Assembly (NCBI RefSeq): GCF_022352215.1
Contig: NZ_JAKRWF010000007.1
Location: 1-64,000, forward strand
DNA length: 64,000 bases
Direction: 5' to 3'
Source of the DNA: Flavihumibacter cheonanensis
Lineage (GTDB): Bacteria > Bacteroidota > Bacteroidia > Chitinophagales > Chitinophagaceae
Every line of letters begins with the position of its first letter. Positions within the stretch are counted from its first letter, which is position 1. The notes under the pieces are model-generated. The model saw only the letters and a list, made by a program, of their open reading frames with translations. It had not been told where the DNA came from and made no database searches. Positions 1 to 64,000 of this stretch are shown here, piece after piece. A program made the translations under genes and the position numbers.

Positions 1-203
1 AATTGGCTGTAATTTTAGACATGGCGTTTAGATGTTTGGTTAACTATCAAAGTTACTGTAGCTATCCTGCTTGCAGAATAGACTACTACCGCTCTAAACG
101 CCTACTTTATATAGCATAAGGGCTTGGTAAGCAACTGGGTGAATCCAGGAGAAAAAACAGTGGTGCGAGCGAAGAACAGAATCGTGTTCGGGCTGGCGGA
201 TGA

Positions 204-626
204 TCAACTGGTATGATCTGAAACAATCACCCATTTCCCATTTATTTTTTTAAACAGCAGCGTGAAATGTCCACCCACATCACCGGCCTCGCGGGTGAGC
301 TGCCATTTGCCAACTATCATCCAATAGTTGGGAGCTAATGGCAGAAAATGAAGTAGATCAAATTTCAAACTGCCCATTTTTGCCTGGGAATTATAATTGG
401 TTTTATATCGGCGAAGGGTATTGGCATGGCCATAGGTAACCCCGCTTGCTCCGATAAAAAGCAGGGAATCGGAGTTCCAGTAACCATCCATGAAAGCATC
501 AATATCACCTTTGTTCCAGGCGGCTTCCTGAGCAGATAATACTTTACGGATTGCCAACTCATCAGTATGTTGAGCAAAACTGTTAGTTGAAAACCCAATC
601 AACAGTATACAAAGCAGAAATCTCAT
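204..626 (-). CDS. Exported SnoaL/DUF4440-like protein
   Basis: A 140-residue protein that begins with a typical SPI signal (MRFLLC, hydrophobic stretch, cut near SFAQ). The mature part has the NTF2-like/DUF4440 pattern: an early helix with AWNKGDIDAFMDGYW, a central GHANTLRRY segment and C-terminal beta strands ending in a GKWVIVSDHTS motif. Proteins of this family fold as a cone and are small isomerase-like, binding or unknown-function proteins, so no substrate can be named. The ATG at 626 is preferred over an in-frame start 54 bases upstream because it gives a clean signal peptide and leaves room for a good -33/-7 promoter at 641-671. It is divergent from the ArsC-like gene. Confidence 0.75.
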   Translation of the reverse strand: MRFLLCILLIGFSTNSFAQHTDELAIRKVLSAQEAAWNKGDIDAFMDGYWNSDSLLFIGASGVTYGHANTLRRYKTNYNSQAKMGSLKFDLLHFLPLAPNYWMIVGKWQLTREAGDVGGHFTLLFKKINGKWVIVSDHTS

Positions 627-640
627 GGAAATTATTTTTG

Positions 641-671
641 GAAAGGTAGAGATCGATCCCGAATCAACAAA
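641..671 (-). promoter_or_regulatory. Bacteroidota-type promoter for the SnoaL-like gene
   Basis: On the minus strand TTTG (668-671) is followed after exactly 19 bases by TACCTTTC (641-648), a 7 of 8 match to the Bacteroidota -7 box TAnnTTTG. The ATG at 626 lies 15 bases downstream. The spacing matches the consensus for the phylum's primary sigma factor. No transcript data were available. Confidence 0.5.
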
Positions 672-708
672 ATGGTTCAACTGCTGTTATTTTGCAGTTT
701 AGAAGCAT

Positions 709-1059
709 ATGAAAAAGATTTATCACCTTGGAAATTGTGACACCTGCCAGAAAATACTGAAGGAAGTAGGTGCAGAAAAAAAGAAAGTCCAGCTGCAAGA
801 AATCAAAACGGAACCAATCACCGAACACCAACTGGACCAGATGAAAGAATTGGCCGGGAGTTACGAGGCGCTCTTTAGCAGGCGAGCAATTAAATATCGA
901 AGCATGGGGCTTCATGAACAAACGCTGACTGAAAAAGATTATCGCCGACTCATCCTGGAAGAATACACTTTTCTAAAACGTCCGGTTGCCATTGTTGGAA
1001 AACAAATTTTCATTGGCAATACCAAGGCAGTAGTAGAAAATTTAAAGAACGCATTATAG
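709..1059 (+). CDS. ArsC/Spx-like thioredoxin-fold protein
   Basis: A 116-residue cytoplasmic protein of the ArsC/Spx/YffB thioredoxin-fold family. It opens with MKKIYHLGNCDTCQK, where CDTC is a CxxC redox pair at the usual N-terminal position, and ends with the family signature LKRPVAIVGKQIFIGN (the RP in place of the ArsC active-site arginine-proline loop). Members are arsenate reductase-like or Spx-like regulators, and which applies cannot be decided from sequence alone. There is no arsenic operon nearby, so an arsenate role is not supported by context. The gene runs convergently into the 719-residue secreted protein: the last sense codon TTA is the reverse complement of that gene's TAA stop. 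Confidence 0.85.
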   Translation: MKKIYHLGNCDTCQKILKEVGAEKKKVQLQEIKTEPITEHQLDQMKELAGSYEALFSRRAIKYRSMGLHEQTLTEKDYRRLILEEYTFLKRPVAIVGKQIFIGNTKAVVENLKNAL

Positions 1060-3213
1060 TACCGCAGCATCGTCATTGAAGAGTCGAATCACAAACAGAC
1101 TTAGATTTCTGTATGGCGGAACATATTCGGCAAACAAGTTGCGGGTTGCTTCTGATTTGCTGAACTGATCGTTAAGTTTGGTCCAGAAATCCGGCCAGTA
1201 AACATCCTGTTCCTGTAATAAAAGTGCATTCAACTCCTGGATCATAGGGTCGTTAATCAGTTTGGAACCGATTTGTTTGGTAGCAACAATCTGGGCCTCC
1301 GGACTTTTACCTGCCACAGTCAAAAGGTTTTTATACCCGCCACAGGATCCTAAAATAGCGAGTTTCATATAGGGCTGAAGGTATCCCAATGTAGTAGGCA
1401 GGTGATAACTGTGGCCCCGGTGAATGATGATCCCCGGTTTAATATTTTGACGGGTCAGGTATTCGAGCAATTGTTGTTGGGCCTTCTCATCCTCCCGAAA
1501 AGTATGATCAAGGGGAAGATTAGCATATATATTAACCGGCTGCATGGATTTTTTAGAGCAGATTTCTATCCACTTAGGGAGTCTCGCAATTTCCCAAATG
1601 GATGTATCCCGGAACAGCTGCAAAAAATTAGAAAAACTAGCCTTGCCGTCTTCATCTCCATAAAATAAAACGAGCTGATGAATCACCTGGTCTGAACCCA
1701 TGATCGATTTCAGCGAAAGCAGTTCATAGTTACCCAACCGGGCAAAAAGTTCCTGCCTGGAAGAAGGATTATTTGCTACCTGGTAAATCTGATCCAGTAT
1801 TTTGTAAAGACGAATGCCATAAAAATTATCGGTATTCCTGCATCGCCGCAGGTTTTCCTCCAGCAATTCACCCACGATCGTATTAGCAAGTGAATCGGAT
1901 GATAAACTGATAAACGCATCAGCCACATCCATCGCTTCCTCCAATCCGCTTTCTCGATCTGACTCAATACCCGAGACAAATCGCGATAAGAGTAGTTTCC
2001 GCTCTGCTTCCGGCATGTTTGCCAGATAATCTCCGAGTACGTTATAATGAGAGCAGATCCTGATAAATTTTCTAAACTGGTCATAGGCCACCATTTCCAT
2101 CAGGCTATCTGACCGGCCAGCCGGAACCTGTTGCATCATACGTTTGTAGATTCCCAGAAAACTGGAAGTATACAATTCGTCTTCTCCGGTGGTAATCAAG
2201 TAATACAAATCAATAGTGCGTAAGGGCTGAATACTCGCAAATCTTGTAGCCTGACCATTCTCATGCAGATCATTGATTGGCTTGATATAAAAAGCCATGG
2301 CCTTATCGTGTAGAGCAGCGCGGAGAGCGGGCTGCATTCCGACAGAAGGGCCCGCAGGTTTCGATCTTCGTATTTCCTGAATGGCATCCACCAATGTTTG
2401 GTAATACCCATTAACGTTAGAGCTCCTAAGCATTAGCAGGCTATCTGCTGTGTATTTTTTTTCAACAAGTCCGGATGCAAAATGAGCCAGTTCCCCCACA
2501 TTACGATTACCAGCCATATTTACCAATTCCCGAATCAGCGGGTGGGAGGAGTTTCTGATATAGGTAGCGAGTGGTGTTTGTTGTTGATTGATGTATTGAA
2601 TCAGTTTTAGGGGAATTCGTTCGGCAATAAATACAAGTGCTGTGTCTTTGTAAGGAAAATCGGGTCTTCTCTCAAGAAAAGGAAAAAGATTTTCTACTCC
2701 AACTGCCACCCTCCTAACATCAGCCAGTTGTTGAAGTCGTTTTCCCACAGGATACAACCGAAACGCATCTGCCATCAATTGAGTTCTTTTAGCGCCAAAA
2801 CCTGCCATAATTCCCTGCAGAGGAAGGTCATTTACCACTGCATTTGCTATTTGAGGAAATTTTTCGAGCGCATATGGGATATCGTACACATCGTATTGCT
2901 GTTGCTGAAGGCTCGCCCGAAGTGTTTGTAAAAAATACCGGAGACTGGTAATGCTGTTGATCCGTTCTTTGGGTTTACTTTCTTCCCTTTCTGAGAAAGC
3001 AGCCTGTAAACTATCGATGGTAAAGTAGGCGAATTCTCTAATCCGGATTCTGATTCCCTCTTCTCCTCTGAACTGATTGAGAAATTGCCTGTACTGTATC
3101 TGTTCAGCATCCAACAGTGCATTTGCCTCTGACAGGTTAGCCTGAGCACTTGTGAACAGGGTAAAGGAAAAAAAACAGCATATAAATAGTAAAATTCTCT
3201 CGCTACGGCTCAT
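1054..3213 (-). CDS. Secreted protein with possible clan CD (caspase-fold) peptidase domain
   Basis: A 719-residue protein with an SPI signal (hydrophobic residues about 6-22, cut after TSAQA). Residues about 30-540 are helix-rich without a recognised domain. Near the C-terminus there are two short motifs each at the end of a hydrophobic strand: IIIHRGHS (G600-H601) and LAILGSCGG (C624), preceded by VLFYGDEDG. A His-Gly/Cys pair placed after successive beta strands is the hallmark of clan CD cysteine peptidases (caspases, gingipains, clostripain, CHAT), so a secreted peptidase is plausible; this is inference from motifs, not a family match. The His-Cys gap of 23 residues is shorter than in gingipains. 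The final 90 residues are unassigned. The neighbouring genes give no functional hint. Confidence 0.8.
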   Translation of the reverse strand: MSRSERILLFICCFFSFTLFTSAQANLSEANALLDAEQIQYRQFLNQFRGEEGIRIRIREFAYFTIDSLQAAFSEREESKPKERINSITSLRYFLQTLRASLQQQQYDVYDIPYALEKFPQIANAVVNDLPLQGIMAGFGAKRTQLMADAFRLYPVGKRLQQLADVRRVAVGVENLFPFLERRPDFPYKDTALVFIAERIPLKLIQYINQQQTPLATYIRNSSHPLIRELVNMAGNRNVGELAHFASGLVEKKYTADSLLMLRSSNVNGYYQTLVDAIQEIRRSKPAGPSVGMQPALRAALHDKAMAFYIKPINDLHENGQATRFASIQPLRTIDLYYLITTGEDELYTSSFLGIYKRMMQQVPAGRSDSLMEMVAYDQFRKFIRICSHYNVLGDYLANMPEAERKLLLSRFVSGIESDRESGLEEAMDVADAFISLSSDSLANTIVGELLEENLRRCRNTDNFYGIRLYKILDQIYQVANNPSSRQELFARLGNYELLSLKSIMGSDQVIHQLVLFYGDEDGKASFSNFLQLFRDTSIWEIARLPKWIEICSKKSMQPVNIYANLPLDHTFREDEKAQQQLLEYLTRQNIKPGIIIHRGHSYHLPTTLGYLQPYMKLAILGSCGGYKNLLTVAGKSPEAQIVATKQIGSKLINDPMIQELNALLLQEQDVYWPDFWTKLNDQFSKSEATRNLFAEYVPPYRNLSLFVIRLFNDDAAVL

Positions 3214-3259
3214 GTTTAGATTTCAGCCTCAAGTTACGCTGAAAAATGCATACCGCCTG

Positions 3260-4165
3260 CTACTGGGCAAACTGGAGCAGAATTCCGGATACCGCTTCGG
3301 ACGGTCCGAATGCTTCCAGTAATTGCTGGTAATGATTGGGGTTGATTTTTTCAAAATGTGTGGCTTTTCTGGCTTCTGTCCAGCCAGCTCGCAGTTGTTC
3401 AATTACTTGAGGATTATTCTGGTGTACGATTAACAAACAAGCCACCAGTTTTTCCTGTAGTGCAACAGGAAGGCGGGTATTTACCAGTGCCGGGCCAAGC
3501 GGTATCTCAGGTGATACGACAATCTCCCGGAGTTCACTTTTAAAACCGGGATTTTCCTGAAGAAAAACTTGAAATGCATCCTGGCCCATTGCAGCCAGAT
3601 CAGCGCTTGCATTAACAACTGCTTCCACCGCTGCTTTGTGCGTTCCGGCATATTGGAGTGATTTGAATTCCTGCTCGGGATTTGAAAGCGTTCTATTATT
3701 CAAAAGCAATCGGGGCACCAGGTTGCCCGAGGTAGACCCAGGTGCTACAAGTGCAAGCCTGATTTCAGCACTTTTGTCTTTTAGCTTAGTCCAGTCGATA
3801 GTTGAATTGGTTCTTGCTATGAAGGAAGTCTTGTAGACATCCCTGGTACCTTTTGGAACAACCCAGGTAACCGGAGCCCACATAGGATGTTTCTTTTCAG
3901 AAGCAGAAAGTAACAGATAGCCAAACGTATTGATAAAGCCAAGGTCAACTTCCCCCATTTGAAGCGCTGTGATAAACTCGGGTACGGACTGATAAGAGTG
4001 AATCTCTACCGGGATTCCTATTGTTTTCTCAATATGATTTGCCAATGGTTCAAGATTCGCAATCCGATTGTTCGTGTCATACCGGTAAGTAGCCAATCTA
4101 AACGCTTGAGCATTTCCTTCTGTAATCAGAAATAACAGGAATAAAAAGAGACTGGTCCGTATCAT
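3260..4165 (-). CDS. PhnD-like phosphate/phosphonate-type substrate-binding protein
   Basis: A 301-residue exported protein (signal MIRTSLFLFLLFLITEGNAQA) with the periplasmic binding protein type 2 fold of the PhnD/SsuA-like family: FRLATYRYDTN, LANHIEKTIGIPVEI, ALQMGEVDLGFINTFGYLL and the APGSTSGNLVPRLLL motif that contacts the ligand in PhnD. In classical systems PhnD feeds an ABC transporter for phosphonates, but no permease or ATPase gene lies in the neighbourhood. Orphan copies in Bacteroidota may act as sensors or scavengers. The downstream ATG at 4165 is chosen because the first ATG adds seven residues ahead of the signal n-region. It lies 46 bases from the next minus gene. Confidence 0.8.
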   Translation of the reverse strand: MIRTSLFLFLLFLITEGNAQAFRLATYRYDTNNRIANLEPLANHIEKTIGIPVEIHSYQSVPEFITALQMGEVDLGFINTFGYLLLSASEKKHPMWAPVTWVVPKGTRDVYKTSFIARTNSTIDWTKLKDKSAEIRLALVAPGSTSGNLVPRLLLNNRTLSNPEQEFKSLQYAGTHKAAVEAVVNASADLAAMGQDAFQVFLQENPGFKSELREIVVSPEIPLGPALVNTRLPVALQEKLVACLLIVHQNNPQVIEQLRAGWTEARKATHFEKINPNHYQQLLEAFGPSEAVSGILLQFAQ

Positions 4166-4232
4166 GGAACAAATATCTAATAGCAACTTAAATTGTAGTG
4201 AAAGAAAACGGTTCTCTGGTTCTATTATAATT

Positions 4233-4676
4233 TTAAAGGCCTATACTAAGGATTGCCTCCAGTTGATTTGAACCAATACCCCTGGATAATTCTTCTACCT
4301 GGATTTGCTGATTAACACGATAGATTTTTTGTGCAGTCAACTGATAAAATATTTTTTTGCCCTGCACCATTTCAATAGGCTTTTCAATAATGAGCGGATC
4401 TTCAGGTCCTGGGTAGCTGGTCAATTGACGGATGGGCACCAGCGTATCCCAAATCCTTACAGGCATTGCATTTTCTAATTTGGTCTGATGAATAGATAGC
4501 CGTATGCCGGCATCCTTTGACAGCGGTTGTTCCTGCCTCATGCGCGGGTCAGAAAAAATTTTAAACTGTACGAGTCCGGCCACTGGTTTTGGGTTGGATG
4601 GCAGTGGAGGTGGGCTGACTGATTTATTGCACGACATCATTAATGCGCATGCAAGCACAAATGGTAAAAGGTTCAT
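4233..4676 (-). CDS. Small lipoprotein, unknown function
   Basis: A 147-residue protein that starts with a lipoprotein signal: MNLLPFVLACALMMSC with Cys16 as the lipidation site, followed by a Pro/Ser-rich linker (SPPPLPSNPKPVAG). The remainder looks like a beta-sandwich (VQFKIFSDPRMRQEQPLS..., IRLSIHQTKLENAMPVRIWDTL), but no family is recognised. It shares orientation with the PhnD-like gene 67 bases further on and may be cotranscribed with it. Divergent from the next plus-strand lipoprotein. Confidence 0.7.
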   Translation of the reverse strand: MNLLPFVLACALMMSCNKSVSPPPLPSNPKPVAGLVQFKIFSDPRMRQEQPLSKDAGIRLSIHQTKLENAMPVRIWDTLVPIRQLTSYPGPEDPLIIEKPIEMVQGKKIFYQLTAQKIYRVNQQIQVEELSRGIGSNQLEAILSIGL

Positions 4677-4862
4677 GATGGATAGGTAAAATGGTTAATG
4701 GATCTACGAGATGAGCAACACTATGGTTCATTTCGTTGCATGATTTCGACGAAATTTTCAGTTTTCACAATTGTCGCCGATGATACCGGATTAAACACCA
4801 CTCATCCCAAAGACATTCGTTTTTACTACCGCGATCTGTCAGGATATAAAATCACCTTGTTT

Positions 4863-5672
4863 ATGAAAAAAATGAGTCAGTTCCTGATGGTTTTAATAGC
4901 CGGCTGTGTTGTTTTCAGTAGTTGCCGTAAAAATGATGACGGCCCCTCTTCTCCAACACCTTTACCTGAAAACATGAAATGGGTTAAAAAAGTGGTAGCC
5001 GGGCCGAATGACTATTATAGTTACACGTATTCAGACCAAAAAAAGCTAGGCAGCTACACATCCAAATGGGTTTTTTCACCTGAAGGCCCAATAATCCGTA
5101 CCTACGAGGTTTCTTATCAATACCAGGATGGTAAAGTCAAGGAAGCAGTAACTCAAAGTGGTGGGAAACAGTTGTTTTTTTATAAAAACAATCAGCTGGA
5201 CCGATCAGAATTCTATTTTCCCAATGGCGAAAAATATGCTGACCATCAGTATATGTATAACAACATCCAGCAGTTGACGGAAATTATTGAAACGATTGTT
5301 GAGCCCATTGAAGTAAGCCAGGTTCGAACTCAATTGTTCTATGATTCAAAGGGAAACCTGACAAAACGTGTGAATCAACAAAAAATGAAAGGAGCCAACC
5401 AATTCCAGTTAACATCCACTTTACTGGTTGAGCAGTATGATACTAAATATCATACGATTCCAGCTGAAATTTGGGGTCAATTTTTACCTGGATTAATCCT
5501 CCATCGTAATAATCCTATACGATTCAAAGAATTATTACCCAATGGAACTGTTCATCAGATTATTCATATGAGTTATGAATATGATGCTAATGGATTCCCA
5601 ACTGCCCGGATACAACACATTGAGATGAATGGCCAGCATAAGCCCTCGATACGGTATGATTACGAATATTAA
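4863..5672 (+). CDS. Lipoprotein with YD/RHS-like beta repeats
   Basis: A 269-residue protein that starts MKKMSQFLMVLIAGCVVFSSC, a lipoprotein signal with lipobox FSSC. The mature part contains degenerate tyrosine-aspartate style strands: YTYSDQKKLGSY, YQYQDGKVKEA, FYDSKGNLTKRVNQ, SYEYDANGFPTARI and the terminal IRYDYEY. These resemble the YD-repeat beta-hairpins common in Bacteroidota surface lipoproteins (DUF4595-like), and a binding or scaffold role is likely, but the ligand is unknown. An open frame extends 165 bases further upstream, but the ATG at 4863 is chosen because it alone produces the lipoprotein signal. Confidence 0.8.
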   Translation: MKKMSQFLMVLIAGCVVFSSCRKNDDGPSSPTPLPENMKWVKKVVAGPNDYYSYTYSDQKKLGSYTSKWVFSPEGPIIRTYEVSYQYQDGKVKEAVTQSGGKQLFFYKNNQLDRSEFYFPNGEKYADHQYMYNNIQQLTEIIETIVEPIEVSQVRTQLFYDSKGNLTKRVNQQKMKGANQFQLTSTLLVEQYDTKYHTIPAEIWGQFLPGLILHRNNPIRFKELLPNGTVHQIIHMSYEYDANGFPTARIQHIEMNGQHKPSIRYDYEY

Positions 5673-5720
5673 GCTTTCTACCATTCATCCCCCAAAAACA
5701 ACAGTTCATTAACAAATACC

Positions 5721-5751
5721 TTGCAGGTATTCTTATCCAGTAATAGCTTTG
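5721..5751 (+). promoter_or_regulatory. Bacteroidota-type promoter for the small exported peptide
   Basis: TTG (5721-5723) and TAGCTTTG (5744-5751, a full match to TAnnTTTG) are separated by 20 bases. The ATG of the 65-residue gene lies 20 bases further on. A short hairpin AATACC/GGTATT (5715-5731) overlaps the -33 element. Confidence 0.5.
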
Positions 5752-5770
5752 CAGTATCAAACCTGATTTT

Positions 5771-5968
5771 ATGAAATTATTCTATTCACTCGCAGTTTGC
5801 CTGATTTTGTTATCAGGTTTGGCTGCAAAAGCTATTCTTCAGCCAATAGAGCCTCCGGGAGGAGCAACAACTACAGTAATTCCGCTTAAAGAGAACAAAG
5901 TACAGGCAGCAAAACTTTCCTGGGTTAAATCCAAAATGGAAAGCCATTGCTGCGGTAAATGCAGTTGA
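5771..5968 (+). CDS. Small exported peptide with Cys-rich tail
   Basis: A 65-residue protein with a signal sequence (MKLFYSLAVCLILLSGLAAKA) and a short mature part that ends HCCGKCS, a cluster of one His and three Cys that could bind a metal or form disulfides. No family is recognised. A good promoter match lies just upstream and the ORF ends exactly where the UvrD stop codon begins on the other strand, with no base between the two genes, which supports it being a real gene. Function unknown. Confidence 0.6.
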   Translation: MKLFYSLAVCLILLSGLAAKAILQPIEPPGGATTTVIPLKENKVQAAKLSWVKSKMESHCCGKCS

Positions 5969-8317
5969 TTATTCTTCCACAATCCTGAGTTTCGCGTAAT
6001 TCAACATGATCTTTTTTTCCCCGTTCATTTCAAACTGAACAGTTGCGATAGGGTTGTGTGCGCTTCCTTCCATTTTTAATACTTTCCCGAAGCCAAATTT
6101 CTGGTGTTCTACTTTTTGTCCGGCTTGCAAATTGGATGTATCACTTGGAATAAAATTTGCAGATGGCGTATGTTCCACAACTTTGGGAGCAGCTTTTGGT
6201 GGAATATAAGATGGCACCGTATCTTTTCTTTTTGCCGGTGGTGGTCCGTATAATTTTTCTGCCTGTTCGGTGGCGCCAAATCCCCTCATGCGGTCAAATG
6301 CTGAGCCTTGTGTATAACTTGCCCCCTGGTTTCTGGAACCTCCCCCGGCAAAAGTCCGATCCAGGTACTGGTTAGGAATTTCATCAATAAACCGACTGGG
6401 TTCGTTCTGTTGCAGTTGCCCGAATTTATACCGGGTATTTGCGTAAGTGATCCAGAGTTTCTGTTTGGCGCGGGTGATAACTACATAAAAAAGCCGGCGC
6501 TCCTCTTCCAATTCTTCTCTTGTGTTGATACTCATTGCATTGGGAAATAACATTTCCTCCAGTCCGGCTGCAAACACAACCGGAAATTCCAGTCCCTTTG
6601 CTGCATGGATGGTCATCAATTTAACAGTATCTGCATTCGGATCTTTTTCATCCGCATCGGTCAGGAGGGTGATTTGCTGTAAATAGGCAGCTAATCCCTT
6701 GTCGCCCACTTCCCCTTCATCATTGCTGGGAGTCTCCGTGAATTCCTTGATAGAGTTAAGTAATTCCTGGACGTTTTCATAGCGCTGTAATCCCTCAACG
6801 GTTTTATCATTGAACAATTCCTTTACGATATTGGCCTGTTTACCCACATGAAAGGCAACATCATAGGCATTTTTAAAAGCCAGCATACTTTGGCAACCTT
6901 TGATCATGGTTACAAACTGTTCGATAGCCTCAAGGGTACCCGCTTTGAATCCGGCCAGCGAGGCATTTTCCAGTACTTCCCACATCGTAATATTATGGGT
7001 ATTGGCCATCAGCAAGATTTTATCGATAGTGGTTTTGCCAATCCCCCGAACCGGATAATTAATAATTCTTTTGAGCGCTTCTTCATCCCGGGTGTTTACA
7101 ATTAACCTCAGGTAGGCGACAAAATCTTTAATTTCTTTTCGTGCATAAAAGCTTACTCCTCCGTACATTGTATAAGGAATCCCCATCCTGCGCAAACTTT
7201 CTTCAAAAGCCCGGCTTTGTGCATTGGTACGGTATAAAATAGCGAAATCCCGGTTGCTGAAATGATTACGCAACTTTTGTTCCTGGATAGTATCTGCAAC
7301 AAATTTCCCCTCGTCGTTATCTGTCATGGTACGAACCAGCCGGATCTTTTCTCCCTCCCCATTTTCCGTCCATAGTTCTTTAGGAATCTGACCTTTGTTG
7401 TTATTGATTACTTCATTCGCAACATTCAGGATGCTTTTTGTACTGCGGTAATTCTGTTCCAATTTGATCACTTTTACATCATCGTAATCTTTCTGAAACT
7501 GCAGAATATTCTGAATAGTGGCACCCCGGAAGGAATAAATTGATTGCGCATCGTCTCCCACTACGCAAACATTTTCGTGGGCCGCTCCCAGCAGTTTGAT
7601 GATCTCATATTGTGCAGGGTTGGTATCCTGGTACTCATCAATCAGGATATACCTGAATTTATGCTGGTATTTATGAAGCGATTCCGGAAAATGTTTCAGT
7701 AGCTCATACATTTTGATCAGCAGGTCATCAAAATCCATTGCCCCGTTTTTAAAACATCTCTTGGCGTAGGCAGCATAGATCTGTGCGATGGCAGGCCGGT
7801 TAGAGCGACTGTCTTCCTGCTGTATATAGTAATCCTGGGCATATTCAGCCGGACCAACCAGTGCGTTTTTGGCGGAACTGATTCGATTGAATACAATATT
7901 CGGCTTGTAGAGTTTGTCATCCAGGTTTAGTTCGTTAATTACTGTTTTCACCACAGATTTAGCATCATCGGTATCATAAATGGTAAAGGAGTTGGGATAT
8001 CCCAGATGATGTGCTTCGCTTCTTAAGATGCGGGCGAACACGGAGTGGAAGGTGCCGACGTAGAGATTTCTCGCATCCGAATTTCCAAGGATTTTTTCAA
8101 TCCTTTCTTTCATCTCCTTTGCTGCTTTATTGGTAAACGTGAGGGCCAGAATATTGAAGGCATCAACCCGATGGAAAGACATCAGGTGTGCGATCCTGGT
8201 GGTTAACACCTTGGTTTTTCCACTACCCGCACCTGCTACAATCATAAGGGGGCCATCTTTATGTAAAACAGCTGCTCGCTGTTGTTCATTTAATCCGTTC
8301 AGGTAATCTTGCTTCAT
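5969..8317 (-). CDS. uvrD: UvrD/PcrA-type SF1A DNA helicase
   Basis: A 782-residue ATP-dependent 3'-5' DNA helicase of the UvrD/Rep/PcrA family used in nucleotide excision and mismatch repair. It begins LNGLNEQQRAAV (Q motif), has Walker A GAGSGKT at residues 29-35, LTFTNKAAKEMKERI (Ia), DEYQDTNPAQYE (Walker B), VVGDDAQSIYSFRGA (III), LEQNYRSTKSIL (IV), LMTIHAAKGLEFPVVF (V) and FYVVITRAKQKLWI (VI). The C-terminus has the PcrA-like tail with GQKVEHQKFGFGKVL, the RNA polymerase-binding Tudor-like fold. The ATG at 8317 is used; a longer reading frame upstream runs through the palindromic repeat and is not credible. It is cytoplasmic and monocistronic. Confidence 0.95.
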   Translation of the reverse strand: MKQDYLNGLNEQQRAAVLHKDGPLMIVAGAGSGKTKVLTTRIAHLMSFHRVDAFNILALTFTNKAAKEMKERIEKILGNSDARNLYVGTFHSVFARILRSEAHHLGYPNSFTIYDTDDAKSVVKTVINELNLDDKLYKPNIVFNRISSAKNALVGPAEYAQDYYIQQEDSRSNRPAIAQIYAAYAKRCFKNGAMDFDDLLIKMYELLKHFPESLHKYQHKFRYILIDEYQDTNPAQYEIIKLLGAAHENVCVVGDDAQSIYSFRGATIQNILQFQKDYDDVKVIKLEQNYRSTKSILNVANEVINNNKGQIPKELWTENGEGEKIRLVRTMTDNDEGKFVADTIQEQKLRNHFSNRDFAILYRTNAQSRAFEESLRRMGIPYTMYGGVSFYARKEIKDFVAYLRLIVNTRDEEALKRIINYPVRGIGKTTIDKILLMANTHNITMWEVLENASLAGFKAGTLEAIEQFVTMIKGCQSMLAFKNAYDVAFHVGKQANIVKELFNDKTVEGLQRYENVQELLNSIKEFTETPSNDEGEVGDKGLAAYLQQITLLTDADEKDPNADTVKLMTIHAAKGLEFPVVFAAGLEEMLFPNAMSINTREELEEERRLFYVVITRAKQKLWITYANTRYKFGQLQQNEPSRFIDEIPNQYLDRTFAGGGSRNQGASYTQGSAFDRMRGFGATEQAEKLYGPPPAKRKDTVPSYIPPKAAPKVVEHTPSANFIPSDTSNLQAGQKVEHQKFGFGKVLKMEGSAHNPIATVQFEMNGEKKIMLNYAKLRIVEE

Positions 8318-8420
8318 CAAATTCGGGCGGCGCTTGTTTAGACGATCGAAAGATCCAGCGACAAGCCTGCAATTTACATAGAAATGGCCCCATGCGGAAA
8401 GCGTGTTTTCCCCAGCTTCC

Positions 8421-8451
8421 CTCACCCGTCCGGTGGCACCGGACGGGTGAG
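8421..8451. repeat. 31-bp perfect palindrome, REP-type copy 1
   Basis: Arms CTCACCCGTCCGGTG (8421-8435) and its exact reverse complement (8437-8451) around a single central G. It begins three bases beyond the VWA gene's stop on the minus strand. The same palindrome recurs at 19949-19979 and, with the central base inverted, at 50442-50466. It can form a stable RNA hairpin and may serve as a 3' end for the VWA transcript. Confidence 0.9.
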
Positions 8452-8454
8452 GAG

Positions 8455-9711
8455 CTAGGGGATCTGGATTCCAGTGCGGCGGGCTTGTTCCCGGAGGATC
8501 TTTTCCATTTCAGTGGCCAGCGTCTGTTCAACTGAGCCCGTTTTTTTGGCTTTTTCGGCAAGGATGAATTTTTCACGCTGAGCCTGAATCAGTTCCAGTT
8601 CTTTCTGTATTTCTTTTCTTTTGGCGGCGAGCGACTCAATATAGGCTTTGATTTCAGCCCTTGATTTGGATATTATTGATTCGGGGAGGGCGGATGGCGC
8701 TACCTTGTTATAGAACTGGGGGTCTGCTTCCTGTGCATCTACCAGGTCCCACTGGGTGTTGGAATAGAGTGATTTTTTCCCTTTCACAACTACCCTTTCT
8801 GCTGCGGCCGACTTACTCATAGCGTAATTCTGCGCATCTGCTTCTTCCTGTTTGACCTTGCTTTCGCGGCCCAGTTGTCCATACCCAATGTAGGTTGCAT
8901 TCAGGACTTTGTTTAGTTCAAATAAGCGATCATCGTATGGAGTAGCTACCAGGTCAATAGCCGCGTTGGAGTTGATATGTGTAAAACTTCCGTTACCGCA
9001 CTCAGCGCCAAGGTTCCAATGCTCATTTAACCCCTGCAAGCGATCACCGCAATAAATGGTGTTTACCACTACCTGTTTTTGTTTTGCAATAGCACAGGCT
9101 TTTGTGAAAGGGAGATTGCCCTGTAAAAAATCTTCATTCCCTGCAATGAAAATCACTTTGTAATGATCGGGGCCGTCCTCCCATTTCAAATCATTCAGTG
9201 AGTTGTACATAACCTGCCCGCAATATTCATCGCCACCCATGGTAGTCAACCGGAACAGTTGTTTAGAAACTTCATCCAGGTCTGTTGTGAAAGGCGTAAT
9301 CTGTTGGACATATCCTGCTGAGGGCTTATTGGAGGAACGGCCGTATTCATACAATGCAATCTCGATTTTAGGCGTATACCCATCACAGTTGGACTTTCCA
9401 AGCAGGCTCACCATGTTCCAAAGCTGGGCCTTTGCCTGAGAGATTAGGCCGTCCATGCTATTACTCACATCCAGCAGGATGGCCACCTGAATTTTTCGGG
9501 CAGATGGAGGCGCTGATATTCGTTTCGGATTGTCATTTACCGGGTTTGCAGGAATTGGTGTTCCGTTGGATTTAATGCGGGTTGATTCACTGGCAGCGGA
9601 CGCTGTTTTCTTCCGCGATTTTGTTGAATTACCTACGGATGAATAAATAATTCCGGTACAAAGCAGTAATCCTCCTGCCAGGAGGCTGCTTTTGATTAAG
9701 CGTGTTGGCAT
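8455..9711 (-). CDS. Exported von Willebrand factor A domain protein
   Basis: A 418-residue protein with an N-terminal membrane anchor or signal (KSSLLAGGLLLCTGIIYSS), a low-complexity linker, and a VWA domain from about residue 73: VAILLDVSNSMDGL carries the MIDAS DxSxS metal site, and the KIEIALYEYG, TTMGGDEYCG and FIAGNEDFLQG segments follow the fold. From about residue 340 a charged helical region (AEIKAYIESLAAKRKEIQKELELIQ) is a likely coiled coil. VWA proteins bind partners through divalent metal. Function here is unknown, and no MoxR ATPase or aerotolerance genes lie nearby. It is minus strand, in the same direction as GH29 upstream, with a 153-base gap. Confidence 0.85.
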   Translation of the reverse strand: MPTRLIKSSLLAGGLLLCTGIIYSSVGNSTKSRKKTASAASESTRIKSNGTPIPANPVNDNPKRISAPPSARKIQVAILLDVSNSMDGLISQAKAQLWNMVSLLGKSNCDGYTPKIEIALYEYGRSSNKPSAGYVQQITPFTTDLDEVSKQLFRLTTMGGDEYCGQVMYNSLNDLKWEDGPDHYKVIFIAGNEDFLQGNLPFTKACAIAKQKQVVVNTIYCGDRLQGLNEHWNLGAECGNGSFTHINSNAAIDLVATPYDDRLFELNKVLNATYIGYGQLGRESKVKQEEADAQNYAMSKSAAAERVVVKGKKSLYSNTQWDLVDAQEADPQFYNKVAPSALPESIISKSRAEIKAYIESLAAKRKEIQKELELIQAQREKFILAEKAKKTGSVEQTLATEMEKILREQARRTGIQIP

Positions 9712-9835
9712 GGTAATGGTTTTCCGTTGAGATGACGCAATCGGAAAATTTTCACACAGTCAGCACTCCCTTTACAGAATGTTTAACACCCTTTGATATA
9801 ACGTTCAATGATGCCTTGCAGCCCTGGAGCATCTT

Positions 9836-9863
9836 ACCCGTCCGGTGCCACCCGTCCGGTGCC
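9836..9863. repeat. Tandem half-sites of the REP-type palindrome
   Basis: The 14-mer ACCCGTCCGGTGCC occurs twice head to tail (9836-9849 and 9850-9863). It is the left half plus centre of the palindrome found at 8421, 19949 and 50442, here repeated directly instead of inverted. The array ends one base from the GH29 stop codon. Confidence 0.85.
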
Positions 9864-9864
9864 A

Positions 9865-11820
9865 TCAGAACGCCCCGAGTTCCGCTGCAGAAATGTAATT
9901 ATCCTCCACGGAAGACTTCCCGATAAATCGGAAATACCTGCAGTTGACAGGTTTTGTAAGTTGTATCACCTGCTCAATTGGATTGGCTTTAATATTGGCA
10001 AATTCCCCGGAAGCTACGCTTGTCCAGGTCTTTCCGTCGGGGCTTACCTGCCATTCGTATTGCCCAACCACCCCCCATGATCCGCCTGTGCGTGGCAGGT
10101 AGGTAAATGCCTTAATGGTCTGCGCTTTGCCCATGTCTACCACTATTTCCTGGGGAGGTGGACTCATTTCCCGTTCATTGTTCCAGGTGTACCAAAGAGT
10201 GGAAGGATCGTTGTCAATAGCATGAAGGGCCGCACCTTTCGGATCTTTGCTTTCTGAAGAGGCAGACACCACTTTCCAACCTCTTTTATCCATTGCTCCG
10301 GTAGCCACAACATTTCCATAGGAAACGCTTGGAAGCTCATCGGGTTCTTTAAAAATGCCAATATCACTCAGTGCAATACTCACCGGAGATTGAAGGATCC
10401 GAAGCCGCAGCTGGTGGGTGGTCAGAAAAGAGGGTAAGCGGACTAGCCGGTTGGCGCCAATACTTGTAGCCTGCGCCACTTCTTTCCAATTATCATTTTC
10501 TTTCACGTCAATGGCTATGCGCTCAATCCGTTGACCAAGCTGGATATTCTCGCGTATCCGGATAATATTAAATGTTACCGGTTCTTTCCAATCCAGCAAA
10601 AGTTCCGCTGAAGTAACACTATCATCTGTTGCCCAATAAGAATAGCGATCCTCATCGGTTAGAAACTTCACGCCAAATTGTTTGTTTGCGTTACCGCGTG
10701 TATTGCTGGCTGTTAGTTTGGCAGTAGTTGCAAGATTATTGGAAAAGGTTTCAGTCAGCAGCTTTCCAAATTTGGCCAGGGACTCCACATCATTATCATG
10801 AAGTAAACCGCGTGTATCCGGAGCAAGTCCCAAATCCAGTGCTCCACCTCTGCCGACGCTTTTAAAATAAAGATCAAATAATTGCGCCGGGGTTTTAACG
10901 CGGTGGTCCTGATCGGGATGATAAAACCAGCCTGGCCGCAACGGTACATCACATTCAGCAGGCTTCCAGTATTTGCCATTTCTGGTTCCTTCCGGTGATA
11001 ACCAATATTTCAGTTCGCCCGGTGCGGCTACGGCTTTTCCATCGACCGGTTCCGGGGTAAAGGTAGCCCAGGAAGTTTCGGCAGCATGACCTTCCTCATT
11101 ACCCACCCAGCGCACATCCCCCATATCATTGAAGATAACTGCACCAGGCTGAAGATCCCTGACCAGTTGCCAGGTTGTATCCCATCCGTAATAAGTGGTA
11201 CGGTCAATATTCCTTTTTTCCCGGGCACCGCCATAATAGCCGTCTCCGCCATTAGCCCCGTCGAACCAGGTGATAAAAAGATTTCCGTAATTGGTGTAGA
11301 GCTCACGTAGTTGTTCGCGAAAAGCTGTTACATATTCATGTGATCCATAAGTTGGAAAATTGCGATCCCACGGTGAACAATAAACGCCAAATTGCAGTCC
11401 CAGTTTTCGGGCTGCATTTTCAAATTCCTTAACCATATCTCCCTGACCATTTTTCCAGGGGCTTTTGCTGATATTATACGGTGTGGTTTTGGTTGGCCAT
11501 AAAGCAAACCCATCATGGTGTTTGGCAACCAGGATCAATCCTTTAAATCCTCCGTCGGCGGCAGCTTTTACAATCTGGTTGGCATCAAATGAAGAAGGAT
11601 TAAAACTGGCAGGATCCGCATCGCCATAACCCCATTCCTTATTTTCAAAAGTAGTAGGCGTAAAGTGTACGAGTACATATGTCTCCAGTTCCTGCCAGCG
11701 TAGTTGGCGTTCTTCGGGAAGTACACCATAGGGAGCAGGAGCAGATAATTGAGGAGAGCTTGAACAGGCAGCAAAAACTGCCGCAACACATATGGTTGAG
11801 ATATTCCGATACAGAGTCAT
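9865..11820 (-). CDS. Alpha-L-fucosidase (GH29) with two F5/8C domains, lipoprotein
   Basis: A 651-residue protein with a lipoprotein signal (VAAVFAACS, Cys19) followed by a GH29 TIM-barrel: WQELETYVLVHFTPTTFENKEWG, KGLILVAKHHDGFALWPTK, FGVYCSPWDRN and TWFDGAN with Asp187 as the expected nucleophile. It hydrolyses terminal alpha-L-fucose from glycans by a retaining mechanism, probably in the periplasm or at the outer surface. Residues about 385-505 and about 520-651 form two galactose-binding-like (F5/8 type C, CBM32-like) domains, the second marked by LHAIDNDPSTLWYT. There is no SusC/D partner next to it, so it may scavenge alone. The exact fucosyl linkage cannot be read from the sequence. 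Confidence 0.93.
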   Translation of the reverse strand: MTLYRNISTICVAAVFAACSSSPQLSAPAPYGVLPEERQLRWQELETYVLVHFTPTTFENKEWGYGDADPASFNPSSFDANQIVKAAADGGFKGLILVAKHHDGFALWPTKTTPYNISKSPWKNGQGDMVKEFENAARKLGLQFGVYCSPWDRNFPTYGSHEYVTAFREQLRELYTNYGNLFITWFDGANGGDGYYGGAREKRNIDRTTYYGWDTTWQLVRDLQPGAVIFNDMGDVRWVGNEEGHAAETSWATFTPEPVDGKAVAAPGELKYWLSPEGTRNGKYWKPAECDVPLRPGWFYHPDQDHRVKTPAQLFDLYFKSVGRGGALDLGLAPDTRGLLHDNDVESLAKFGKLLTETFSNNLATTAKLTASNTRGNANKQFGVKFLTDEDRYSYWATDDSVTSAELLLDWKEPVTFNIIRIRENIQLGQRIERIAIDVKENDNWKEVAQATSIGANRLVRLPSFLTTHQLRLRILQSPVSIALSDIGIFKEPDELPSVSYGNVVATGAMDKRGWKVVSASSESKDPKGAALHAIDNDPSTLWYTWNNEREMSPPPQEIVVDMGKAQTIKAFTYLPRTGGSWGVVGQYEWQVSPDGKTWTSVASGEFANIKANPIEQVIQLTKPVNCRYFRFIGKSSVEDNYISAAELGAF

Positions 11821-11912
11821 ACGACTGGTTTACCCAACGAAATTCAATCATTCTGTTTTTTAGCGGCACCTGCATATCAACCGATGCTGCAATTAAATTC
11901 ACCCTGACCGGA

Positions 11913-12566
11913 CTACTTCTTTGACTGTTTTTCTGTGATTTTAAATTGCCGAACAGCCTCCTTTTGCTGTGGGGGGTCAATATCAGTTCCTGGAGCTTTT
12001 GCCTGAAGATCCACTATTCGTTCAGCCTTTATCTGCCTCCACTTTTCCTTCTTGGGTTGCCAGGCCAGCAGAACCCAGGCTTCGTCTTCTTGTTTTAATG
12101 CTACCGGCAAAATCGAATATGTTTTATTGTCTTCTCCCTTATTCTGGCTGAGCGTTAGGCGAAGGATCTTTTTCTCATTGATTGCTTCCGTAAGCTGCGA
12201 AAGCCATTCCGCACCCGCGGTACCATGTACCGGAGGAATATATACCGATTTGTCGTCCCCGGCCCGGGTTTTCAGCAAATCCAGGATAAAGCCCGCTTCC
12301 TGCATGTACTTACAATAGCGGAAGAAATTCCCCAATTGCCCTTCCGGCATTTCCTCCAAATGATACTGATTGGTACTTGCATCATATGAAATCCGGATTC
12401 CCAGTTCAGACCGAAGCGATTCCAGTAAACGTTGAAATGTCCTCAAACTCAAATCACAACCCGCTTGTTGAAGGGCGTTCATTAATTCTTCCCGATTGGC
12501 ACCTACAGTTTGCTGAAGGTGATGAACCAGGGTATAATACGGCAGAATATAGTCCCGGGGCGACAT
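11913..12566 (-). CDS. WYL-domain transcriptional regulator
   Basis: A protein of about 217 residues. The N-terminal 80 residues have a helix-turn-helix layout (REELMNALQQAGCDLSLRTFQRLLESLRSELGI), and the C-terminal part matches the WYL fold: INEKKILRLTLSQ, TYSILPVALKQEDEAWVLLAWQ and WRQIKAERIVDLQ. WYL proteins are ligand-responsive regulators, often binding nucleic acid or small molecules. In this copy the WYL triad region is degenerate. The ATG at 12566 is used, but a TTG ten codons upstream (12596) keeps the frame and could also start the protein. It is divergent from the TspO-related gene, which may be its target. Confidence 0.75.
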   Translation of the reverse strand: MSPRDYILPYYTLVHHLQQTVGANREELMNALQQAGCDLSLRTFQRLLESLRSELGIRISYDASTNQYHLEEMPEGQLGNFFRYCKYMQEAGFILDLLKTRAGDDKSVYIPPVHGTAGAEWLSQLTEAINEKKILRLTLSQNKGEDNKTYSILPVALKQEDEAWVLLAWQPKKEKWRQIKAERIVDLQAKAPGTDIDPPQQKEAVRQFKITEKQSKK

Positions 12567-12623
12567 GGGTTTGGGTTTATTCTGAAATCTAGCCAAAATT
12601 TTGGAAATTCCCGCTCAACCAAG

Positions 12624-12654
12624 CAAAGGCCTGGTTGTTGCAATTCAATACAAA
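12624..12654 (-). promoter_or_regulatory. Weak candidate promoter for the WYL gene
   Basis: On the minus strand TTTG (12651-12654), then 19 bases, then GGCCTTTG (12624-12631), which keeps the TTTG half of the -7 box but lacks the initial TA. Spacing is right and sequence is only partial. Confidence 0.25.
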
Positions 12655-12670
12655 GAACTAATCAGACAAT

Positions 12671-13459
12671 ATGAGCAATTCACTAAGAACAAATTCAGTA
12701 GTTGCAGCTATCTCGATGGTAACCGTATTGGTAGTAAATTCACTTGCAGTTCTGTTACCCATCAACCAGATGAGTACCGGCGCCATTTCGGATCTTTACC
12801 CAAATTATTTTGTTCCTGCAGGATTCACTTTCAGCATCTGGTCAATTATTTACCTGTTGCTGCTTTGCTTTTGCGGTTATAGTATCTGGTATGCATTTAG
12901 AAAAACCGAAAACCGATCGCTGGAATCCATGCTATCCAAATTGTTGGTTTATTTTATTGTAACCTGCATCATCAACTGCAGCTGGATTTTTTTGTGGCAT
13001 TACCTGCAGATTCAATTATCCCTGGTCGTGATGCTGGCATTTCTGGTTACGCTTGTTTTGATTTATCGCTTGCTGCTTGAGCATCGATCTGGTTTTTCCG
13101 GCGCCAGTTATTTTTTTCTGCAGGTACCTTTCAGTGTTTACCTTGGATGGATCAGCGTTGCTACCATTGCCAACACAACGGCCCTTCTTGTGCATAGCGG
13201 TTGGGAAGGAGGATTTTTGTCACCTGTAAGCTGGGCAGCTATAATGATGGTTGTGGCAGTAGTACTGGGACTTCTTTTCTTGCTTAAATGGAAAGATTCA
13301 GCCTATGCATTGGTAATCTGCTGGGCCTTGTACGGAATATATTTTAAACAAAATGAGGAGCCCTTACTAGCGAGAACAGCCGCTACAGGAATTGGGATTT
13401 TATTGATTGTGATATTTTATCAGGCATGGAGAAGGATCAAAAAAAGTCCCGGGTTATAA
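12671..13459 (+). CDS. TspO/MBR-related integral membrane protein
   Basis: A 262-residue polytopic protein with about seven or eight hydrophobic helices. The early segment ISDLYPNYFVPAGFTFSIWSIIYLLL has the N..PAGFTFSIW..IY signature shared by TspO/MBR-related proteins, and tryptophans are frequent (CSWIFLWHYLQ, LGWISVATIANTTALLVH). Bacterial TspO relatives bind porphyrins and modulate stress or pigment responses; this longer subgroup is uncharacterised, so the ligand is unknown. Divergent from the WYL regulator with 104 bases between the starts. Its stop overlaps the convergent lipoprotein gene (TTATAA read from both strands). Confidence 0.75.
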   Translation: MSNSLRTNSVVAAISMVTVLVVNSLAVLLPINQMSTGAISDLYPNYFVPAGFTFSIWSIIYLLLLCFCGYSIWYAFRKTENRSLESMLSKLLVYFIVTCIINCSWIFLWHYLQIQLSLVVMLAFLVTLVLIYRLLLEHRSGFSGASYFFLQVPFSVYLGWISVATIANTTALLVHSGWEGGFLSPVSWAAIMMVVAVVLGLLFLLKWKDSAYALVICWALYGIYFKQNEEPLLARTAATGIGILLIVIFYQAWRRIKKSPGL

Positions 13460-13472
13460 ACCCAGGACTTTT
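13442..13472. terminator. Bidirectional terminator inside two converging genes
   Basis: Stem AAAAGTCC (13442-13449) with GGACTTTT (13465-13472), one mismatch, then GGGTT/AACCC and a 3-base loop. On the minus strand it is followed by seven T; on the plus strand the terminal T4 is in the stem. Both stop codons (13454-13459) lie in the hairpin apex, so it can end transcription from both sides. Confidence 0.65.
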
Positions 13473-13987
13473 GCGTCGACTGCAAATTTTGTGGTAATGC
13501 TGACATCCAGATCATCTGTAAGTAGTTTGTCCGTAGTCAGCCTTGTCTTGATAATATAAGTTCCTTTTTTGAGGTAATCAGTTAATTGAACATCTGCTGT
13601 TTTCAGTAGCAGGGTTGCATTGATCTGATCGGTAATGTCCGTTTCGAATGCGATTTTGGTTTCCGGCAGTTGGTCTGCATCTATAAACACTTCAATGTCT
13701 TTCAAAAAATCCCAGCTTCTTCCAAAAGGCTGAGTAATCACCATTCTGAATTCCTGGAGTTTAACCGACTCCAGCATTTCTGCTTTGGTATTATTGAATG
13801 TGAGTTCGCGACTAGCTTCAGAATATACAGGAGGAGTATACAAATCATATGGAAGCAGTGTGGCGGCACCTGCTTCAATTTTTAATTCGGTACGATCAGT
13901 TACTGTAAACTGGGTCAGCTTATCAACCTTTTCACAGGCGCCTAAACCGAATGCGGCCAGGGACAGCACTGCAATGATGCGTTTCAT
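13454..13987 (-). CDS. Lipoprotein, unknown function
   Basis: A 177-residue protein with a lipoprotein signal (MKRIIAVLSLAAFGLGAC, Cys18). The mature part is beta-rich: TDRTELKIEAGAATLLPYDLYTPPV, LQEFRMVITQPFGRSWDFLKDIEVFIDAD and YLKKGTYIIKTRLTTDKLLTDDLDVSITTKFAVDA, which read like an immunoglobulin-type sandwich similar to other small Bacteroidota lipoproteins. No family is recognised. It converges on and overlaps the TspO-related gene by six bases. Confidence 0.75.
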   Translation of the reverse strand: MKRIIAVLSLAAFGLGACEKVDKLTQFTVTDRTELKIEAGAATLLPYDLYTPPVYSEASRELTFNNTKAEMLESVKLQEFRMVITQPFGRSWDFLKDIEVFIDADQLPETKIAFETDITDQINATLLLKTADVQLTDYLKKGTYIIKTRLTTDKLLTDDLDVSITTKFAVDAKVLGL

Positions 13988-14091
13988 GGGCAGGGATTTT
14001 ACTAAAGATCATAACGGGGGCTGCCACTCCTTTAGTATCCTGAAATGAAGGCTGTCTCCCTACTTTTCGATGAATGAACCGTTTCCAAAAG

Positions 14092-14122
14092 CAAACAACC
14101 CCGTTTTTGGCGGGGTTGTTTG
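14092..14122 (-). terminator. Terminator after the metalloprotease gene
   Basis: A perfect 12-bp stem (CAAACAACCCCG at 14092-14103 with 14111-14122) and a 7-base loop. It starts 20 bases beyond the metalloprotease stop; on the minus strand a short T tract follows (CTTTTGG). The plus strand also shows T4 after the stem, so it may work in both directions. Confidence 0.7.
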
Positions 14123-14141
14123 TTTTATCTAAAGTTTCTAC

Positions 14142-16781
14142 TTACTTAACAGTAATTGCATTGTCGATCAGGAATACCAGGTTGGTTCGGTGTGCACGGG
14201 TTTGTTCATCCGGACTTGCAGCACCTGCCAGCATCGCTTTTACTTTTTTCAACGTGTGCAATGCAGCTGCCTTGGAGGCATTGTCATATCCGGTTTTTGC
14301 TTCCACAATAGCGGCAGCACCTTTTACGAATTCAGTCTGTAGGTTCTGACGATACAGGTTCACGCTGCCACCCAGATCTGCCTGGAAGATTGCTTTGGAC
14401 AAATCGCCCATCACTTCTGCAACACTATAAGAATTGCCATAAAGCCCACTGTTGTTAATGCGGGTGAGTGTTACCGGATGGAGTATATGCGCCAGTGTGC
14501 TCAATTGGATGCTAGCAATGGTATTGGAGGGTTTTACATCTTCCGTACCATTGAAGAAACCGAATCCGCGACGCTGCATTTGCAGGTAAGGGAAGAGGCT
14601 GGCATCTGCAGCAAAAGCATTAGGAGCAAATAAATATGTATTCAGCAATGCCATCGCTTTTTTCTGATAGGCTTCAGAAACCGGGGTAAATGGTTTAGTG
14701 TTTGACTTTTGTCCGGCAAAACTGCGATCTACATAAACGCCACCAATATAACGGCTAACTGCATTTACCATCTGCGCGCGCTGCCCCATTAACTGATAGT
14801 AACGGGAGCGAAGCTCTGCATAGCTTTGATCAGGCTTTGCAAAACGGGCTTGCAGTTTCGGCATCATGGAGTTAACCAGTTTGAGGCGATCTTCCGCATA
14901 AGCAACCATATCGTTACTCATATCGTTCACCATAACACGGGGATCAATGGCTTTACCAGGTGCTCTCATATCATCCGCATCGTTTCCGAATGTCAATTGA
15001 GGATCGGTGCTTCTGGAAAGAATTTTATTCAGTTCTCTTTCTTCTTCATTTGCGCTGAATGGCGTATAACCATACTGGATAGCCCAAACATCATATGGGC
15101 CAACTTTTGTGGTATAATAATCACCCTGTTTCGCACGATTGCTGTTGACGTTCAATGATGGATAATCCATCACTGAACCTTGTAAACCGATTTTTCGAGT
15201 TATAGACTGATCGTGCACTTCTGTTGGGCTCAGCATCTGGCTGGCTTTCATATTGTGATTCAATCCAAGGGTGTGCCCCATTTCATGAAGAATGAGGTAG
15301 TACAGGAATTGCTTGTGCAATTCTTTTACTTCTGCAGTCTGACGATCTTCTTCATCCAGGGTTGCAATGGCAGCAATTCCTGTTTGGAACTGCAGGCTAA
15401 GCTCCTGTGCGATAGAACAGTTCAGGTGTTGTTTCATGCCATTTACCTGGAAACTTCCATGCGTATGGGAAGTATTCATAGCAGCTTTAGGATTTTCCCA
15501 CGGTAGCGATACTGCGGTACTCATTCCACCATTAAACAAATCATCCTGGATTACTGCACCGGCACCTGATTTCCATTCTACCGTGATGTCAGCTCCCAGG
15601 ATCTGACCGGTACGGGGGTTTGTAAAGCTGGGTCCGATGGCACCATACGGAGGGTTGGCAGAGCTAACCCAACGAATAACATTATAACGGATATCTGCAG
15701 GGTCCCAATCCGCATCATCCGGCATGATCTTCATAACAACCGCGTTTTTGAATCCGGCCGCCTCGAATGCCTCATTCCATTTTTCACCTGCTTCTTTGAT
15801 AATCGGGCGAAGCTCAACCGGGGTTGTGTTTTCGATCCACCATACGATTGGTTCCACCGGCTCACTGAGGGCGGCATTCGGATCTTTTTTCACCAGGTGC
15901 CAGCGATTGATGATGTCTTTATAAGGGGTTGGTGAAAGAGACGTCAGGTCATCCACCTCAGATCCGAAATAACCAACTCTGGGATCATCGCGGCGTGCAC
16001 GAAAATCATTCTTTGGAAGTTCCAGGAAGGAGTGTTGCATTTTCACACGCACATAACGGGCATCGGTAATATCTTTCCCACCACCATTAAATGGCATTGG
16101 ATTATCGTAAGCCAGTTCCACCAGGACGTCGGTATTATTCGGGAAAGAACGAACCAGACCGTATTTTGATTTGGAAGGATTCAGGTTTCCCAGGTTGAAA
16201 ACTGCTCCTGGAGGCAATCCGGGAGGCATCATGGGTTTTACAGGGTCGAGTTTATCGCCCAGCAGGAGTCCGTCTGCTGCGATCAGATAGCCCAGGCTGT
16301 CTTCTACCACAACTTTTTCAGCAAGCATTACGGCGTCACTAACATCAACATTTTCAGCTCGACTAACCGCGTTGTTTTTATCATAATGAAAGTTGGTATT
16401 CATTTGTTTGAATTCCAGCTTATCAAACGACTTTTCCACCTTAAAAGGGAAGGTAGAACGAATCATATTCTGATGCAGGAATAAAGCAGTTGGTCCGCCC
16501 ATTGAAAAACTCTGATAGAGATACTCTTTACCTATTTGATCTTTGCGGATATACAGTTGCACAGAACCTGTAGCCGTATCCTGGTAAAGTGTAAACAACC
16601 CCTCATGCTTTTTGCTTGATTTGGTTTTGTCCTTTACAGTAGGTTTTGCCGGTGGTGCAGGAGGCGCTTTTTTGGCGGTATCAGCTGCGGGAGGAGGAGC
16701 ATCCTTTTTCCCTTTTTTTTGTGCAAATGATCCGGAAGCCAGCAAAAGTGCGGCAGGGATCAAAAAGGCAATTTTTCTCAT
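14142..16781 (-). CDS. Secreted zinc metalloprotease, DUF5117/DUF4953 type
   Basis: An 879-residue exported protein with a signal (MRKIAFLIPAALLLASGSFAQ) and a Lys/Pro/Ala-rich linker up to about residue 60. The centre carries HEMGHTLGLNH (His499, Glu500, His503, His509), a metzincin-type zinc site with the general-base glutamate. The N-terminal region KSSKKHEGLFTLYQDTATGSVQLYIRKDQIGKEYLYQ and the domain before the active site are those of the large Bacteroidota zinc-dependent metalloproteases. It probably degrades extracellular or periplasmic proteins; the substrate is unknown. It is monocistronic, with a strong hairpin terminator 20 bases downstream. Confidence 0.92.
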   Translation of the reverse strand: MRKIAFLIPAALLLASGSFAQKKGKKDAPPPAADTAKKAPPAPPAKPTVKDKTKSSKKHEGLFTLYQDTATGSVQLYIRKDQIGKEYLYQSFSMGGPTALFLHQNMIRSTFPFKVEKSFDKLEFKQMNTNFHYDKNNAVSRAENVDVSDAVMLAEKVVVEDSLGYLIAADGLLLGDKLDPVKPMMPPGLPPGAVFNLGNLNPSKSKYGLVRSFPNNTDVLVELAYDNPMPFNGGGKDITDARYVRVKMQHSFLELPKNDFRARRDDPRVGYFGSEVDDLTSLSPTPYKDIINRWHLVKKDPNAALSEPVEPIVWWIENTTPVELRPIIKEAGEKWNEAFEAAGFKNAVVMKIMPDDADWDPADIRYNVIRWVSSANPPYGAIGPSFTNPRTGQILGADITVEWKSGAGAVIQDDLFNGGMSTAVSLPWENPKAAMNTSHTHGSFQVNGMKQHLNCSIAQELSLQFQTGIAAIATLDEEDRQTAEVKELHKQFLYYLILHEMGHTLGLNHNMKASQMLSPTEVHDQSITRKIGLQGSVMDYPSLNVNSNRAKQGDYYTTKVGPYDVWAIQYGYTPFSANEEERELNKILSRSTDPQLTFGNDADDMRAPGKAIDPRVMVNDMSNDMVAYAEDRLKLVNSMMPKLQARFAKPDQSYAELRSRYYQLMGQRAQMVNAVSRYIGGVYVDRSFAGQKSNTKPFTPVSEAYQKKAMALLNTYLFAPNAFAADASLFPYLQMQRRGFGFFNGTEDVKPSNTIASIQLSTLAHILHPVTLTRINNSGLYGNSYSVAEVMGDLSKAIFQADLGGSVNLYRQNLQTEFVKGAAAIVEAKTGYDNASKAAALHTLKKVKAMLAGAASPDEQTRAHRTNLVFLIDNAITVK

Positions 16782-17294
16782 GAATTCTATTTAGAATCTC
16801 AATATGCCTCAATAAAACCGGTTGGGAAAAGAATTTTACATAAATCAGAAGTAGAAAGGATAAATGGCAACAGGGAAGGATAAATTACCTAATTGTTAAA
16901 AAATTTTAACCAATTTCTTTGTTATGTGATTGGAGACCCCTATTTTCACGTCGCCAATAAAAAAAGAAGGTCCACTGTAGACACAGTCGACCTCTAACGA
17001 TTGCTTGCCATATAAAAAAATCTTCGAGTCTTGCTTTTTTCCTTTTCAGGATTCGGGATAACGACCTCTACGATGCTTTGCTTCTAACGATTGCCTGCCA
17101 TATTTTTTCACCCTTTGCTTCTAAATTGCTTTCCGATGCGAGGCCGGGTCGTTTTCTGTTTTCCCGTTTGATGATGTAAAAGTAGCCCGGGAATTTTCTT
17201 CCCGAAAATCAAAATTTGAACCGGTTTATTACTCCAAAAAGGATATTTTTGCAGTTAAACCCTTATCCAGCAAGGATTTGCAGAAAATAAGTTA
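16782..17294. other. 513-bp intergenic region with direct repeats, no gene seen
   Basis: No convincing coding frame. It holds a direct repeat of TCTAACGATTGC(C/T)TGCCATAT at 16993-17013 and 17083-17103 (90 bases apart, one mismatch), with a shorter related GACCTCTACGATGCTTTG between them (17064-17081). It also holds an AT-rich inverted repeat GTTAAAA/TTTTAAC (16895-16910), a CGGGAA/TTCCCG hairpin (17188-17204), and a -7-like TATTTTTG (17244-17251) upstream of the next plus gene. The region separates divergent genes. Confidence 0.6.
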
Positions 17295-18857
17295 ATGATG
17301 TCCAACCGATCTACCGACTCTCTTTTTCAACTCATAAAATCACTTCACAAGGCAGAAAAAAGGCATTTTAAGCTATACATCAAGCGGAGTTCAGCGAAAG
17401 AGGACCTGAAAATTGTTGAATTATTTGACGCACTGGATAAACTCGCAGAGTACGATGAGCGGATTTTGTTGAAAAAACTGCCGTCCATCCAGAAACCACA
17501 GTTAAACAATATCAAAACACATTTATACAAGCAGGTTCTGGCCAGCTTACGGGATCTCAAAAGCACAGACACCCTCGAACTTCAATTGTCTGAACAACTT
17601 GATAATGCCAGGATACTTTATAATAAGGGGCTGAAACACCAATCACTAAAAATTCTGGAAAGAGCCAGGGAGATCGCTAAAGCCAATGGAAAATTTAACT
17701 ACCTGGCACAGGTGATATCACTTGAGAAAAAAATTGAAACCCTGCATATTACCCGAAGCATCCAGGAAAAGACTGAAAAGTTAACCCAGGAAGCATTGGA
17801 GATAAGTGGGCATATAGATCGTGTAACAAGGCTTTCCAACCTGGCATTGAGACTATATGGCTGGTACACGAAACATGGTCATGCCCGCAATGAAAAAGAT
17901 GAAACCGGCATCCGGAAGTTTTTTAAAGAGCAATTACCGGAAGATTCGTTTCAGCTGACTGATTTTTACGAACGACTCTATCTGTACCAGAGTTATACCT
18001 GGTATGCGTTTATCCGGCAGGACTTCCTGATGTATTATCGCTATGCTCAGAAATGGGTAGATCTCTTTGATGAAAATGAGGTAATGAAAAAGGTGGAATT
18101 AGGACACTACATCAAGGGAATGCACAATCTTTTGAATGCCCATTTTGATCTTCGGAATTATCAGTTGTTTGAAAAAGTACTGGAAGAGTTTGAGGCTTTT
18201 TCGCATACACCGATTGCACTCCAGCACGATAATTTCAGGATCCATACCAGCATCTACATCAATAGTGCCAGGTTAAACTGGCATTTAATGACAGGCACCT
18301 TCAAAGAAGGACTCAAAATGGTAGACAGGGTATTAACTAACCTGGATGAGTATGCGCTTTATGTTGATCCGCACCGGATTGTGGTTTTCAATTACAAACT
18401 GGCCACATTGTATTTCGGTAGTGGGGATTACAATACCAGTATTGATTTCCTGCAAAAGATCATCAATGACACATCAGCAGATTTACGAATAGATCTGCAA
18501 AGTTATGCCCGGCTGATGCACATGCTGGCTCATTATGAGTTGGGGAATGATGAGATTATCGAATCATTGATCAAATCCGTTTATCGCTTTATGGCGAAAA
18601 TGAAAAATCTGACGGTGGTGGAAGAAGAGATGTTCCGGTTTATCCGCCATTCATTTGGTGTGTCTCCAAGAAAAATGAAACCTGAGCTGGAAAAATTCCT
18701 GCACAAAATCAAACACCTGGAAAAAGACCGTTTTGAAACCAGGGCCTTTGCTTACCTGGATATCATTTCCTGGGTTGAAAGTAAAGTGTATGAAAAACCA
18801 ATGGCGGAAATTATAAATGAGAAGTATCGGAAGAGCAGGAAGCGGAAATATATGTGA
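17295..18857 (+). CDS. Large helical-repeat (TPR-like) cytoplasmic protein
   Basis: A 520-residue protein without signal or membrane segments, made almost entirely of amphipathic helices. Pairs such as LSEQLDNARILYNKGLKHQSLKILERAREIAKANG and YKLATLYFGSGDYNTSIDFLQKIINDTSADLRI have TPR spacing (aromatic or Gly at 8, Ala at 20). The first 80 residues (SLFQLIKSLHKAEKRHFKLYIKRSSAK, KLAEYDERILLKKLPSIQKPQLNNIKTHLYKQVLASL) look like a DNA- or protein-contacting domain. I do not recognise a named family; a scaffold or regulator is a guess. The start may be the second of two adjacent ATGs. A -7 match (17244-17251) lies 43 bases upstream. Confidence 0.75.
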   Translation: MMSNRSTDSLFQLIKSLHKAEKRHFKLYIKRSSAKEDLKIVELFDALDKLAEYDERILLKKLPSIQKPQLNNIKTHLYKQVLASLRDLKSTDTLELQLSEQLDNARILYNKGLKHQSLKILERAREIAKANGKFNYLAQVISLEKKIETLHITRSIQEKTEKLTQEALEISGHIDRVTRLSNLALRLYGWYTKHGHARNEKDETGIRKFFKEQLPEDSFQLTDFYERLYLYQSYTWYAFIRQDFLMYYRYAQKWVDLFDENEVMKKVELGHYIKGMHNLLNAHFDLRNYQLFEKVLEEFEAFSHTPIALQHDNFRIHTSIYINSARLNWHLMTGTFKEGLKMVDRVLTNLDEYALYVDPHRIVVFNYKLATLYFGSGDYNTSIDFLQKIINDTSADLRIDLQSYARLMHMLAHYELGNDEIIESLIKSVYRFMAKMKNLTVVEEEMFRFIRHSFGVSPRKMKPELEKFLHKIKHLEKDRFETRAFAYLDIISWVESKVYEKPMAEIINEKYRKSRKRKYM

Positions 18858-18864
18858 GAAGGAA

Positions 18865-18894
18865 GAATGGAGGAATGGAGGAATGGAAGAGGGG
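18865..18894. repeat. Purine-rich short tandem repeat
   Basis: Three units of GAATGGA(G/A) in tandem (18865-18888) followed by G-rich sequence, just after the stop of the helical-repeat gene and before the stop of the convergent small membrane gene. A 17-mer from it, GAGGAATGGAAGAGGGG, recurs at 41821-41837 in another convergent intergenic region. Confidence 0.8.
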
Positions 18895-18896
18895 GG

Positions 18897-19136
18897 TTAG
18901 GATTTGGGGGCGGGTTTGGTTGACCACATTTTATAAAAGTAACGGATCATCCAGATAAAGGACCCGACCGCGAAAACATAACAGATATAGTTACCCGCTT
19001 TGGGGGTTTGATCAAAGAAAAACCATCCGGCATATAACCCAATAGTCATATTGAGCAGCATCCAGAGTGCACCAATTGAAACTGTCATCAGTGTTTTATA
19101 CAGCAGATCCCGTGCGTCCTGTTCCATTCCACTCAT
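18897..19136 (-). CDS. Small membrane protein with two transmembrane helices
   Basis: A 79-residue protein with two hydrophobic helices (about 16-38, VSIGALWMLLNMTIGLYAGWFFF, and 47-68, YICYVFAVGSFIWMIRYFYKMW) joined by a short polar turn, and a basic C-terminus. No named family is recognised. It lies 21 bases downstream of the GH25 lysozyme gene on the same strand, so the two probably share a transcript. Confidence 0.65.
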   Translation of the reverse strand: MSGMEQDARDLLYKTLMTVSIGALWMLLNMTIGLYAGWFFFDQTPKAGNYICYVFAVGSFIWMIRYFYKMWSTKPAPKS

Positions 19137-19157
19137 AATCGATTTTTTTCAAAGCTA

Positions 19158-19925
19158 CTACTCTATTAGCAGGTCGCGAAAATCTGTTGAATCGCCGTTA
19201 AAGACGTTGAAATCCACTTTCCCACGGATACCGCTAACCCTTCCGGTTTCGCTGTATTGCCAAAAGGCCCAGTTCCGCGCGATTCGGGGCCGGTCTTTTC
19301 TAAGATAATGTGCCACCCAGAGCGGATAGCTGTCAAATTCATCTTTTAAGTACCGGTTATAAAAATCAACATTGGTATAAATAATGGGCTTAACGCCATA
19401 ATGTGCTTCCAGCCGATCGAGAAAGGCTTTAACCTCTGACCTCAGCCTGGAATTGCTTACCCCATAGGTTTGTTCAACATCCAGAACAGGAGGTAAATCA
19501 CCTTTTTCCAATTCCACCCGACGAATAAAATTTTCAGCCTGTTCTGCACCGCTTTTAGGCGCGATAAAAAAATGATACGCTCCTCTCGGCAAGCCGGCTT
19601 CTCTGGCATACTTCCAGTTACGCCGGAATTGCTGGTCCATGTTACCCAGACCTTCAGTAGCTTTTATGAAGACAAATCCAATTTTCACATCTTCTGCCCG
19701 CATTGCCTTTACCGCTTCCCAATTGATGCGCTGTTGGTATTTTGAAACATCAATTCCATGAATTTGAAAATTAGTTGGTATTTCAATTCCAAAATCTTCG
19801 TAGTGTTCAAAATCAGGTGCCGATGTGGCGAACCACCACCAGGCCAGGAAGCCGACCAGTACCAGGACAAGTACCGCCAGTAAATATTTCGGTCCGGATT
19901 CCTGACCTTTTTTCTTTTTTGCCAT
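19158..19925 (-). CDS. GH25 lysozyme, membrane-anchored
   Basis: A 255-residue protein with a basic N-terminus (MAKKKKGQESG) and one membrane helix (about 14-34, LLAVLVLVLVGFLAWWWF), then a GH25 muramidase domain: IHGIDVSKYQQRINWEAVK, GFVFIKATEGLG, RGAYHFFIAPKSGAEQAENFI, LPPVLDVEQTYGV (catalytic Asp/Glu pair in LDVE) and FWQYSETGRVSGIRGKVDFNVFNGD. GH25 enzymes cleave the beta-1,4 MurNAc-GlcNAc bond of peptidoglycan, here in the periplasm. The ATG at 19925 is preferred over the one three codons upstream. Divergent from the radical SAM gene across palindrome copy 3. Confidence 0.93.
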   Translation of the reverse strand: MAKKKKGQESGPKYLLAVLVLVLVGFLAWWWFATSAPDFEHYEDFGIEIPTNFQIHGIDVSKYQQRINWEAVKAMRAEDVKIGFVFIKATEGLGNMDQQFRRNWKYAREAGLPRGAYHFFIAPKSGAEQAENFIRRVELEKGDLPPVLDVEQTYGVSNSRLRSEVKAFLDRLEAHYGVKPIIYTNVDFYNRYLKDEFDSYPLWVAHYLRKDRPRIARNWAFWQYSETGRVSGIRGKVDFNVFNGDSTDFRDLLIE

Positions 19926-19948
19926 CGCGCGCAAAAATAGGCAATTCC

Positions 19949-19979
19949 TTCACCCGTCCGGTGGCACCGGACGGGTGAA
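19949..19979. repeat. 31-bp perfect palindrome, REP-type copy 3
   Basis: Arms TTCACCCGTCCGGTG (19949-19963) and its reverse complement (19965-19979) around a central G. It has the same 13-bp inner arms as the copy at 8421. Unlike the others it lies between divergent genes, 24 bases from the GH25 start. Confidence 0.9.
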
Positions 19980-19989
19980 AAATGGATTG

Positions 19990-19997
19990 TATCTTTG
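19990..19997 (+). promoter_or_regulatory. Candidate -7 box for the radical SAM gene
   Basis: TATCTTTG matches TAnnTTTG fully and lies 28 bases before the ATG at 20026. No TTTG is found at the -33 position because that interval falls in the palindrome, so this is a partial match. Confidence 0.35.
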
Positions 19998-20025
19998 GCC
20001 AATGCCGTTTCATTTTAGAGACTCG

Positions 20026-21027
20026 ATGAATATGCTGCGCAAGATGAGTGTCCGAAGGGCATGGAATGCTGCGAAAGTGCTCAGCAGTTATTATATCAGT
20101 AAATACAGCGGGAAAGCTGTACAGTGGGGTGTTCCGATTTCCATTAGTGTGGAACCTACCACTTCCTGTAATCTTCGTTGCCCGGAATGCCCAAGCGGAC
20201 TGAGAGCATTTACTCGCCCCACCGGTATGTTGCAGTCTAATTTTTTCCGTAATACTATTGATCAGTTATACAAGGACCTGTTTTACCTGGTGTTTTATTT
20301 CCAGGGTGAACCCTACCTGAATCCGGAATTCCTTGACATGGTGCAGTATGCATCCGAAAAGGGAATCTATACAGCCACATCCACCAATGCACATTACCTT
20401 ACCGAAGCCAATGCAAGGAAAACAGTGGAGAGCGGGCTGGATCGCTTAATCATTTCAATAGATGGAACCACCCAGGAAGTATATCAACAATACAGGATAG
20501 GCGGCAAGTTGGAAAAAGTATTACAGGGCGCTAGAAACATAGTACAGGCAAAAAAAGAAATGGGCTCACAAAAACCATTTGTAATATTTCAATTCCTAGT
20601 GGTAAAACCAAATGAACACCAGATTGAAGACGCAAAAGCATTGGCAAATTCAGTAGGCGTGGATGATATCTGGCTGAAGACTGCCCAGGTATATGATTAT
20701 GAAAACGATCCCAATCAACTGATTCCAACGAATGAGAAATACAGCAGGTATAAGAAAAACAAGAATGGCCAGTATGCATTTAAAAACAAGTTGCTGAATC
20801 ATTGCTGGAGGGCCTGGCATGCAACAGTTATAACCTGGGACGGGTTGGTAGTACCCTGTTGCTTTGACAAAGATGCACAACATCGCCTCGGCGATCTAAA
20901 AAAAGCAAGCTTTCGAGAAATATGGGAGGACCCGGCCTACCAAAAATTCCGATCCGGACTGCTTAAAAGTCGCGCTAATATCGATATTTGCGCCAACTGC
21001 TCAGAAGGAACACGCGTTTGGGGATGA
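20026..21027 (+). CDS. Radical SAM/SPASM domain protein
   Basis: About 333 residues. The radical SAM cluster motif CNLRCPEC (CxxxCxxC) follows the strand ISISVEPTTS, and FQGEPYL, LIISIDGTTQEVYQQYR and the later strands build the partial TIM barrel. The C-terminus has a SPASM-like set of cysteines (NHCWRAWHATVITWDGLVVPCCFD and INICANC-type end, here DICANCSEG) for auxiliary Fe-S clusters. Such enzymes mature peptides or modify small molecules; the substrate is unknown, and no peptide precursor gene is adjacent. The start at 20026 is chosen because a -7 box at 19990-19997 would place transcription start after the ATG at 20002, and a GTG in the palindrome (19975) is not credible. Confidence 0.9.
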   Translation: MNMLRKMSVRRAWNAAKVLSSYYISKYSGKAVQWGVPISISVEPTTSCNLRCPECPSGLRAFTRPTGMLQSNFFRNTIDQLYKDLFYLVFYFQGEPYLNPEFLDMVQYASEKGIYTATSTNAHYLTEANARKTVESGLDRLIISIDGTTQEVYQQYRIGGKLEKVLQGARNIVQAKKEMGSQKPFVIFQFLVVKPNEHQIEDAKALANSVGVDDIWLKTAQVYDYENDPNQLIPTNEKYSRYKKNKNGQYAFKNKLLNHCWRAWHATVITWDGLVVPCCFDKDAQHRLGDLKKASFREIWEDPAYQKFRSGLLKSRANIDICANCSEGTRVWG

Positions 21028-21084
21028 GTAGCTCCAATCCGTTTAATTTCATTTTCAGTAATTTTAAACCTGAACATACCTGTT

Positions 21085-21540
21085 ATGAGTATTAACAAAG
21101 ACATCAACCAGCGGAAATTCAGGAATGAGCATCAGAAAGCCATGATCAACCTGATATTTTCCTATAACTGGCTGATGGAAAATACCCGTAAACACCTGGA
21201 CCAGTACGATCTGACCAACCAGCAGTTTAATATCCTCCGAATTTTGCGTGGGGCTGGTGAACCACTCAGCACCTTACAGATCAGGCAGCGTATGCTTGAC
21301 AAAATGAGTGATACCTCCCGAATCGTAGATCGCCTGGTAAAAAAAGGGCTGGTGAGCAAAGTAGTTTGCAGCACCGACCGTCGCCTCGTAGATGTTACCA
21401 TATCAGACAAAGGACAACAGTTACTGGCTGAAATGGATCAACATGAAGATGAATGGGAAAGCCTGCTAAAAAACCTCAATCAAAAAGAGGCCACCGAATT
21501 AAACAACCTGCTCGATAAACTTCGTAACAGTCAGGATTAA
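21085..21540 (+). CDS. MarR-family transcriptional regulator
   Basis: A 151-residue winged helix-turn-helix protein: LTNQQFNILRILRGAGEPLSTLQIRQRMLDKMSDTSRIVDRLVKKGLVSKVVCSTDRRLVDVTISDKGQQLL. The recognition helix is SDTSRIVDRLVKKG, and DRRLVDV is the wing with the conserved DxRxxxV element. MarR proteins act as dimers, usually repressing efflux, stress or catabolic genes in response to phenolic ligands. The gene lies 57 bases after the radical SAM gene and 14 bases before the DUF187 gene, so it may be part of a three-gene transcript. Confidence 0.92.
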   Translation: MSINKDINQRKFRNEHQKAMINLIFSYNWLMENTRKHLDQYDLTNQQFNILRILRGAGEPLSTLQIRQRMLDKMSDTSRIVDRLVKKGLVSKVVCSTDRRLVDVTISDKGQQLLAEMDQHEDEWESLLKNLNQKEATELNNLLDKLRNSQD

Positions 21541-21554
21541 CCGAAAACAGAATC

Positions 21555-22823
21555 ATGTCAGTAAAACAATCATTGCTATCAGCAATCAGTATCCTATTTC
21601 TCCCTGCCCTGCCAATCGCTCAACAACCCGCAGCACCTGTACCTCCGCCTATGGAAGTCGGCTCTGCCACCAATGAATTCAGAGCAGCCTGGATTGCAAC
21701 CGTAACCAATATCGACTGGCCTACCAAAGGCACTACCGATCCGGCCAAACAAAGAGAGGAGTACATCCGGATGTTGGACATGCATAAGAAAAACGGACTT
21801 AATGCAGTAATAGCCCAGGTTCGTCCGGCTGCCGACGCATTCTACCCCTCCCCCTATGAGCCCTGGAGTGAGTGGTTAACCGGCAAACAGGGAAAACCAC
21901 CTGTGCCCTACTATGATCCGCTTCAATTCATGATTAACGAGGCGCATCAAAGAGGTATGGAATTTCATGCCTGGTTGAATCCTTATCGGGCTGTATTCAA
22001 TATAAAAACCAGCGTACCAGACCCAAATCATATCACAAGGACGTTTCCTGAGTGGTTTCTGAATTATGGCGACAAAAAATACTTCGATCCGGGTAATAAG
22101 AATGCCCAACAGTTTGTAGTAAATATTGTGCGTGACCTGGTAAAAAGATACCCGGTTGATGGCATTCATTTTGACGATTATTTTTATCCTTACCGCATCG
22201 CCGGTAAAGAGTTTCCCGACCAGAAATCCTATAAGGTATTCGGCGTTGGTATGAGCGTGGACGAATGGAGAAGGAGCAATGTGGATTCCATAATCCGTCA
22301 CCTGGCAGTTGCCATAAAAGCAGAAAAACCCTGGGTAAAATTCGGGATATCTCCATTCGGTGTGTGGCGCAATAACGATAAGGATCCCCGGGGAAGTGCC
22401 ACTACGGCCGGACAAACCAACTATGACGACCTATATGCCGACATTTTACTTTGGCTGAAAGAAGGATGGATCGATTATGTAGCACCACAGCTCTATTGGG
22501 AATTCGGACACAAAGCTGCGGCATTTGAAGTATTGCTCGACTGGTGGAGCAAGAACACCTATGGCAAACATTGTTATATCGGGTTAGGGATTTATCGGGC
22601 TGGCTCCAACAGTGCCTGGAAGGACCCCAACCAACTGCCACGAATGATCCAGGCTGTGCGAAACACCCCCAATATGCATGGAGTAATCTATTTCAGCAGT
22701 AAGAGTTTTGAAAAAAATCCAAATGGGTGGAACGACAGCCTGCGGAATAATTATTATCGGGATCCCGCCTCCATCCCTTCTATGGAATGGATGGCCCCCA
22801 ACCCAAGATCCCTTACTTATTGA
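21555..22823 (+). CDS. Exported GH10-like (DUF187/YngK family) glycosidase
   Basis: A 422-residue protein with an SPI signal (LLSAISILFLPALPIAQQ) and the DUF187 TIM-barrel: EFRAAWIATVTNIDWPTK, DMHKKNGLNAVIAQVRPAADAFYPS, MEFHAWLNPYRAVF, YPVDGIHFDDYFYP, VKFGISPFGVWRN and DYVAPQLYWEFGHKAAAFEVLLDWWSK. This family (GHL10, YngK type) is thought to act on cell-wall-related glycans; specificity is not established for most members. The conserved WxxPyr and HFDDY acids are the likely catalytic environment. It is encoded 14 bases after marR and followed within 50 bases by a terminator that lies in the opposing gene. Confidence 0.88.
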   Translation: MSVKQSLLSAISILFLPALPIAQQPAAPVPPPMEVGSATNEFRAAWIATVTNIDWPTKGTTDPAKQREEYIRMLDMHKKNGLNAVIAQVRPAADAFYPSPYEPWSEWLTGKQGKPPVPYYDPLQFMINEAHQRGMEFHAWLNPYRAVFNIKTSVPDPNHITRTFPEWFLNYGDKKYFDPGNKNAQQFVVNIVRDLVKRYPVDGIHFDDYFYPYRIAGKEFPDQKSYKVFGVGMSVDEWRRSNVDSIIRHLAVAIKAEKPWVKFGISPFGVWRNNDKDPRGSATTAGQTNYDDLYADILLWLKEGWIDYVAPQLYWEFGHKAAAFEVLLDWWSKNTYGKHCYIGLGIYRAGSNSAWKDPNQLPRMIQAVRNTPNMHGVIYFSSKSFEKNPNGWNDSLRNNYYRDPASIPSMEWMAPNPRSLTY

Positions 22824-22825
22824 GC

Positions 22826-23221
22826 TTATTTGCCTTCAAGTGCATTTACATATTCTAAAGAACCCAATCGAAACCGGAGCGGAAGCCCGGTTTTTTGTTG
22901 CAACCGATATTCTCCAACACAGATAATTCCCCATTGCGAAAGGATAAAATCGGATGCAATTGATTTTATTTCCCAAGGCTGGGGCAGACCTGATCTGAGC
23001 AGAACAGAAGGGTGGCCAACTGACTCCGGCTGCATGTTAATTTTAAAAGCCAAATCCCTAAAATTAGGGGTTTTTGTAGGTTTGCTTTGCAAATTCCGGA
23101 ACGAAATCCGAATCGAACTATATTCGGAAAAATCCTTCGAAACGCCCGTTGATTGAGCGTTTGCACAGATTGACGACCAACAGGCGCCGAGCATTATCAT
23201 TATTTTAAGGAAAGATTTCAC
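22826..23221 (-). CDS. Small exported protein, unknown function
   Basis: A 131-residue protein with a GTG start at 23221, chosen because it gives a good signal sequence (KSFLKIMIMLGACWSSICANAQ, cut after NAQ); internal ATGs at codons 8 and 10 would lose the positive n-region. The mature part (KDFSEYSSIRISFRNLQSKPTK... WEIKSIASDFILSQWGIICVGEYRLQQKTGLPLRFRLGSLEYVNALEGK) is not recognised. A plus-strand frame of similar length overlaps it but has no signal or family match. It converges on the DUF187 gene with two bases between stops. Confidence 0.6.
   Translation of the reverse strand: MKSFLKIMIMLGACWSSICANAQSTGVSKDFSEYSSIRISFRNLQSKPTKTPNFRDLAFKINMQPESVGHPSVLLRSGLPQPWEIKSIASDFILSQWGIICVGEYRLQQKTGLPLRFRLGSLEYVNALEGK
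22871..22896 (+). terminator. Terminator of the DUF187 transcript, inside the converging gene
   Basis: AAACCGG (22871-22877) pairs with CCGGTTT (22887-22893), a 9-base loop, then T to 22896. It lies 48 bases beyond the plus-strand stop and within the 3' end of the minus-strand small exported gene. Confidence 0.55.
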
Positions 23222-23313
23222 CCCTACTCCAACTTATTGTGTAATTTACGGCCTGATTTTTGTGGATAGCGCGCCTTTTCAAAAAAGAAACGCATAAACC
23301 CTGAACATAACGA

Positions 23314-24798
23314 ATGGCATTAGGTCAAAGTTTACAGCAGAAATTACTACAAAAACTGTCTCCCCAGCAGATTCAGTTGATGAAGCTTTTGCAGGTGCCT
23401 ACAGCCAACCTGGAAGAGCGGATCAAGGAAGAGCTGGAAGAGAACCCGGCCCTGGAACAATCAGATGAGACAAGTGATGATAGTTTTGATGAAACAAGGG
23501 ATGAATTCGAATCTTCAGAAGATGAATTTGAAACCGAGGGGTCAGAAGAAGAGTATGACAATATTGACATCAGCGAATATGTTGCTGAAGGAGATGATGA
23601 TATCGCAGATTACCGGTTAAGGGATGATAATTATCCGGAAATGGATGACAAGCAGGTAACACCCTTTAAAATTGAATCCACCCTCCATGACATGCTCGCT
23701 GATCAATTGGGCATGCTAACATTGGACGATCGCCGGCGTAAAATTGCCGAACAGATTGTAGGTAGTATTGATGATGATGGTTACCTGCGCAGGGAAACCA
23801 CATCGATCCAGGACGACCTTGCTTTTCGTCAGAACATTGAAGCTTCTGAAGAAGAAATTGAAGAATTAATCTCACTTATACAACAGTTTGATCCTGCCGG
23901 GGTTGCCGCCCGAAACCTGCAGGAATGTCTGCTGCTTCAACTGGAACGTAAAAAACATGAAGGCAGTGCAGTTCAGGGAGCCATCGAAATTCTAACGAAC
24001 TACTTTGACGAGTTTACCAAAAAGCATTACGATAAGATTCAACGCGGATTGAATATTGACGATGAAGAACTAAAGCAGATTATACAGCAAATCATTCGGC
24101 TGAGTCCCAAACCCGGTGGCAATGTTGGAGAGGTAAACAAGGCGGAAAGTTATGTGGTTCCTGATTTCTTTATTTATAATACAGGAGGCAAGCTGGAGAT
24201 AACATTAAACAGCAAGAATGCCCCAGACCTGCGTGTAAGCGAAGGTTACCGGGATATGTTGAAAGAATATGATCGCGGTACCAAGAAAGACAAGCGGCAA
24301 AAGGAAGCAGTCATGTTCATCAAGCAAAAAATTGATGCCGCCAAGTGGTTTATTGATGCCATCAAACAACGGCAGCAAACCCTCATGATGACCATGCAAA
24401 CTATACTGGATTACCAGTATGAATTTTTTCTAACGGGCGATGAAACCACCCTCCGCCCGATGATTCTCAAGGATATTGCGGAAAGAACCGGGCTTGACAT
24501 CTCTACGGTAAGCCGGGTTGCCAACAGTAAGTTTGTTCAAACCGAATTTGGAACTTACCGGTTAAAATTCTTTTTCAGTGAAAGTCTCAGTACAGATAGT
24601 GGCGAAGAAGTAAGTACCCGAGAAGTTAAAAAGATCCTGAGTGACCTGGTGGCAGGGGAACACAAAAGAAAACCACTGAGTGATGAACGTTTAACCGAAC
24701 TTTTACAGGAAAAAGGTTATAACATTGCACGCAGAACAGTGGCGAAATACCGGGAACAACTAAACATTCCTGTTGCCCGATTAAGAAAGGAATTATAA
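23314..24798 (+). CDS. rpoN: RNA polymerase sigma-54 factor
   Basis: A 494-residue sigma-54. Region I is Gln-rich and binds activator (MALGQSLQQKLLQKLSPQQIQLMKLLQVPTANLEERI, ending EELEENPALE). Region II is strongly acidic (about 50-110: SDETSDDSFDETRDEFESSEDE). The core-binding domain follows, then the helix-turn-helix (LKDIAERTGLDISTVSRVANSKFVQTEFG) and the RpoN box ARRTVAKYRE near the C-terminus (472-481), which contacts the -24 element. It requires AAA+ enhancer-binding activators; none is seen in the window. The stop overlaps the next gene by one base (taATG). Confidence 0.97.
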   Translation: MALGQSLQQKLLQKLSPQQIQLMKLLQVPTANLEERIKEELEENPALEQSDETSDDSFDETRDEFESSEDEFETEGSEEEYDNIDISEYVAEGDDDIADYRLRDDNYPEMDDKQVTPFKIESTLHDMLADQLGMLTLDDRRRKIAEQIVGSIDDDGYLRRETTSIQDDLAFRQNIEASEEEIEELISLIQQFDPAGVAARNLQECLLLQLERKKHEGSAVQGAIEILTNYFDEFTKKHYDKIQRGLNIDDEELKQIIQQIIRLSPKPGGNVGEVNKAESYVVPDFFIYNTGGKLEITLNSKNAPDLRVSEGYRDMLKEYDRGTKKDKRQKEAVMFIKQKIDAAKWFIDAIKQRQQTLMMTMQTILDYQYEFFLTGDETTLRPMILKDIAERTGLDISTVSRVANSKFVQTEFGTYRLKFFFSESLSTDSGEEVSTREVKKILSDLVAGEHKRKPLSDERLTELLQEKGYNIARRTVAKYREQLNIPVARLRKEL

Positions 24799-25460
24799 TG
24801 AATCAAGCCAATATGGATCTGGGATCAGGCAGCAGGCAGGGTTGGCTCGCGCGTGCCTTTGCTCATGTGGTATCGATTGTTTTTCATCCCCTTTTTATTC
24901 CCAGTTATATAGCGGCATTCCTGCTTTTTTTACATCCATTTGCATTTGCAGGCGACTCAGACCTATATAAAAAAATCAAACTGGCTTCGGTTTTTGTAAG
25001 TACAGCATTCTTTCCTGCGTTTACGGTTTTCCTCCTCAAGCAACTAGGTTTTGCCACCAGTATCCGGCTGAAAACACAGAAGGAGCGAATTATCCCGATC
25101 ATCGCGTCCATGGTGTTTTATTTCTGGATTTTCTATGTGGCTAAAAACCAGGGCGATAATCCGACAGAATTGGTACAGGTGTTATGTGCGGTTTTTGTAT
25201 CCAGCATCATAGCACTCACTGCCAATAATTTTATAAAAATCAGTCTGCATGGAATTGCGATGGGCGTCCTGTCCGGCTTTTTTCTTTACCAGGCCTGGAT
25301 AAGTTTTATTCCGATGGGCTTACCGCTGATGGTAGCCATTCTCATCTCCGGTATGGTTGGTACTGCGAGACTTATATTGGGTGAACATGATTACAAGGAG
25401 TTAATTGCCGGATACCTAACCGGTCTTGTTTCACTTGCGATAGCTTTGATAGTTATCTGA
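24798..25460 (+). CDS. Polytopic membrane protein, possibly PAP2-related
   Basis: A 220-residue protein with about six membrane helices. Late segments ISLHGIAMGVLSGFFLY and GTARLILGEHDYKELIAGYLTGLV recall the PAP2 phosphatase motifs SGH and SRxxxxxHxxxD but lack several conserved residues, so it may be a divergent non-catalytic relative. It overlaps rpoN by one base (stop TAA and start ATG share the A), so translation is probably coupled and the two are in one operon. Function unknown. Confidence 0.65.
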   Translation: MNQANMDLGSGSRQGWLARAFAHVVSIVFHPLFIPSYIAAFLLFLHPFAFAGDSDLYKKIKLASVFVSTAFFPAFTVFLLKQLGFATSIRLKTQKERIIPIIASMVFYFWIFYVAKNQGDNPTELVQVLCAVFVSSIIALTANNFIKISLHGIAMGVLSGFFLYQAWISFIPMGLPLMVAILISGMVGTARLILGEHDYKELIAGYLTGLVSLAIALIVI

Positions 25461-25473
25461 TTTTGATGGCTTT

Positions 25474-26271
25474 CTAAAATCCACGAATATACAATCCGAT
25501 CAGTAAGCGTGTGAGGGAAGACCAAAGCAAAACAGCCAGCACACTTACCAGAAAAACGCGGGCCCAGGCCACCCATCCCTTTGCCTGGAGAAGTTGTCCA
25601 TAGGCAAGGGTATAGTATAGAACATGACTGAACAACATTGGAATCAATACCCAGTATACAGCAGGGGGCTGACGGAAAAATGCCAGTAACGGATAAAAAA
25701 TAACAGAGCTGAATAAGATCACGAAGGCATTAAAAAAAACATTGGCAACCAGGTGCTCGGCATAATACAAACCCATTTTTTTGTATGCCAGGAAATACAC
25801 CAGGGCAATGAAAGGTACAGCGATAAGCATTACCAGGTTCTGTCGTTTATTCATGAATTCACCTACCTGTTTCGCCCGCTTCCTGATTTCCATTGTTTGC
25901 GGATCTAACGCTACCCGGGATTCAGAGGGACGAACCGATTCGGATGGAGAAGGAGACGAATGCAGTTTCCCAGCCCAACTTAAAACCAATATGGAAAAGG
26001 CAGCTACCAGTAATAAAAAAGTAAAGGGATTAAAATATTTTTTCCGTTTTCCACCAAGGTATTCCCGAACCAGTACACCCGGCCGAACAGCTAAGCCGGA
26101 AATCAGCCCAAAAACCGTTTTGTCAGTATGTGTAAAGGCGTGAAAAAATTCATGAAAGATATGACCGAAGTTGAATCGATGCGTGTGCAGCGCCTGCCCG
26201 CAGTAAATGCAGTAAGCTGCACCTTCTATAGAATCCCGATTACAGTTCAGGCAGGTAGATTGGCTAGACAC
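25474..26271 (-). CDS. DUF3667 membrane protein with zinc ribbon
   Basis: A 265-residue protein with an N-terminal zinc ribbon (CLNCNRDSIEGAAYCIYCGQ, two CxxC pairs), then HIFHEFFHAFTHTDKTVFGLISGLAVRPGVLVREYLGGKRKKYFNPFTFLLLV, which is the DUF3667 signature common in Bacteroidota. About five membrane helices follow, with a polar loop (residues about 100-135) between the first and second. The start codon is GTG at 26271. Function of the family is unknown. It converges on the rpoN-linked gene with 13 bases between stops. Confidence 0.82.
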   Translation of the reverse strand: MSSQSTCLNCNRDSIEGAAYCIYCGQALHTHRFNFGHIFHEFFHAFTHTDKTVFGLISGLAVRPGVLVREYLGGKRKKYFNPFTFLLLVAAFSILVLSWAGKLHSSPSPSESVRPSESRVALDPQTMEIRKRAKQVGEFMNKRQNLVMLIAVPFIALVYFLAYKKMGLYYAEHLVANVFFNAFVILFSSVIFYPLLAFFRQPPAVYWVLIPMLFSHVLYYTLAYGQLLQAKGWVAWARVFLVSVLAVLLWSSLTRLLIGLYIRGF

Positions 26272-26298
26272 TAGTTACTAGATTGTTATATTGAATAT

Positions 26299-26329
26299 AA
26301 AAAGAAAAGCCCAATCTACGGATTGAGCT
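26299..26329 (-). terminator. Terminator of the L,D-transpeptidase gene
   Basis: On the minus strand AGCTCAATC pairs with GATTGGGCT (26308-26329, one mismatch, 4-base loop), followed by a T-rich tail (TTTTCTTTTT). It lies about 40 bases after the stop at 26372. Confidence 0.8.
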
Positions 26330-26371
26330 CTTGCCTAGGGGTGTCCAAACCAGCCTTTGTCTATGTCCAAG

Positions 26372-27154
26372 CTAAACGTTCAAAATCTTTGATGAATTCA
26401 GGTATTTCTTTGATGGGTGATAGATAAACAAACAGGAACCCTGCTTAATCGTTTCTATAATTTTTGGTGCATGTTCCCGGGGAACTGCCGGACATCCATA
26501 ACTTCTTCCGGTCATTTTGTTCGACTTGAGAAAATCCTTGCCAACATAATCTGATCCATGTACAACGATATGACGTGCCAGGGCCTTATCGTTAATTCCT
26601 CTTTCCAGTCCGTCAATTTTTAATGACAATCCATGCTCACCGTAATAAGTTGAACGGGTTACATAAAATCCAAGGCTGCTTTGGTGAGATTCCGGGCGAT
26701 TGGAAAAACTACGGGCAAACTCAGAACCTGAGTTACGTCCATGTGCTACAAACGTATGCATCAGTAGTTTTTGCGTTTCCACATCAATGATATACAATCT
26801 CCTGCGTTTAGAAGACTGACTGAAATCACAAATGGACAACACGTCATCCCGCCGGATTTTTCCTTTGGAAAGTAGGTTCTTATATCCTTTCCAGGCAAAT
26901 TGAAAAGCTTGTCGCGATAGTCCCTTGCGTGCCAGTCCCAGGTTGGTATAAATTGAATCCGCTGCAAGCAGCACTGTATCTTTTGCAGGCAATTCAAGTT
27001 TGGGGATAGAAGGTTTTAGTGTGTCTTCAATCGGAAGAGGCCTATAATTAGCGGCCATACTGGTGGTCACATTGCTAGGAACCATCAGATGAATTGACAA
27101 CAGGACAAAAAACACTGTTGCCCTTAGGGTACGTTTGGATATTGTGTAATTCAT
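26372..27154 (-). CDS. Exported L,D-transpeptidase (YkuD_2-type)
   Basis: A 260-residue protein with a long signal (RATVFFVLLSIHLMVPSNVTTSMA). The catalytic part has HIVVHGSDYVG and GRSYGCPAVPREHAP, with the SxGC cysteine as nucleophile and the preceding VHGS histidine, as in the murein L,D-transpeptidase catalytic domain family. LYIIDVETQKLLMHTFVAHGRNSGSEFARSFSNRPESHQSSLGFYVT is the typical first half. It would cross-link or remodel peptidoglycan in the periplasm, or tether lipoproteins. The ATG at 27154 is used; a frame 60 bases longer upstream gives a non-typical N-terminus. Confidence 0.87.
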   Translation of the reverse strand: MNYTISKRTLRATVFFVLLSIHLMVPSNVTTSMAANYRPLPIEDTLKPSIPKLELPAKDTVLLAADSIYTNLGLARKGLSRQAFQFAWKGYKNLLSKGKIRRDDVLSICDFSQSSKRRRLYIIDVETQKLLMHTFVAHGRNSGSEFARSFSNRPESHQSSLGFYVTRSTYYGEHGLSLKIDGLERGINDKALARHIVVHGSDYVGKDFLKSNKMTGRSYGCPAVPREHAPKIIETIKQGSCLFIYHPSKKYLNSSKILNV

Positions 27155-27255
27155 GGACAATTGGATTGTAATAACGGGCGCTATTCTGCAAATAGTGTGC
27201 GTGTTTTTACGCAAAATCCAAAAGAAATCAAAAAACTCAGTTGAAGCGCTGCTTA

Positions 27256-28299
27256 TTAAATTGATTCATTCTCCGTGAACTCTGGAATCTGCTCAGTTTC
27301 AGTAAACTCTAACTGATAAATCCGAATGAGCAGAATAAAAACAGAAATCAGCAGCGGACCAAAAACCAGCCCGATAAAGCCAAATAAATTAATACCCAGG
27401 ATTACTCCGAATACGGTGATTAACGGATGTACATCCCCGATTTTCTTTTGTAACCAGAATCGGAAGATATTATCCGAAGTGCCGATCACACCAAAGCCAA
27501 ATATCAACATTGCTACCCCCATCCATGTATTACCATCTACAAAAAATATAATTGCCAGTGGGATATAAGCGATGGCTGCTCCAATGATCGGGATCATCGA
27601 GCCGATGCAGGTAATCGCAAACCATAAAAAAGGCTCTTTGACTCCCATCAGCAAATAACCTCCTAATCCGATTATCCCCTGGATGATAGCAATCAGCGGA
27701 ATCCCAATTGCATTGGAAAACACAAGAGAGTTAATCTGTTGCTGCAATTGATGCTGATTTTTACGCGACATAGGTAGCCATTGAAAAATATTGTACTCTG
27801 CATTACGCCCCCCCATCAGCATGAAGTACAATATGAAATACATAACCACCAGGGTTGTCAGCGTATTGAAAGTGGCTCCCAGCAGGATTGGAAGTTCCTG
27901 TGCAGCAAGTCCTCCCAGTTTGGACATGGATTGTTCACTGATTAACTGGAAGCCAACTTTTTGTTCGAGGTTTTCAATGAATTTTCCAATAGCCTCCACA
28001 GCTTGCTGCAATTGGATACCTGACCCTTTCAGGCGGTTAACCAGCATACTTATAACTCCTGCTATGGGAAGCACAATAATCATAAATGAAAGCAGCATCA
28101 AAGAAGCTGCTGCCAGCGAAGGTTTCCAGCCTCTGATGACGAGTATGCGCATCCAGCGGTTCATCAGAATAAATAAAGTAAAAGCTCCCAGAACTGCAGG
28201 CAAAAAGGCTCTAAGCTCCAAATAAAGGATGCCGCCCAGCAAGAGCAGCATCAATAAAAAAATAACCTGGCGGAGTTTGTCAGCGTTTAAATAACTCAT
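27256..28299 (-). CDS. AI-2E/PerM family transporter-like membrane protein
   Basis: A 347-residue protein with about eight membrane helices and the family layout: two N-terminal helices, a charged amphipathic stretch (SMLVNRLKGSGIQLQQAVEAIGKFIENLEQ), then IQGIIGLGGYLLMGVKEPFLWFAITCIGSMIPIIGAAIAYIPLAI and VHPLITVFGVILGINLFGFIGLVFGPLLI. Members were first named for AI-2 export, but many are Na+/H+ antiporters or permeases, so substrate is open. It starts 14 bases after the MATE stop and is probably in the same operon. Confidence 0.9.
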   Translation of the reverse strand: MSYLNADKLRQVIFLLMLLLLGGILYLELRAFLPAVLGAFTLFILMNRWMRILVIRGWKPSLAAASLMLLSFMIIVLPIAGVISMLVNRLKGSGIQLQQAVEAIGKFIENLEQKVGFQLISEQSMSKLGGLAAQELPILLGATFNTLTTLVVMYFILYFMLMGGRNAEYNIFQWLPMSRKNQHQLQQQINSLVFSNAIGIPLIAIIQGIIGLGGYLLMGVKEPFLWFAITCIGSMIPIIGAAIAYIPLAIIFFVDGNTWMGVAMLIFGFGVIGTSDNIFRFWLQKKIGDVHPLITVFGVILGINLFGFIGLVFGPLLISVFILLIRIYQLEFTETEQIPEFTENESI

Positions 28300-28313
28300 G
28301 TTCTAATTTACCA

Positions 28314-29738
28314 TTATATGACAACATCTTTCCATCGCCCTTTCAAAAAAAGTAACCAGGCGGCGATGGTAATAGAGGTTTCAGCCACGGGTATGGCGAT
28401 AAAAACGCCAAGTGGGCCAAGTCCTAGTGGTTTGGAAAGGATGTAAGCCAGGGGAATCTGGAAAAACCAGAAACCGACCAGGTTGATACGCGTTGGAGTT
28501 TTGGTGTCTCCTGCACCATTGAACGCATTGGCCATTACCATTCCGATACCGTAAAAAATAAATCCGGCACTCATGATTTGCAACGCCTGGGTTCCAATTC
28601 TTTTCACTTCAGGTTCATGGGTAAAAAAGCCAACAACCCATTCTGCAGCGGCAAAAAACACCAGCATAACTACTCCCATAAAAATGGCATTGTAGCGGGC
28701 GGTAGCATAAACCGACTGAATCGCACGATCCGGTTTTCTGGCACCGAGGTTTTGTCCCACCAGTGTGGCGGCTGCATTGGACATTCCCCAGGCAGGCAGA
28801 ATAAAAAACACCATAATCCGAATGGCGGTCTGGTATCCTGCGGAAGCAGCAGAATGGCCGGTTTCAGCAACCAGCTTAGCCAGGAATATCCAGGAACAGG
28901 ATCCGATAATGAATTGCGCCGTACCCGGAGCTGCAACTTTGAAAAGAGAACGGATTACTTTCCAATCGGGAAGCCAGCTTGCCAGCCTTAGATTTACCAT
29001 CGTATTTCCCCGGAACAGATAATACAACTGGTAGCAAACGCCAATTCCCCGGCCAATTGTGGTAGCCAGAGCAGCCCCAATCAACCCCATTCCTGGTATT
29101 GGCCCCCATCCGAGGATAAGGATTGGGCAGAGAAGGATATTCGCAATATTGGCAATCATCAGGCTTTTCATTGCCATGGACGCATCTCCGGCACCCCGGA
29201 AAATTCCATTGATAAGAAAGAGCAAAGTAATCACCAGGCTGGTGCCCATCATCAACCTGGTATAAGGCGTGCCGATCCGAACTGTTTCCGGTTCAGCACC
29301 CATCCAGCGCAGGATATCAGGGGCCAGTACAAGTCCGATTAAACTAACTGCTACTGCAATACCAATTCCAACGAGGAGAGATTGCATCGCTGCGTGAGCC
29401 GCCCCTTTTTTATCTTTTTCACCTACTCTTCTGGCTACCATAGCAGTTGCTGCCATACTTACACCAATTGCCATGGCATAAACCAGTGATAATACCGATT
29501 CGGTTAAACCAACTGTTTGGATATTGTGCTGACTGTCGGGCAGTTGGCCGACAAAATAAAGATCAACGATGGCAAAAACACTCTCCATGCCCATTTCGAT
29601 AACCATGGGAATGGCCAATAAGAATACCGCCCGGCGAATGCTGCCGTTGGTGTAGTCCTGTTCTTCGCCCCGAAGAGCAGTTTTGATAATGGTCCAGATG
29701 CTACCCAATTTTAAGGTAGCAGAATTATTATTTCGCAT
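28314..29738 (-). CDS. MATE family efflux transporter
   Basis: A 474-residue protein with twelve membrane helices in two repeated halves: GSIRRAVFLLAIPMVIEMGMESVFAIVDLYFVGQL and RSLFKVAAPGTAQFIIGSCSWIFLAKLVAETG, each opening a MATE domain, and MAIGVSMAATAMVARRVGEKDKKGAAHAAMQS in the first half. It exports cationic drugs or organic compounds using Na+ or H+ gradients. The ATG at 29738 fits the family start. A leader with three small hairpins (29790-29847) precedes it and may regulate it. Confidence 0.93.
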   Translation of the reverse strand: MRNNNSATLKLGSIWTIIKTALRGEEQDYTNGSIRRAVFLLAIPMVIEMGMESVFAIVDLYFVGQLPDSQHNIQTVGLTESVLSLVYAMAIGVSMAATAMVARRVGEKDKKGAAHAAMQSLLVGIGIAVAVSLIGLVLAPDILRWMGAEPETVRIGTPYTRLMMGTSLVITLLFLINGIFRGAGDASMAMKSLMIANIANILLCPILILGWGPIPGMGLIGAALATTIGRGIGVCYQLYYLFRGNTMVNLRLASWLPDWKVIRSLFKVAAPGTAQFIIGSCSWIFLAKLVAETGHSAASAGYQTAIRIMVFFILPAWGMSNAAATLVGQNLGARKPDRAIQSVYATARYNAIFMGVVMLVFFAAAEWVVGFFTHEPEVKRIGTQALQIMSAGFIFYGIGMVMANAFNGAGDTKTPTRINLVGFWFFQIPLAYILSKPLGLGPLGVFIAIPVAETSITIAAWLLFLKGRWKDVVI

Positions 29739-29789
29739 TGTATATGTACTATAGAATAACAAATAGCCCGGGAAGGCCAGTTTGAGAAA

Positions 29790-29847
29790 AGAACCTGAGG
29801 GTTCTGTACAGTTGTGATCCGAAAGGATCAGTGCCGGAAGTGCCGGC
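29790..29847 (-). promoter_or_regulatory. Structured leader upstream of the MATE gene
   Basis: Three consecutive perfect hairpins on the minus strand: GCCGG/CCGGC (29833-29847, 5-base loop), TGATCC/GGATCA (29815-29830, TTTC loop) and AGAACC/GGTTCT (29790-29805, CTCA loop). They lie between the SMUG2-like stop and the MATE start. It could be a cis-regulatory RNA or a set of attenuators; no known riboswitch consensus was matched by eye. Confidence 0.45.
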
Positions 29848-29892
29848 TAATTAGAAAATCATAAAACAATCAATAAGAATGCGAAGCTAGTA

Positions 29893-30573
29893 TTATTTTT
29901 TAATGCAATACAAGAGTTCATCCAAATATTGTTGAACGTATGATTGTTTTGCTGAACGGCGATATTGCTGGATAAATCGTGGATGAGGCACCACTCTAAG
30001 CTCATTAAACAGGTTATGCTCATCGTTCAGAGTCTGTAGGAATTTAAGGTTTTTATCGCCCCCAATGCAGATGGCTACCGTCCTGCGGATACCAAAATCA
30101 AGCTGGGCTTTTAACTGTTTAAGCGCATAGGGCCTAATCCTTACCTGCAGCAGCAGATCATCATAATAGTTCAGGTTTTTCCCATCGCGGATAAATCCAA
30201 TCGGGCTGACGGAGCCCAGGTAAAATTGGCTGAAAAATGCAGTAGGGCCACCATATGCGGACACTACCTCATAAATAAATTCAGCGGAAAGTTCGGATGA
30301 ATCTGCCCAGGGATGAGGTATACCAAGCATCTGGGTAAGTTGGCGGGGAGCTGTAAAATTTACACCGGTTATACCAGCCCCCATCCGTCCTGGATTTATC
30401 CCGATCAGCATAGTTCGCTGGTGCTCATCGGCATAATACCTGCTAAAAAAATCCCTGATTACAGCCTGAACAGCCGGGTCTTTATGCGGATAAAGGGGCT
30501 GTACACCGGGTGGTAATCTACCCGGAGGTTTGAACCTGGCAAAGTATGCTATCGCTTTATCAGCGAAGGTCAA
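29893..30573 (-). CDS. Uracil-DNA glycosylase-like protein, SMUG2 type
   Basis: A 226-residue cytoplasmic DNA-repair protein. MLIGINPGRMGAGITGVNFTAPRQL is the glycosylase motif 1 (GINPG) and VPHPRFIQQYRR is the late HP motif, the arrangement of SMUG2-type enzymes (SMUG1 has GMNPGPFG and HPSPRN). In that family these enzymes excise uracil or oxidised pyrimidines. The start codon is TTG at 30573, two bases after the response regulator's stop; no in-frame ATG exists before residue 55, and the conserved N-terminus TFADKAIAYF begins right at this codon. Its coupling to a two-component system is unusual. Confidence 0.8.
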   Translation of the reverse strand: MTFADKAIAYFARFKPPGRLPPGVQPLYPHKDPAVQAVIRDFFSRYYADEHQRTMLIGINPGRMGAGITGVNFTAPRQLTQMLGIPHPWADSSELSAEFIYEVVSAYGGPTAFFSQFYLGSVSPIGFIRDGKNLNYYDDLLLQVRIRPYALKQLKAQLDFGIRRTVAICIGGDKNLKFLQTLNDEHNLFNELRVVPHPRFIQQYRRSAKQSYVQQYLDELLYCIKK

Positions 30574-30574
30574 A

Positions 30575-31216
30575 TCAGTATAAGCTTGGGTTACTATTGA
30601 TGAAATTAACCAGGGCTGCCGTATTCTTTAACTTTAGTTTTTTCAGAATATTATGGCGATGAACTTCCACTGTTTTAAGTGAAATATCGAGTTCGGCAGC
30701 AATCTCCCGGGAAGAATGTCCTTTTTTGATAAACCCGATAATCTGGATTTCGCGGTCGGTCAAACTCTGGATATCCGGCCCCTGTGGTTCTGTTTCGGTT
30801 AATTGCTCTGAGATAATATTGCGGATTTCGTCGCAGATGTATTTATTTCCCTTATCTACTTCCAGGATGGCTTTTACCATTTCCTCGCGACTGCTGTTTT
30901 TGGTTACATAACCATGCGCTCCAACCTGAAGCATTTTTCGTGCATAGGCTGGTTGAGAATGCATGGAAACACCTATGATACGAGTTTCAGGACTCACTTT
31001 CTTAATTTGTTCTGTAGCATCGAAGCCGCTCATGGGAATCATGTTGATATCCATCAACACCACATTGGGTTTCTTTTCGGCGGCCACTTTGATGGCTTCA
31101 TCCGGGTCACCACAATCGGCAATAACTTCAAAACGGTCATCACTTCCAAGGATAAAGCTCCAGGTTTCACGGATAAGTTTGTGGTCGTCAACAATCAGGA
31201 TTGAGACTTTTTTCAT
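30575..31216 (-). CDS. NarL/LuxR-type response regulator
   Basis: A 213-residue protein. The receiver domain has ILIVDDHKLIRE (acidic pair Asp10/Asp11), Asp56 in VVLMDINM as the phosphorylation site, and GVSMHSQPAYARKMLQVGAHGYVTKNSSREEMV. The LuxR-type output helix-turn-helix is LTDREIQIIGFIKKGHSSREIAAELDISLKTVEVHRHNILKKLKLKN. The start overlaps the histidine kinase stop (ATGA), so kinase and regulator are cotranscribed and presumably cognate. It would bind DNA as a dimer upon phosphorylation; the target genes are not evident. Confidence 0.95.
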   Translation of the reverse strand: MKKVSILIVDDHKLIRETWSFILGSDDRFEVIADCGDPDEAIKVAAEKKPNVVLMDINMIPMSGFDATEQIKKVSPETRIIGVSMHSQPAYARKMLQVGAHGYVTKNSSREEMVKAILEVDKGNKYICDEIRNIISEQLTETEPQGPDIQSLTDREIQIIGFIKKGHSSREIAAELDISLKTVEVHRHNILKKLKLKNTAALVNFINSNPSLY

Positions 31217-34200
31217 TCTGGTATTGTTTTTTTAGAGGAATAAGGCAAATCTATAACTAAATGACATCCTTTTCCGGGTGCCGTTATAATTTCTACTTTG
31301 GCATTAAAGATAGCAGCGCGGCTCATAATATTCAACATACCGATTCCTTCTTTTTTCCGGGCCACCTCCGGATCAAAGCCTTTCCCATTGTCTTTGATCT
31401 CCAAACGGGTTAATTGCCGGTGATTGGTAATACTGATCAGCAGGTGGCTGGCATCCGCGTGTTTGAGTACATTATTAGCTTGTTCCTGTATGATCCGAAA
31501 GAACATCAACTTTTCTTTGGCCCTCAAACGTTTTTCTATGTTCTTATCGTATTTGAACTCGGCATGTAATTGTCGCGACAGGGTTATATTTTCGATCAGA
31601 TCGTTAATTGAGGAGATAAGTCCGAGATCGCTCAGGCTTGCCGGCATCAGGGAACGGCTGATTTTCCGGATCTCATTAATTGCATTCATAATGGTATCCG
31701 AACTTCTTTTCAGCATGCTTTCCTGCATGGACGCATCGTTTCGGGCAAGCTCAAGAAAAAGTTTTGCCGTGGTTAACAGCTGATTCACGTTATCATGCAA
31801 TTCCTTTCCGATTTCTGCCCGTTCATTTTCCTGAACATCTACCACTGCTTGTGCAATCTGTTGCTGTTTGTGAATTTCCTGTTGAAGTAGTTTCTCTTCA
31901 AGGAGCTTGCGTTCAGTAATGTCTTCGGTTGATCCAATCATACGGATGACCTTCCCCTTCTCATCATAGAGGCAATAACCTTTATCGATCACAAGCGCAT
32001 AGGTTCCATCTGCTTTCAAAAATCGATATTCTGTCTTGTACAGACCCTTTTTTTCACCGTCCAGGTATTTTTGAATCAGCTTTAAAACACGCTCGCGATC
32101 TTCCGGATGTATTTTATTCTCCCAGTTCAGCGAAGCTCCGGTGTAAAACATTGATGGATAACCAAACAGGGTATTAAAGCCTTCTCCCCAAAAAGAAACC
32201 TGCTCTACTGCATCCCAGTCCCAGATGGCTTCATTGCTGGCTTTGGTGGCAAGCAGATAACGTTCATTACTGATCCATAATTTTTCTGCTGCCTGTTTAT
32301 TTTCAATAATCATGGTCAGCAGATGCGTAAGTCTTCTCAGTACCTCTGTTTCTTCCGTTGATGCGCTGCGGGCATCCAGGAAATAAACGGCGAAGGTTCC
32401 CAGAATTTCGTTTCTAGTACTGATCATTGGAATGGACAGTGTAGCCCGAATGCCCAGGGATTCCGCGCCCTGCCTGGTTGTATCTGCAAGATCGGATGCA
32501 GCAACATCAGGAATGGATACAGGTTTCCTATTAAGTATGGCTCTACCACAGGTAGTCAGTTCTGGTTCCAGGGGTGTATTGTTGGTAAAATCCCAGAATA
32601 ATTTCGGAAGGCTTGGTGCGGCAAGCAGTTCAGCATCTCTCAGGTTGTTTTTAACGATACATACGGCACAGTAAAACCGGTTGCTGATTGTCTCCACACC
32701 CCGGAGTAGGTGATCGGCTATTTTCTGCAAACTGGCCAGTGATCCGGTATGCATCTCAAGCACTTCTTTTTCCAACTGTACCAGCTTCTCCTGTTTTTTA
32801 CGATTGGTTACATCTTTAAAGTAGATAAATAATCCTTCATCATAAGGGAATGCACTTACATCAAACCATTTTTGCAAGGAGTCAATGTGTTGCTCATACC
32901 GAATGGTGGAGTTTTCATTCATGGCAATCTGCAACGACTGAAAACTAAGTGAATCCAGCGCTTCTGGGAAAAGGCTCCACAAATTGGCTCCAACCACCAG
33001 GTTGTTGTTATGCAGCAGTGCTTCCTGGGCAACCGCATTGAACATGGTTATATTAAAGTTCCGGTCTACTGCAATAAAACCATCTGTAATACTGTGCAGC
33101 ATACCAGTAATGCGGTCTGAATAATGCTGCAGGGTTTTTTCGATTTCAATGTATTCAGAAATATTACGCAGACTCACAATGATTCCCTGGATGGTTGGAG
33201 TGGCTATTGCGGAGGCAGCCTTTAATTCCATCCATATCCACTGCTGATCCTTATTTTTAAATTGAATACGAAGTACGAGATCAGAATCTTTCCGATGGAG
33301 TATGGTTTCAATCGCTTTATTAAATACAGCAACCTGTTCCGGATGCACGAGTTCCTTTACTGGCTTACCAATCCAATCCGACACAGTGTAACCCAATTGC
33401 TTTTCGAAACTGGGTGTGGCATTTTCAAGCATCCCGTATTCAGAGATAATCAATACAACATCGAGTGAGTTTTGAAAAAGCGCTTTAAAACGTTCCTCAC
33501 TTAAGCGCAGTTTTTCTTCAGAATGCCTGCGTTCGGTAATATCCCGGCTATTGGTCTGAATAAAAATAAGTTCTCCGTCCTCCATAATTGGTTTGGAAAC
33601 CGACTCCAGCCAAACATAGTCGCCATTCTTTTTTCGTAACCGGAATTGTACCGATGGAGATTCAATACCTTTTGCATTATTATTATGCGCATCCTGAACA
33701 ACTGTTTCAGTTTCTTCGGGATGAATAAAATCATAGGGAGATTTTCCAATTAGTTCTTCCCGGTCGTATCCCAGAATAGATTGTATGGAAGGAGAAATAT
33801 AGATATAGTCGCCATTGGGGCGGTGCAGGCAAATCAGATCGCGGGAATGTTCGGCCAGGAACCTATATTTGGCTTCACTTTTAGCCAGCTCTAGTGCTGC
33901 CTGTTTCTGAAGTCGGATATCCTTAGCCGTTACATGAATCCCGATTGGTCGGCCATTCCGGATTATTACTCTTGAATTTATCTCTACCGGAATTCGTTTC
34001 CCGGATTTGGATATGAATTCAGATTCATAAAATGTATCGGTTGTAACCCCCTCTCTTTTCAGCTTACCCTGTTCAACCGCCTGTTCCAATCTTTCGGGGG
34101 AAAAGAAAATATGTGACCGCTGTCCATGAATTTCCTGCTTATCATATTCCAGCAGGTTTTCTGCCTGTCGGTTAAACGATTGCACCATTCCATCAAAATC

Positions 34201-34986
34201 GATGGTATAGATAATATCATGAGCGTTTTCAAACAGATCCCGATATTGTAGTTCACTTTCCCGGAGATTGTTTTCAAGTTTTTTCGGCTGTGTGATATCT
34301 GTAATCACAATGATCATTCCGCCGTAAGAATTGTCTGCATACCGAACTGGCATGAAGCGACACATATACCAGGAATCATCGTGCCAGGAAGGATATTCCA
34401 CTGAGAATTTCTCCTGACTGATTCTGGCAGTTTTATATGCGTGTAATAGTTTTTCAGAAACCGGTGAAGGGAAACCATTTATAACTTCTTCCAAATCTTT
34501 TCCGAGAAATACTGCAGGTGGCAGAAAAAGTTTATTGATATCGTCAACCCAAAAATTGGCAAATATTCCGTTTTCATCTATTTCAAATACGATATCATGC
34601 AAGGAGGATAAGGTCCTTTCAATTTCATGCAAGCGGTTTTCAGATTCATTTTTTTCATGGGGTGGAAAGCCATACCATCTGTAGCCATCATTTAAAGATT
34701 GTGGTATTATGGTCCAGTAAGCCGGCAATAAGACGCCTGCTTCTTTTCGGATGGAAGCTCTGAAATGAACCGGTTGCCTGGTCTGAGTTGCATGCCGGAG
34801 TAAAGCACTTGAATTGGCATCAAGATGCAACAATTCATCGAGCCGGTTTCTACCGGATTCCATTGCAAAGGAAAGATGCGGCACTAATGAATCGGAAATA
34901 TTCAGGACCCTGGACTCTTCATCGGAATACAACTGGTATGTCAGCTGATTCTGTACAACGGGATGAATGGCAGCGAGGGTGTGCAT
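31213..34986 (-). CDS. Multi-PAS/GAF sensor histidine kinase (HisKA_3)
   Basis: A 1257-residue soluble kinase with no membrane helix. It has about five PAS domains in tandem (about 125-240, 245-365, 370-490, 495-615 and 625-735, each opening with a pattern such as FENAHDIIYTIDFDG), a GAF domain (about 755-905, with ISNRFYCAVCIVKN), and a further PAS/PAC domain (about 915-1035). A coiled coil then leads to HisKA_3 (EIGKELHDNVNQL, phosphoacceptor His1064) and a HATPase with NGKGFD and GIGMLNIM. The many sensors suggest it integrates several small ligands or redox cues. Paired with the overlapping response regulator. Confidence 0.93.
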   Translation of the reverse strand: MHTLAAIHPVVQNQLTYQLYSDEESRVLNISDSLVPHLSFAMESGRNRLDELLHLDANSSALLRHATQTRQPVHFRASIRKEAGVLLPAYWTIIPQSLNDGYRWYGFPPHEKNESENRLHEIERTLSSLHDIVFEIDENGIFANFWVDDINKLFLPPAVFLGKDLEEVINGFPSPVSEKLLHAYKTARISQEKFSVEYPSWHDDSWYMCRFMPVRYADNSYGGMIIVITDITQPKKLENNLRESELQYRDLFENAHDIIYTIDFDGMVQSFNRQAENLLEYDKQEIHGQRSHIFFSPERLEQAVEQGKLKREGVTTDTFYESEFISKSGKRIPVEINSRVIIRNGRPIGIHVTAKDIRLQKQAALELAKSEAKYRFLAEHSRDLICLHRPNGDYIYISPSIQSILGYDREELIGKSPYDFIHPEETETVVQDAHNNNAKGIESPSVQFRLRKKNGDYVWLESVSKPIMEDGELIFIQTNSRDITERRHSEEKLRLSEERFKALFQNSLDVVLIISEYGMLENATPSFEKQLGYTVSDWIGKPVKELVHPEQVAVFNKAIETILHRKDSDLVLRIQFKNKDQQWIWMELKAASAIATPTIQGIIVSLRNISEYIEIEKTLQHYSDRITGMLHSITDGFIAVDRNFNITMFNAVAQEALLHNNNLVVGANLWSLFPEALDSLSFQSLQIAMNENSTIRYEQHIDSLQKWFDVSAFPYDEGLFIYFKDVTNRKKQEKLVQLEKEVLEMHTGSLASLQKIADHLLRGVETISNRFYCAVCIVKNNLRDAELLAAPSLPKLFWDFTNNTPLEPELTTCGRAILNRKPVSIPDVAASDLADTTRQGAESLGIRATLSIPMISTRNEILGTFAVYFLDARSASTEETEVLRRLTHLLTMIIENKQAAEKLWISNERYLLATKASNEAIWDWDAVEQVSFWGEGFNTLFGYPSMFYTGASLNWENKIHPEDRERVLKLIQKYLDGEKKGLYKTEYRFLKADGTYALVIDKGYCLYDEKGKVIRMIGSTEDITERKLLEEKLLQQEIHKQQQIAQAVVDVQENERAEIGKELHDNVNQLLTTAKLFLELARNDASMQESMLKRSSDTIMNAINEIRKISRSLMPASLSDLGLISSINDLIENITLSRQLHAEFKYDKNIEKRLRAKEKLMFFRIIQEQANNVLKHADASHLLISITNHRQLTRLEIKDNGKGFDPEVARKKEGIGMLNIMSRAAIFNAKVEIITAPGKGCHLVIDLPYSSKKTIPE

Positions 34987-35001
34987 ATTTTAAAATTACA
35001 C

Positions 35002-35027
35002 AAAAAAGGTCTGCCCGAGGGCAGACC
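35002..35027 (-). terminator. Terminator after the SurA-like gene
   Basis: GGTCTGCCC (35008-35016) pairs with GGGCAGACC (35019-35027), and on the minus strand six T follow (35002-35007). It lies 28 bases after the surA-like stop and before the histidine kinase gene. Confidence 0.8.
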
Positions 35028-35054
35028 ATCCGCTGATTTCATTAGAATATTGTA

Positions 35055-36413
35055 TTACTGGTTCTTCGTGATGCTTTGCATCCAGATTCCAAGTTGGTTA
35101 CAACTTGCAAATTGTGGATCTATAACCAGGTGAAAGGTCGGGATCTTGCTTTTGAACCATTTGTCTACTGTTTCCATTTTCTTAATTTCCAAAGCGCGAT
35201 CCGCCACTTTATTATAATCGTCTTTCAGGTTTTCTCTATGTGGTTCCGTACGTGTTTTCAAGAATATCAGCCGAACACCCTTTTTGCCTCTTTCATCCGT
35301 ATAAACCAGTGGTTTACTAATGTCGCCGGGGTTCAATCCTTTAAGTGCAACAACAAGGTCTTTGTCCAACTGATCAATAGTACAATAAGAACCTGGACCA
35401 CATTGCTTCATTCCCCCCGTGAATTTTGATTCTTCTGATTCACTGAATTTGGAAACGGCTGCTCCAAAATCGTATTTATTAGCCAGCAGGTCACTGCGAA
35501 CAGAATCCAATTTTTCTACTGATGCATTAACCTCTGTATCCGTAATGGCGGGGATCCGAAGGATATGCCGAACAGTGGCATCATCACCGGCGCGGTTTAC
35601 CATCTGAATGATATGATAACCGAATTTTGATTTGAAAACTGGCGAAATCTGTCCTTCCCGCAGGCGAAACGCATTGCTGATGAAGGCAGGATCCATCTGT
35701 TTTTCAACACGGTTGATCTGGTACATCCCTCCGGTATTTTTACTACCCGGATCATCTGTATATAAACTTGCAAGGGTTTCAAATTTGGCTTTGCCAGATT
35801 CCACCTGTTGTTTATAATCATTCAGCTCTTCAATGGCATATAGTTCAAGATCACGGCTGGCTTTTGGATACATAACAATCTCGCCAATCTCAAGTTCGCT
35901 TTCATAGAACATAAGGCTATCGGTCGGGATCTTATCAAAATATTCCTTCACTTCGGTAGGGGTAATCTTAATATTGGCAACGATCTTATTCCTCATTAAT
36001 TCTGCGAGCCGACGTTCCCGGAAATTCTGGCGAAAATCTTCCTTGATCTGGTAAACGGTTCTGCCGGCAATTTGTTCCAGGGCTTCCTTGGAACCATACA
36101 TGGCGATGAACTGACGAACCTGGTTATCCAGCATTCCATCAATTTCTTCTTCGCTTACCACCAGGGAGTCTTTTTCGGCCTGTAATACCAGGGCCTTCTG
36201 TGCCAGCGCCTGTTCCATTACAAAGCATTCCGCATTCTCCGGAACCTGCTGTCCCTGGCGTTGGGCGTCCAGGATGGAATTTTTGATATCCGATTGCAAT
36301 ATGATCTTATCACCTACAACCCCGATTATTTTATCCGCCACCACTTTTCGGGTTTGCGCCTGGCTGTTCTGAAAAAACAGAAAAGCCACCAGCATTGAAC
36401 AGAAAATCCTCAT
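35055..36413 (-). CDS. SurA-like periplasmic peptidyl-prolyl isomerase
   Basis: A 452-residue protein with an SPI signal (MRIFCSMLVAFLFFQNSQAQ). Region 25-165 is the SurA N-terminal chaperone domain (KIIGVVGDKIILQSDIKNS, FRQNFRERRLAELMRNKIV). Two parvulin domains follow: the first with ELEIGEIVMYPKAS, FETLASLYTDDPGSKNTGGMYQINRVEKQMDPAFISNAFRLREGQISPVFKSKFGYHIIQM, the second with VRHILRIPAITD and KFSESEESKFTGGMKQCGPG. SurA guides unfolded outer-membrane beta-barrels to BAM, so it would serve SusC-type proteins too. It lies downstream of infB, separated by terminators, and is presumably a separate unit. Confidence 0.9.
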   Translation of the reverse strand: MRIFCSMLVAFLFFQNSQAQTRKVVADKIIGVVGDKIILQSDIKNSILDAQRQGQQVPENAECFVMEQALAQKALVLQAEKDSLVVSEEEIDGMLDNQVRQFIAMYGSKEALEQIAGRTVYQIKEDFRQNFRERRLAELMRNKIVANIKITPTEVKEYFDKIPTDSLMFYESELEIGEIVMYPKASRDLELYAIEELNDYKQQVESGKAKFETLASLYTDDPGSKNTGGMYQINRVEKQMDPAFISNAFRLREGQISPVFKSKFGYHIIQMVNRAGDDATVRHILRIPAITDTEVNASVEKLDSVRSDLLANKYDFGAAVSKFSESEESKFTGGMKQCGPGSYCTIDQLDKDLVVALKGLNPGDISKPLVYTDERGKKGVRLIFLKTRTEPHRENLKDDYNKVADRALEIKKMETVDKWFKSKIPTFHLVIDPQFASCNQLGIWMQSITKNQ

Positions 36414-36437
36414 AATTTAATTAATCATATTAAAGAT

Positions 36438-36462
36438 AACACAGGAGACCAGCTCCTGTGTT
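36438..36462. other. 10-bp inverted repeat upstream of the SurA-like gene
   Basis: AACACAGGAG (36438-36447) and CTCCTGTGTT (36453-36462) with a 5-base spacer. It lies 24 bases upstream of the ATG and could be an operator or the leader's hairpin. There is no T-run, so it is not called a terminator. Confidence 0.5.
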
Positions 36463-36481
36463 AGGTGATTCGTTTTTTAAC

Positions 36482-36549
36482 AAAAAAAGTGAAACGTGAG
36501 AAGTGAGAAGTGTTTTTCTTTTCACATCTCACGTCTCACATCTCACTTT
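36482..36549 (-). terminator. Long GA/TC hairpin terminator of the infB operon
   Basis: A 27-bp stem (36486-36512 with 36523-36549, four mismatches), built of GTGAGA/TCTCAC units, with a 10-base T-rich loop. It begins two bases after the infB stop, and seven T follow on the minus strand. It is unusually long for a terminator. Confidence 0.8.
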
Positions 36550-36551
36550 CT

Positions 36552-39500
36552 TTAGAGCGTACGTTTTACTTCCTCTTCCTCAATGGCCACGATGGTATCA
36601 CCCACCTGAACATCGCTGAAGTTTTTAAGTGTTAAACCGCACTCGTAGTTATTGTTTACTTCTTTTACGTCGTCTTTAAAGCGTTTCAGGCTGCCCAGTT
36701 CTCCAAAGGCTCCTTCCGTTCTTGGGTAAATAAGTACCCCATCTCGGTAGAGACGCACTTTGCTGTCGCGTTTGATCTTTCCTTCAGTAACAAAACATCC
36801 CGCAACGGTAGCCTTGTCGAACTTGTACACTTCGCGCACTTCCACGGTAGCCACTTCTTTCTCCTGCACCTTGGGTTCCAACATACCCTCCATCGCGCTC
36901 TTGATTTCTTCAATCGCGTTGTAGATGATCGAGTAGGTCTTGATTTCAACCCCTTCGTTTTCTGCCAAGCGAGCTGCCTGTGAAGATGCCCGAACGTTAA
37001 ATCCAATCAGGATCGCATCCGAAGCAGTTGCCAGCAATACATCACTTTCGGTAATCGCACCAACTGCTTTGTGTACCACGTTCACGGCAATTTCTTCCGT
37101 ACTCAGTTTGATCAGGGAGTCGGAAAGGGCTTCTACGGAACCATCCACATCACCTTTGATAATCAGGTTGAGCTGCTTAAAGTTGCCCAGTGCCAGACGG
37201 CGACCGATTTCATCCAGGGTAATATGTTTCTTCGTACGGATGCCCTGTTCGCGCAGGATTTGCGCCCTGCGGTTGGCCACTTCCTTGGCTTCTGATTCAT
37301 CTTCAAATACGCGGAAGGTTTCACCGGCCTGAGGCGCTCCGTTCAAGCCGAGTATGAGAACCGGCGTGGAAGGAGGTGCAACCTCGAGTTTTTTGTTCCG
37401 CTCATTGAACATGGCTTTGATTCGGCCATAGAATTGACCGGACACCACCAGATCACCCTGTTTCAGGGTACCGTTCTGCACGAGTACGGTAGCCACAAAG
37501 CCTCTTCCCTTATCCAGGGAGGCTTCGATCACACTACCATTCGCTTCCCGGTCGGGGTTTGCTTTCAGATCCAGCAATTCCGCTTCCAGCAGTACTTTTT
37601 CCAGCAGGAGATCCACATTCAAGCCACTTTTCGCACTCAGTTCCTGGCTCTGGAATTTACCACCCCATTCTTCTACCAGGATGTTCATACCTGCCAGCTG
37701 TTCGTATATTTTCTGCGGATTGGCTCCGTCTTTATCTATTTTGTTGATCGCAAAGATCATTGGCACCCCTGCAGCTTGCGCGTGGGAGATAGCTTCCCTG
37801 GTTTGGGGCATCACCGCATCATCTGCCGCAATCACAATAATTGCGATATCTGTTACCTTGGCACCGCGGGCACGCATAGCAGTAAAGGCTTCGTGACCAG
37901 GCGTATCCAGGAAAGCGATTTTTTTATCATTTGGAAGGTCTACTGTGTACGCACCGATGTGCTGGGTGATTCCACCGGCTTCACCACCTACTACGTTGGC
38001 ACTACGGATATAGTCGAGCAGGGAGGTTTTACCATGGTCAACGTGCCCCATGATGGTAACAATCGGCGGACGAGGTTTCATATCTTCCGGATCGTCTACA
38101 ATTTCTTCTTCGTCCATTGAGTCCGCATCATCCACACCAATGAATTCCACGTTGAAACCGAATTCGCTTGCCACGAGTTCAATCACTTCCGCATCCAGGC
38201 GCTGGTTGATGGACACCATCATACCCAGTCCCATACATTTACCGATCACTTCCGCATAACTTACATCCATCAGCGAAGCAAGCTCACTTACGCTGATAAA
38301 CTCAGTCACCTGCAGGGTCATGTCTTGTGCATCTGCACCTTCCATTTCCGCCATGCCGGCGCGTTTTTCACGGAGGCGGCGAGTTTTCATACCGCGACCA
38401 CCTTTCTGGGAACCACCGCTCCCAGCCATTTTGGCCTGGGTCTGGCGGATTTTTTCCTGTATTTCTTTCTGATCGATTTCTTTTACCTCACGTGGCTGGT
38501 TGCGTTGCTGACCTCCACGGCCACCTTGCTGTCCACCTCTGCCACCCTGCTGGCCGCCCTGGCCGGGTCGCTGGAAGCGATTACCGCCCTGTTGACCACC
38601 CTGGCCGCCACGGAAACCACCACCCTGCTGCTGACCACTGGCCTGCTGACGGGTGATATTTTCTCCTTTTTTATCGATCGGGATGCGTTTGCGCTTGCGC
38701 TTTTCATCATGACCCGCACCTGCACCAGCAGCAGGACCAGCTGCTTTTGGACGGGTATCGCTGTCCACGGGTAGCTGAATCTTACCCAGGATCTTCGGTC
38801 CGGTCAGGCGCTCAGCCTGAATATTTTCAATAGCTGGTGGCAGTTCATTTTCCTCTTCCTGGGTTGCTGGAGCAATTTCAGGGTTTTTAACCTCAGCCGG
38901 TTCCTCTGTTTTCACCGCTTCGGGTTTAACTGGTTCTTTAACCGGTTCAGGAGCAGGTTTTTCCGCTACCGGGGCTTTCTCTACCTGCTTTTTAATTGTT
39001 TTTTTCGGGCGAGTTGAAGAATCAATGGCAGACAGATCAATCTTGTCAACAATTTTTGGCCCTTCGATAGCCGGACCGCTTGCCTTTGCAGGCTCTTCTT
39101 CCACAACCTCAGGCTTTTCAGGCTGAGGTTCCTCTTTGGGACTAACCGGCTCAGGTTGAGCAGCTACTGGTTCCGGAGCAGTTTCTTCTTTTACCTTTTC
39201 CTTCGCAGGAGCAGCCACTTCAGGTGCAGGCTCAGGTTCAGCTACAACAGGCTTTTCTGCTGCAGGTTCTGTTTTCTTGGAATCCTTACGAAAAACGAGT
39301 TCTTCCTCTTCTTTTTTCTTTTTTTCCTGCACATTGCCTTTGGGCAGGTCGATCTGGTCGCTTTTGATCTTTGCCACTTTATCGCTCTGGAACTCACGCT
39401 GGAGGGCATTGTACATGTCTTCCGTGAGTTTGGAAGTGGGCTTCAGTTCATCACGATCAAATCCTTTGCTCACCAGGAAATCCACAAGGGTGTCCTTGCC

Positions 39501-39554
39501 GATGTTGAATTCCTTGGCGGCGGCCATCAATCTAGGTGTTGTTGTTTCTGCCAT
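36552..39554 (-). CDS. infB: Translation initiation factor IF-2
   Basis: A 1000-residue IF-2. The N-terminal IF2_N helices ([27 protein letters not shown]) are followed by a long Glu/Pro/Lys/Ala-rich linker and, about residues 310-360, a Gly/Gln/Arg-rich tract ([15 protein letters not shown]). The G domain has GHVDHGKT at 503-510 (G1), [15 protein letters not shown] (G3) and NKIDK (G4), then domains II-IV with [18 protein letters not shown]. It places fMet-tRNA on the 30S subunit as a GTPase. It lies 50 bases after nusA and is followed by a strong terminator. Confidence 0.98.
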
Positions 39555-39604
39555 TCGTTCTTTTTGCGTCTGCCCCTGCAGACCTTATTTTTCTTGTTCG
39601 AAAC

Positions 39605-40852
39605 TTATTCTTTTTCGAACTCAGCCTCGAGGACTTTCTTCACATCTTCGATCGTTTCACGCTCAAGGTCGGTTCTTCTCTCTAATTCGTCAACAGTCAG
39701 GTCCAAAACGCTGCGTGCGGTATCACAGCCAATGCGTTTTAATTCATCAATAACCCAAGTTTCAATTTCATCGCTGAATTCATCCAGGTCAATATCGTAT
39801 TCTTCAGGTTCTCCTTCATTATCCCGGAACACATCGATGGTTAGGCTGGTCAGTTCCTGAGCCAGTTTAATATTAACACCCTTACGTCCGATAGCCAGGG
39901 ATACCTGGTCGGGTTTCAGGAAAACATTCACATGGTGCTTTTCGTTGTCCAGCTCCATACTGGTGATCTTTGCCGGCGTCAATGCCCGCTGGATCAGGAG
40001 TTGCATGTTGGTAGTGTAGTTGATCACATCGATGTTCTCATTCTTGAGTTCGCGAACGATTCCGTGAATCCGGCTGCCCTTCATACCTACGCAGGCACCC
40101 ACCGGGTCAATGCGATCATCGTAAGACTCAACCGCCACTTTGGCTCTTTCGCCCGGTTCACGGACGATTTTCTTAATAACGATCAAACCATCAAAGATCT
40201 CCGGCACTTCAATTTCAAGCAATTTAGCTAAGAAAGACGGACTGGTACGTGATAAAATGATTACGGGTGAATTATTTTTTAATTCCACCTTCTTAACCAC
40301 GGCCCGGATAGTCTCCCCTTTTTTGAAATAATCCTGAGGGATTTGCTCGCTTTTAGGCAGGATCAGTTCGTTTCCTTCCTCATCCAGGAGCAGGATTTCC
40401 TTTTTCCAAACCTGGTAAACTTCCGCATTGATGATCTCTCCAACACGGTCGCCGTATTTTTTAACCAGGACGTTCTTTTTGAGATCGCTGATCCGGCTGG
40501 CAAGTGTTTGTTTGGCGGCCAGGATAGCCCGGCGGCCGAAGTCCAGGATTTCGACTGTTTCATACAGCTCTTCCCCAACTTCATAATCTGGTTCAATCTT
40601 TACGGCATCGCTGTAGGCGATTTCAGCCAGTGGATCTTCCACTGCGCCATCTTCTACGATCGTCCTTCTCCGAAAAATTTCAAGATCACCCTTTTCTGCG
40701 TTTACGATTACATCGAAGTTGTCATCACTTCCGTATTTTTTTCGCAAAAGGGTTTTAAACACATCTTCCACCACTTTCATCATCGTAGGACGATCGATAT
40801 TCTCCGCCTCTTTAAAATCCTGGAATGCTTCAATCAAATTGATACTTGCCAT
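39605..40852 (-). CDS. nusA: Transcription elongation/termination factor NusA
   Basis: A 415-residue NusA. The N-terminal RNA polymerase-binding domain (NLIEAFQDFKEAENIDRPTMMKVVEDVFKTLLRKKYG) precedes the S1 domain (AEVYQVWKKEILLLDEEGNELILPKSEQIPQDYFKKGETIRAVVKKV), followed by KH1 (LEIEVPEIFDGLIVIKKIVREPGERAKVAVES, CVGMKGSRIHGIVREL) and KH2 (VSLAIGRKGVNIKLAQELT), and a C-terminal helix-hairpin-helix tail. NusA controls pausing, termination and antitermination. It starts 11 bases after rimP, and its mRNA may be autoregulated through the leader hairpin upstream of rimP. Confidence 0.98.
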   Translation of the reverse strand: MASINLIEAFQDFKEAENIDRPTMMKVVEDVFKTLLRKKYGSDDNFDVIVNAEKGDLEIFRRRTIVEDGAVEDPLAEIAYSDAVKIEPDYEVGEELYETVEILDFGRRAILAAKQTLASRISDLKKNVLVKKYGDRVGEIINAEVYQVWKKEILLLDEEGNELILPKSEQIPQDYFKKGETIRAVVKKVELKNNSPVIILSRTSPSFLAKLLEIEVPEIFDGLIVIKKIVREPGERAKVAVESYDDRIDPVGACVGMKGSRIHGIVRELKNENIDVINYTTNMQLLIQRALTPAKITSMELDNEKHHVNVFLKPDQVSLAIGRKGVNIKLAQELTSLTIDVFRDNEGEPEEYDIDLDEFSDEIETWVIDELKRIGCDTARSVLDLTVDELERRTDLERETIEDVKKVLEAEFEKE

Positions 40853-40863
40853 AGTAGTGTTAT

Positions 40864-41334
40864 TTAGAATACTACCTGAATTTTGGTTTGTTTTATATTG
40901 TCAAATAAGAGGGAGTGAGTGATCACTTCCTTTTTTTTGTTTTTCCCTTTTTTTTCTTCCACCACGCAACCATCTTCGGTTACATCCAGCAGTTTACCAT
41001 TCAACTGGCTGCCATCCTGAAAAGTAATATCTACCATCCGGCCGATATTTTTCCTGTACTGGCGCCAGAGTTTCAGCGGCTCATCCAATCCGGGGGAGGA
41101 AACCTCCAGGGAGAAATCGCCTTCCGGAAACCATCCTGCTTCTTCAATTTTCTTATACAGTGCGCGGTTAAAATTCACACAGCGGGCGATGGACATTCCT
41201 GAATCTGCATCCAGGAAAACCTTGAAATTGTTGGTGGGCTTGATTCGAACCTCCACCAAAAAACAGTCGGAGTCTCCTTCCAGCAATTCATTCATGAATT
41301 GCCCAACCGCCTGTATATATGTTTCATTTGCCAC
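40864..41334 (-). CDS. rimP: Ribosome maturation factor RimP
   Basis: A 156-residue RimP used in 30S subunit assembly. Residues match the family: FLVEVRIKPTNNFKVFLDADSGMSIARCVNFNRALYKKIEE, GDFSLEVSSPGLDEPLKLWRQYRKNIGRMVDI and QDGSQLNGKLLDVTEDGCVVEEKK. The GTG at 41334 is chosen. An in-frame ATG 102 bases upstream would translate the leader hairpin and give a protein longer than usual, while the next internal ATG removes part of the conserved N-terminal domain. First gene of the rimP-nusA-infB operon. Confidence 0.92.
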   Translation of the reverse strand: MANETYIQAVGQFMNELLEGDSDCFLVEVRIKPTNNFKVFLDADSGMSIARCVNFNRALYKKIEEAGWFPEGDFSLEVSSPGLDEPLKLWRQYRKNIGRMVDITFQDGSQLNGKLLDVTEDGCVVEEKKGKNKKKEVITHSLLFDNIKQTKIQVVF

Positions 41335-41365
41335 GCTGCCTGGTTTGTGAATTTCGAAAATAGAA

Positions 41366-41389
41366 GAAGGGAACGCTTCCGTTCCCTTC
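41366..41389 (-). promoter_or_regulatory. Leader hairpin of the rimP-nusA-infB operon
   Basis: A perfect 10-bp stem (GAAGGGAACG, 41366-41375, with 41380-41389) and a 4-base loop, between the promoter and the rimP start. On the minus strand TTCTATTTTCG follows, which could act as an attenuator. NusA-dependent control of this operon is known in other bacteria; here it is inference. Confidence 0.5.
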
Positions 41390-41409
41390 CTTTGTTTCTT
41401 TTTCCGATG

Positions 41410-41442
41410 CAAATGTACGGTAAAAGGCCTATACAATCCAAA
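41410..41442 (-). promoter_or_regulatory. Promoter of the rimP-nusA-infB operon
   Basis: On the minus strand TTTG (41439-41442), 21 bases, then TACATTTG (41410-41417), a full TAnnTTTG match. Distance to the rimP GTG is 75 bases, which leaves room for the leader hairpin. Confidence 0.5.
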
Positions 41443-41499
41443 TGTGTGGTTCAGGCTGTTGACCGGGGAAGATTAACAAATAAAAACGGCCTGAGATCG

Positions 41500-41507
41500 T
41501 ACCTTTG
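41500..41507 (+). promoter_or_regulatory. Candidate -7 box for the DUF4834 gene
   Basis: TACCTTTG is a full match to TAnnTTTG, only seven bases before the ATG at 41515, so the transcript would have almost no leader. No TTTG at the right -33 distance was seen. Confidence 0.35.
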
Positions 41508-41514
41508 ACAGGCT

Positions 41515-41781
41515 ATGTTAAAAACTGTATTATTACTGTTATTGGCGTACATCGCGTATAAGTTTATTTTCGGATTTGTAATTCCTGTTACCCGGGCTAC
41601 CCGGAATGTGCGTCGCCAATTCAAGGCCGCCCAGGAAGAAATGGCTGCCCGCATGCAGGAGCAGCAGGGCTTTGGTCCTTATGGTGCAAATCCGCAGGGC
41701 GCAACTTCTGCCAATCCACGCACGGATGCCGGGAAACCCGCTTCCAAAGGTGACTATATTGAGTTTGAGGAGGTGAAGTAG
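41515..41781 (+). CDS. DUF4834 family membrane-anchored protein
   Basis: An 88-residue protein with one N-terminal membrane helix (LKTVLLLLLAYIAYKFIFGFVIPV), a basic amphipathic segment (TRATRNVRRQFKAAQEEMAARMQEQQGF), a Gly/Ala/Asn-rich linker and the conserved end GDYIEFEEVK. This layout is that of the Bacteroidota DUF4834 family, whose function is unknown. Divergent from rimP and convergent with the HAD gene across a 206-base purine/pyrimidine-rich gap. Confidence 0.85.
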   Translation: MLKTVLLLLLAYIAYKFIFGFVIPVTRATRNVRRQFKAAQEEMAARMQEQQGFGPYGANPQGATSANPRTDAGKPASKGDYIEFEEVK

Positions 41782-41785
41782 GGAA

Positions 41786-41985
41786 AAGGAGACAACGGAA
41801 ACTGGTGACAAAGGAGACGGGAGGAATGGAAGAGGGGACAAGGGAAACTGGAGACTCACTCTCCCAACTACCGTAAAAAGGCCAATATGTGACGATACAA
41901 GAGTGTATGGAAGGGTTGGGAATTCCTTCGCAGGGTCAGACGTCTCACGTCTGACGTCTGACATTTCACTTTTCACCTTTCACTT
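41786..41985. repeat. Purine-rich then pyrimidine-rich low-complexity region
   Basis: After the DUF4834 stop, GGAAACTGG(T/A)GAC recurs (about 41799 and 41843) in a GA-rich stretch, with the 17-mer shared with 18878-18894. From 41937 the strand becomes TC-rich with TCAGACGT/ACGTCTGA inverted units and TTTCAC repeats. It lies between converging genes and probably acts as a two-way 3' end. Confidence 0.6.
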
Positions 41986-41987
41986 CC

Positions 41988-42602
41988 TCATATCCCCAGA
42001 TCCAGCACTGTTTCCCCGTTTGTCAGGAAAATTCCTTTCATACCCACCTGTTGAGCGCCTTCGATGTTGGTTTTGGTATCATCGATAAAGATGGCAGTTG
42101 CCGGATTGATATTGGCATCTCTGATCAGTGCCTCAAAAGCATCTACATAAGGTTTTCGTTTACCCAGCAGATGAGAATAATAGGCTTTTTCAAAATGCAG
42201 ATCGAAGGGTTTGCCGGGAAATTCGGCACTGAATTTTAATTGGAAAGCTTCGTGGTGGATGCTATTCGTATTACTGAACAAAAATACACGGTACCGGTTT
42301 TCCAGGCTACGGAGCCACTCAATTCTCTCGGGTGGGAAATCCAGCAACATGGCATTCCAGGCAGTTGTAATCGTTTCATCATCCACATCCAGACCGGTTT
42401 CTTTACGGAAATAGGTGAAAAATTCCTGCTCCGAAACGACTCCCGTTTCCAATTGCTCAAACAGAGGAGAAGCCTTATACTGTGAAAAATATTGATGAAA
42501 ATTAGTGAGCCCGATGGATTCGAATGCTTTTTCTGTGGCTTCAAAACTGATATTCAATAACACGCCACCCAAATCCAGGATAATGGTTTCTATCTTTTCC
42601 AT
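41988..42602 (-). CDS. HAD superfamily (subfamily IA) phosphatase-like
   Basis: A 204-residue cytoplasmic protein: IILDLGGVLLN is motif I (first Asp as nucleophile, the second acidic replaced by Gly as in many HAD-IA members), VFLFSNTNSIHHEAF motif II, and KRKPYVDAFEALIRDANINPATAIFIDDTKTNIEGAQQVGMKGI motifs III and IV. The cap helices lie between residues 15 and 85. It probably removes phosphate from a sugar phosphate or similar metabolite. It is last in the minus-strand series, 33 bases after DUF1080; whether it belongs to the polysaccharide locus is unclear. Confidence 0.9.
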   Translation of the reverse strand: MEKIETIILDLGGVLLNISFEATEKAFESIGLTNFHQYFSQYKASPLFEQLETGVVSEQEFFTYFRKETGLDVDDETITTAWNAMLLDFPPERIEWLRSLENRYRVFLFSNTNSIHHEAFQLKFSAEFPGKPFDLHFEKAYYSHLLGKRKPYVDAFEALIRDANINPATAIFIDDTKTNIEGAQQVGMKGIFLTNGETVLDLGI

Positions 42603-42635
42603 AGCCTAAAGGTACAACATATGAGTTAGGTACTG

Positions 42636-43430
42636 TTAGCGCCGAAGGATTCGGATCGCAACGCGACGAAAATCAATCTCCTGGCCTTCCGACTGAAGTG
42701 CGATAAATCCTTTTTTCAGGGGAGTTCCATCAATTTTGATGGCGGGGTTGAAATTATTTACCACACCCCCACCGATTTGCGGTTTAGAATACTGCAGAAC
42801 GGTATCACCATTAATGATGTGTTTAATAAGGCTATCTCCCAAAACAATAGCTTCCGCAGTTACCCATTGATCTCCATCAAAGGTTTTCGACCTGGAGTCA
42901 ATACAATGCCGGGTATCCAGCTTGCCTTCGTATTCCACATTGGTGCCGGGCGTACAGAGGTTACCGGTAGTACGGGGCTTACCATCACCCAACCCGCCCA
43001 GGAATTGCATTTCGATGGAGATGGGCCAATCCTGGTCTTTCAACATGGTGCGGGGGTCCTGGGAATGCAGCATTACCCCACTGTTACGATAGGTATAACC
43101 CGGTGCATCTTCCTTGAATTTTCCAGTAAATCTATATTCAACCAGCAAGTGATAGTGCGAAAAAGGACGTTTGAAATACAAATGCGCAAACTGGTCATTA
43201 TAAGCACCATACTGATCATACCGAACCTTAATAAGACCATCCTCCACCCGGAAAGTATTTCCAAAATTCACTCCCACATCGTGATGATTCACCTTTACGA
43301 TCCAGTTGCGGATATGCTTGCCATTGAAGAGTTCTATCCACTTCTTTTCATCAGAGCCATGCTGTGAAAAGGAGCAGACGAAGACCAGCAACGCAATCGG
43401 TGCTACCGAAAAAAGCCTGTAACGGTTCAT
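42636..43430 (-). CDS. DUF1080 (3-keto-disaccharide hydrolase-type) exported protein
   Basis: A 264-residue protein with a signal (RLFSVAPIALLVFVCSFSQ) and the concanavalin-like PF06439 fold: KKWIELFNGKHIRNWIVK, NTFRVEDGLIKVRYDQ, YHLLVEYRF, YRNSGVMLHSQDP, WPISIEMQFLGG, WVTAEAIVLGDSLIKHIINGDTVLQYSKPQIGG and PLKKGFIALQSEGQEIDFRRVAIRIL. PF06439 is named 3-keto-disaccharide hydrolase, and members are linked to cleavage of glycosides oxidised at C3. It follows GH3 by 78 bases and is in the same strand and probably the same locus as the GMC and Gfo/Idh/MocA genes, which could supply the oxidised substrate. The reaction in this organism is inferred. Confidence 0.88.
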   Translation of the reverse strand: MNRYRLFSVAPIALLVFVCSFSQHGSDEKKWIELFNGKHIRNWIVKVNHHDVGVNFGNTFRVEDGLIKVRYDQYGAYNDQFAHLYFKRPFSHYHLLVEYRFTGKFKEDAPGYTYRNSGVMLHSQDPRTMLKDQDWPISIEMQFLGGLGDGKPRTTGNLCTPGTNVEYEGKLDTRHCIDSRSKTFDGDQWVTAEAIVLGDSLIKHIINGDTVLQYSKPQIGGGVVNNFNPAIKIDGTPLKKGFIALQSEGQEIDFRRVAIRILRR

Positions 43431-43450
43431 GCGTCAAAGCTAACTATTTT

Positions 43451-43501
43451 ACTCCGCTTTGGCAGATGGCACCGGACAAGTGGCATCCGCCGAGGCGGAG
43501 T
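43451..43501. repeat. Decayed copy of the REP-type palindrome
   Basis: Between GH3 and DUF1080. Outer arms ACTCCGC (43451-43457) and GCGGAGT (43495-43501) enclose GGCACCGGACAAGTGGC, which matches the palindrome's centre and right arm GGCACCGGACGGGTG with two mismatches. Confidence 0.45.
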
Positions 43502-43508
43502 GGAGGGA

Positions 43509-45797
43509 TCAGCGGGACCAGCGGAAGTTGGCAGACTGGGTATCGCGGGAATTGGCACCAATGAATACAGTAAACTCCCCCGGCTCCCAATCATAGCGAA
43601 GGTTATGATCGTAGAACTTCAGAAGATCATTTGTTATTTCAAAGCTGATCTCTTTTGATTCACCCGGCTGCAACAGGATCTTCTTAAATCCTTTTAATTC
43701 CTTGAGCGGACGGGTATTGCTGGCTACGATATCACGGATATAGAGTTGAACCACTTCTTCCCCAGCGAATTTTCCACTATTGGTTACGGTTACCCGGGCA
43801 ATTAATTTTTCTGCACCTTTCAGGGATGACTTACTTAGTGCAACCGGACTGTAATCAAACTTCGTATAACTAAGTCCGTAACCAAATGGATACAGTGGCG
43901 TATTGGAAACATCCAGGTAATTTGAACGGAACTTCTGGAACTCATCGCCCACCAAGGGACGTCCGGTATTCTTGTAACTGTAGTAAATCGGAATTTGTCC
44001 CACATTTCGTGGAAAGGTAACCGGTAGTTTGCCAGATGGATTCACATCGCCAAATAATACATCACTGATTGCATATCCTGCTTCCGAACCACCAAACCAT
44101 ACATTCAAAATGGCGGGAAGCTTTTTATCTTCTTCTACAATCGTGAGCGGGCGGCCAGTAAAGAGCACCATTACAACAGGTTTGCCGGTTGCCATCAACG
44201 CATCCAGTAGTTTTTTCTGGCTGTTTGGCAGGTTGAGATCGGTTCTGCTGGAAGCTTCACCCGTGAATTCGGCCAACTCTCCCATTGCAGCTACCACTAC
44301 GTCAGACTGCAGGGCCAAACGCACTGCTTCAGCAATCAGTGTATCCGGATGTCTTGAATCCCGTTGCCAGGGTTTTCCAAATACGCTGGTACGTGCCTCC
44401 AAAGCAGAATCCTCCGTAACATTCGCACCTTTCGCATACCGAACATTCACACCTGAGCCTGCAACTTCTTTTAGTCCGGCCAGCAGCGAGGTAGCTTTGG
44501 AAACATCTGCTGAAACCGACCAGGTTCCCACCATGTTTTCTTTCGCATCTGCAAGTGGGCCAACCAATGCAATGGACCCCTTTTTTGCAAGCGGCAATAC
44601 ACCCTGGTTCTTCAGCAGGACGAAAGAACGAGCAGCTGTTTCTCGCGCAACTTTTCTATGAGTTGCTGAAAATATTTCCGAAGCGGCTCTCTGCTCATTG
44701 CAATACCGAAATGGATCTTCAAAGAGTCCTAGTTTGTACTTGGCTTCCAGTACCATCCTGCAAGCGCGATCAATATCCGTCATTGTAATTTTACCTTCTT
44801 TCAAGGAAGCTTCGAGCGTAGTTAAAAACCCTTCCCCCACCATATCCATATCGAGTCCGGCTTTAACAGCCAGAGCAGATACCTGCTTAAGATCACCCAG
44901 CCCATGGTCGATCATTTCATTAATCGATGTGTAATCCGAAACAACCATTCCTTTGAAACCCCATTGTTTACGCAACAGGTCAGTCAGCAACCATTTGTTC
45001 GCACTGGCGGGAATACCATCAACATCATTAAAAGAACTCATAACCGTACCAACACCAGCATCAATGGCGGCTTTATAAGGCGGTAAATAATCGTTGAACA
45101 TTTTAATGCGGCTCATATCAACAGAGTGATAATCGCGGCCCGCTTCAGCTGCACCATAAAGGGCAAAATGTTTCACGCAGGCAAGCAGGGTATTATCTGC
45201 AGCTAAATCCTTGCCCTGGTAACCCTTTACCATAGCTGCCGCGATGGCTGAACCGAGAAAGGGATCTTCTCCTGAACCTTCCGAAATCCTTCCCCAGCGC
45301 GGATCACGTGATATATCAACCATGGGGGAAAAGGTCCAGTTCAGTCCGTCTGCCGTAGCTTCCTGTGCGGCGATCCGGGCTGATTGCTCAATTCGTTGCA
45401 TATCCCAGGAAGCTGCCAATCCCAATGGAATAGGAAAAATGGTGCGGTACCCATGAATAACATCCATTCCAAAAATGATGGGAATTTTCAACCGGCTTTG
45501 CTGAACAGCCAATTCCTGGATGCTGCGAATGCGCTGTGGAGAGGAAACACTAAAGATGCCACCCACTTTACCCTGTTTGATTTTTTCTTCCACACCCGTA
45601 CTAACAACCGAGCCGGTTGTTGCTTCACCTCCAACAACCAGATTCAGTTGTCCGATTTTTTCCTGGACTGTCATTTTAGCCATTAGCCCGGATACAAACT
45701 GATTCATTTTAGTTTGAGCAGTTTGGGAATGAACCGAACCAGGCAGCAAGAATGCCAGGACAATCAAGATGCGAAAAAGGGGTGCATTGTATTTCAT
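43509..45797 (-). CDS. bglX: GH3 beta-glucosidase, BglX type
   Basis: A 762-residue exported protein (signal IVLAFLLPGSVHSQ). It has a GH3 TIM barrel (IPIIFGMDVIHGYRTIFPIPLGLA, ACVKHFALYGAAEAGRDY) with nucleophile Asp288 in VVSDYTSI, the alpha/beta sandwich with ELAEFTGEASSR for the acid/base, and a C-terminal fibronectin type III-like domain (GEEVVQLYIRDIVASNTRPLKELKGFKKILLQPGES). It releases terminal beta-glucose from oligosaccharides in the periplasm. An upstream TTG is in frame, but the ATG at 45797 is used. It lies in the polysaccharide locus, 15 bases after the SGNH gene. Confidence 0.95.
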   Translation of the reverse strand: MKYNAPLFRILIVLAFLLPGSVHSQTAQTKMNQFVSGLMAKMTVQEKIGQLNLVVGGEATTGSVVSTGVEEKIKQGKVGGIFSVSSPQRIRSIQELAVQQSRLKIPIIFGMDVIHGYRTIFPIPLGLAASWDMQRIEQSARIAAQEATADGLNWTFSPMVDISRDPRWGRISEGSGEDPFLGSAIAAAMVKGYQGKDLAADNTLLACVKHFALYGAAEAGRDYHSVDMSRIKMFNDYLPPYKAAIDAGVGTVMSSFNDVDGIPASANKWLLTDLLRKQWGFKGMVVSDYTSINEMIDHGLGDLKQVSALAVKAGLDMDMVGEGFLTTLEASLKEGKITMTDIDRACRMVLEAKYKLGLFEDPFRYCNEQRAASEIFSATHRKVARETAARSFVLLKNQGVLPLAKKGSIALVGPLADAKENMVGTWSVSADVSKATSLLAGLKEVAGSGVNVRYAKGANVTEDSALEARTSVFGKPWQRDSRHPDTLIAEAVRLALQSDVVVAAMGELAEFTGEASSRTDLNLPNSQKKLLDALMATGKPVVMVLFTGRPLTIVEEDKKLPAILNVWFGGSEAGYAISDVLFGDVNPSGKLPVTFPRNVGQIPIYYSYKNTGRPLVGDEFQKFRSNYLDVSNTPLYPFGYGLSYTKFDYSPVALSKSSLKGAEKLIARVTVTNSGKFAGEEVVQLYIRDIVASNTRPLKELKGFKKILLQPGESKEISFEITNDLLKFYDHNLRYDWEPGEFTVFIGANSRDTQSANFRWSR

Positions 45798-45812
45798 GGT
45801 AGTCAATTTTGA

Positions 45813-46553
45813 TCAATTTGTTTTTTTCAGATGGTACCTGATCTGTTTTTGCCAGATCAGGTACCCTTTAGGATTCATATGAAGACTGTCACTGGTAAAG
45901 ATCTCCCCAATTGGGCGACCATCCGATTGTAGCATTGCCTGGTAAACATCAATGTAGGTAGTTCCTTTCTGTGTGGCGAGGAAGGCTTTGATTTGCTGAT
46001 TAGCCTCCTTGAATTTTGGAAGTAGTGCAGCGCGACTCGGACTTGGTTTCATTGAAATATAACTGATAGGAACACGAGGTAAACGGACACGTATATCCCA
46101 GAATAATTGTTTAAACCGATTTACCACTGTTGTAACAGTTACCGTATCTGCTGCAGCAAAATCGTTCTCTCCGCAATAGATCAGGATCTGTTTTGGATCA
46201 TAGGGATAGATGATATAATCCTGGTACCTAATGAGGTCGGGAAGTGAAGAGCCTCCAAAGCCGCGATTAACAATCCGGTAACCAGGAAAATAAGTAGCCA
46301 CATCTTTCCAATAGGTGAAGGAAGAACTGCCGATCAGCAAAATTGATTTGGAAGCCGGCATTCGTATACTGTCTTCCTGTTGAAATTTTCGAATCGCCTC
46401 ATAAAAGGGTTTACCCTGATAAAACGCCAGGGAGGGAGCTTTCGCATCATCTACTGATGGCACCTGTTGTTGAGCCAATACGGGCAACATTGCCGTTGAA
46501 AAAAGAGCGATCAAAAGCGTACTTATCAAGATTTTTTTTGACGGAATTTGCAT
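45813..46553 (-). CDS. SGNH/GDSL-type esterase, exported
   Basis: A 246-residue protein with a signal (ILISTLLIALFSTAMLPVLAQ). The SGNH blocks are visible: ILLIGSSSFTYW (nucleophile Ser77), VNRGFGGSSLPDL (oxyanion Gly), ILIYCGENDFAAA (Asn block) and DSLHMNPKGYLIW (catalytic Asp and His). Such esterases remove acetyl or other acyl groups from polysaccharides. It starts 12 bases after the stop of the DoxX-GH43-like gene and belongs to the locus, suggesting that the substrate is acylated. Confidence 0.9.
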   Translation of the reverse strand: MQIPSKKILISTLLIALFSTAMLPVLAQQQVPSVDDAKAPSLAFYQGKPFYEAIRKFQQEDSIRMPASKSILLIGSSSFTYWKDVATYFPGYRIVNRGFGGSSLPDLIRYQDYIIYPYDPKQILIYCGENDFAAADTVTVTTVVNRFKQLFWDIRVRLPRVPISYISMKPSPSRAALLPKFKEANQQIKAFLATQKGTTYIDVYQAMLQSDGRPIGEIFTSDSLHMNPKGYLIWQKQIRYHLKKTN

Positions 46554-46564
46554 GTCCAGTTTAT

Positions 46565-48727
46565 TTAGTTTACCTGTTGTACGGGAGTTTTATCTGAAAC
46601 GCCGTTTTCATTCACCGCTTCGATGGTGTAATAGTAAACCTTCTCTTTGTCCATTCCTTTAAAATAATACTCGTTTACATCATGCACCATGATGCAATTG
46701 TACAACTTATCAGGAGCTGTTCCATAATAAATATTGTATGCATAAGCCTGATCAACCGGCGACCATTTGATATAGGCACTGCGTTTATCCTTCTCTGTTC
46801 TAAGTACCAGAAAAGTCTTCACAGCAGGGGGCCTGGATCCATTTCCCATTCCGAATACCCTGAAACCAGACAAGGCAAATTTTCCGGTTGGCATATGAAT
46901 ATTCTCCATTTTAAGGTAACGGGTTTTAATGGGATTTTTTAATTCAATGTAATCATGCGGAACATCTTTTTTGTTCTGACTTTTATCTATGAGCAGGTTC
47001 CATTTTTTCCCATCCTGCGAATGAAAAATTTTATACTGATGATAGATATCAGTTTGTTTACCAAGAAATTCCGCATCCTGATCTGCATAGTTGAGTTGAA
47101 TGGCATGTACTGTTGAGATTTCACCCAGGTCGGTCTGAATCCATTCGCCTTTATTGCCTGATGCCGCACTCCAATAGGTTTTAATAGACTCATCTACTGC
47201 GTTGTTAGCGGTATAACTGCCAAGGGTGGACGAAACCTGAACCGGTTTTTTAAAGTTGAGTAACATCCAGCCGGTAAAGCGGCTTTTACGATGATCAGCC
47301 GGGCCATTGGGCAGGTAATGTGGATAGTCACCAAATGCGGTATTGGCATACATAATTCCATCTTCATCAAAACCTGCGGGCCAAATGCCATTGCGACGTT
47401 CAAAGGTGTTTTTTACATTGACACCCATGGTTGAAACATGCCAGTAATTATTCCATGGATCCTGGTAAGTGGCACCATGTCCTGCTCCTCTTGCAAAACC
47501 TCCGGGTTTGAAGCTGACCGGATCGGATTGTGCAGTAAAAGGGCCCAGAGGTGAATCGCCCACTACAACGCCATCTGCATAGCCACTCATTTCAGTACCA
47601 GGACCTCCCCACTGCAGATAATATTTTCCCTTGTGTTTGGTCATCCATGCACCTTCAATAAATCCATCCAAAAAAGTATTATCCATGTATTCACCAAAGC
47701 GATGCCAGCCATAGCGCCAGTCTTCCAGGAAATACATTTCTTTCCTGGTTCCAATTGGCTGAAAGGTTTTGCGGTTTAATTCTATTCCGTATAAAGGATA
47801 ACGATTGCTACTGCCATTGTACATATAAAAGCGGCCGTCGTCGTCGAGGAAAAATGCAGGATCCCAACCACCGATCTCGAGTGAATCCAATGCTTCCTTC
47901 CAATCATTCTCCTTAGGATTGGTACTCATCCAAAGTGGAAAATTGCTGGAATAGGTAGAACCAAAAACCAACATGGTATCACCAATAACAACAGCTGCCG
48001 GTGCACATAATTCATCATACACTTTGTGATAAGGCTTGAGAAATTTCCGGGAAATAAAATTCCAGTTCAGCATATCGGAACTCCACCAGTATCCCCATTG
48101 GTTAGTGGAGAAAAGATAATAATCTCCTTTATAGGTTACAATCACCGGGTCAGCAGTTGCGCGGTGCCGGCCCCATTCACTAAAATTAGGAATCGGGGTA
48201 TAACCGTAATCGAGGTTGATGGGATTGCAATAAGTTGTTTGAGCTGTTGCTACTGATTTACCTGATTGTGCAAAGCACACATTCGAAGCGAAAACTAATA
48301 CTAAAATGGAAAGTTTAGGGGAGAAAAAATGTTGGTCCAGGCTGTATTTGCCGGCACCCCTAAAGAAAAACAGCAATCCGATTAAAACAAACATAAAGGG
48401 GTGTTGATCTCCATACCAGATCTTACCATTTCCAAGAATAAAAGTGATAAATAACATCGTTGCGATCATGGGCCATACTGCTAGCCGGGTAAAGAGCCCA
48501 ATCGTTAGCAGGATACCGGAAATTAACTCCGAAGCTTTTCCAAGATATGCCATCGTGGTAGCTGTCTCTACAGAGAAGTATGGCATCCAGCCGGCATATT
48601 CTTTAATTTTTGCCCCATCAAACACTTCCCAACCGTGATAGGTCATCAACAATCCTGTAATGATTCTTACTAGGGCCCAACCGGGTTCCAGCCAGATTGT
48701 TTTTTGTGTAGCGTTGAAAGAGGCCAT
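46565..48727 (-). CDS. DoxX domain fused to GH43-like glycosidase with F5/8C and Fn3
   Basis: A 720-residue protein. Residues 1-133 are a DoxX-like domain with four membrane helices (ALVRIITGLLMTYHGWEVF, ASELISGILLTIGLFTRLA, MIATMLFITFILGNG, FMFVLIGLLFFFRGAGKYSLDQHFF). Residues 137-154 look like a signal peptide (KLSILVLVFASNVCFAQ). A five-bladed GH43-type propeller then follows with DPVIV (Asp193), GWDPAFF (Asp289) and FIEGAW (Glu358) at the spacing expected for the base, modulator and acid. About 490-620 is an F5/8C domain and about 625-715 an Fn3 domain. The join of a complete membrane domain to a complete secreted enzyme is unusual. The substrate is unknown; the GMC gene lies 12 bases upstream. 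Confidence 0.85.
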   Translation of the reverse strand: MASFNATQKTIWLEPGWALVRIITGLLMTYHGWEVFDGAKIKEYAGWMPYFSVETATTMAYLGKASELISGILLTIGLFTRLAVWPMIATMLFITFILGNGKIWYGDQHPFMFVLIGLLFFFRGAGKYSLDQHFFSPKLSILVLVFASNVCFAQSGKSVATAQTTYCNPINLDYGYTPIPNFSEWGRHRATADPVIVTYKGDYYLFSTNQWGYWWSSDMLNWNFISRKFLKPYHKVYDELCAPAAVVIGDTMLVFGSTYSSNFPLWMSTNPKENDWKEALDSLEIGGWDPAFFLDDDGRFYMYNGSSNRYPLYGIELNRKTFQPIGTRKEMYFLEDWRYGWHRFGEYMDNTFLDGFIEGAWMTKHKGKYYLQWGGPGTEMSGYADGVVVGDSPLGPFTAQSDPVSFKPGGFARGAGHGATYQDPWNNYWHVSTMGVNVKNTFERRNGIWPAGFDEDGIMYANTAFGDYPHYLPNGPADHRKSRFTGWMLLNFKKPVQVSSTLGSYTANNAVDESIKTYWSAASGNKGEWIQTDLGEISTVHAIQLNYADQDAEFLGKQTDIYHQYKIFHSQDGKKWNLLIDKSQNKKDVPHDYIELKNPIKTRYLKMENIHMPTGKFALSGFRVFGMGNGSRPPAVKTFLVLRTEKDKRSAYIKWSPVDQAYAYNIYYGTAPDKLYNCIMVHDVNEYYFKGMDKEKVYYYTIEAVNENGVSDKTPVQQVN

Positions 48728-48738
48728 GTTGTCTGATT

Positions 48739-50430
48739 TTAGAGATTTCCATTTTTCATTTCAGCGGCAGCAAATTGCGCGGCCCTGGCAGCGAAAGCCA
48801 TATACAAAATAGAGGGACTCTGATTACCGGTACTGGTCATGCAGGCGCCATCCGTTACAAAAACATTTTTACAGAGATGCAGTTGATTCCATTCGTTGAG
48901 CAGGGAATTGGAAGGATCCGTACCCATGCGTACACCACCCATTTCATGAATATCGAGTCCGGGTGGTTGTTTCGAATCGTTTACGACAATATTAAAAGCA
49001 CCACAGGCCTCCAGCATTTTTTCGCCTTCTGAAAGAAAATCCTGCAGCATTTTTTCATCGTTTTCATCATAATCGACAGCTGTTACCAGCAAGGGTATTC
49101 CCCATTGATCTTTTTCAGTTGGGTGCAGATAAACACGATTGCTTGCCTTTGGAATGGTTTCACCCTGCATATACATGTAGATCCTCCAGGGGCCAGGTTC
49201 GGTCAGCGCTTCCTTCAACTCTGAACCCATTTTATCCGGATGGCGATCTGCGTTTATCCATTCGCGATAGGCACCTGAAAAAATAGTGTAGCCCCCAATA
49301 AAATCCATTTCCTGTTTGCCGAGGTTACGGAAATTCGGAATCACGCATTCCGCTGGACGCCGGCCTTTGTAATAGCCATCTTCATGGCCTTTGATTTCCC
49401 CATTCATATAACCACGATAGTTGTGGAAACAGATATAACGACCAAGCAGATCATGGTCATTACCCAGGCCATTGGGGAAACGTTCTGATTTGCTATTGAG
49501 TAAGATCAGGTTGGTATTAAGCGCCGAAGCATTTACAAAAATGATGCGGGCAAAATAATCGGTGACAGCTTTTGTTTGGCTGTCTATCACGCGCACCCCT
49601 GTTGCTTTTTGTTTGGCATCATCATAGAGAATGGAATGCACTACCGAATAGGGCCGAATGGTCAGGTTCCCTGTTTTTTCAGCCCAGGGAAGAGTACTGC
49701 TGTTGGAACTGAAATAGCCGCCAAATGGGCAACCACGCATGCAGAGGTTACGATTCTGGCAGGTGCCTCTGCCCTGCTCCAGGTGAATGGGTTCCGGTTG
49801 GGTAAGATGTGCCCAGCGACCCGAGATATAGTGCCGTTGAAATTTTCGCCACAAGGTTTCTCTGATGTCTGCTTCCACACAATTGAGTTCATAGGCAGGG
49901 AGGAATTCACCATCGGGCATTGCCGGAATATTTTCCTTACTGCCACAAACACCAATAAATTTTTCAACATGACTGTACCAGGGTGCGATATCCTTGTACC
50001 GGATTGGCCAATCGGTAGCAAAGCCATATTGTTTAGGAGCATTGAATTCAAAATCACTCCAACGTTGGCAGCTTCTGCCCCAGGTAAGGGATTTTCCTCC
50101 AACCTGGTAACCGCGAATCCAGTCGAAGGGCTTTTCCTGTACATAGGGATGATCAGCATCTTCAATGAAAAAATGCTGTGTATCTTCTGAATAACCGGCT
50201 GCTTTGGAAATGAGCGGATTGTTCTGACGTTGCTGTTGGGTGATATAGCCCCGGTGTTTGAATTCCCATGGATGTTTGTTCATACCGGGGTAATCCTTCA
50301 GATGTTCCACCATCCGGCCGCGCTCCAGCACCAGGGTTTTCAAGCCCTGCTCGCAGAGTTCTTTGGCAGCCCAGCCTCCGCTGATTCCACTGCCTATTAC
50401 AATTGCGTCGTATGTATGTTGATCACTCAT
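48739..50430 (-). CDS. GMC-family FAD-dependent oxidoreductase
   Basis: A 563-residue protein: YDAIVIGSGISGGWAAKELCEQGLKTLVLERG is the FAD-binding beta-alpha-beta, GYQVGGKSLTWGRSC the GMC signature, CMRGCPFGGYFSSNSST a Cys-rich flavin-proximal loop, and HEMGGVRMGTDPSNSLLNEW and VFVTDGACMTSTGNQSPSILYMAFAARAA the C-terminal active site region with the catalytic His and Asn. Homologues with this layout oxidise sugars or glycosides, often at C3, and usually pair with a small gluconate dehydrogenase subunit 3-type protein that carries the Tat signal; none is present here, and no signal is visible on this protein. The Gfo/Idh/MocA gene is 45 bases upstream. Confidence 0.92.
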   Translation of the reverse strand: MSDQHTYDAIVIGSGISGGWAAKELCEQGLKTLVLERGRMVEHLKDYPGMNKHPWEFKHRGYITQQQRQNNPLISKAAGYSEDTQHFFIEDADHPYVQEKPFDWIRGYQVGGKSLTWGRSCQRWSDFEFNAPKQYGFATDWPIRYKDIAPWYSHVEKFIGVCGSKENIPAMPDGEFLPAYELNCVEADIRETLWRKFQRHYISGRWAHLTQPEPIHLEQGRGTCQNRNLCMRGCPFGGYFSSNSSTLPWAEKTGNLTIRPYSVVHSILYDDAKQKATGVRVIDSQTKAVTDYFARIIFVNASALNTNLILLNSKSERFPNGLGNDHDLLGRYICFHNYRGYMNGEIKGHEDGYYKGRRPAECVIPNFRNLGKQEMDFIGGYTIFSGAYREWINADRHPDKMGSELKEALTEPGPWRIYMYMQGETIPKASNRVYLHPTEKDQWGIPLLVTAVDYDENDEKMLQDFLSEGEKMLEACGAFNIVVNDSKQPPGLDIHEMGGVRMGTDPSNSLLNEWNQLHLCKNVFVTDGACMTSTGNQSPSILYMAFAARAAQFAAAEMKNGNL

Positions 50431-50441
50431 ATTTTACTTTT

Positions 50442-50466
50442 ACCCGTCCGGTGCCACCGGACGGGT
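50442..50466. repeat. 25-bp palindrome, REP-type copy 4
   Basis: Arms ACCCGTCCGGTG (50442-50453) and its reverse complement (50455-50466) around a central C, so it is the same element as at 8421 and 19949 in opposite orientation. It lies between the GMC and Gfo/Idh/MocA genes inside the locus, nine bases after the latter's stop. Confidence 0.9.
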
Positions 50467-50475
50467 GGAGTGAAG

Positions 50476-51636
50476 TTAGACAATAGGCCAGCGGAAGCTG
50501 GATTGAAGGCTGATTTTCTGGCCGGTTTGCGAAGAGGCGCGGGCGGACTCAATAATATCCAGCACGTGCAAGGCATGCTCGGGAGAAATCAGCGGTTCGT
50601 TTTTGTCGAGCAGGGATTTTGAAATCACGGTAGCTCCTTCCTGCCAGACATAGGTTCCAGGATCCGGAATGTGGCGCACAGGAGTTGGAGAATCCATGGT
50701 TGCAAGATCTACACCAAAAGGAGCCCAGTCATATCCTACCAATCCCATATTGCCCTTTGTACCCCAGATGGAAATCGTGTGCCTGTCCTGTCCCTTACCA
50801 CCATGACCATACGGATCAAAATAATTAAACCCGCTCTGCACATGAGACAATACGCCACCTTCATGTTCCATGATGATCATCGCATTGTCTTCGGCCTCCA
50901 CTTTTATTTTGCCCTTGTTATCGACAGTACGTTCAGGCGTAACAATGGTTGTCATGGCGATCACAGATTTCGCAGGACCCAACAGCCCTGTTAAGGTAGC
51001 AAGATTATAAACACCCAGATCAGGAAGACTGCCACCGCCTTTTTCATAGAAGAAAGCCGACCAGTGCGGTCCTTCATGGCCATAATGAGCATGTGCCGCA
51101 GAAACCTTACCCAATTTACCTTCCTGAATGGCTTTGCTCATAAAGGCAAATTGCGGACTGTTTACCACTGCAGGTGCTCCCCAGATACGGAGCTTTTTTT
51201 CTCGGGCCATATCCAACAATGCTTTGCCTTCCTTATAGGTATTTGCCATCGGTTTTTCACTCCATACATGTTTGCCGGAAGCAAGGGCCATTTTATTGAG
51301 CCGGCCATGCTCCTGCATATCAGTCAGATTCACAAGCAGATCAAAGGGTGCACCAGCAAGCTGCTGGTAGATATGTTCATACACATGCGGAACATTAAAT
51401 TCTTTTGCCCGGTTCTTTGCTCTTTCCAGCACGATATCGCAAACACTCACCAGCTCCACATGCGCCGATTTGGAAAGATGTGGCAGGTACTGTCCGGATA
51501 CACTACCACAACCAACAATTCCGATTTTGATTTTTTTATTTTCCGTAAAAGCTACCGCTTCCAATGAGGAAAGCAGCAGGGCAGCACCTGCCATAGCAGA
51601 CTGCTGGAGAAATTCTTTGCGGGATTGATTTTTCAT
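50476..51636 (-). CDS. Gfo/Idh/MocA oxidoreductase with Tat-like signal
   Basis: A 386-residue NAD(P)-dependent oxidoreductase. The N-terminus MKNQSRKEFLQQSAMAGAALLLSSLEAVA has a twin-arginine-like SRKEFLQ motif (the second Arg replaced by Lys), suggesting folded export. The Rossmann part is IKIGIVGCGSVSGQYLPHLSKS and the fold motif WSEKPMA is present. The C-terminal half is the substrate sheet with HYGHEGPHWSAFFYEKGGGSLPDLGVYNL. Such enzymes interconvert hydroxyl and keto sugars and may re-reduce or reoxidise the GMC product. The ATG at 51636 is used; a TTG two codons upstream is less likely. Confidence 0.92.
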   Translation of the reverse strand: MKNQSRKEFLQQSAMAGAALLLSSLEAVAFTENKKIKIGIVGCGSVSGQYLPHLSKSAHVELVSVCDIVLERAKNRAKEFNVPHVYEHIYQQLAGAPFDLLVNLTDMQEHGRLNKMALASGKHVWSEKPMANTYKEGKALLDMAREKKLRIWGAPAVVNSPQFAFMSKAIQEGKLGKVSAAHAHYGHEGPHWSAFFYEKGGGSLPDLGVYNLATLTGLLGPAKSVIAMTTIVTPERTVDNKGKIKVEAEDNAMIIMEHEGGVLSHVQSGFNYFDPYGHGGKGQDRHTISIWGTKGNMGLVGYDWAPFGVDLATMDSPTPVRHIPDPGTYVWQEGATVISKSLLDKNEPLISPEHALHVLDIIESARASSQTGQKISLQSSFRWPIV

Positions 51637-51665
51637 ATGCAAGGTTTTAGCAATTGCTGTAACTA

Positions 51666-53018
51666 TTATTTAAGGTGAGGGCTTTGAAAGCCCAGTTTTT
51701 TAAGGCCTTTTTGCACTTCAGGGCAGGACATGAACAGTTTCCAAAGCAAGCCAGTCCGGTGATTTTCGATCATAACTATGATCGGTCCCTGGTCAATGGC
51801 AAGGTGGCTGGAAGCGTACCAGTTTTGTGTTTCATTGAAGGCATCTACAAAACCGTATTCTGACCAGATCTTATCACCCAATTGTTCATAAAAATGGCGA
51901 AGCGCCTGCATAGAATATTCGGATGTATAGGGAAATGCAGAAAGTGCTGCGGTAGGAGTGATCGTACCCTTATCATTGGTTGGTGAATGGGCATCATATC
52001 CATTGTATGTATCACTGGCGGTGAGACCCCAGGATTGTGGGCCATATCCTTTGAACTGATTGGGATTACGCACACAATGTTCCCGGTTGATCAGGGTATG
52101 ATTGCGATTTTGAATCCAGTAGTCTGCATAGCGATCCTTCAATCCACGTGGATCTAAACCCAGGAAGGAATAATGAGAAAAGAAAAGTGGTCCGCCAAAG
52201 TCAAACCCCAGGGGCAGTTCTATCCCATAAAACTCTTTGCCATTTTTAAAGAAATTGCTCTGAGCCCATCCATTGTGATAAACCGCGGGAGAAACCGGAT
52301 AGCGATCTGCTGAGGCAGCCAGCACATACATGATCAGGCATTCATTAAAACCACGAACCGGAAAATTCATTGCCCATCCGTTATTAGGGCTCCAGTGCCA
52401 GTAGAGTACCTCCTGGTTATTGGTAAACCAGTTCCATTCGATATCATTCCAGAGCCAATTGATCCGGTTTCGGAGTTCCCCTTCAACCGGATTATCTGCA
52501 TTGAAGTATTGTCGTGCTGTCAACAGACCCTGGAACAGAAAAGAAGACTCTACCAGGTCGGCACCATCATCTTTGCGACTAAAGGGAATGGTTTTCCCTG
52601 TTTCACCATTCAGCCAGTGAGGGAAAACACCGTGATAGGAATCTGCTTTAGAAAGAAAGCGAACCATCTTAAGGAGGAATTTAGCAGCCGTATCACGTTG
52701 AATCCATTTTCTTTCAGTTGCCACAATCACTGCCATAATTCCGAAGCCCGTACCACCGGTTGTAACTACTTCACCACCATAATTAAACGATTCGTTGCTG
52801 CGTTCCCGTGATAGTCCGGAAACCGGATGCGCAAAATCCCAGAAATAGCGAAAGGTTTGTTGCTGAACCAGATCGAGTAAAGCAGAATCGGAAAGATTCC
52901 GGGGTCGATCTGTTGCAGAAAAAGCTAGCGGTTTCGGTTGCTTTTTCTTTTGCGCATAGGCAACACTGTTGAAGGCGCCAATCAGGCAGCAGAAAAAAAC
53001 AAAATGGCGGATTTTCAT
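51666..53018 (-). CDS. GH144-type (PF10091) exported glycosidase
   Basis: A 450-residue protein with an SPI signal (HFVFFCCLIGAFNSVAYAQ) and an (alpha/alpha)6 barrel: FRYFWDFAHPVSGLSRERS, TTGGTGFGIMAVIVATERKW, YHGVFPHWLNGETGKTIPFSRKDDGADLVESSFLFQGLL, VLYWHWSPNNGWAMNFPVRGFNECLIMYVLAA and WGLTASDTYNGYDAHSPTNDKGTITPTAALSAFPYT. Characterised GH144 members are endo-beta-1,2-glucanases that make short sophoro-oligosaccharides; PF10091 also covers GH162 and uncharacterised groups. It is 450 residues and close in sequence to its upstream neighbour, which suggests duplication. Confidence 0.85.
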   Translation of the reverse strand: MKIRHFVFFCCLIGAFNSVAYAQKKKQPKPLAFSATDRPRNLSDSALLDLVQQQTFRYFWDFAHPVSGLSRERSNESFNYGGEVVTTGGTGFGIMAVIVATERKWIQRDTAAKFLLKMVRFLSKADSYHGVFPHWLNGETGKTIPFSRKDDGADLVESSFLFQGLLTARQYFNADNPVEGELRNRINWLWNDIEWNWFTNNQEVLYWHWSPNNGWAMNFPVRGFNECLIMYVLAASADRYPVSPAVYHNGWAQSNFFKNGKEFYGIELPLGFDFGGPLFFSHYSFLGLDPRGLKDRYADYWIQNRNHTLINREHCVRNPNQFKGYGPQSWGLTASDTYNGYDAHSPTNDKGTITPTAALSAFPYTSEYSMQALRHFYEQLGDKIWSEYGFVDAFNETQNWYASSHLAIDQGPIIVMIENHRTGLLWKLFMSCPEVQKGLKKLGFQSPHLK

Positions 53019-53033
53019 CGCTGTTGTTTTAGG

Positions 53034-54698
53034 TTATAGATAGGGTGCAGTAAATCCCAGTTTACGCAGTGCGGCTTTTACTTCAGGTGCAGCTGAAAAA
53101 AGGTCCCAGCACAAACCGGTCCGATGGTTTTCAATCATCACAATTATCGGGGCCTGGTCAATGGCCAGGAAACTATCAGCAAACCAGGCATTGTGAAGGG
53201 AGAATGCATCAATAAAACCGTACTCTTTAAAAAGTTTATCGCCAAGGACATAATAGTAAAACTTCAGAGCAGCCATTGATTCATCCGGCGTATAGGGAAA
53301 GGATGCGAGTGCTGCTGTTGGAGCAATTACACCCCGGTCGTTCTGTGGAGAACTGGCCGTATATCCATTTGGGATATCGCTGGCTGTTAGTCCCCATACA
53401 CTGCCGCTGTATCCAAAAAACCGGTTCGGGTTTTGTATACTGTGCTGGTAATTAATTTTTGCATGCTGACGGTTCTGCACCTCATAATCAGCGTAGGCAT
53501 CTTTAAGGCCTATCGGATTGATCCCCAAAAAGGAATAATGAGATAAAAACAGCGGACCACCATAAGGCTCACCCAGCGGCAAATTAATACCATAATAGGA
53601 TGCACCATTCTTCATGGCACCTTCCCTGGCCCATCCCTTATCATATACCTCTTTTGAGACCGGATGAGTTGGAGAACCGGCAGCCATCACATAGGTAACC
53701 AGGCATTCGTTCCAACCTCTGATGGGCAGGTTCATATCCCAGCCAAAATCAGGACTCCAGTGCCAGAAGAGAACATTTCCATTATTGCGCAGGAACCAGT
53801 CCCACTCAACTGCTTCATAGATTTCGGTTATACGCGACCGTAACTCAATTGCAGCCGGGGCGTTATCATCAAAGTATTCACGCGCGGTGAGCAGGCCCAT
53901 GATAAGAAAAGAAGTTTCAACCAGGTCGGCACCATTGTCTTTCTGACTAAAGGGGATAGTTACCCCGGTTGCACCATTCATCCAATGTGCGAAAGCTCCA
54001 TGATAGCGGGTGGCTTTGGTGCGTAAAAATTCAGTAATGGTTTGAATTCTTTCCAGCCCTTGTTGGCGTGTAATAAATCCGCGTTCTATCCCAACCAGCA
54101 GGGCCATAATGCCAAAGCCTGTACCACCGCTGGTTACCAGGTCTCCGGAACTGTTTCTTTCCCGGGCCATCCCACTAACGGGGTGACCAAAATCCCAGAA
54201 ATACCGGAAGGTTTGTTCCTGAACTTTGGTAAGCAGTGCATCATCCGTAAGAGCTGGGAATTTGGAGGAGGAATCCAGCTTCGTTACAAACTGCTGATCC
54301 ACTGATGAAATAAAGTTTCCCCCGGATGCTGATTTCAAAGTAGTTGCCAGTTGAAGGCGGTGGAAAGTCAGGAAATCCAAATTGCCGGTTGGCTGGATTT
54401 TCAGGACTGAATCTTTTTGTTCAAGCACCACATTTGCAGCGATTGTCTGACCTGCTTTATTGGTCAGACTAACCGCGTTGGTTACACTGGAAGGCAGTAC
54501 AGGTTCTGAAAAAACAATCCGGATCACCGGATTACGGCCCAGGTTATACCGGACCGAATTCCATTCCTCGCCGTCCAGCAGCAGCCGGTTTACCTTTAGT
54601 TGTTTGGGCACAACCGGTTCCGGCTTTTCTTCTTCAGACTTGGAGCAGGCTGTAAAAAGAACACCGAGGCAAACAGCATATAAAACAAAAAATCTCAT
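53034..54698 (-). CDS. GH144-type lipoprotein with N-terminal Ig-like domain
   Basis: A 554-residue protein with a lipoprotein signal (LYAVCLGVLFTAC, Cys18), an Ig-like domain (about 35-135: NRLLLDGEEWNSVRYNLGRNPVIRIVFSEPVLPSSVTNAVSLTNKAG, SbsA type), and the same PF10091 barrel as its neighbour (FRYFWDFGHPVSGMARERN, WHWSPDFGWDMNLPIRGWNECLVTYVMAA). The lipoprotein form suggests a surface enzyme making fragments for SusC/D, and the neighbour without a lipid anchor a periplasmic one. The start is 12 bases after the GH30 stop. Confidence 0.87.
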   Translation of the reverse strand: MRFFVLYAVCLGVLFTACSKSEEEKPEPVVPKQLKVNRLLLDGEEWNSVRYNLGRNPVIRIVFSEPVLPSSVTNAVSLTNKAGQTIAANVVLEQKDSVLKIQPTGNLDFLTFHRLQLATTLKSASGGNFISSVDQQFVTKLDSSSKFPALTDDALLTKVQEQTFRYFWDFGHPVSGMARERNSSGDLVTSGGTGFGIMALLVGIERGFITRQQGLERIQTITEFLRTKATRYHGAFAHWMNGATGVTIPFSQKDNGADLVETSFLIMGLLTAREYFDDNAPAAIELRSRITEIYEAVEWDWFLRNNGNVLFWHWSPDFGWDMNLPIRGWNECLVTYVMAAGSPTHPVSKEVYDKGWAREGAMKNGASYYGINLPLGEPYGGPLFLSHYSFLGINPIGLKDAYADYEVQNRQHAKINYQHSIQNPNRFFGYSGSVWGLTASDIPNGYTASSPQNDRGVIAPTAALASFPYTPDESMAALKFYYYVLGDKLFKEYGFIDAFSLHNAWFADSFLAIDQAPIIVMIENHRTGLCWDLFSAAPEVKAALRKLGFTAPYL

Positions 54699-54710
54699 TC
54701 GTTTTCCAGA

Positions 54711-56156
54711 TTAATCCCACACAAAAGTTGTAACAGATCCGCCCTGTAAATTCACGGTTGCCAATTGTCCTTTGTATTTGATCGCGAAGGTTGAATTGCC
54801 GGGAGCTTCTCTCAGGAGGATCAATACTTTTTTCCCTTCGGGTGTAAGGAAAGCAACATTGTCCAGTCCGGGTGGAACATTACTATGAATTCGCACGGAT
54901 CCTGCAGGAACAAATTTGGCAGCATGACCTATAATATAATAGGAAACATTTTTCTGAACTGCTCCATTCTGAATAGTAAGTGCGCCTTTACATTCTGTAC
55001 AGCCACCGGGAGTATGAGGACCGAAACTGGCATCGTTTGCCAGGTTCCATTCGAGTGCCACTTTACTGTAATTGCGGGTGGTACCAATGATCACATTTTT
55101 AATATGCCAGAAAAGATCGCCCTGGAACTCTCCTTTTGCACCGGTCCATTGTTCAGTAAAATAGAGGTTCTTATCCGGATGTGCATCACGTACGGTTTTC
55201 ATTGCAGAAACCTCCCCGGCGTAGAGATGAAAGGCAGAACCATCTACATACTGTTTGGCCCCGGCATCATTCAGAATAGTAATCGGATAATCCGGGCGAT
55301 CCAGGTTATGGTCGTATATCACAATTTTAGTTGAAATATTCGCAGCTTTGAAAGCAGGACCAAGAGCATCCCGGATGAAATCACGTTGTTGTTCTGCCGA
55401 CATAAAGAGGCTGGGATTATTACCCGGATGAAGCGGTTCATTTTGTGGCGTGATGGCATCGATGGTGATACCATGTGCTTTCATAGCCTGGATATACTTC
55501 ACAAAATACTGCGCATAAACCTGGTGGTATTTGGTAAGCAGGCTGCCTCCTTTGGAATTGTTATTGTCTTTCATCCAGGTTGGAGGACTCCAGGGAGAAC
55601 CCATGATTTTAATAGCCGGATTGATTGCCAGAATTTCTTTGAGAACCGGAATCAGGTTTTGTTCATCCCTGGCGGTAGAGAAAGAAGAAAGGTCTTCATC
55701 TGTTTCTCCTGCAGGGAGATCGCTGTAACTGAAAACCTCCGCATCCAGGTCAGATGCACCGATACTAATTCTCAGGTAGCTGACAGAAATACTGTTTTCA
55801 TTTTTGCCAAACAGTTCCTGTAAAAGGGATGTGCGCTGCGCCTGTGGCAATTGCATCAGCAGATAAGCACTGCCACCGGTTAATGAATAACCGAAACCAT
55901 CCATGGTTTGAAACTGAACCGTACTGTCCACTTCTATGGTAGTAAGGTTATTATTGGTTGCAGAACTAAACTTTACCGAAGTGGGGAATTTTGCTAGCAG
56001 AGACAATTGATCTCCGCGCGTAACCCAATACGAAACTGTGGCGCCATCTGCAGGTTTAGGTTGCTCTTCCGGTGCTTTTTCTCCGGAGCAGTTTGACAGG
56101 GAACAGCTCATTAAAGAAACTAATAGTGCCAGAACAGTGAAATTCTTTTTTACCAT
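54711..56156 (-). CDS. GH30 beta-glucanase, probable subfamily 3 (beta-1,6)
   Basis: A 481-residue lipoprotein (signal TVLALLVSLMSC, Cys18). The GH30 TIM barrel has FQTMDGFGYSLTGGSAYLLMQLPQAQRTSLLQELFG, SYLRISIGASDLDAEVFSYSD, IMGSPWSPPTWMKDN, the acid/base Glu240 in TPQNEPLHPGNNPSLFMS and the nucleophile Glu335 in YFTEQWTGAKGE. The C-terminal beta-sandwich completes it. The motif details match the subfamily that hydrolyses beta-1,6-glucan, although neighbouring subfamilies act on other beta-glucans or glucosylceramide. It lies five bases after the FG-GAP gene. Confidence 0.9.
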   Translation of the reverse strand: MVKKNFTVLALLVSLMSCSLSNCSGEKAPEEQPKPADGATVSYWVTRGDQLSLLAKFPTSVKFSSATNNNLTTIEVDSTVQFQTMDGFGYSLTGGSAYLLMQLPQAQRTSLLQELFGKNENSISVSYLRISIGASDLDAEVFSYSDLPAGETDEDLSSFSTARDEQNLIPVLKEILAINPAIKIMGSPWSPPTWMKDNNNSKGGSLLTKYHQVYAQYFVKYIQAMKAHGITIDAITPQNEPLHPGNNPSLFMSAEQQRDFIRDALGPAFKAANISTKIVIYDHNLDRPDYPITILNDAGAKQYVDGSAFHLYAGEVSAMKTVRDAHPDKNLYFTEQWTGAKGEFQGDLFWHIKNVIIGTTRNYSKVALEWNLANDASFGPHTPGGCTECKGALTIQNGAVQKNVSYYIIGHAAKFVPAGSVRIHSNVPPGLDNVAFLTPEGKKVLILLREAPGNSTFAIKYKGQLATVNLQGGSVTTFVWD

Positions 56157-56161
56157 CGCAT

Positions 56162-59100
56162 TTAATTTGAAAAGTCAAAAATTAATGGGGACTGGTTATT
56201 TCTTACCACAACCAGTCTTTTTTTATTTCCGGGTGATCGAAGCCATTGAAGATCGCGCACTTCACCAGGAAAATGTGTAATCGGGAGCGAAGTACCATCC
56301 ATTGCAAAAATGATGGGGTTAAGCGCATCATATCGACCTTCATAGGGTGTGACATTGTAAAAATTTCCGGCAGCGATAAAATTTTTTCCCGACCCCTCCA
56401 TTTGTGCAAATGCAAAAATTGGTGCCAGTTGAAGAGAAGCGGGCAAATCAGATCGGGTAAACGCACCTTTGCCATTTGAGATAAAAACAGAGTTGCCAAG
56501 CACCTCCGCCTTCTGTTCTATATAATCAGTGAACAGGTCGTAGAGTATGAAGTCTACTGTTTTACCCGCCACTTCGCCATAGGTCAGATAGGCTTTCTTA
56601 AGGACTGGTAAAGCCCGCTCCAATTCATCTTTGGCGAGAAAAGGATATTCTTTTCCATCCATGGTATAGGCCATCACCTGTTCAATGCTTCCATTTTTAT
56701 CAAAGTCTTTTATGTAAAGCTTTAGAGGACCATTTTTCCCAGCATACAACTTGGAATTATGTCCCCAGTTACCAGCGAGAATATCCGTTTGACCGTCTCC
56801 GTTAGTATCAGTAAGGAAAATGGATTGCCATAAACCCGTAGACCCTGGAATAGGTTCGCGGGTAAGTTTGCCGGAATTATTTTTCGCGATAATCACCGGC
56901 ATCCACTCACCAGCTACAATCAATTCCGGGTAGCCATCTTTATTCAGATCAGCAAAGGAAGCAGAGGTAACCATGCCGATGTTCTCACCATCAAAAATGG
57001 ATTTATTGGCGATGGAAAATTTTCCCTTACCATCATTCAATAACAGATAGGAATGATGTGGAACTCCGTACTGGCGGGCATTGGCCAGTACACCAACAAA
57101 AATATCCTGGTCGCCATCTTTATCAATATCAGCAGCAGTAACAGCGCCTTTATTAAATCGTACGGGAGGAAGTGCAGTAGTATCCAGTTTGAAAACACCT
57201 TTGCCCTGGTTGATATACAAGCGATCCTGCAAACCCGGGTTATTGTCTTCCAGTTCATTACCACCAATTGCGATATAGAGATCCGGTTGTCCGTCGGTGT
57301 TAGCATCAAAAAAAATCGCATCCACTTCTTCCTGGGCAGCAAAGGGCTGAAAGAGATCTGCCTGTCTTGATTCAAATCCACCAGTTGCTGTTTGCATGAG
57401 AAGGGCACCTGGCTGTCCGGCTGCTCCGGTTATATATGCATCATCCAGGCCATCGCCATTCAGATCTGCAATTGCCATTTTAGGTCCGCGTGTGGAGAGC
57501 CCATGTGGTATCAGGTATTGTACATTATGATCTACAAATGCGTTCTCCCTGTGCTGGAAAGGAATGCTTGAAGTGGCTGGCTGAAACGGATCAACTGCAG
57601 GATTAAAGTAAGTTGTATAGTCAAATTTTCCGGAAGCATTTAACTGATCCAGCTCGATGGTTTGGTTAGCAGTGAACGCCGTTAGTACCTGGAATTGCTG
57701 ATCTGGCCATATCACCAGTAAGCTATCGATTTTTCCAATGGAGTCAAGACCAACAACCCAGCGGGTATCGGAGGAGGATTGAAAGCCACGGGTAGGTATA
57801 ATTTCCTGCAACTGGAGCTTGCCGGAATGGAATGCATACAAGCGGGCACCAATACCTTTGGAATTCAGTCCCTCTCCTCTTGTTTTGAATCGCAGGTATT
57901 GTTTAGGTTGCTGATTGTTTTTGAGCAGGACTGCCTTTTCATTTATGGCATTGATAAGGATATCCAGATCACCATCATTATCCAGATCTGCATAAGCTGC
58001 TCCGGTATAATATCCTTTCAGATTCGATGTGCCCCAGGTTTTTGAAACCTCTTCAAATAAACCGGAGCCGGAATTGCGGAAGAAGAAAGGATGGGTAGCA
58101 CCATCGGGCATCGCTTTGATGACTTCATCATCGTAGGCATCTGTACCACTGAGATTTTGGTTGCGCTCCATGGCACTAACAAAACGTACATAGTCAAGAT
58201 CAACCGGGCGTTTCAGGATGCCGCTGCTGATAAAAAGATCTTTATTGCCATCCCCATTGAAGTCGGCCAGCAAGGGGCTCCAGCTCCAGTCAGTAGCAAA
58301 CACGCCGGCCTGTAGTGCCTGATCGCTGAAACTTTTTCCAGCTCCATTATTAATTTGTAAAACATTTCTGGAGAATTGGTGCTGGTAGCCATTGCGTTCG
58401 AGCTTCAGTTTATAGATATCCGGATTTTCATCACTGCCATAGGTTTTGAGCGTTTTTTCATCGGGAGGCAGCATATCAACCGTAACCAGATCTACCTGGC
58501 CGTCATTGTTCAGATCTGCAGCATCATTGCCCATACTGAAGCGGCTGTAGTGTCGAAAATGTTCAGCACCTGCTTCTGTAAAACCACCCTGCTGGTTGTT
58601 GAGGTAGTAGTAATCGTTTTCATGAAAATCGTTTCCAACATAAATATCCGGCCAGCCATCATTATTAAAATCGGAGATAGCTAACCCCAATCCATAACCG
58701 AGTTTGCTTTGATAGATGCCTACGCTTGCAGAAACATCTGTGAAGGAATGTTTGCCTTCGCTGAGCTCATTACGATAAAGGCGGTCGCCGGCAAGGGGAT
58801 CAGGTTTTCTTCTGTTGGAGGTATCGATTATATTACTATGAGGTTGTTTGGAATGATTCAGGAGATAACAATCGAGATCGCCATCGCGGTCATAATCAAA
58901 AAAGGCGGCCTGTGTGGAGAGGCCGGAAAAATCCAGGCCATAGGCAGCTGCGGATTCCTGGAACTGATTGTTTCCTTTATTGATGTAAAGCTGATTTTTA
59001 CCGGTAAGCTGAAAAGATCCGGCAACTGCACAAACATAGATATCGAGAAAACCATCGCCATTGACATCTGCCATAGTAACACCTGAGTGCCAGTCGCCGG

Positions 59101-59452
59101 TACCAGCCACACCAGCGCTTTCGGTAATATCTTCAAACTGCAGGTTACCCTTGTTCAGGTAAAGGCGATTGCCCCCCTTTTTATTGGCAGTGAAATAAAT
59201 ATCGGGCAGGTCATCGTTGTTGATGTCACCAATTGCCACCCCACCACCATTGTAGTAATAGAGATAATAGAGAATATTAAGCCGTTCTCTTTTTTCCAGG
59301 TTGTTAGCAAAATCAATATTGGAGTCAGCGGCGGACAGGATGGAGAACTGGGTTGATTCCTGCTTACATCCGGACAGCAAGCTGAGAGAAAACAGGCCAG
59401 CAAGCAAAGCAGAAAAACATCGGGAAGAAATAATATGGCGAGCGGAATTCAT
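56162..59452 (-). CDS. Giant FG-GAP/ASPIC-UnbV (CRTAC1-like) lipoprotein
   Basis: A 1096-residue lipoprotein (signal LLAGLFSLSLLSGC). It consists of FG-GAP/VCBS beta-propeller repeats, each with a Ca-binding loop: GDINNDDLPDIYF, ADVNGDGFLDIYV, FDYDRDGDLDCYL, DFNNDGWPDIYV, DLNNDGQVDLVT, DFNGDGNKDLFI, DLDNDGDLDILI and so on. The middle carries the ASPIC/UnbV-like piece (RGEGLNSKGIGARLYAFHSGKLQLQEIIPTRGFQSSSDTRWVVGLDSIGKIDSLLVIWPD). Such proteins occur next to SusC/D in Bacteroidota and are probably surface glycan-binding scaffolds; catalytic activity is not indicated. The ATG at 59452 is used. The 80-base gap before it contains a 12-bp hairpin. Confidence 0.88.
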   Translation of the reverse strand: MNSARHIISSRCFSALLAGLFSLSLLSGCKQESTQFSILSAADSNIDFANNLEKRERLNILYYLYYYNGGGVAIGDINNDDLPDIYFTANKKGGNRLYLNKGNLQFEDITESAGVAGTGDWHSGVTMADVNGDGFLDIYVCAVAGSFQLTGKNQLYINKGNNQFQESAAAYGLDFSGLSTQAAFFDYDRDGDLDCYLLNHSKQPHSNIIDTSNRRKPDPLAGDRLYRNELSEGKHSFTDVSASVGIYQSKLGYGLGLAISDFNNDGWPDIYVGNDFHENDYYYLNNQQGGFTEAGAEHFRHYSRFSMGNDAADLNNDGQVDLVTVDMLPPDEKTLKTYGSDENPDIYKLKLERNGYQHQFSRNVLQINNGAGKSFSDQALQAGVFATDWSWSPLLADFNGDGNKDLFISSGILKRPVDLDYVRFVSAMERNQNLSGTDAYDDEVIKAMPDGATHPFFFRNSGSGLFEEVSKTWGTSNLKGYYTGAAYADLDNDGDLDILINAINEKAVLLKNNQQPKQYLRFKTRGEGLNSKGIGARLYAFHSGKLQLQEIIPTRGFQSSSDTRWVVGLDSIGKIDSLLVIWPDQQFQVLTAFTANQTIELDQLNASGKFDYTTYFNPAVDPFQPATSSIPFQHRENAFVDHNVQYLIPHGLSTRGPKMAIADLNGDGLDDAYITGAAGQPGALLMQTATGGFESRQADLFQPFAAQEEVDAIFFDANTDGQPDLYIAIGGNELEDNNPGLQDRLYINQGKGVFKLDTTALPPVRFNKGAVTAADIDKDGDQDIFVGVLANARQYGVPHHSYLLLNDGKGKFSIANKSIFDGENIGMVTSASFADLNKDGYPELIVAGEWMPVIIAKNNSGKLTREPIPGSTGLWQSIFLTDTNGDGQTDILAGNWGHNSKLYAGKNGPLKLYIKDFDKNGSIEQVMAYTMDGKEYPFLAKDELERALPVLKKAYLTYGEVAGKTVDFILYDLFTDYIEQKAEVLGNSVFISNGKGAFTRSDLPASLQLAPIFAFAQMEGSGKNFIAAGNFYNVTPYEGRYDALNPIIFAMDGTSLPITHFPGEVRDLQWLRSPGNKKRLVVVRNNQSPLIFDFSN

Positions 59453-59465
59453 GAGCTTTATGATA

Positions 59466-59502
59466 AAGAGGGGCTGAAACAATTCCTTGATCAGCCCCTC
59501 TT
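59466..59502 (-). terminator. Intra-operon hairpin between the LamG and FG-GAP genes
   Basis: A perfect 12-bp stem (AAGAGGGGCTGA, 59466-59477, with 59491-59502) and 13-base loop. On the minus strand a short T tract (TTTAT) follows. It lies 30 bases after the LamG stop and 13 bases before the FG-GAP start codon, and may be a partial terminator or RNA-processing site that sets a lower level for the enzymes. Confidence 0.6.
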
Positions 59503-59532
59503 ATATGCGAATACAAAGCCTTAACTACTGTA

Positions 59533-60402
59533 TTATTTTTTAGAATTGAAAAGGGCCTGCACTTCTGCTGCTGAAATAGCATCACCATACAGCCTTACCT
59601 GGTCAAGTTCACCTTTCCAGGAAGAAGAGAGCCAGTCATCGGAATCCAGGTTATTACCCGGACCATTACCAATTCTCATTTCTGTGATATGGTCATTTGC
59701 AAAATTGATGGCACCATGGTTATTCCAGGTGCGAACTTTTGGATTCGCAACTCCATCCAGGTAGAGGGTCATGCCACTGGTAGCCTGGTCATATACCAAA
59801 GCAATATGATGCCATTGGTTATCCAGCATACCGGGAATAACATCCGCATTTTCCCAGGTGAACCAATTGTCTGCCTTGTTTTTGTCGGCAGTCATCACTT
59901 TAACAGCACAACCGGCATTGTTGCCTTCGATGATAACAAACATGCTCGCAACAGACCAGTGTGCGTTAGCTACATCTGCCCGGAAACTAATCGGGTATTC
60001 AGGACCGTTACCACCTTTGTTGTTTTTCGTTTGTCCATCGCGTTTATACCAGAAAGAGATGGTGAAACTTTTAGCGGTTTGAGCAAAGTCGTTGGGCTTG
60101 GCGTATTTGATAAATTTCATCGCCTCCCCCTTAACACCTTTACCACTAACGCCATCCACTGCAGTAAGGGGATTATCTGCCGCAAAGTTGGCACGAATGC
60201 TATCCACTGCATTCATCAGGGGATTATCGGTTGTGCCATCAAAAGCTGCATAAAACTTAAGCGGGCCACCCGGAGGGTTGGAATCCTCGGGGTATTCACG
60301 CCATGCGGGTTCGGTACTTTTCTGGCAGGATGCCAGGATCACCGCAGACCCGGCAATAGCCAGGCTGCGACGAAACCATTTATTTAAAAGTATTGTAGTC
60401 AT
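59533..60402 (-). CDS. LamG-domain surface lipoprotein (probable glycan-binding)
   Basis: A 289-residue lipoprotein (signal SLAIAGSAVILASC, Cys26) with a LamG/concanavalin-like sandwich: FTISFWYKRDGQTKN, QWHHIALVYDQATSGMTLYLDGVANPKVR and ITEMRIGNG, ending SSSWKGELDQVRLYGDAISAAEVQALFNS. It is the third gene of the locus, in the position normally held by a surface glycan-binding protein after SusD, 29 bases after the SusD stop. The ligand is unknown. Confidence 0.87.
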   Translation of the reverse strand: MTTILLNKWFRRSLAIAGSAVILASCQKSTEPAWREYPEDSNPPGGPLKFYAAFDGTTDNPLMNAVDSIRANFAADNPLTAVDGVSGKGVKGEAMKFIKYAKPNDFAQTAKSFTISFWYKRDGQTKNNKGGNGPEYPISFRADVANAHWSVASMFVIIEGNNAGCAVKVMTADKNKADNWFTWENADVIPGMLDNQWHHIALVYDQATSGMTLYLDGVANPKVRTWNNHGAINFANDHITEMRIGNGPGNNLDSDDWLSSSWKGELDQVRLYGDAISAAEVQALFNSKK

Positions 60403-60431
60403 ACTTCAGGTTTTAAATCGGTGAAAACAAA

Positions 60432-61940
60432 TCAATAATTCGGGTTCTGGATCAGGATGCCACCAGAAAAATCGATCGCAGATTGAGGAATCGGGTAGTA
60501 TTGATGTCTTGGCTGATAACCTTGCGGGCCAAGCACCTGTTCTGCCAATCCCCAGCGAACCAGGTCGTAGAAGCGTTCTCCTTCCATGGCCAGCTCAACC
60601 CTTCTTTCCTGCTGGATCGCTGTACGCATCTGGTTTTTGCTGGTGAAAGCAATATTGGGCAGCACTGCCGCATTATTACCTCTTGCCCTGGCCCTGATCT
60701 GGTTTACATACTGCACCGCTTTTGCTTCATTCGCTGCGCCACCAATTTCATTGGCAGCTTCTGCAGCCATCAGCAGTACATCCGCGTAACGAAGGATGGG
60801 CTGGTTAAGCCAACCATTTTGTCTGTTACTGGTTGCCAATTGTACATCTGGTTCCGGATATACTTTTTTATTCCAATACAAACGTGGAATAGAAGGAAAT
60901 GCCGGAACAGTTTTTCCATACAATCCATCATCCTGACCGGAAAACAGGATGGTAGCGTTCTTACGTGGATCTCCTGCTTCATATGCATTTACCAGGTTTT
61001 CAGTAGGTGTATTCCAACCCCATCCGAGATCCCATTCAGCAGCGCCACGAACACCCTGGGCAATACCGTACCAGGAGAAATAATTATCTGTATTATTCGC
61101 ACCAATGGAGGATTGAATTTCCCAGATGGATTCCTTACTGTTTTCTCCTCTGGTTGTAAATAATTGCTGGTAATTGGGGAAGAGTTCGTATCTGCCGGAA
61201 TTAATCACCTGTTCTGCATAGCTTAAAGCACCTGCCCAGTCTTTCCGGTACAACAGTGTTTTTGCAGTCAGTGCCTGCGCTGCACCCTGTGTCAAACGTC
61301 CGACAAATTGTGCAGGCCATTCAACAGGAAGATTCGCTCGTGCAAATTCCAGGTCTGAATCAATCAATGCATAAATTTCAGCAACTGAAGATTTAGGAAC
61401 TTTCGAATCTTCCGGATTATACACACGGAAATCGATCTTGGGAACTTCACCAAAAGCACGAACCAGATCAAAGTAAGCATAGGCGCGGAACATCCTGGCT
61501 TCTGCAATATTTACCAATGATGCAGGATCATTCGCATTGAGTGAATCAGCCAATTGAAGGGCTGTATTCGCCTGACCAATCAGTACATAGTGCTGATCCC
61601 AATAGGTTGTGGAAGACCAGTGGTCTTTTGCATATTGGAATTGGTCATAAATCACACCCCAGTCGGCACCATCGGAAGGGCTACTTCCTTTTTCAGAATC
61701 ATCTGACCTGAAGTTATTCATACCCAGCCAGGGAATGCCACCGAATCCTTGTCCGGCTACATCTCCATTTCGAATGGCACCATACAGGCCATAGATCTGG
61801 CCTTCTATACCACCTTGTGTAAGGTCATCGAGGGTGGCTGTAAGTGGTTTTCTGTCCAGGAATTTTGAACAGCCAGCCAGTATTAGCAGGATTGGTAAAC
61901 CAACCAGTACAGCCCTCATTGCATTCTTTTTATATGTCAT
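60432..61940 (-). CDS. SusD/RagB-type starch/glycan-binding lipoprotein
   Basis: A 502-residue lipoprotein (signal VLVGLPILLILAGC, Cys24) of SusD/RagB layout: SKFLDRKPL at the start, TPR-like helices (LIGQANTALQLADSLNANDPASLVNIAEARMFRAYAYFDLVRAFGEVPKID), PILRYADVLLMAAEAANEIGG, and AIQQERRVELAMEGERFYDLVRWG and IPQSAIDFSGG near the end. It caps the SusC channel and binds oligosaccharides before import. It starts 18 bases after SusC, which fixes the pair. Confidence 0.97.
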   Translation of the reverse strand: MTYKKNAMRAVLVGLPILLILAGCSKFLDRKPLTATLDDLTQGGIEGQIYGLYGAIRNGDVAGQGFGGIPWLGMNNFRSDDSEKGSSPSDGADWGVIYDQFQYAKDHWSSTTYWDQHYVLIGQANTALQLADSLNANDPASLVNIAEARMFRAYAYFDLVRAFGEVPKIDFRVYNPEDSKVPKSSVAEIYALIDSDLEFARANLPVEWPAQFVGRLTQGAAQALTAKTLLYRKDWAGALSYAEQVINSGRYELFPNYQQLFTTRGENSKESIWEIQSSIGANNTDNYFSWYGIAQGVRGAAEWDLGWGWNTPTENLVNAYEAGDPRKNATILFSGQDDGLYGKTVPAFPSIPRLYWNKKVYPEPDVQLATSNRQNGWLNQPILRYADVLLMAAEAANEIGGAANEAKAVQYVNQIRARARGNNAAVLPNIAFTSKNQMRTAIQQERRVELAMEGERFYDLVRWGLAEQVLGPQGYQPRHQYYPIPQSAIDFSGGILIQNPNY

Positions 61941-61958
61941 AGCTGTAAGATTTTTTGA

Positions 61959-64000
61959 TTAGAAAGTAACATTAATACCACCTGTGATAACCATAGGCAA
62001 TGGACCATTACCATTGTCAATACCAAAGGAAGTAGCAATACCACCGAACTCAGGTGTATAACCGGAATTACGCTTGAAAGTTTTCAGGTTCTGCACATTG
62101 GCAAAAATTCTTGCGCTCTTCATTGCAGCTCTTTGAATCAGTTTAGAGCTGAAGTTGTAACCGATTTGTACGTTCCGAATGCGGATATAACTACCATCTT
62201 CAATACCATAAGTAGAAGGCAGGCGGTTGATGGCACGGTTGTCACCCAGGATCGGATCCCAGTTAGAAGTACCCGGACCATTCCAGCGATTCAACTTGAA
62301 AGCCGGATAGTTGAATTTGGTAAATGGCAGTTCTGAACTACCCCAGTAGCGATAGATTTCATTTCCGTAAACACCATTGAAGTCGATACCGAAATCAAAA
62401 CCCTTGAAGTTTGCACCCAGGGAGAAACCATAGGCAAAATCAGGAGTAGGATTACCAATCATTGTGCGGTCATCAGAATTGATAACACCATCACCATTGA
62501 TATCGCGGTATTTGAAATCACCCGGACCATACTCATAACCCTGTACAGGAGGAGAAGCCAGTTTATCAGCATAACTCTGATACAGACCATCCACCACATA
62601 ACCATAGAAATAACCAATCGGATAACCAGCTTCGGTTACGTTTGGTCTTTCTTCGCTGGGGGGAAGGCGATCACCACCAAGAGAAATCACCTTGTTATTG
62701 AAAGTGGTAATGTTACCATTAAAAGTCAGGGTGAAATCATTGGTGATTTTCTGAGTCCAGCCAGCTGCAACTTCAATACCATTGTTTTTCACGCGGCCCA
62801 CGTTATCCAAACGGCTGCCCGCACCAGAACCTACCCGAACCAGGGTCATTACATCGCGGGTATCTTTATGATAGTAAGCAGCTTCAACACGCAGGCGATT
62901 GTTCAGCAAATAGGCTTCAAATCCAGCTTCTTTGGAATCCACCACTTCCCAGGTCAGATTCTGGTTAGGAATATATGCCTGAGAATAAGCAGGGATGATA
63001 TTATTTCCAAACACCGCTGTATTACCTGTTTGCAGGCCAGGGTAGAATGGATAATCATAACCATAGGTGTTCTGCACACCGAGAAGACCCCAGGAAGCTT
63101 TGATTTTCAGATAATCAAACAGGTTCTGGCGGGCCATGAAATTTTCGCGGGTAACTTCCCACGCAGCACCTACTGAGTAGAAGTTTTTCCAGCGGTTTTC
63201 AGGAGAAATCTGGGATGAACCATCTCTTCTGAAAGAAGCATTCAACATGTATTTGCCCTGGTAATTATACAAGAGGCGGAACAATCCGGATGCTGTAGCT
63301 TTCTCCCATTGAGCAGAAGAAGAACGACGTGTTGTCTGATCTACAAATCCATTATCAATATACCAGAACCGGGGATCATCAGGAATTGCATCACCCGGAT
63401 CTTTTTGACGTGCTGTAGCAAAAAGACCGCTGTAGGTATTAAAGTAAGTTGTGAAACCAGCAAGGGCAGTCAGGCCATGATCACCAAAATCCTTTTTAAA
63501 GGTCAGGATGTGATCTTGCTGGAACTTTCTCCATTCCTGCTTATTCTGGCTAACGGAAGTAATCCTGTTATTGGGATCAACAAAAACCTGTTCGCCTGAT
63601 GGGAGTGTCGGGTTGAAAACCTCGATGATTGGATTGTAGGTGCGGTCGTCGCCCCATGACATATCACCATAGAGGGTAGAACGCCAGTTGAAGTTTCTCA
63701 GGAAATTTACATCAAAATAAACGCTACCTACCAGCCGGTATTCCATCCTCTTTTCCTTATCCCATTTTGTTTCCAGGTTCATCAGCGGGTTGCTGATCTG
63801 GGCTTGCTGAAGAGCTAGCTGAGAATATCTTCCACTAGCTTCATCAAAAGGATCTGTGATAGGCAATACGCGGCGGGCATCAAACAACAAACCATCTGCC
63901 TGGCTGAATGGAAGGCGCTGGCGGAAACCATTCATATTAAACCCAAGCTTGATGTTTTTATTTACTTTGTATTCATCATTAATTGTCAGGAGGATTTTCT
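61959..64000 (-). CDS. SusC/RagA TonB-dependent outer-membrane transporter, 5' truncated
   Basis: The C-terminal 680 residues or so of a SusC-family beta-barrel; the reading frame continues open to the window edge (LLTINDEYKVNKNIKLGFN upstream of the internal Met at 63935), so the true start lies outside. Barrel segments include RKFQQDHILTFKKDFG, YLKIKASWGLLGVQNTYGYDYPFY, NNRLRVEAAYYHKDTRDVMTLV, KNNGIEVAAGWTQKI and DGVINSDDRTMIGNPTPDFAYGFSLGANFKGFDFGIDFNGVYG, and the typical end FANVQNLKTF and ITGGINVTF. It imports oligosaccharides with TonB energy, with SusD. Confidence 0.97.
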   Translation of the reverse strand, partial: KILLTINDEYKVNKNIKLGFNMNGFRQRLPFSQADGLLFDARRVLPITDPFDEASGRYSQLALQQAQISNPLMNLETKWDKEKRMEYRLVGSVYFDVNFLRNFNWRSTLYGDMSWGDDRTYNPIIEVFNPTLPSGEQVFVDPNNRITSVSQNKQEWRKFQQDHILTFKKDFGDHGLTALAGFTTYFNTYSGLFATARQKDPGDAIPDDPRFWYIDNGFVDQTTRRSSSAQWEKATASGLFRLLYNYQGKYMLNASFRRDGSSQISPENRWKNFYSVGAAWEVTRENFMARQNLFDYLKIKASWGLLGVQNTYGYDYPFYPGLQTGNTAVFGNNIIPAYSQAYIPNQNLTWEVVDSKEAGFEAYLLNNRLRVEAAYYHKDTRDVMTLVRVGSGAGSRLDNVGRVKNNGIEVAAGWTQKITNDFTLTFNGNITTFNNKVISLGGDRLPPSEERPNVTEAGYPIGYFYGYVVDGLYQSYADKLASPPVQGYEYGPGDFKYRDINGDGVINSDDRTMIGNPTPDFAYGFSLGANFKGFDFGIDFNGVYGNEIYRYWGSSELPFTKFNYPAFKLNRWNGPGTSNWDPILGDNRAINRLPSTYGIEDGSYIRIRNVQIGYNFSSKLIQRAAMKSARIFANVQNLKTFKRNSGYTPEFGGIATSFGIDNGNGPLPMVITGGINVTF

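Follow-up and report, generated by a model that had tools for sequence, protein, structure and literature searches.

Recurrent DoxX–GH43 gene fusion in Flavihumibacter with a retained signal peptidase motif between its halves

The fused gene and its surroundings

The DNA analysed here (the window) is a stretch of 64,000 nucleotides from Flavihumibacter cheonanensis, harbouring a polysaccharide utilization locus (PUL) with genes for SusC, SusD, a LamG protein, an FG-GAP/ASPIC protein, a GH30 glucanase, two PF10091 glycosidases, a Gfo/Idh/MocA oxidoreductase, a GMC oxidoreductase, a DoxX–GH43 fusion, an SGNH hydrolase, a GH3 enzyme (BglX) and a DUF1080 protein (Table 1). The fusion gene is present as a single copy in the 4.84 Mb genome and comprises one open frame of 720 amino acids devoid of internal stops; its nearest relatives are found in Flavihumibacter, family Chitinophagaceae. 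The large FG-GAP/ASPIC-UnbV repeat protein of the same locus is encoded at 56162–59482 and recurs in many related loci.

Table 1 Coordinates of the fused gene, its parts and neighbouring genes within the window
Feature	Position	Strand	Evidence
DUF1080 3-keto-disaccharide hydrolase family	42636..43430	-	Pfam PF06439, 3e-34
GH3 beta-glucosidase (BglX)	43509..45806	-	NCBIfam PRK15098, 955 bits
SGNH/GDSL hydrolase	45813..46553	-	Pfam PF13472
Fused DoxX-GH43 gene	46565..48727	-	720 codons plus stop; open frame; fusion shared by eight other genomes
F5/8 type C carbohydrate-binding-like domain, residues 497-611	46895..47239	-	Pfam PF00754, 1.3e-17, above curated cut-off
GH43 five-bladed propeller, residues 164-460	47348..48238	-	Pfam PF04616 at residues 191-458, 2.2e-17, 63.8 bits (curated cut-off 32.2); Foldseek best hit 5msx (BT_3662); catalytic acids invariant
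Predicted signal peptidase I site A153|Q154 (Q-rule glutamine)	48266..48271	-	Q154 identical in seven aligned Flavihumibacter fusions; PMC5837995, PMC10653852
Internal signal-peptide-like segment, residues 134-153 (FFSPKLSILVLVFASNVCFA)	48269..48328	-	10-residue hydrophobic core, then C-F-A|Q; ordinary N-terminal signal peptide here in unfused orthologues
DoxX half, residues 1-133, four transmembrane helices	48329..48727	-	Pfam PF07681 at residues 17-98, 7.1e-14, 52.6 bits (curated cut-off 23.6); AlphaFold2 helices; conserved polar residues
GMC oxidoreductase, upstream, 11 bp from fusion gene	48739..50430	-	Pfam GMC_oxred_C; closest solved relative fructose dehydrogenase large subunit
Gfo/Idh/MocA oxidoreductase	50476..51642	-	Pfam
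Two PF10091 glycosidases related to GH144 endo-beta-1,2-glucanase	51666..54698 (51666-53018, 53034-54698)	-	Both Pfam PF10091; first copy PDB 5gzh, 3.7e-168
GH30 glucanase, similar to BT3312 endo-beta-1,6-glucanase family	54711..56156	-	Pfam GH30; NCBIfam 408 bits, below 700-bit cut-off
SusD and SusC-like genes, head of locus	60432..63935	-	SusD by Pfam; SusC by position and similarity to ORFs ahead of SusD in related loci

A preceding reading of the letters alone (the sequence-only reading) had recognized a complete DoxX protein in residues 1–133 and, behind it, a GH43-type propeller with the three expected acids, and both assignments hold. The DoxX half was modelled by AlphaFold2 with four confident helices (residues 13–36, 53–76, 80–98 and 108–123) and shares fold and conserved polar residues with the DoxX/DoxD family, from which it differs by the presumably secreted hydrolase joined to its C terminus. 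It retains R21, H31, E34, K64, E67, R81, Q108, P110 and F111, each present in 34 or 35 of 35 DoxX orthologues. Since the polar residues common to free-standing DoxX proteins are kept, the membrane part probably still has a function of its own, which disfavours the earlier suggestion that it only anchors the hydrolase. None of the catalytic acids of GH43 (D193, D289 and E358) varies across the 98 orthologues aligned. The best Foldseek hits of the propeller, modelled with mixed confidence, are GH43 structures; the top one, BT_3662 (PDB 5msx), has the same five blades and Asp/Asp/Glu triad, but is only ~19 % identical in the structural alignment, and GH43 genes of the present kind are recurrent in GH144-containing loci of Bacteroidota. 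A search of NCBIfam yielded an equivalog for neither GH43 nor DoxX, only a match to HvfX below the cut-off. The C-terminal F5/8 type C domain and the surrounding PUL are additions to the sequence-only reading. Related GH43 genes repeatedly adjoin GH144 and GH3 genes, and these neighbours together with the gene content of the PUL render a beta-glucan substrate plausible; judged from the locus, the likeliest guess is a beta-glucan-derived oligosaccharide or its decoration.

Occurrence and origin of the fusion

The fusion frame is also open in Flavihumibacter Prado059, F. fluminis RY-1, MAG-374, UBA7668, CACIAM 22H1 and F. petaseus NBRC 106054, as well as in G067 and G197, two nearly identical genomes from a second genus. 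F. fluminis and F. petaseus are isolates, and MAG-374 carries the label Flavipsychrobacter but was placed here in the genus of the window. Five of the other carriers are 85–97 % identical to the window protein. The same frame being open in these eight genomes, and thus in independent assemblies, a missed stop or frameshift near codon 135 in a single assembly is excluded, and homologues of the two halves are not always separate genes: the conserved and recurrent DoxX–GH43 fusion is real. No further fusion elsewhere in the class was found among the matches listed from a draw of 395 genomes. In Flavihumibacter sp. CACIAM 22H1 (L052), the fused frame spans 828 residues from stop to stop and its GH43 match stops early, which suggests a frameshift or assembly error near the C-terminal region.

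Close relatives retain the arrangement expected if, as had been proposed, two genes were joined by loss of a stop. One stop codon is all that divides DoxX from the directly following, in-frame GH43 in F. solisilvae, F. profundi, Flavihumibacter sp. ZG627 and at loci L050 and L051, and two closely spaced in-frame stops divide them in F. stibioxidans. At four further loci (L054, L058, L073 and L026), both genes abut or overlap in another frame, while at most others GH43 has no adjoining DoxX and carries at its N terminus a standard signal peptide that ends in A|Q. At L030 (genome G122), DoxX and GH43 are set apart by an apparent insertion of several hundred bases that includes a short reading frame.

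The fusions fall into three separate lineages. In the tree of the GH43 half they require three changes, all forced by the starred branches, and in the careful GH43 tree (30 rows) three changes were obtained throughout the 5–95 % bootstrap range. A single origin was rejected by AU tests, both for the six Flavihumibacter fusions as one clade (p-AU 6e-9) and for all eight fusions as one group (8e-84), and the DoxX tree independently groups F. petaseus with the unfused F. solisilvae and F. profundi. Stop loss has therefore probably recurred. Three gains are the simplest account; gain followed by loss is less likely, and every loss would have to create a stop, a start and an n-region anew.

The junction between the halves

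The sequence-only reading had placed a former signal peptide at the joint, in agreement with the ordinary N-terminal signal peptide of unfused orthologues at this position. Across the divergent set of fused Flavihumibacter proteins, mean identity amounts to 0.72 for DoxX, 0.26 for the n/h/c region (26 % over segment 134–152), 1.00 for Q154, 0.22 for the linker after it (22 %) and 0.92 for GH43. Q154 is identical in all seven aligned Flavihumibacter fusions and preceded by Ala or, in F. petaseus, by the acceptable but less typical Gly. That precisely this Gln is kept while its neighbours turn over argues for cleavage at the junction still being under selection.

All fusions have K or R ahead of the hydrophobic core, which comprises 10–16 residues (10 in the window), as is typical of signal peptides. 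Signal peptidase I sites of Bacteroidetes follow a Q-rule (PMC5837995), with ~71 % of the substrates having at +1 a Gln that subsequently becomes pyroglutamate (PMC10653852). The junction shares with these sites the short core, the small residue at -1 and the Gln at +1, but is located internally, after four membrane helices, rather than at the N terminus. A PF10502 signal peptidase is encoded in the genome. In a base-rate scan of 818 genes from 80 Bacteroidota loci, the motif x-[AGS]|Q followed 145 of 253 single N-terminal cores, and only 3–6 % of internal ones (3 of 86 last and 32 of 559 other internal cores); it is present at 8 of 8 fusion junctions. These junctions are non-independent, since they represent three origins and a few diverged lineages and every one of them derives from a genuine signal peptide; retention of the motif is therefore weaker evidence than independent observations would be.

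Between the halves of the Flavihumibacter fusions, the window included, there is no start codon with a signal-peptide n-region, and an internal GH43 start in the window was accordingly rejected; GH43 could be made there only as part of the fusion because a usable internal start is absent. The downstream protein is not bound to the single frame in G067 and G197, which have kept an in-frame ATG (MKKWYLL...AQ) inside the fused frame, in what looks like an earlier stage.

Candidate readings of the gene product

The gene probably encodes a polyprotein whose DoxX part goes into the membrane and which signal peptidase I then cuts, freeing GH43 into the periplasm, the location also predicted by the sequence-only reading. 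DoxX would enter the membrane as four helices and end on the cytoplasmic side, whereupon the former signal peptide of GH43 would engage the Sec translocon internally, in N-in/C-out orientation, and the GH43 and F5/8 type C domains would be translocated. Signal peptidase I would probably cut after A153, exposing Gln154 for the expected conversion to pyroglutamate, and DoxX would be left in the inner membrane with a short extra hydrophobic tail, both products presumably retaining their ancestral functions. On this account, two abutting genes of a beta-glucan-type PUL, already in the same frame, became one when the stop codon dividing them was lost, and with translation and processing from one start GH43 would no longer need its own start codon.

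A comparable arrangement is the cytochrome b/c1 polyprotein (fbcH) of Bradyrhizobium, in which a multi-helix membrane protein and an exported protein are cut apart by signal peptidase at an internal signal; literature searches yielded no open paper on this precedent. Both genes encode a multi-pass membrane protein followed in frame by a signal peptide and the mature exported protein. Processing is reported for fbcH, whereas for DoxX–GH43 it is proposed from sequence, and the parts of fbcH share one complex, whereas DoxX and the glycoside hydrolase have no known joint function. The unfused and fused states both persist in close relatives, which makes this a clean example of recurrent gene fusion, and selection seems to maintain the internal export signal. 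We give an even chance to the broader view that stop loss between abutting in-frame genes has repeatedly joined a membrane protein and an exported enzyme into a polyprotein that the cell's ordinary signal peptidase cuts, that the unfused stage and the fused stages with and without an internal start are all alive today, and that bacteria thereby have a route to unite genes while keeping their proteins separate. If so, signal peptidase can make a gene fusion harmless, and an annotation as 'DoxX-GH43 fusion enzyme' may stand for two proteins. The polyprotein reading predicts pyroglutamate at residue 154.

The sequence-only reading had regarded the former signal peptide as a permanent fifth membrane helix, which would tether GH43 to the inner membrane. 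The positive charge on the cytoplasmic side of the hydrophobic segment is in keeping with this, and so is the 19-residue hydropathy, which is 1.72 in the window and reaches 1.46–1.74 in five of the nine fused sequences, compatible with a stable helix. A tethered enzyme might also have a linker such as that of 9–28 residues between Gln and GH43 in two Flavihumibacter fusion lineages; some unfused Niastella and Longitalea orthologues likewise have long linkers. Nevertheless, a tether appears unlikely: the core is short, hydropathy over 19 residues is very weak in F. petaseus (0.27) and G067 (0.98), and the +1 Gln is kept in all fusions although the flanks drift. Attachment to the inner membrane would moreover bring no obvious benefit. 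At the junction, AlphaFold2 returned a short, poorly supported helix (residues 140–147) and no confident fifth helix over 137–154, with low confidence throughout residues 146–192.

Quinone or redox activity is known for some DoxX family members only. A functional complex in which DoxX passes electrons from the GMC dehydrogenase to quinone, the fusion coupling GH43 to it, is improbable. The GMC gene is indeed the immediate neighbour named by the sequence-only reading, DoxX adjoins GMC in Flavihumibacter and several other genomes, and other loci are ordered DoxX–GMC–GH43, once with a small subunit resembling gluconate_2-dh3 by eye; the nearby DUF1080 and Gfo/Idh/MocA genes are from families used in 3-keto-sugar pathways (DUF1080: PMC9007349). 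Against this stand DoxX genes abutting GH43 with no GMC gene in the fetched flanks (L050, L054, L058 and L073) and GMC genes abutting GH43 without DoxX (L055, L056 and L110), an inconsistency across loci by which GMC was rejected as a fixed partner of DoxX. The window GMC, furthermore, has neither an N-terminal signal peptide nor an adjacent dh3 subunit, the three dh3 genes of the genome adjoining other GMC genes. For these reasons, electron transfer from GMC to DoxX is possible but unsupported. Literature searches yielded no open paper that connects DoxX with GMC partners in these bacteria.

Synthesis of both the full-length fusion and a separate GH43 from an internal start has a marginally smaller chance still, as the ATG retained in G067 and G197 would permit it in the second genus only, such a start being absent from the Flavihumibacter fusions. 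An assembly artefact or decaying pseudogene, suggested by nothing but the odd architecture, can practically be dismissed in view of the identical architecture across independent assemblies, isolates included, and of a close clade with 97 % mean GH43 identity, an intact frame and an invariant catalytic triad.

Further arrangements of these genes were observed in related loci. In L055 and L056, from relatives of F. petaseus, DoxX is absent, the GMC frame abuts or overlaps the stop-to-stop frame of GH43, and GH43 has a signal peptide with a long linker behind it, similar to the linker in the fusions. Two Parapedobacter loci (L086 and L091) contain, downstream of the first, a second GH43 that is ~43 % identical to the window GH43. 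At L138, L141, L143, L147 and L148, DoxX orthologues end a cassette of ORFs that by eye resemble SDR, ROK kinase, SIS, MetE-like, NagB-like and metallo-beta-lactamase-fold proteins.
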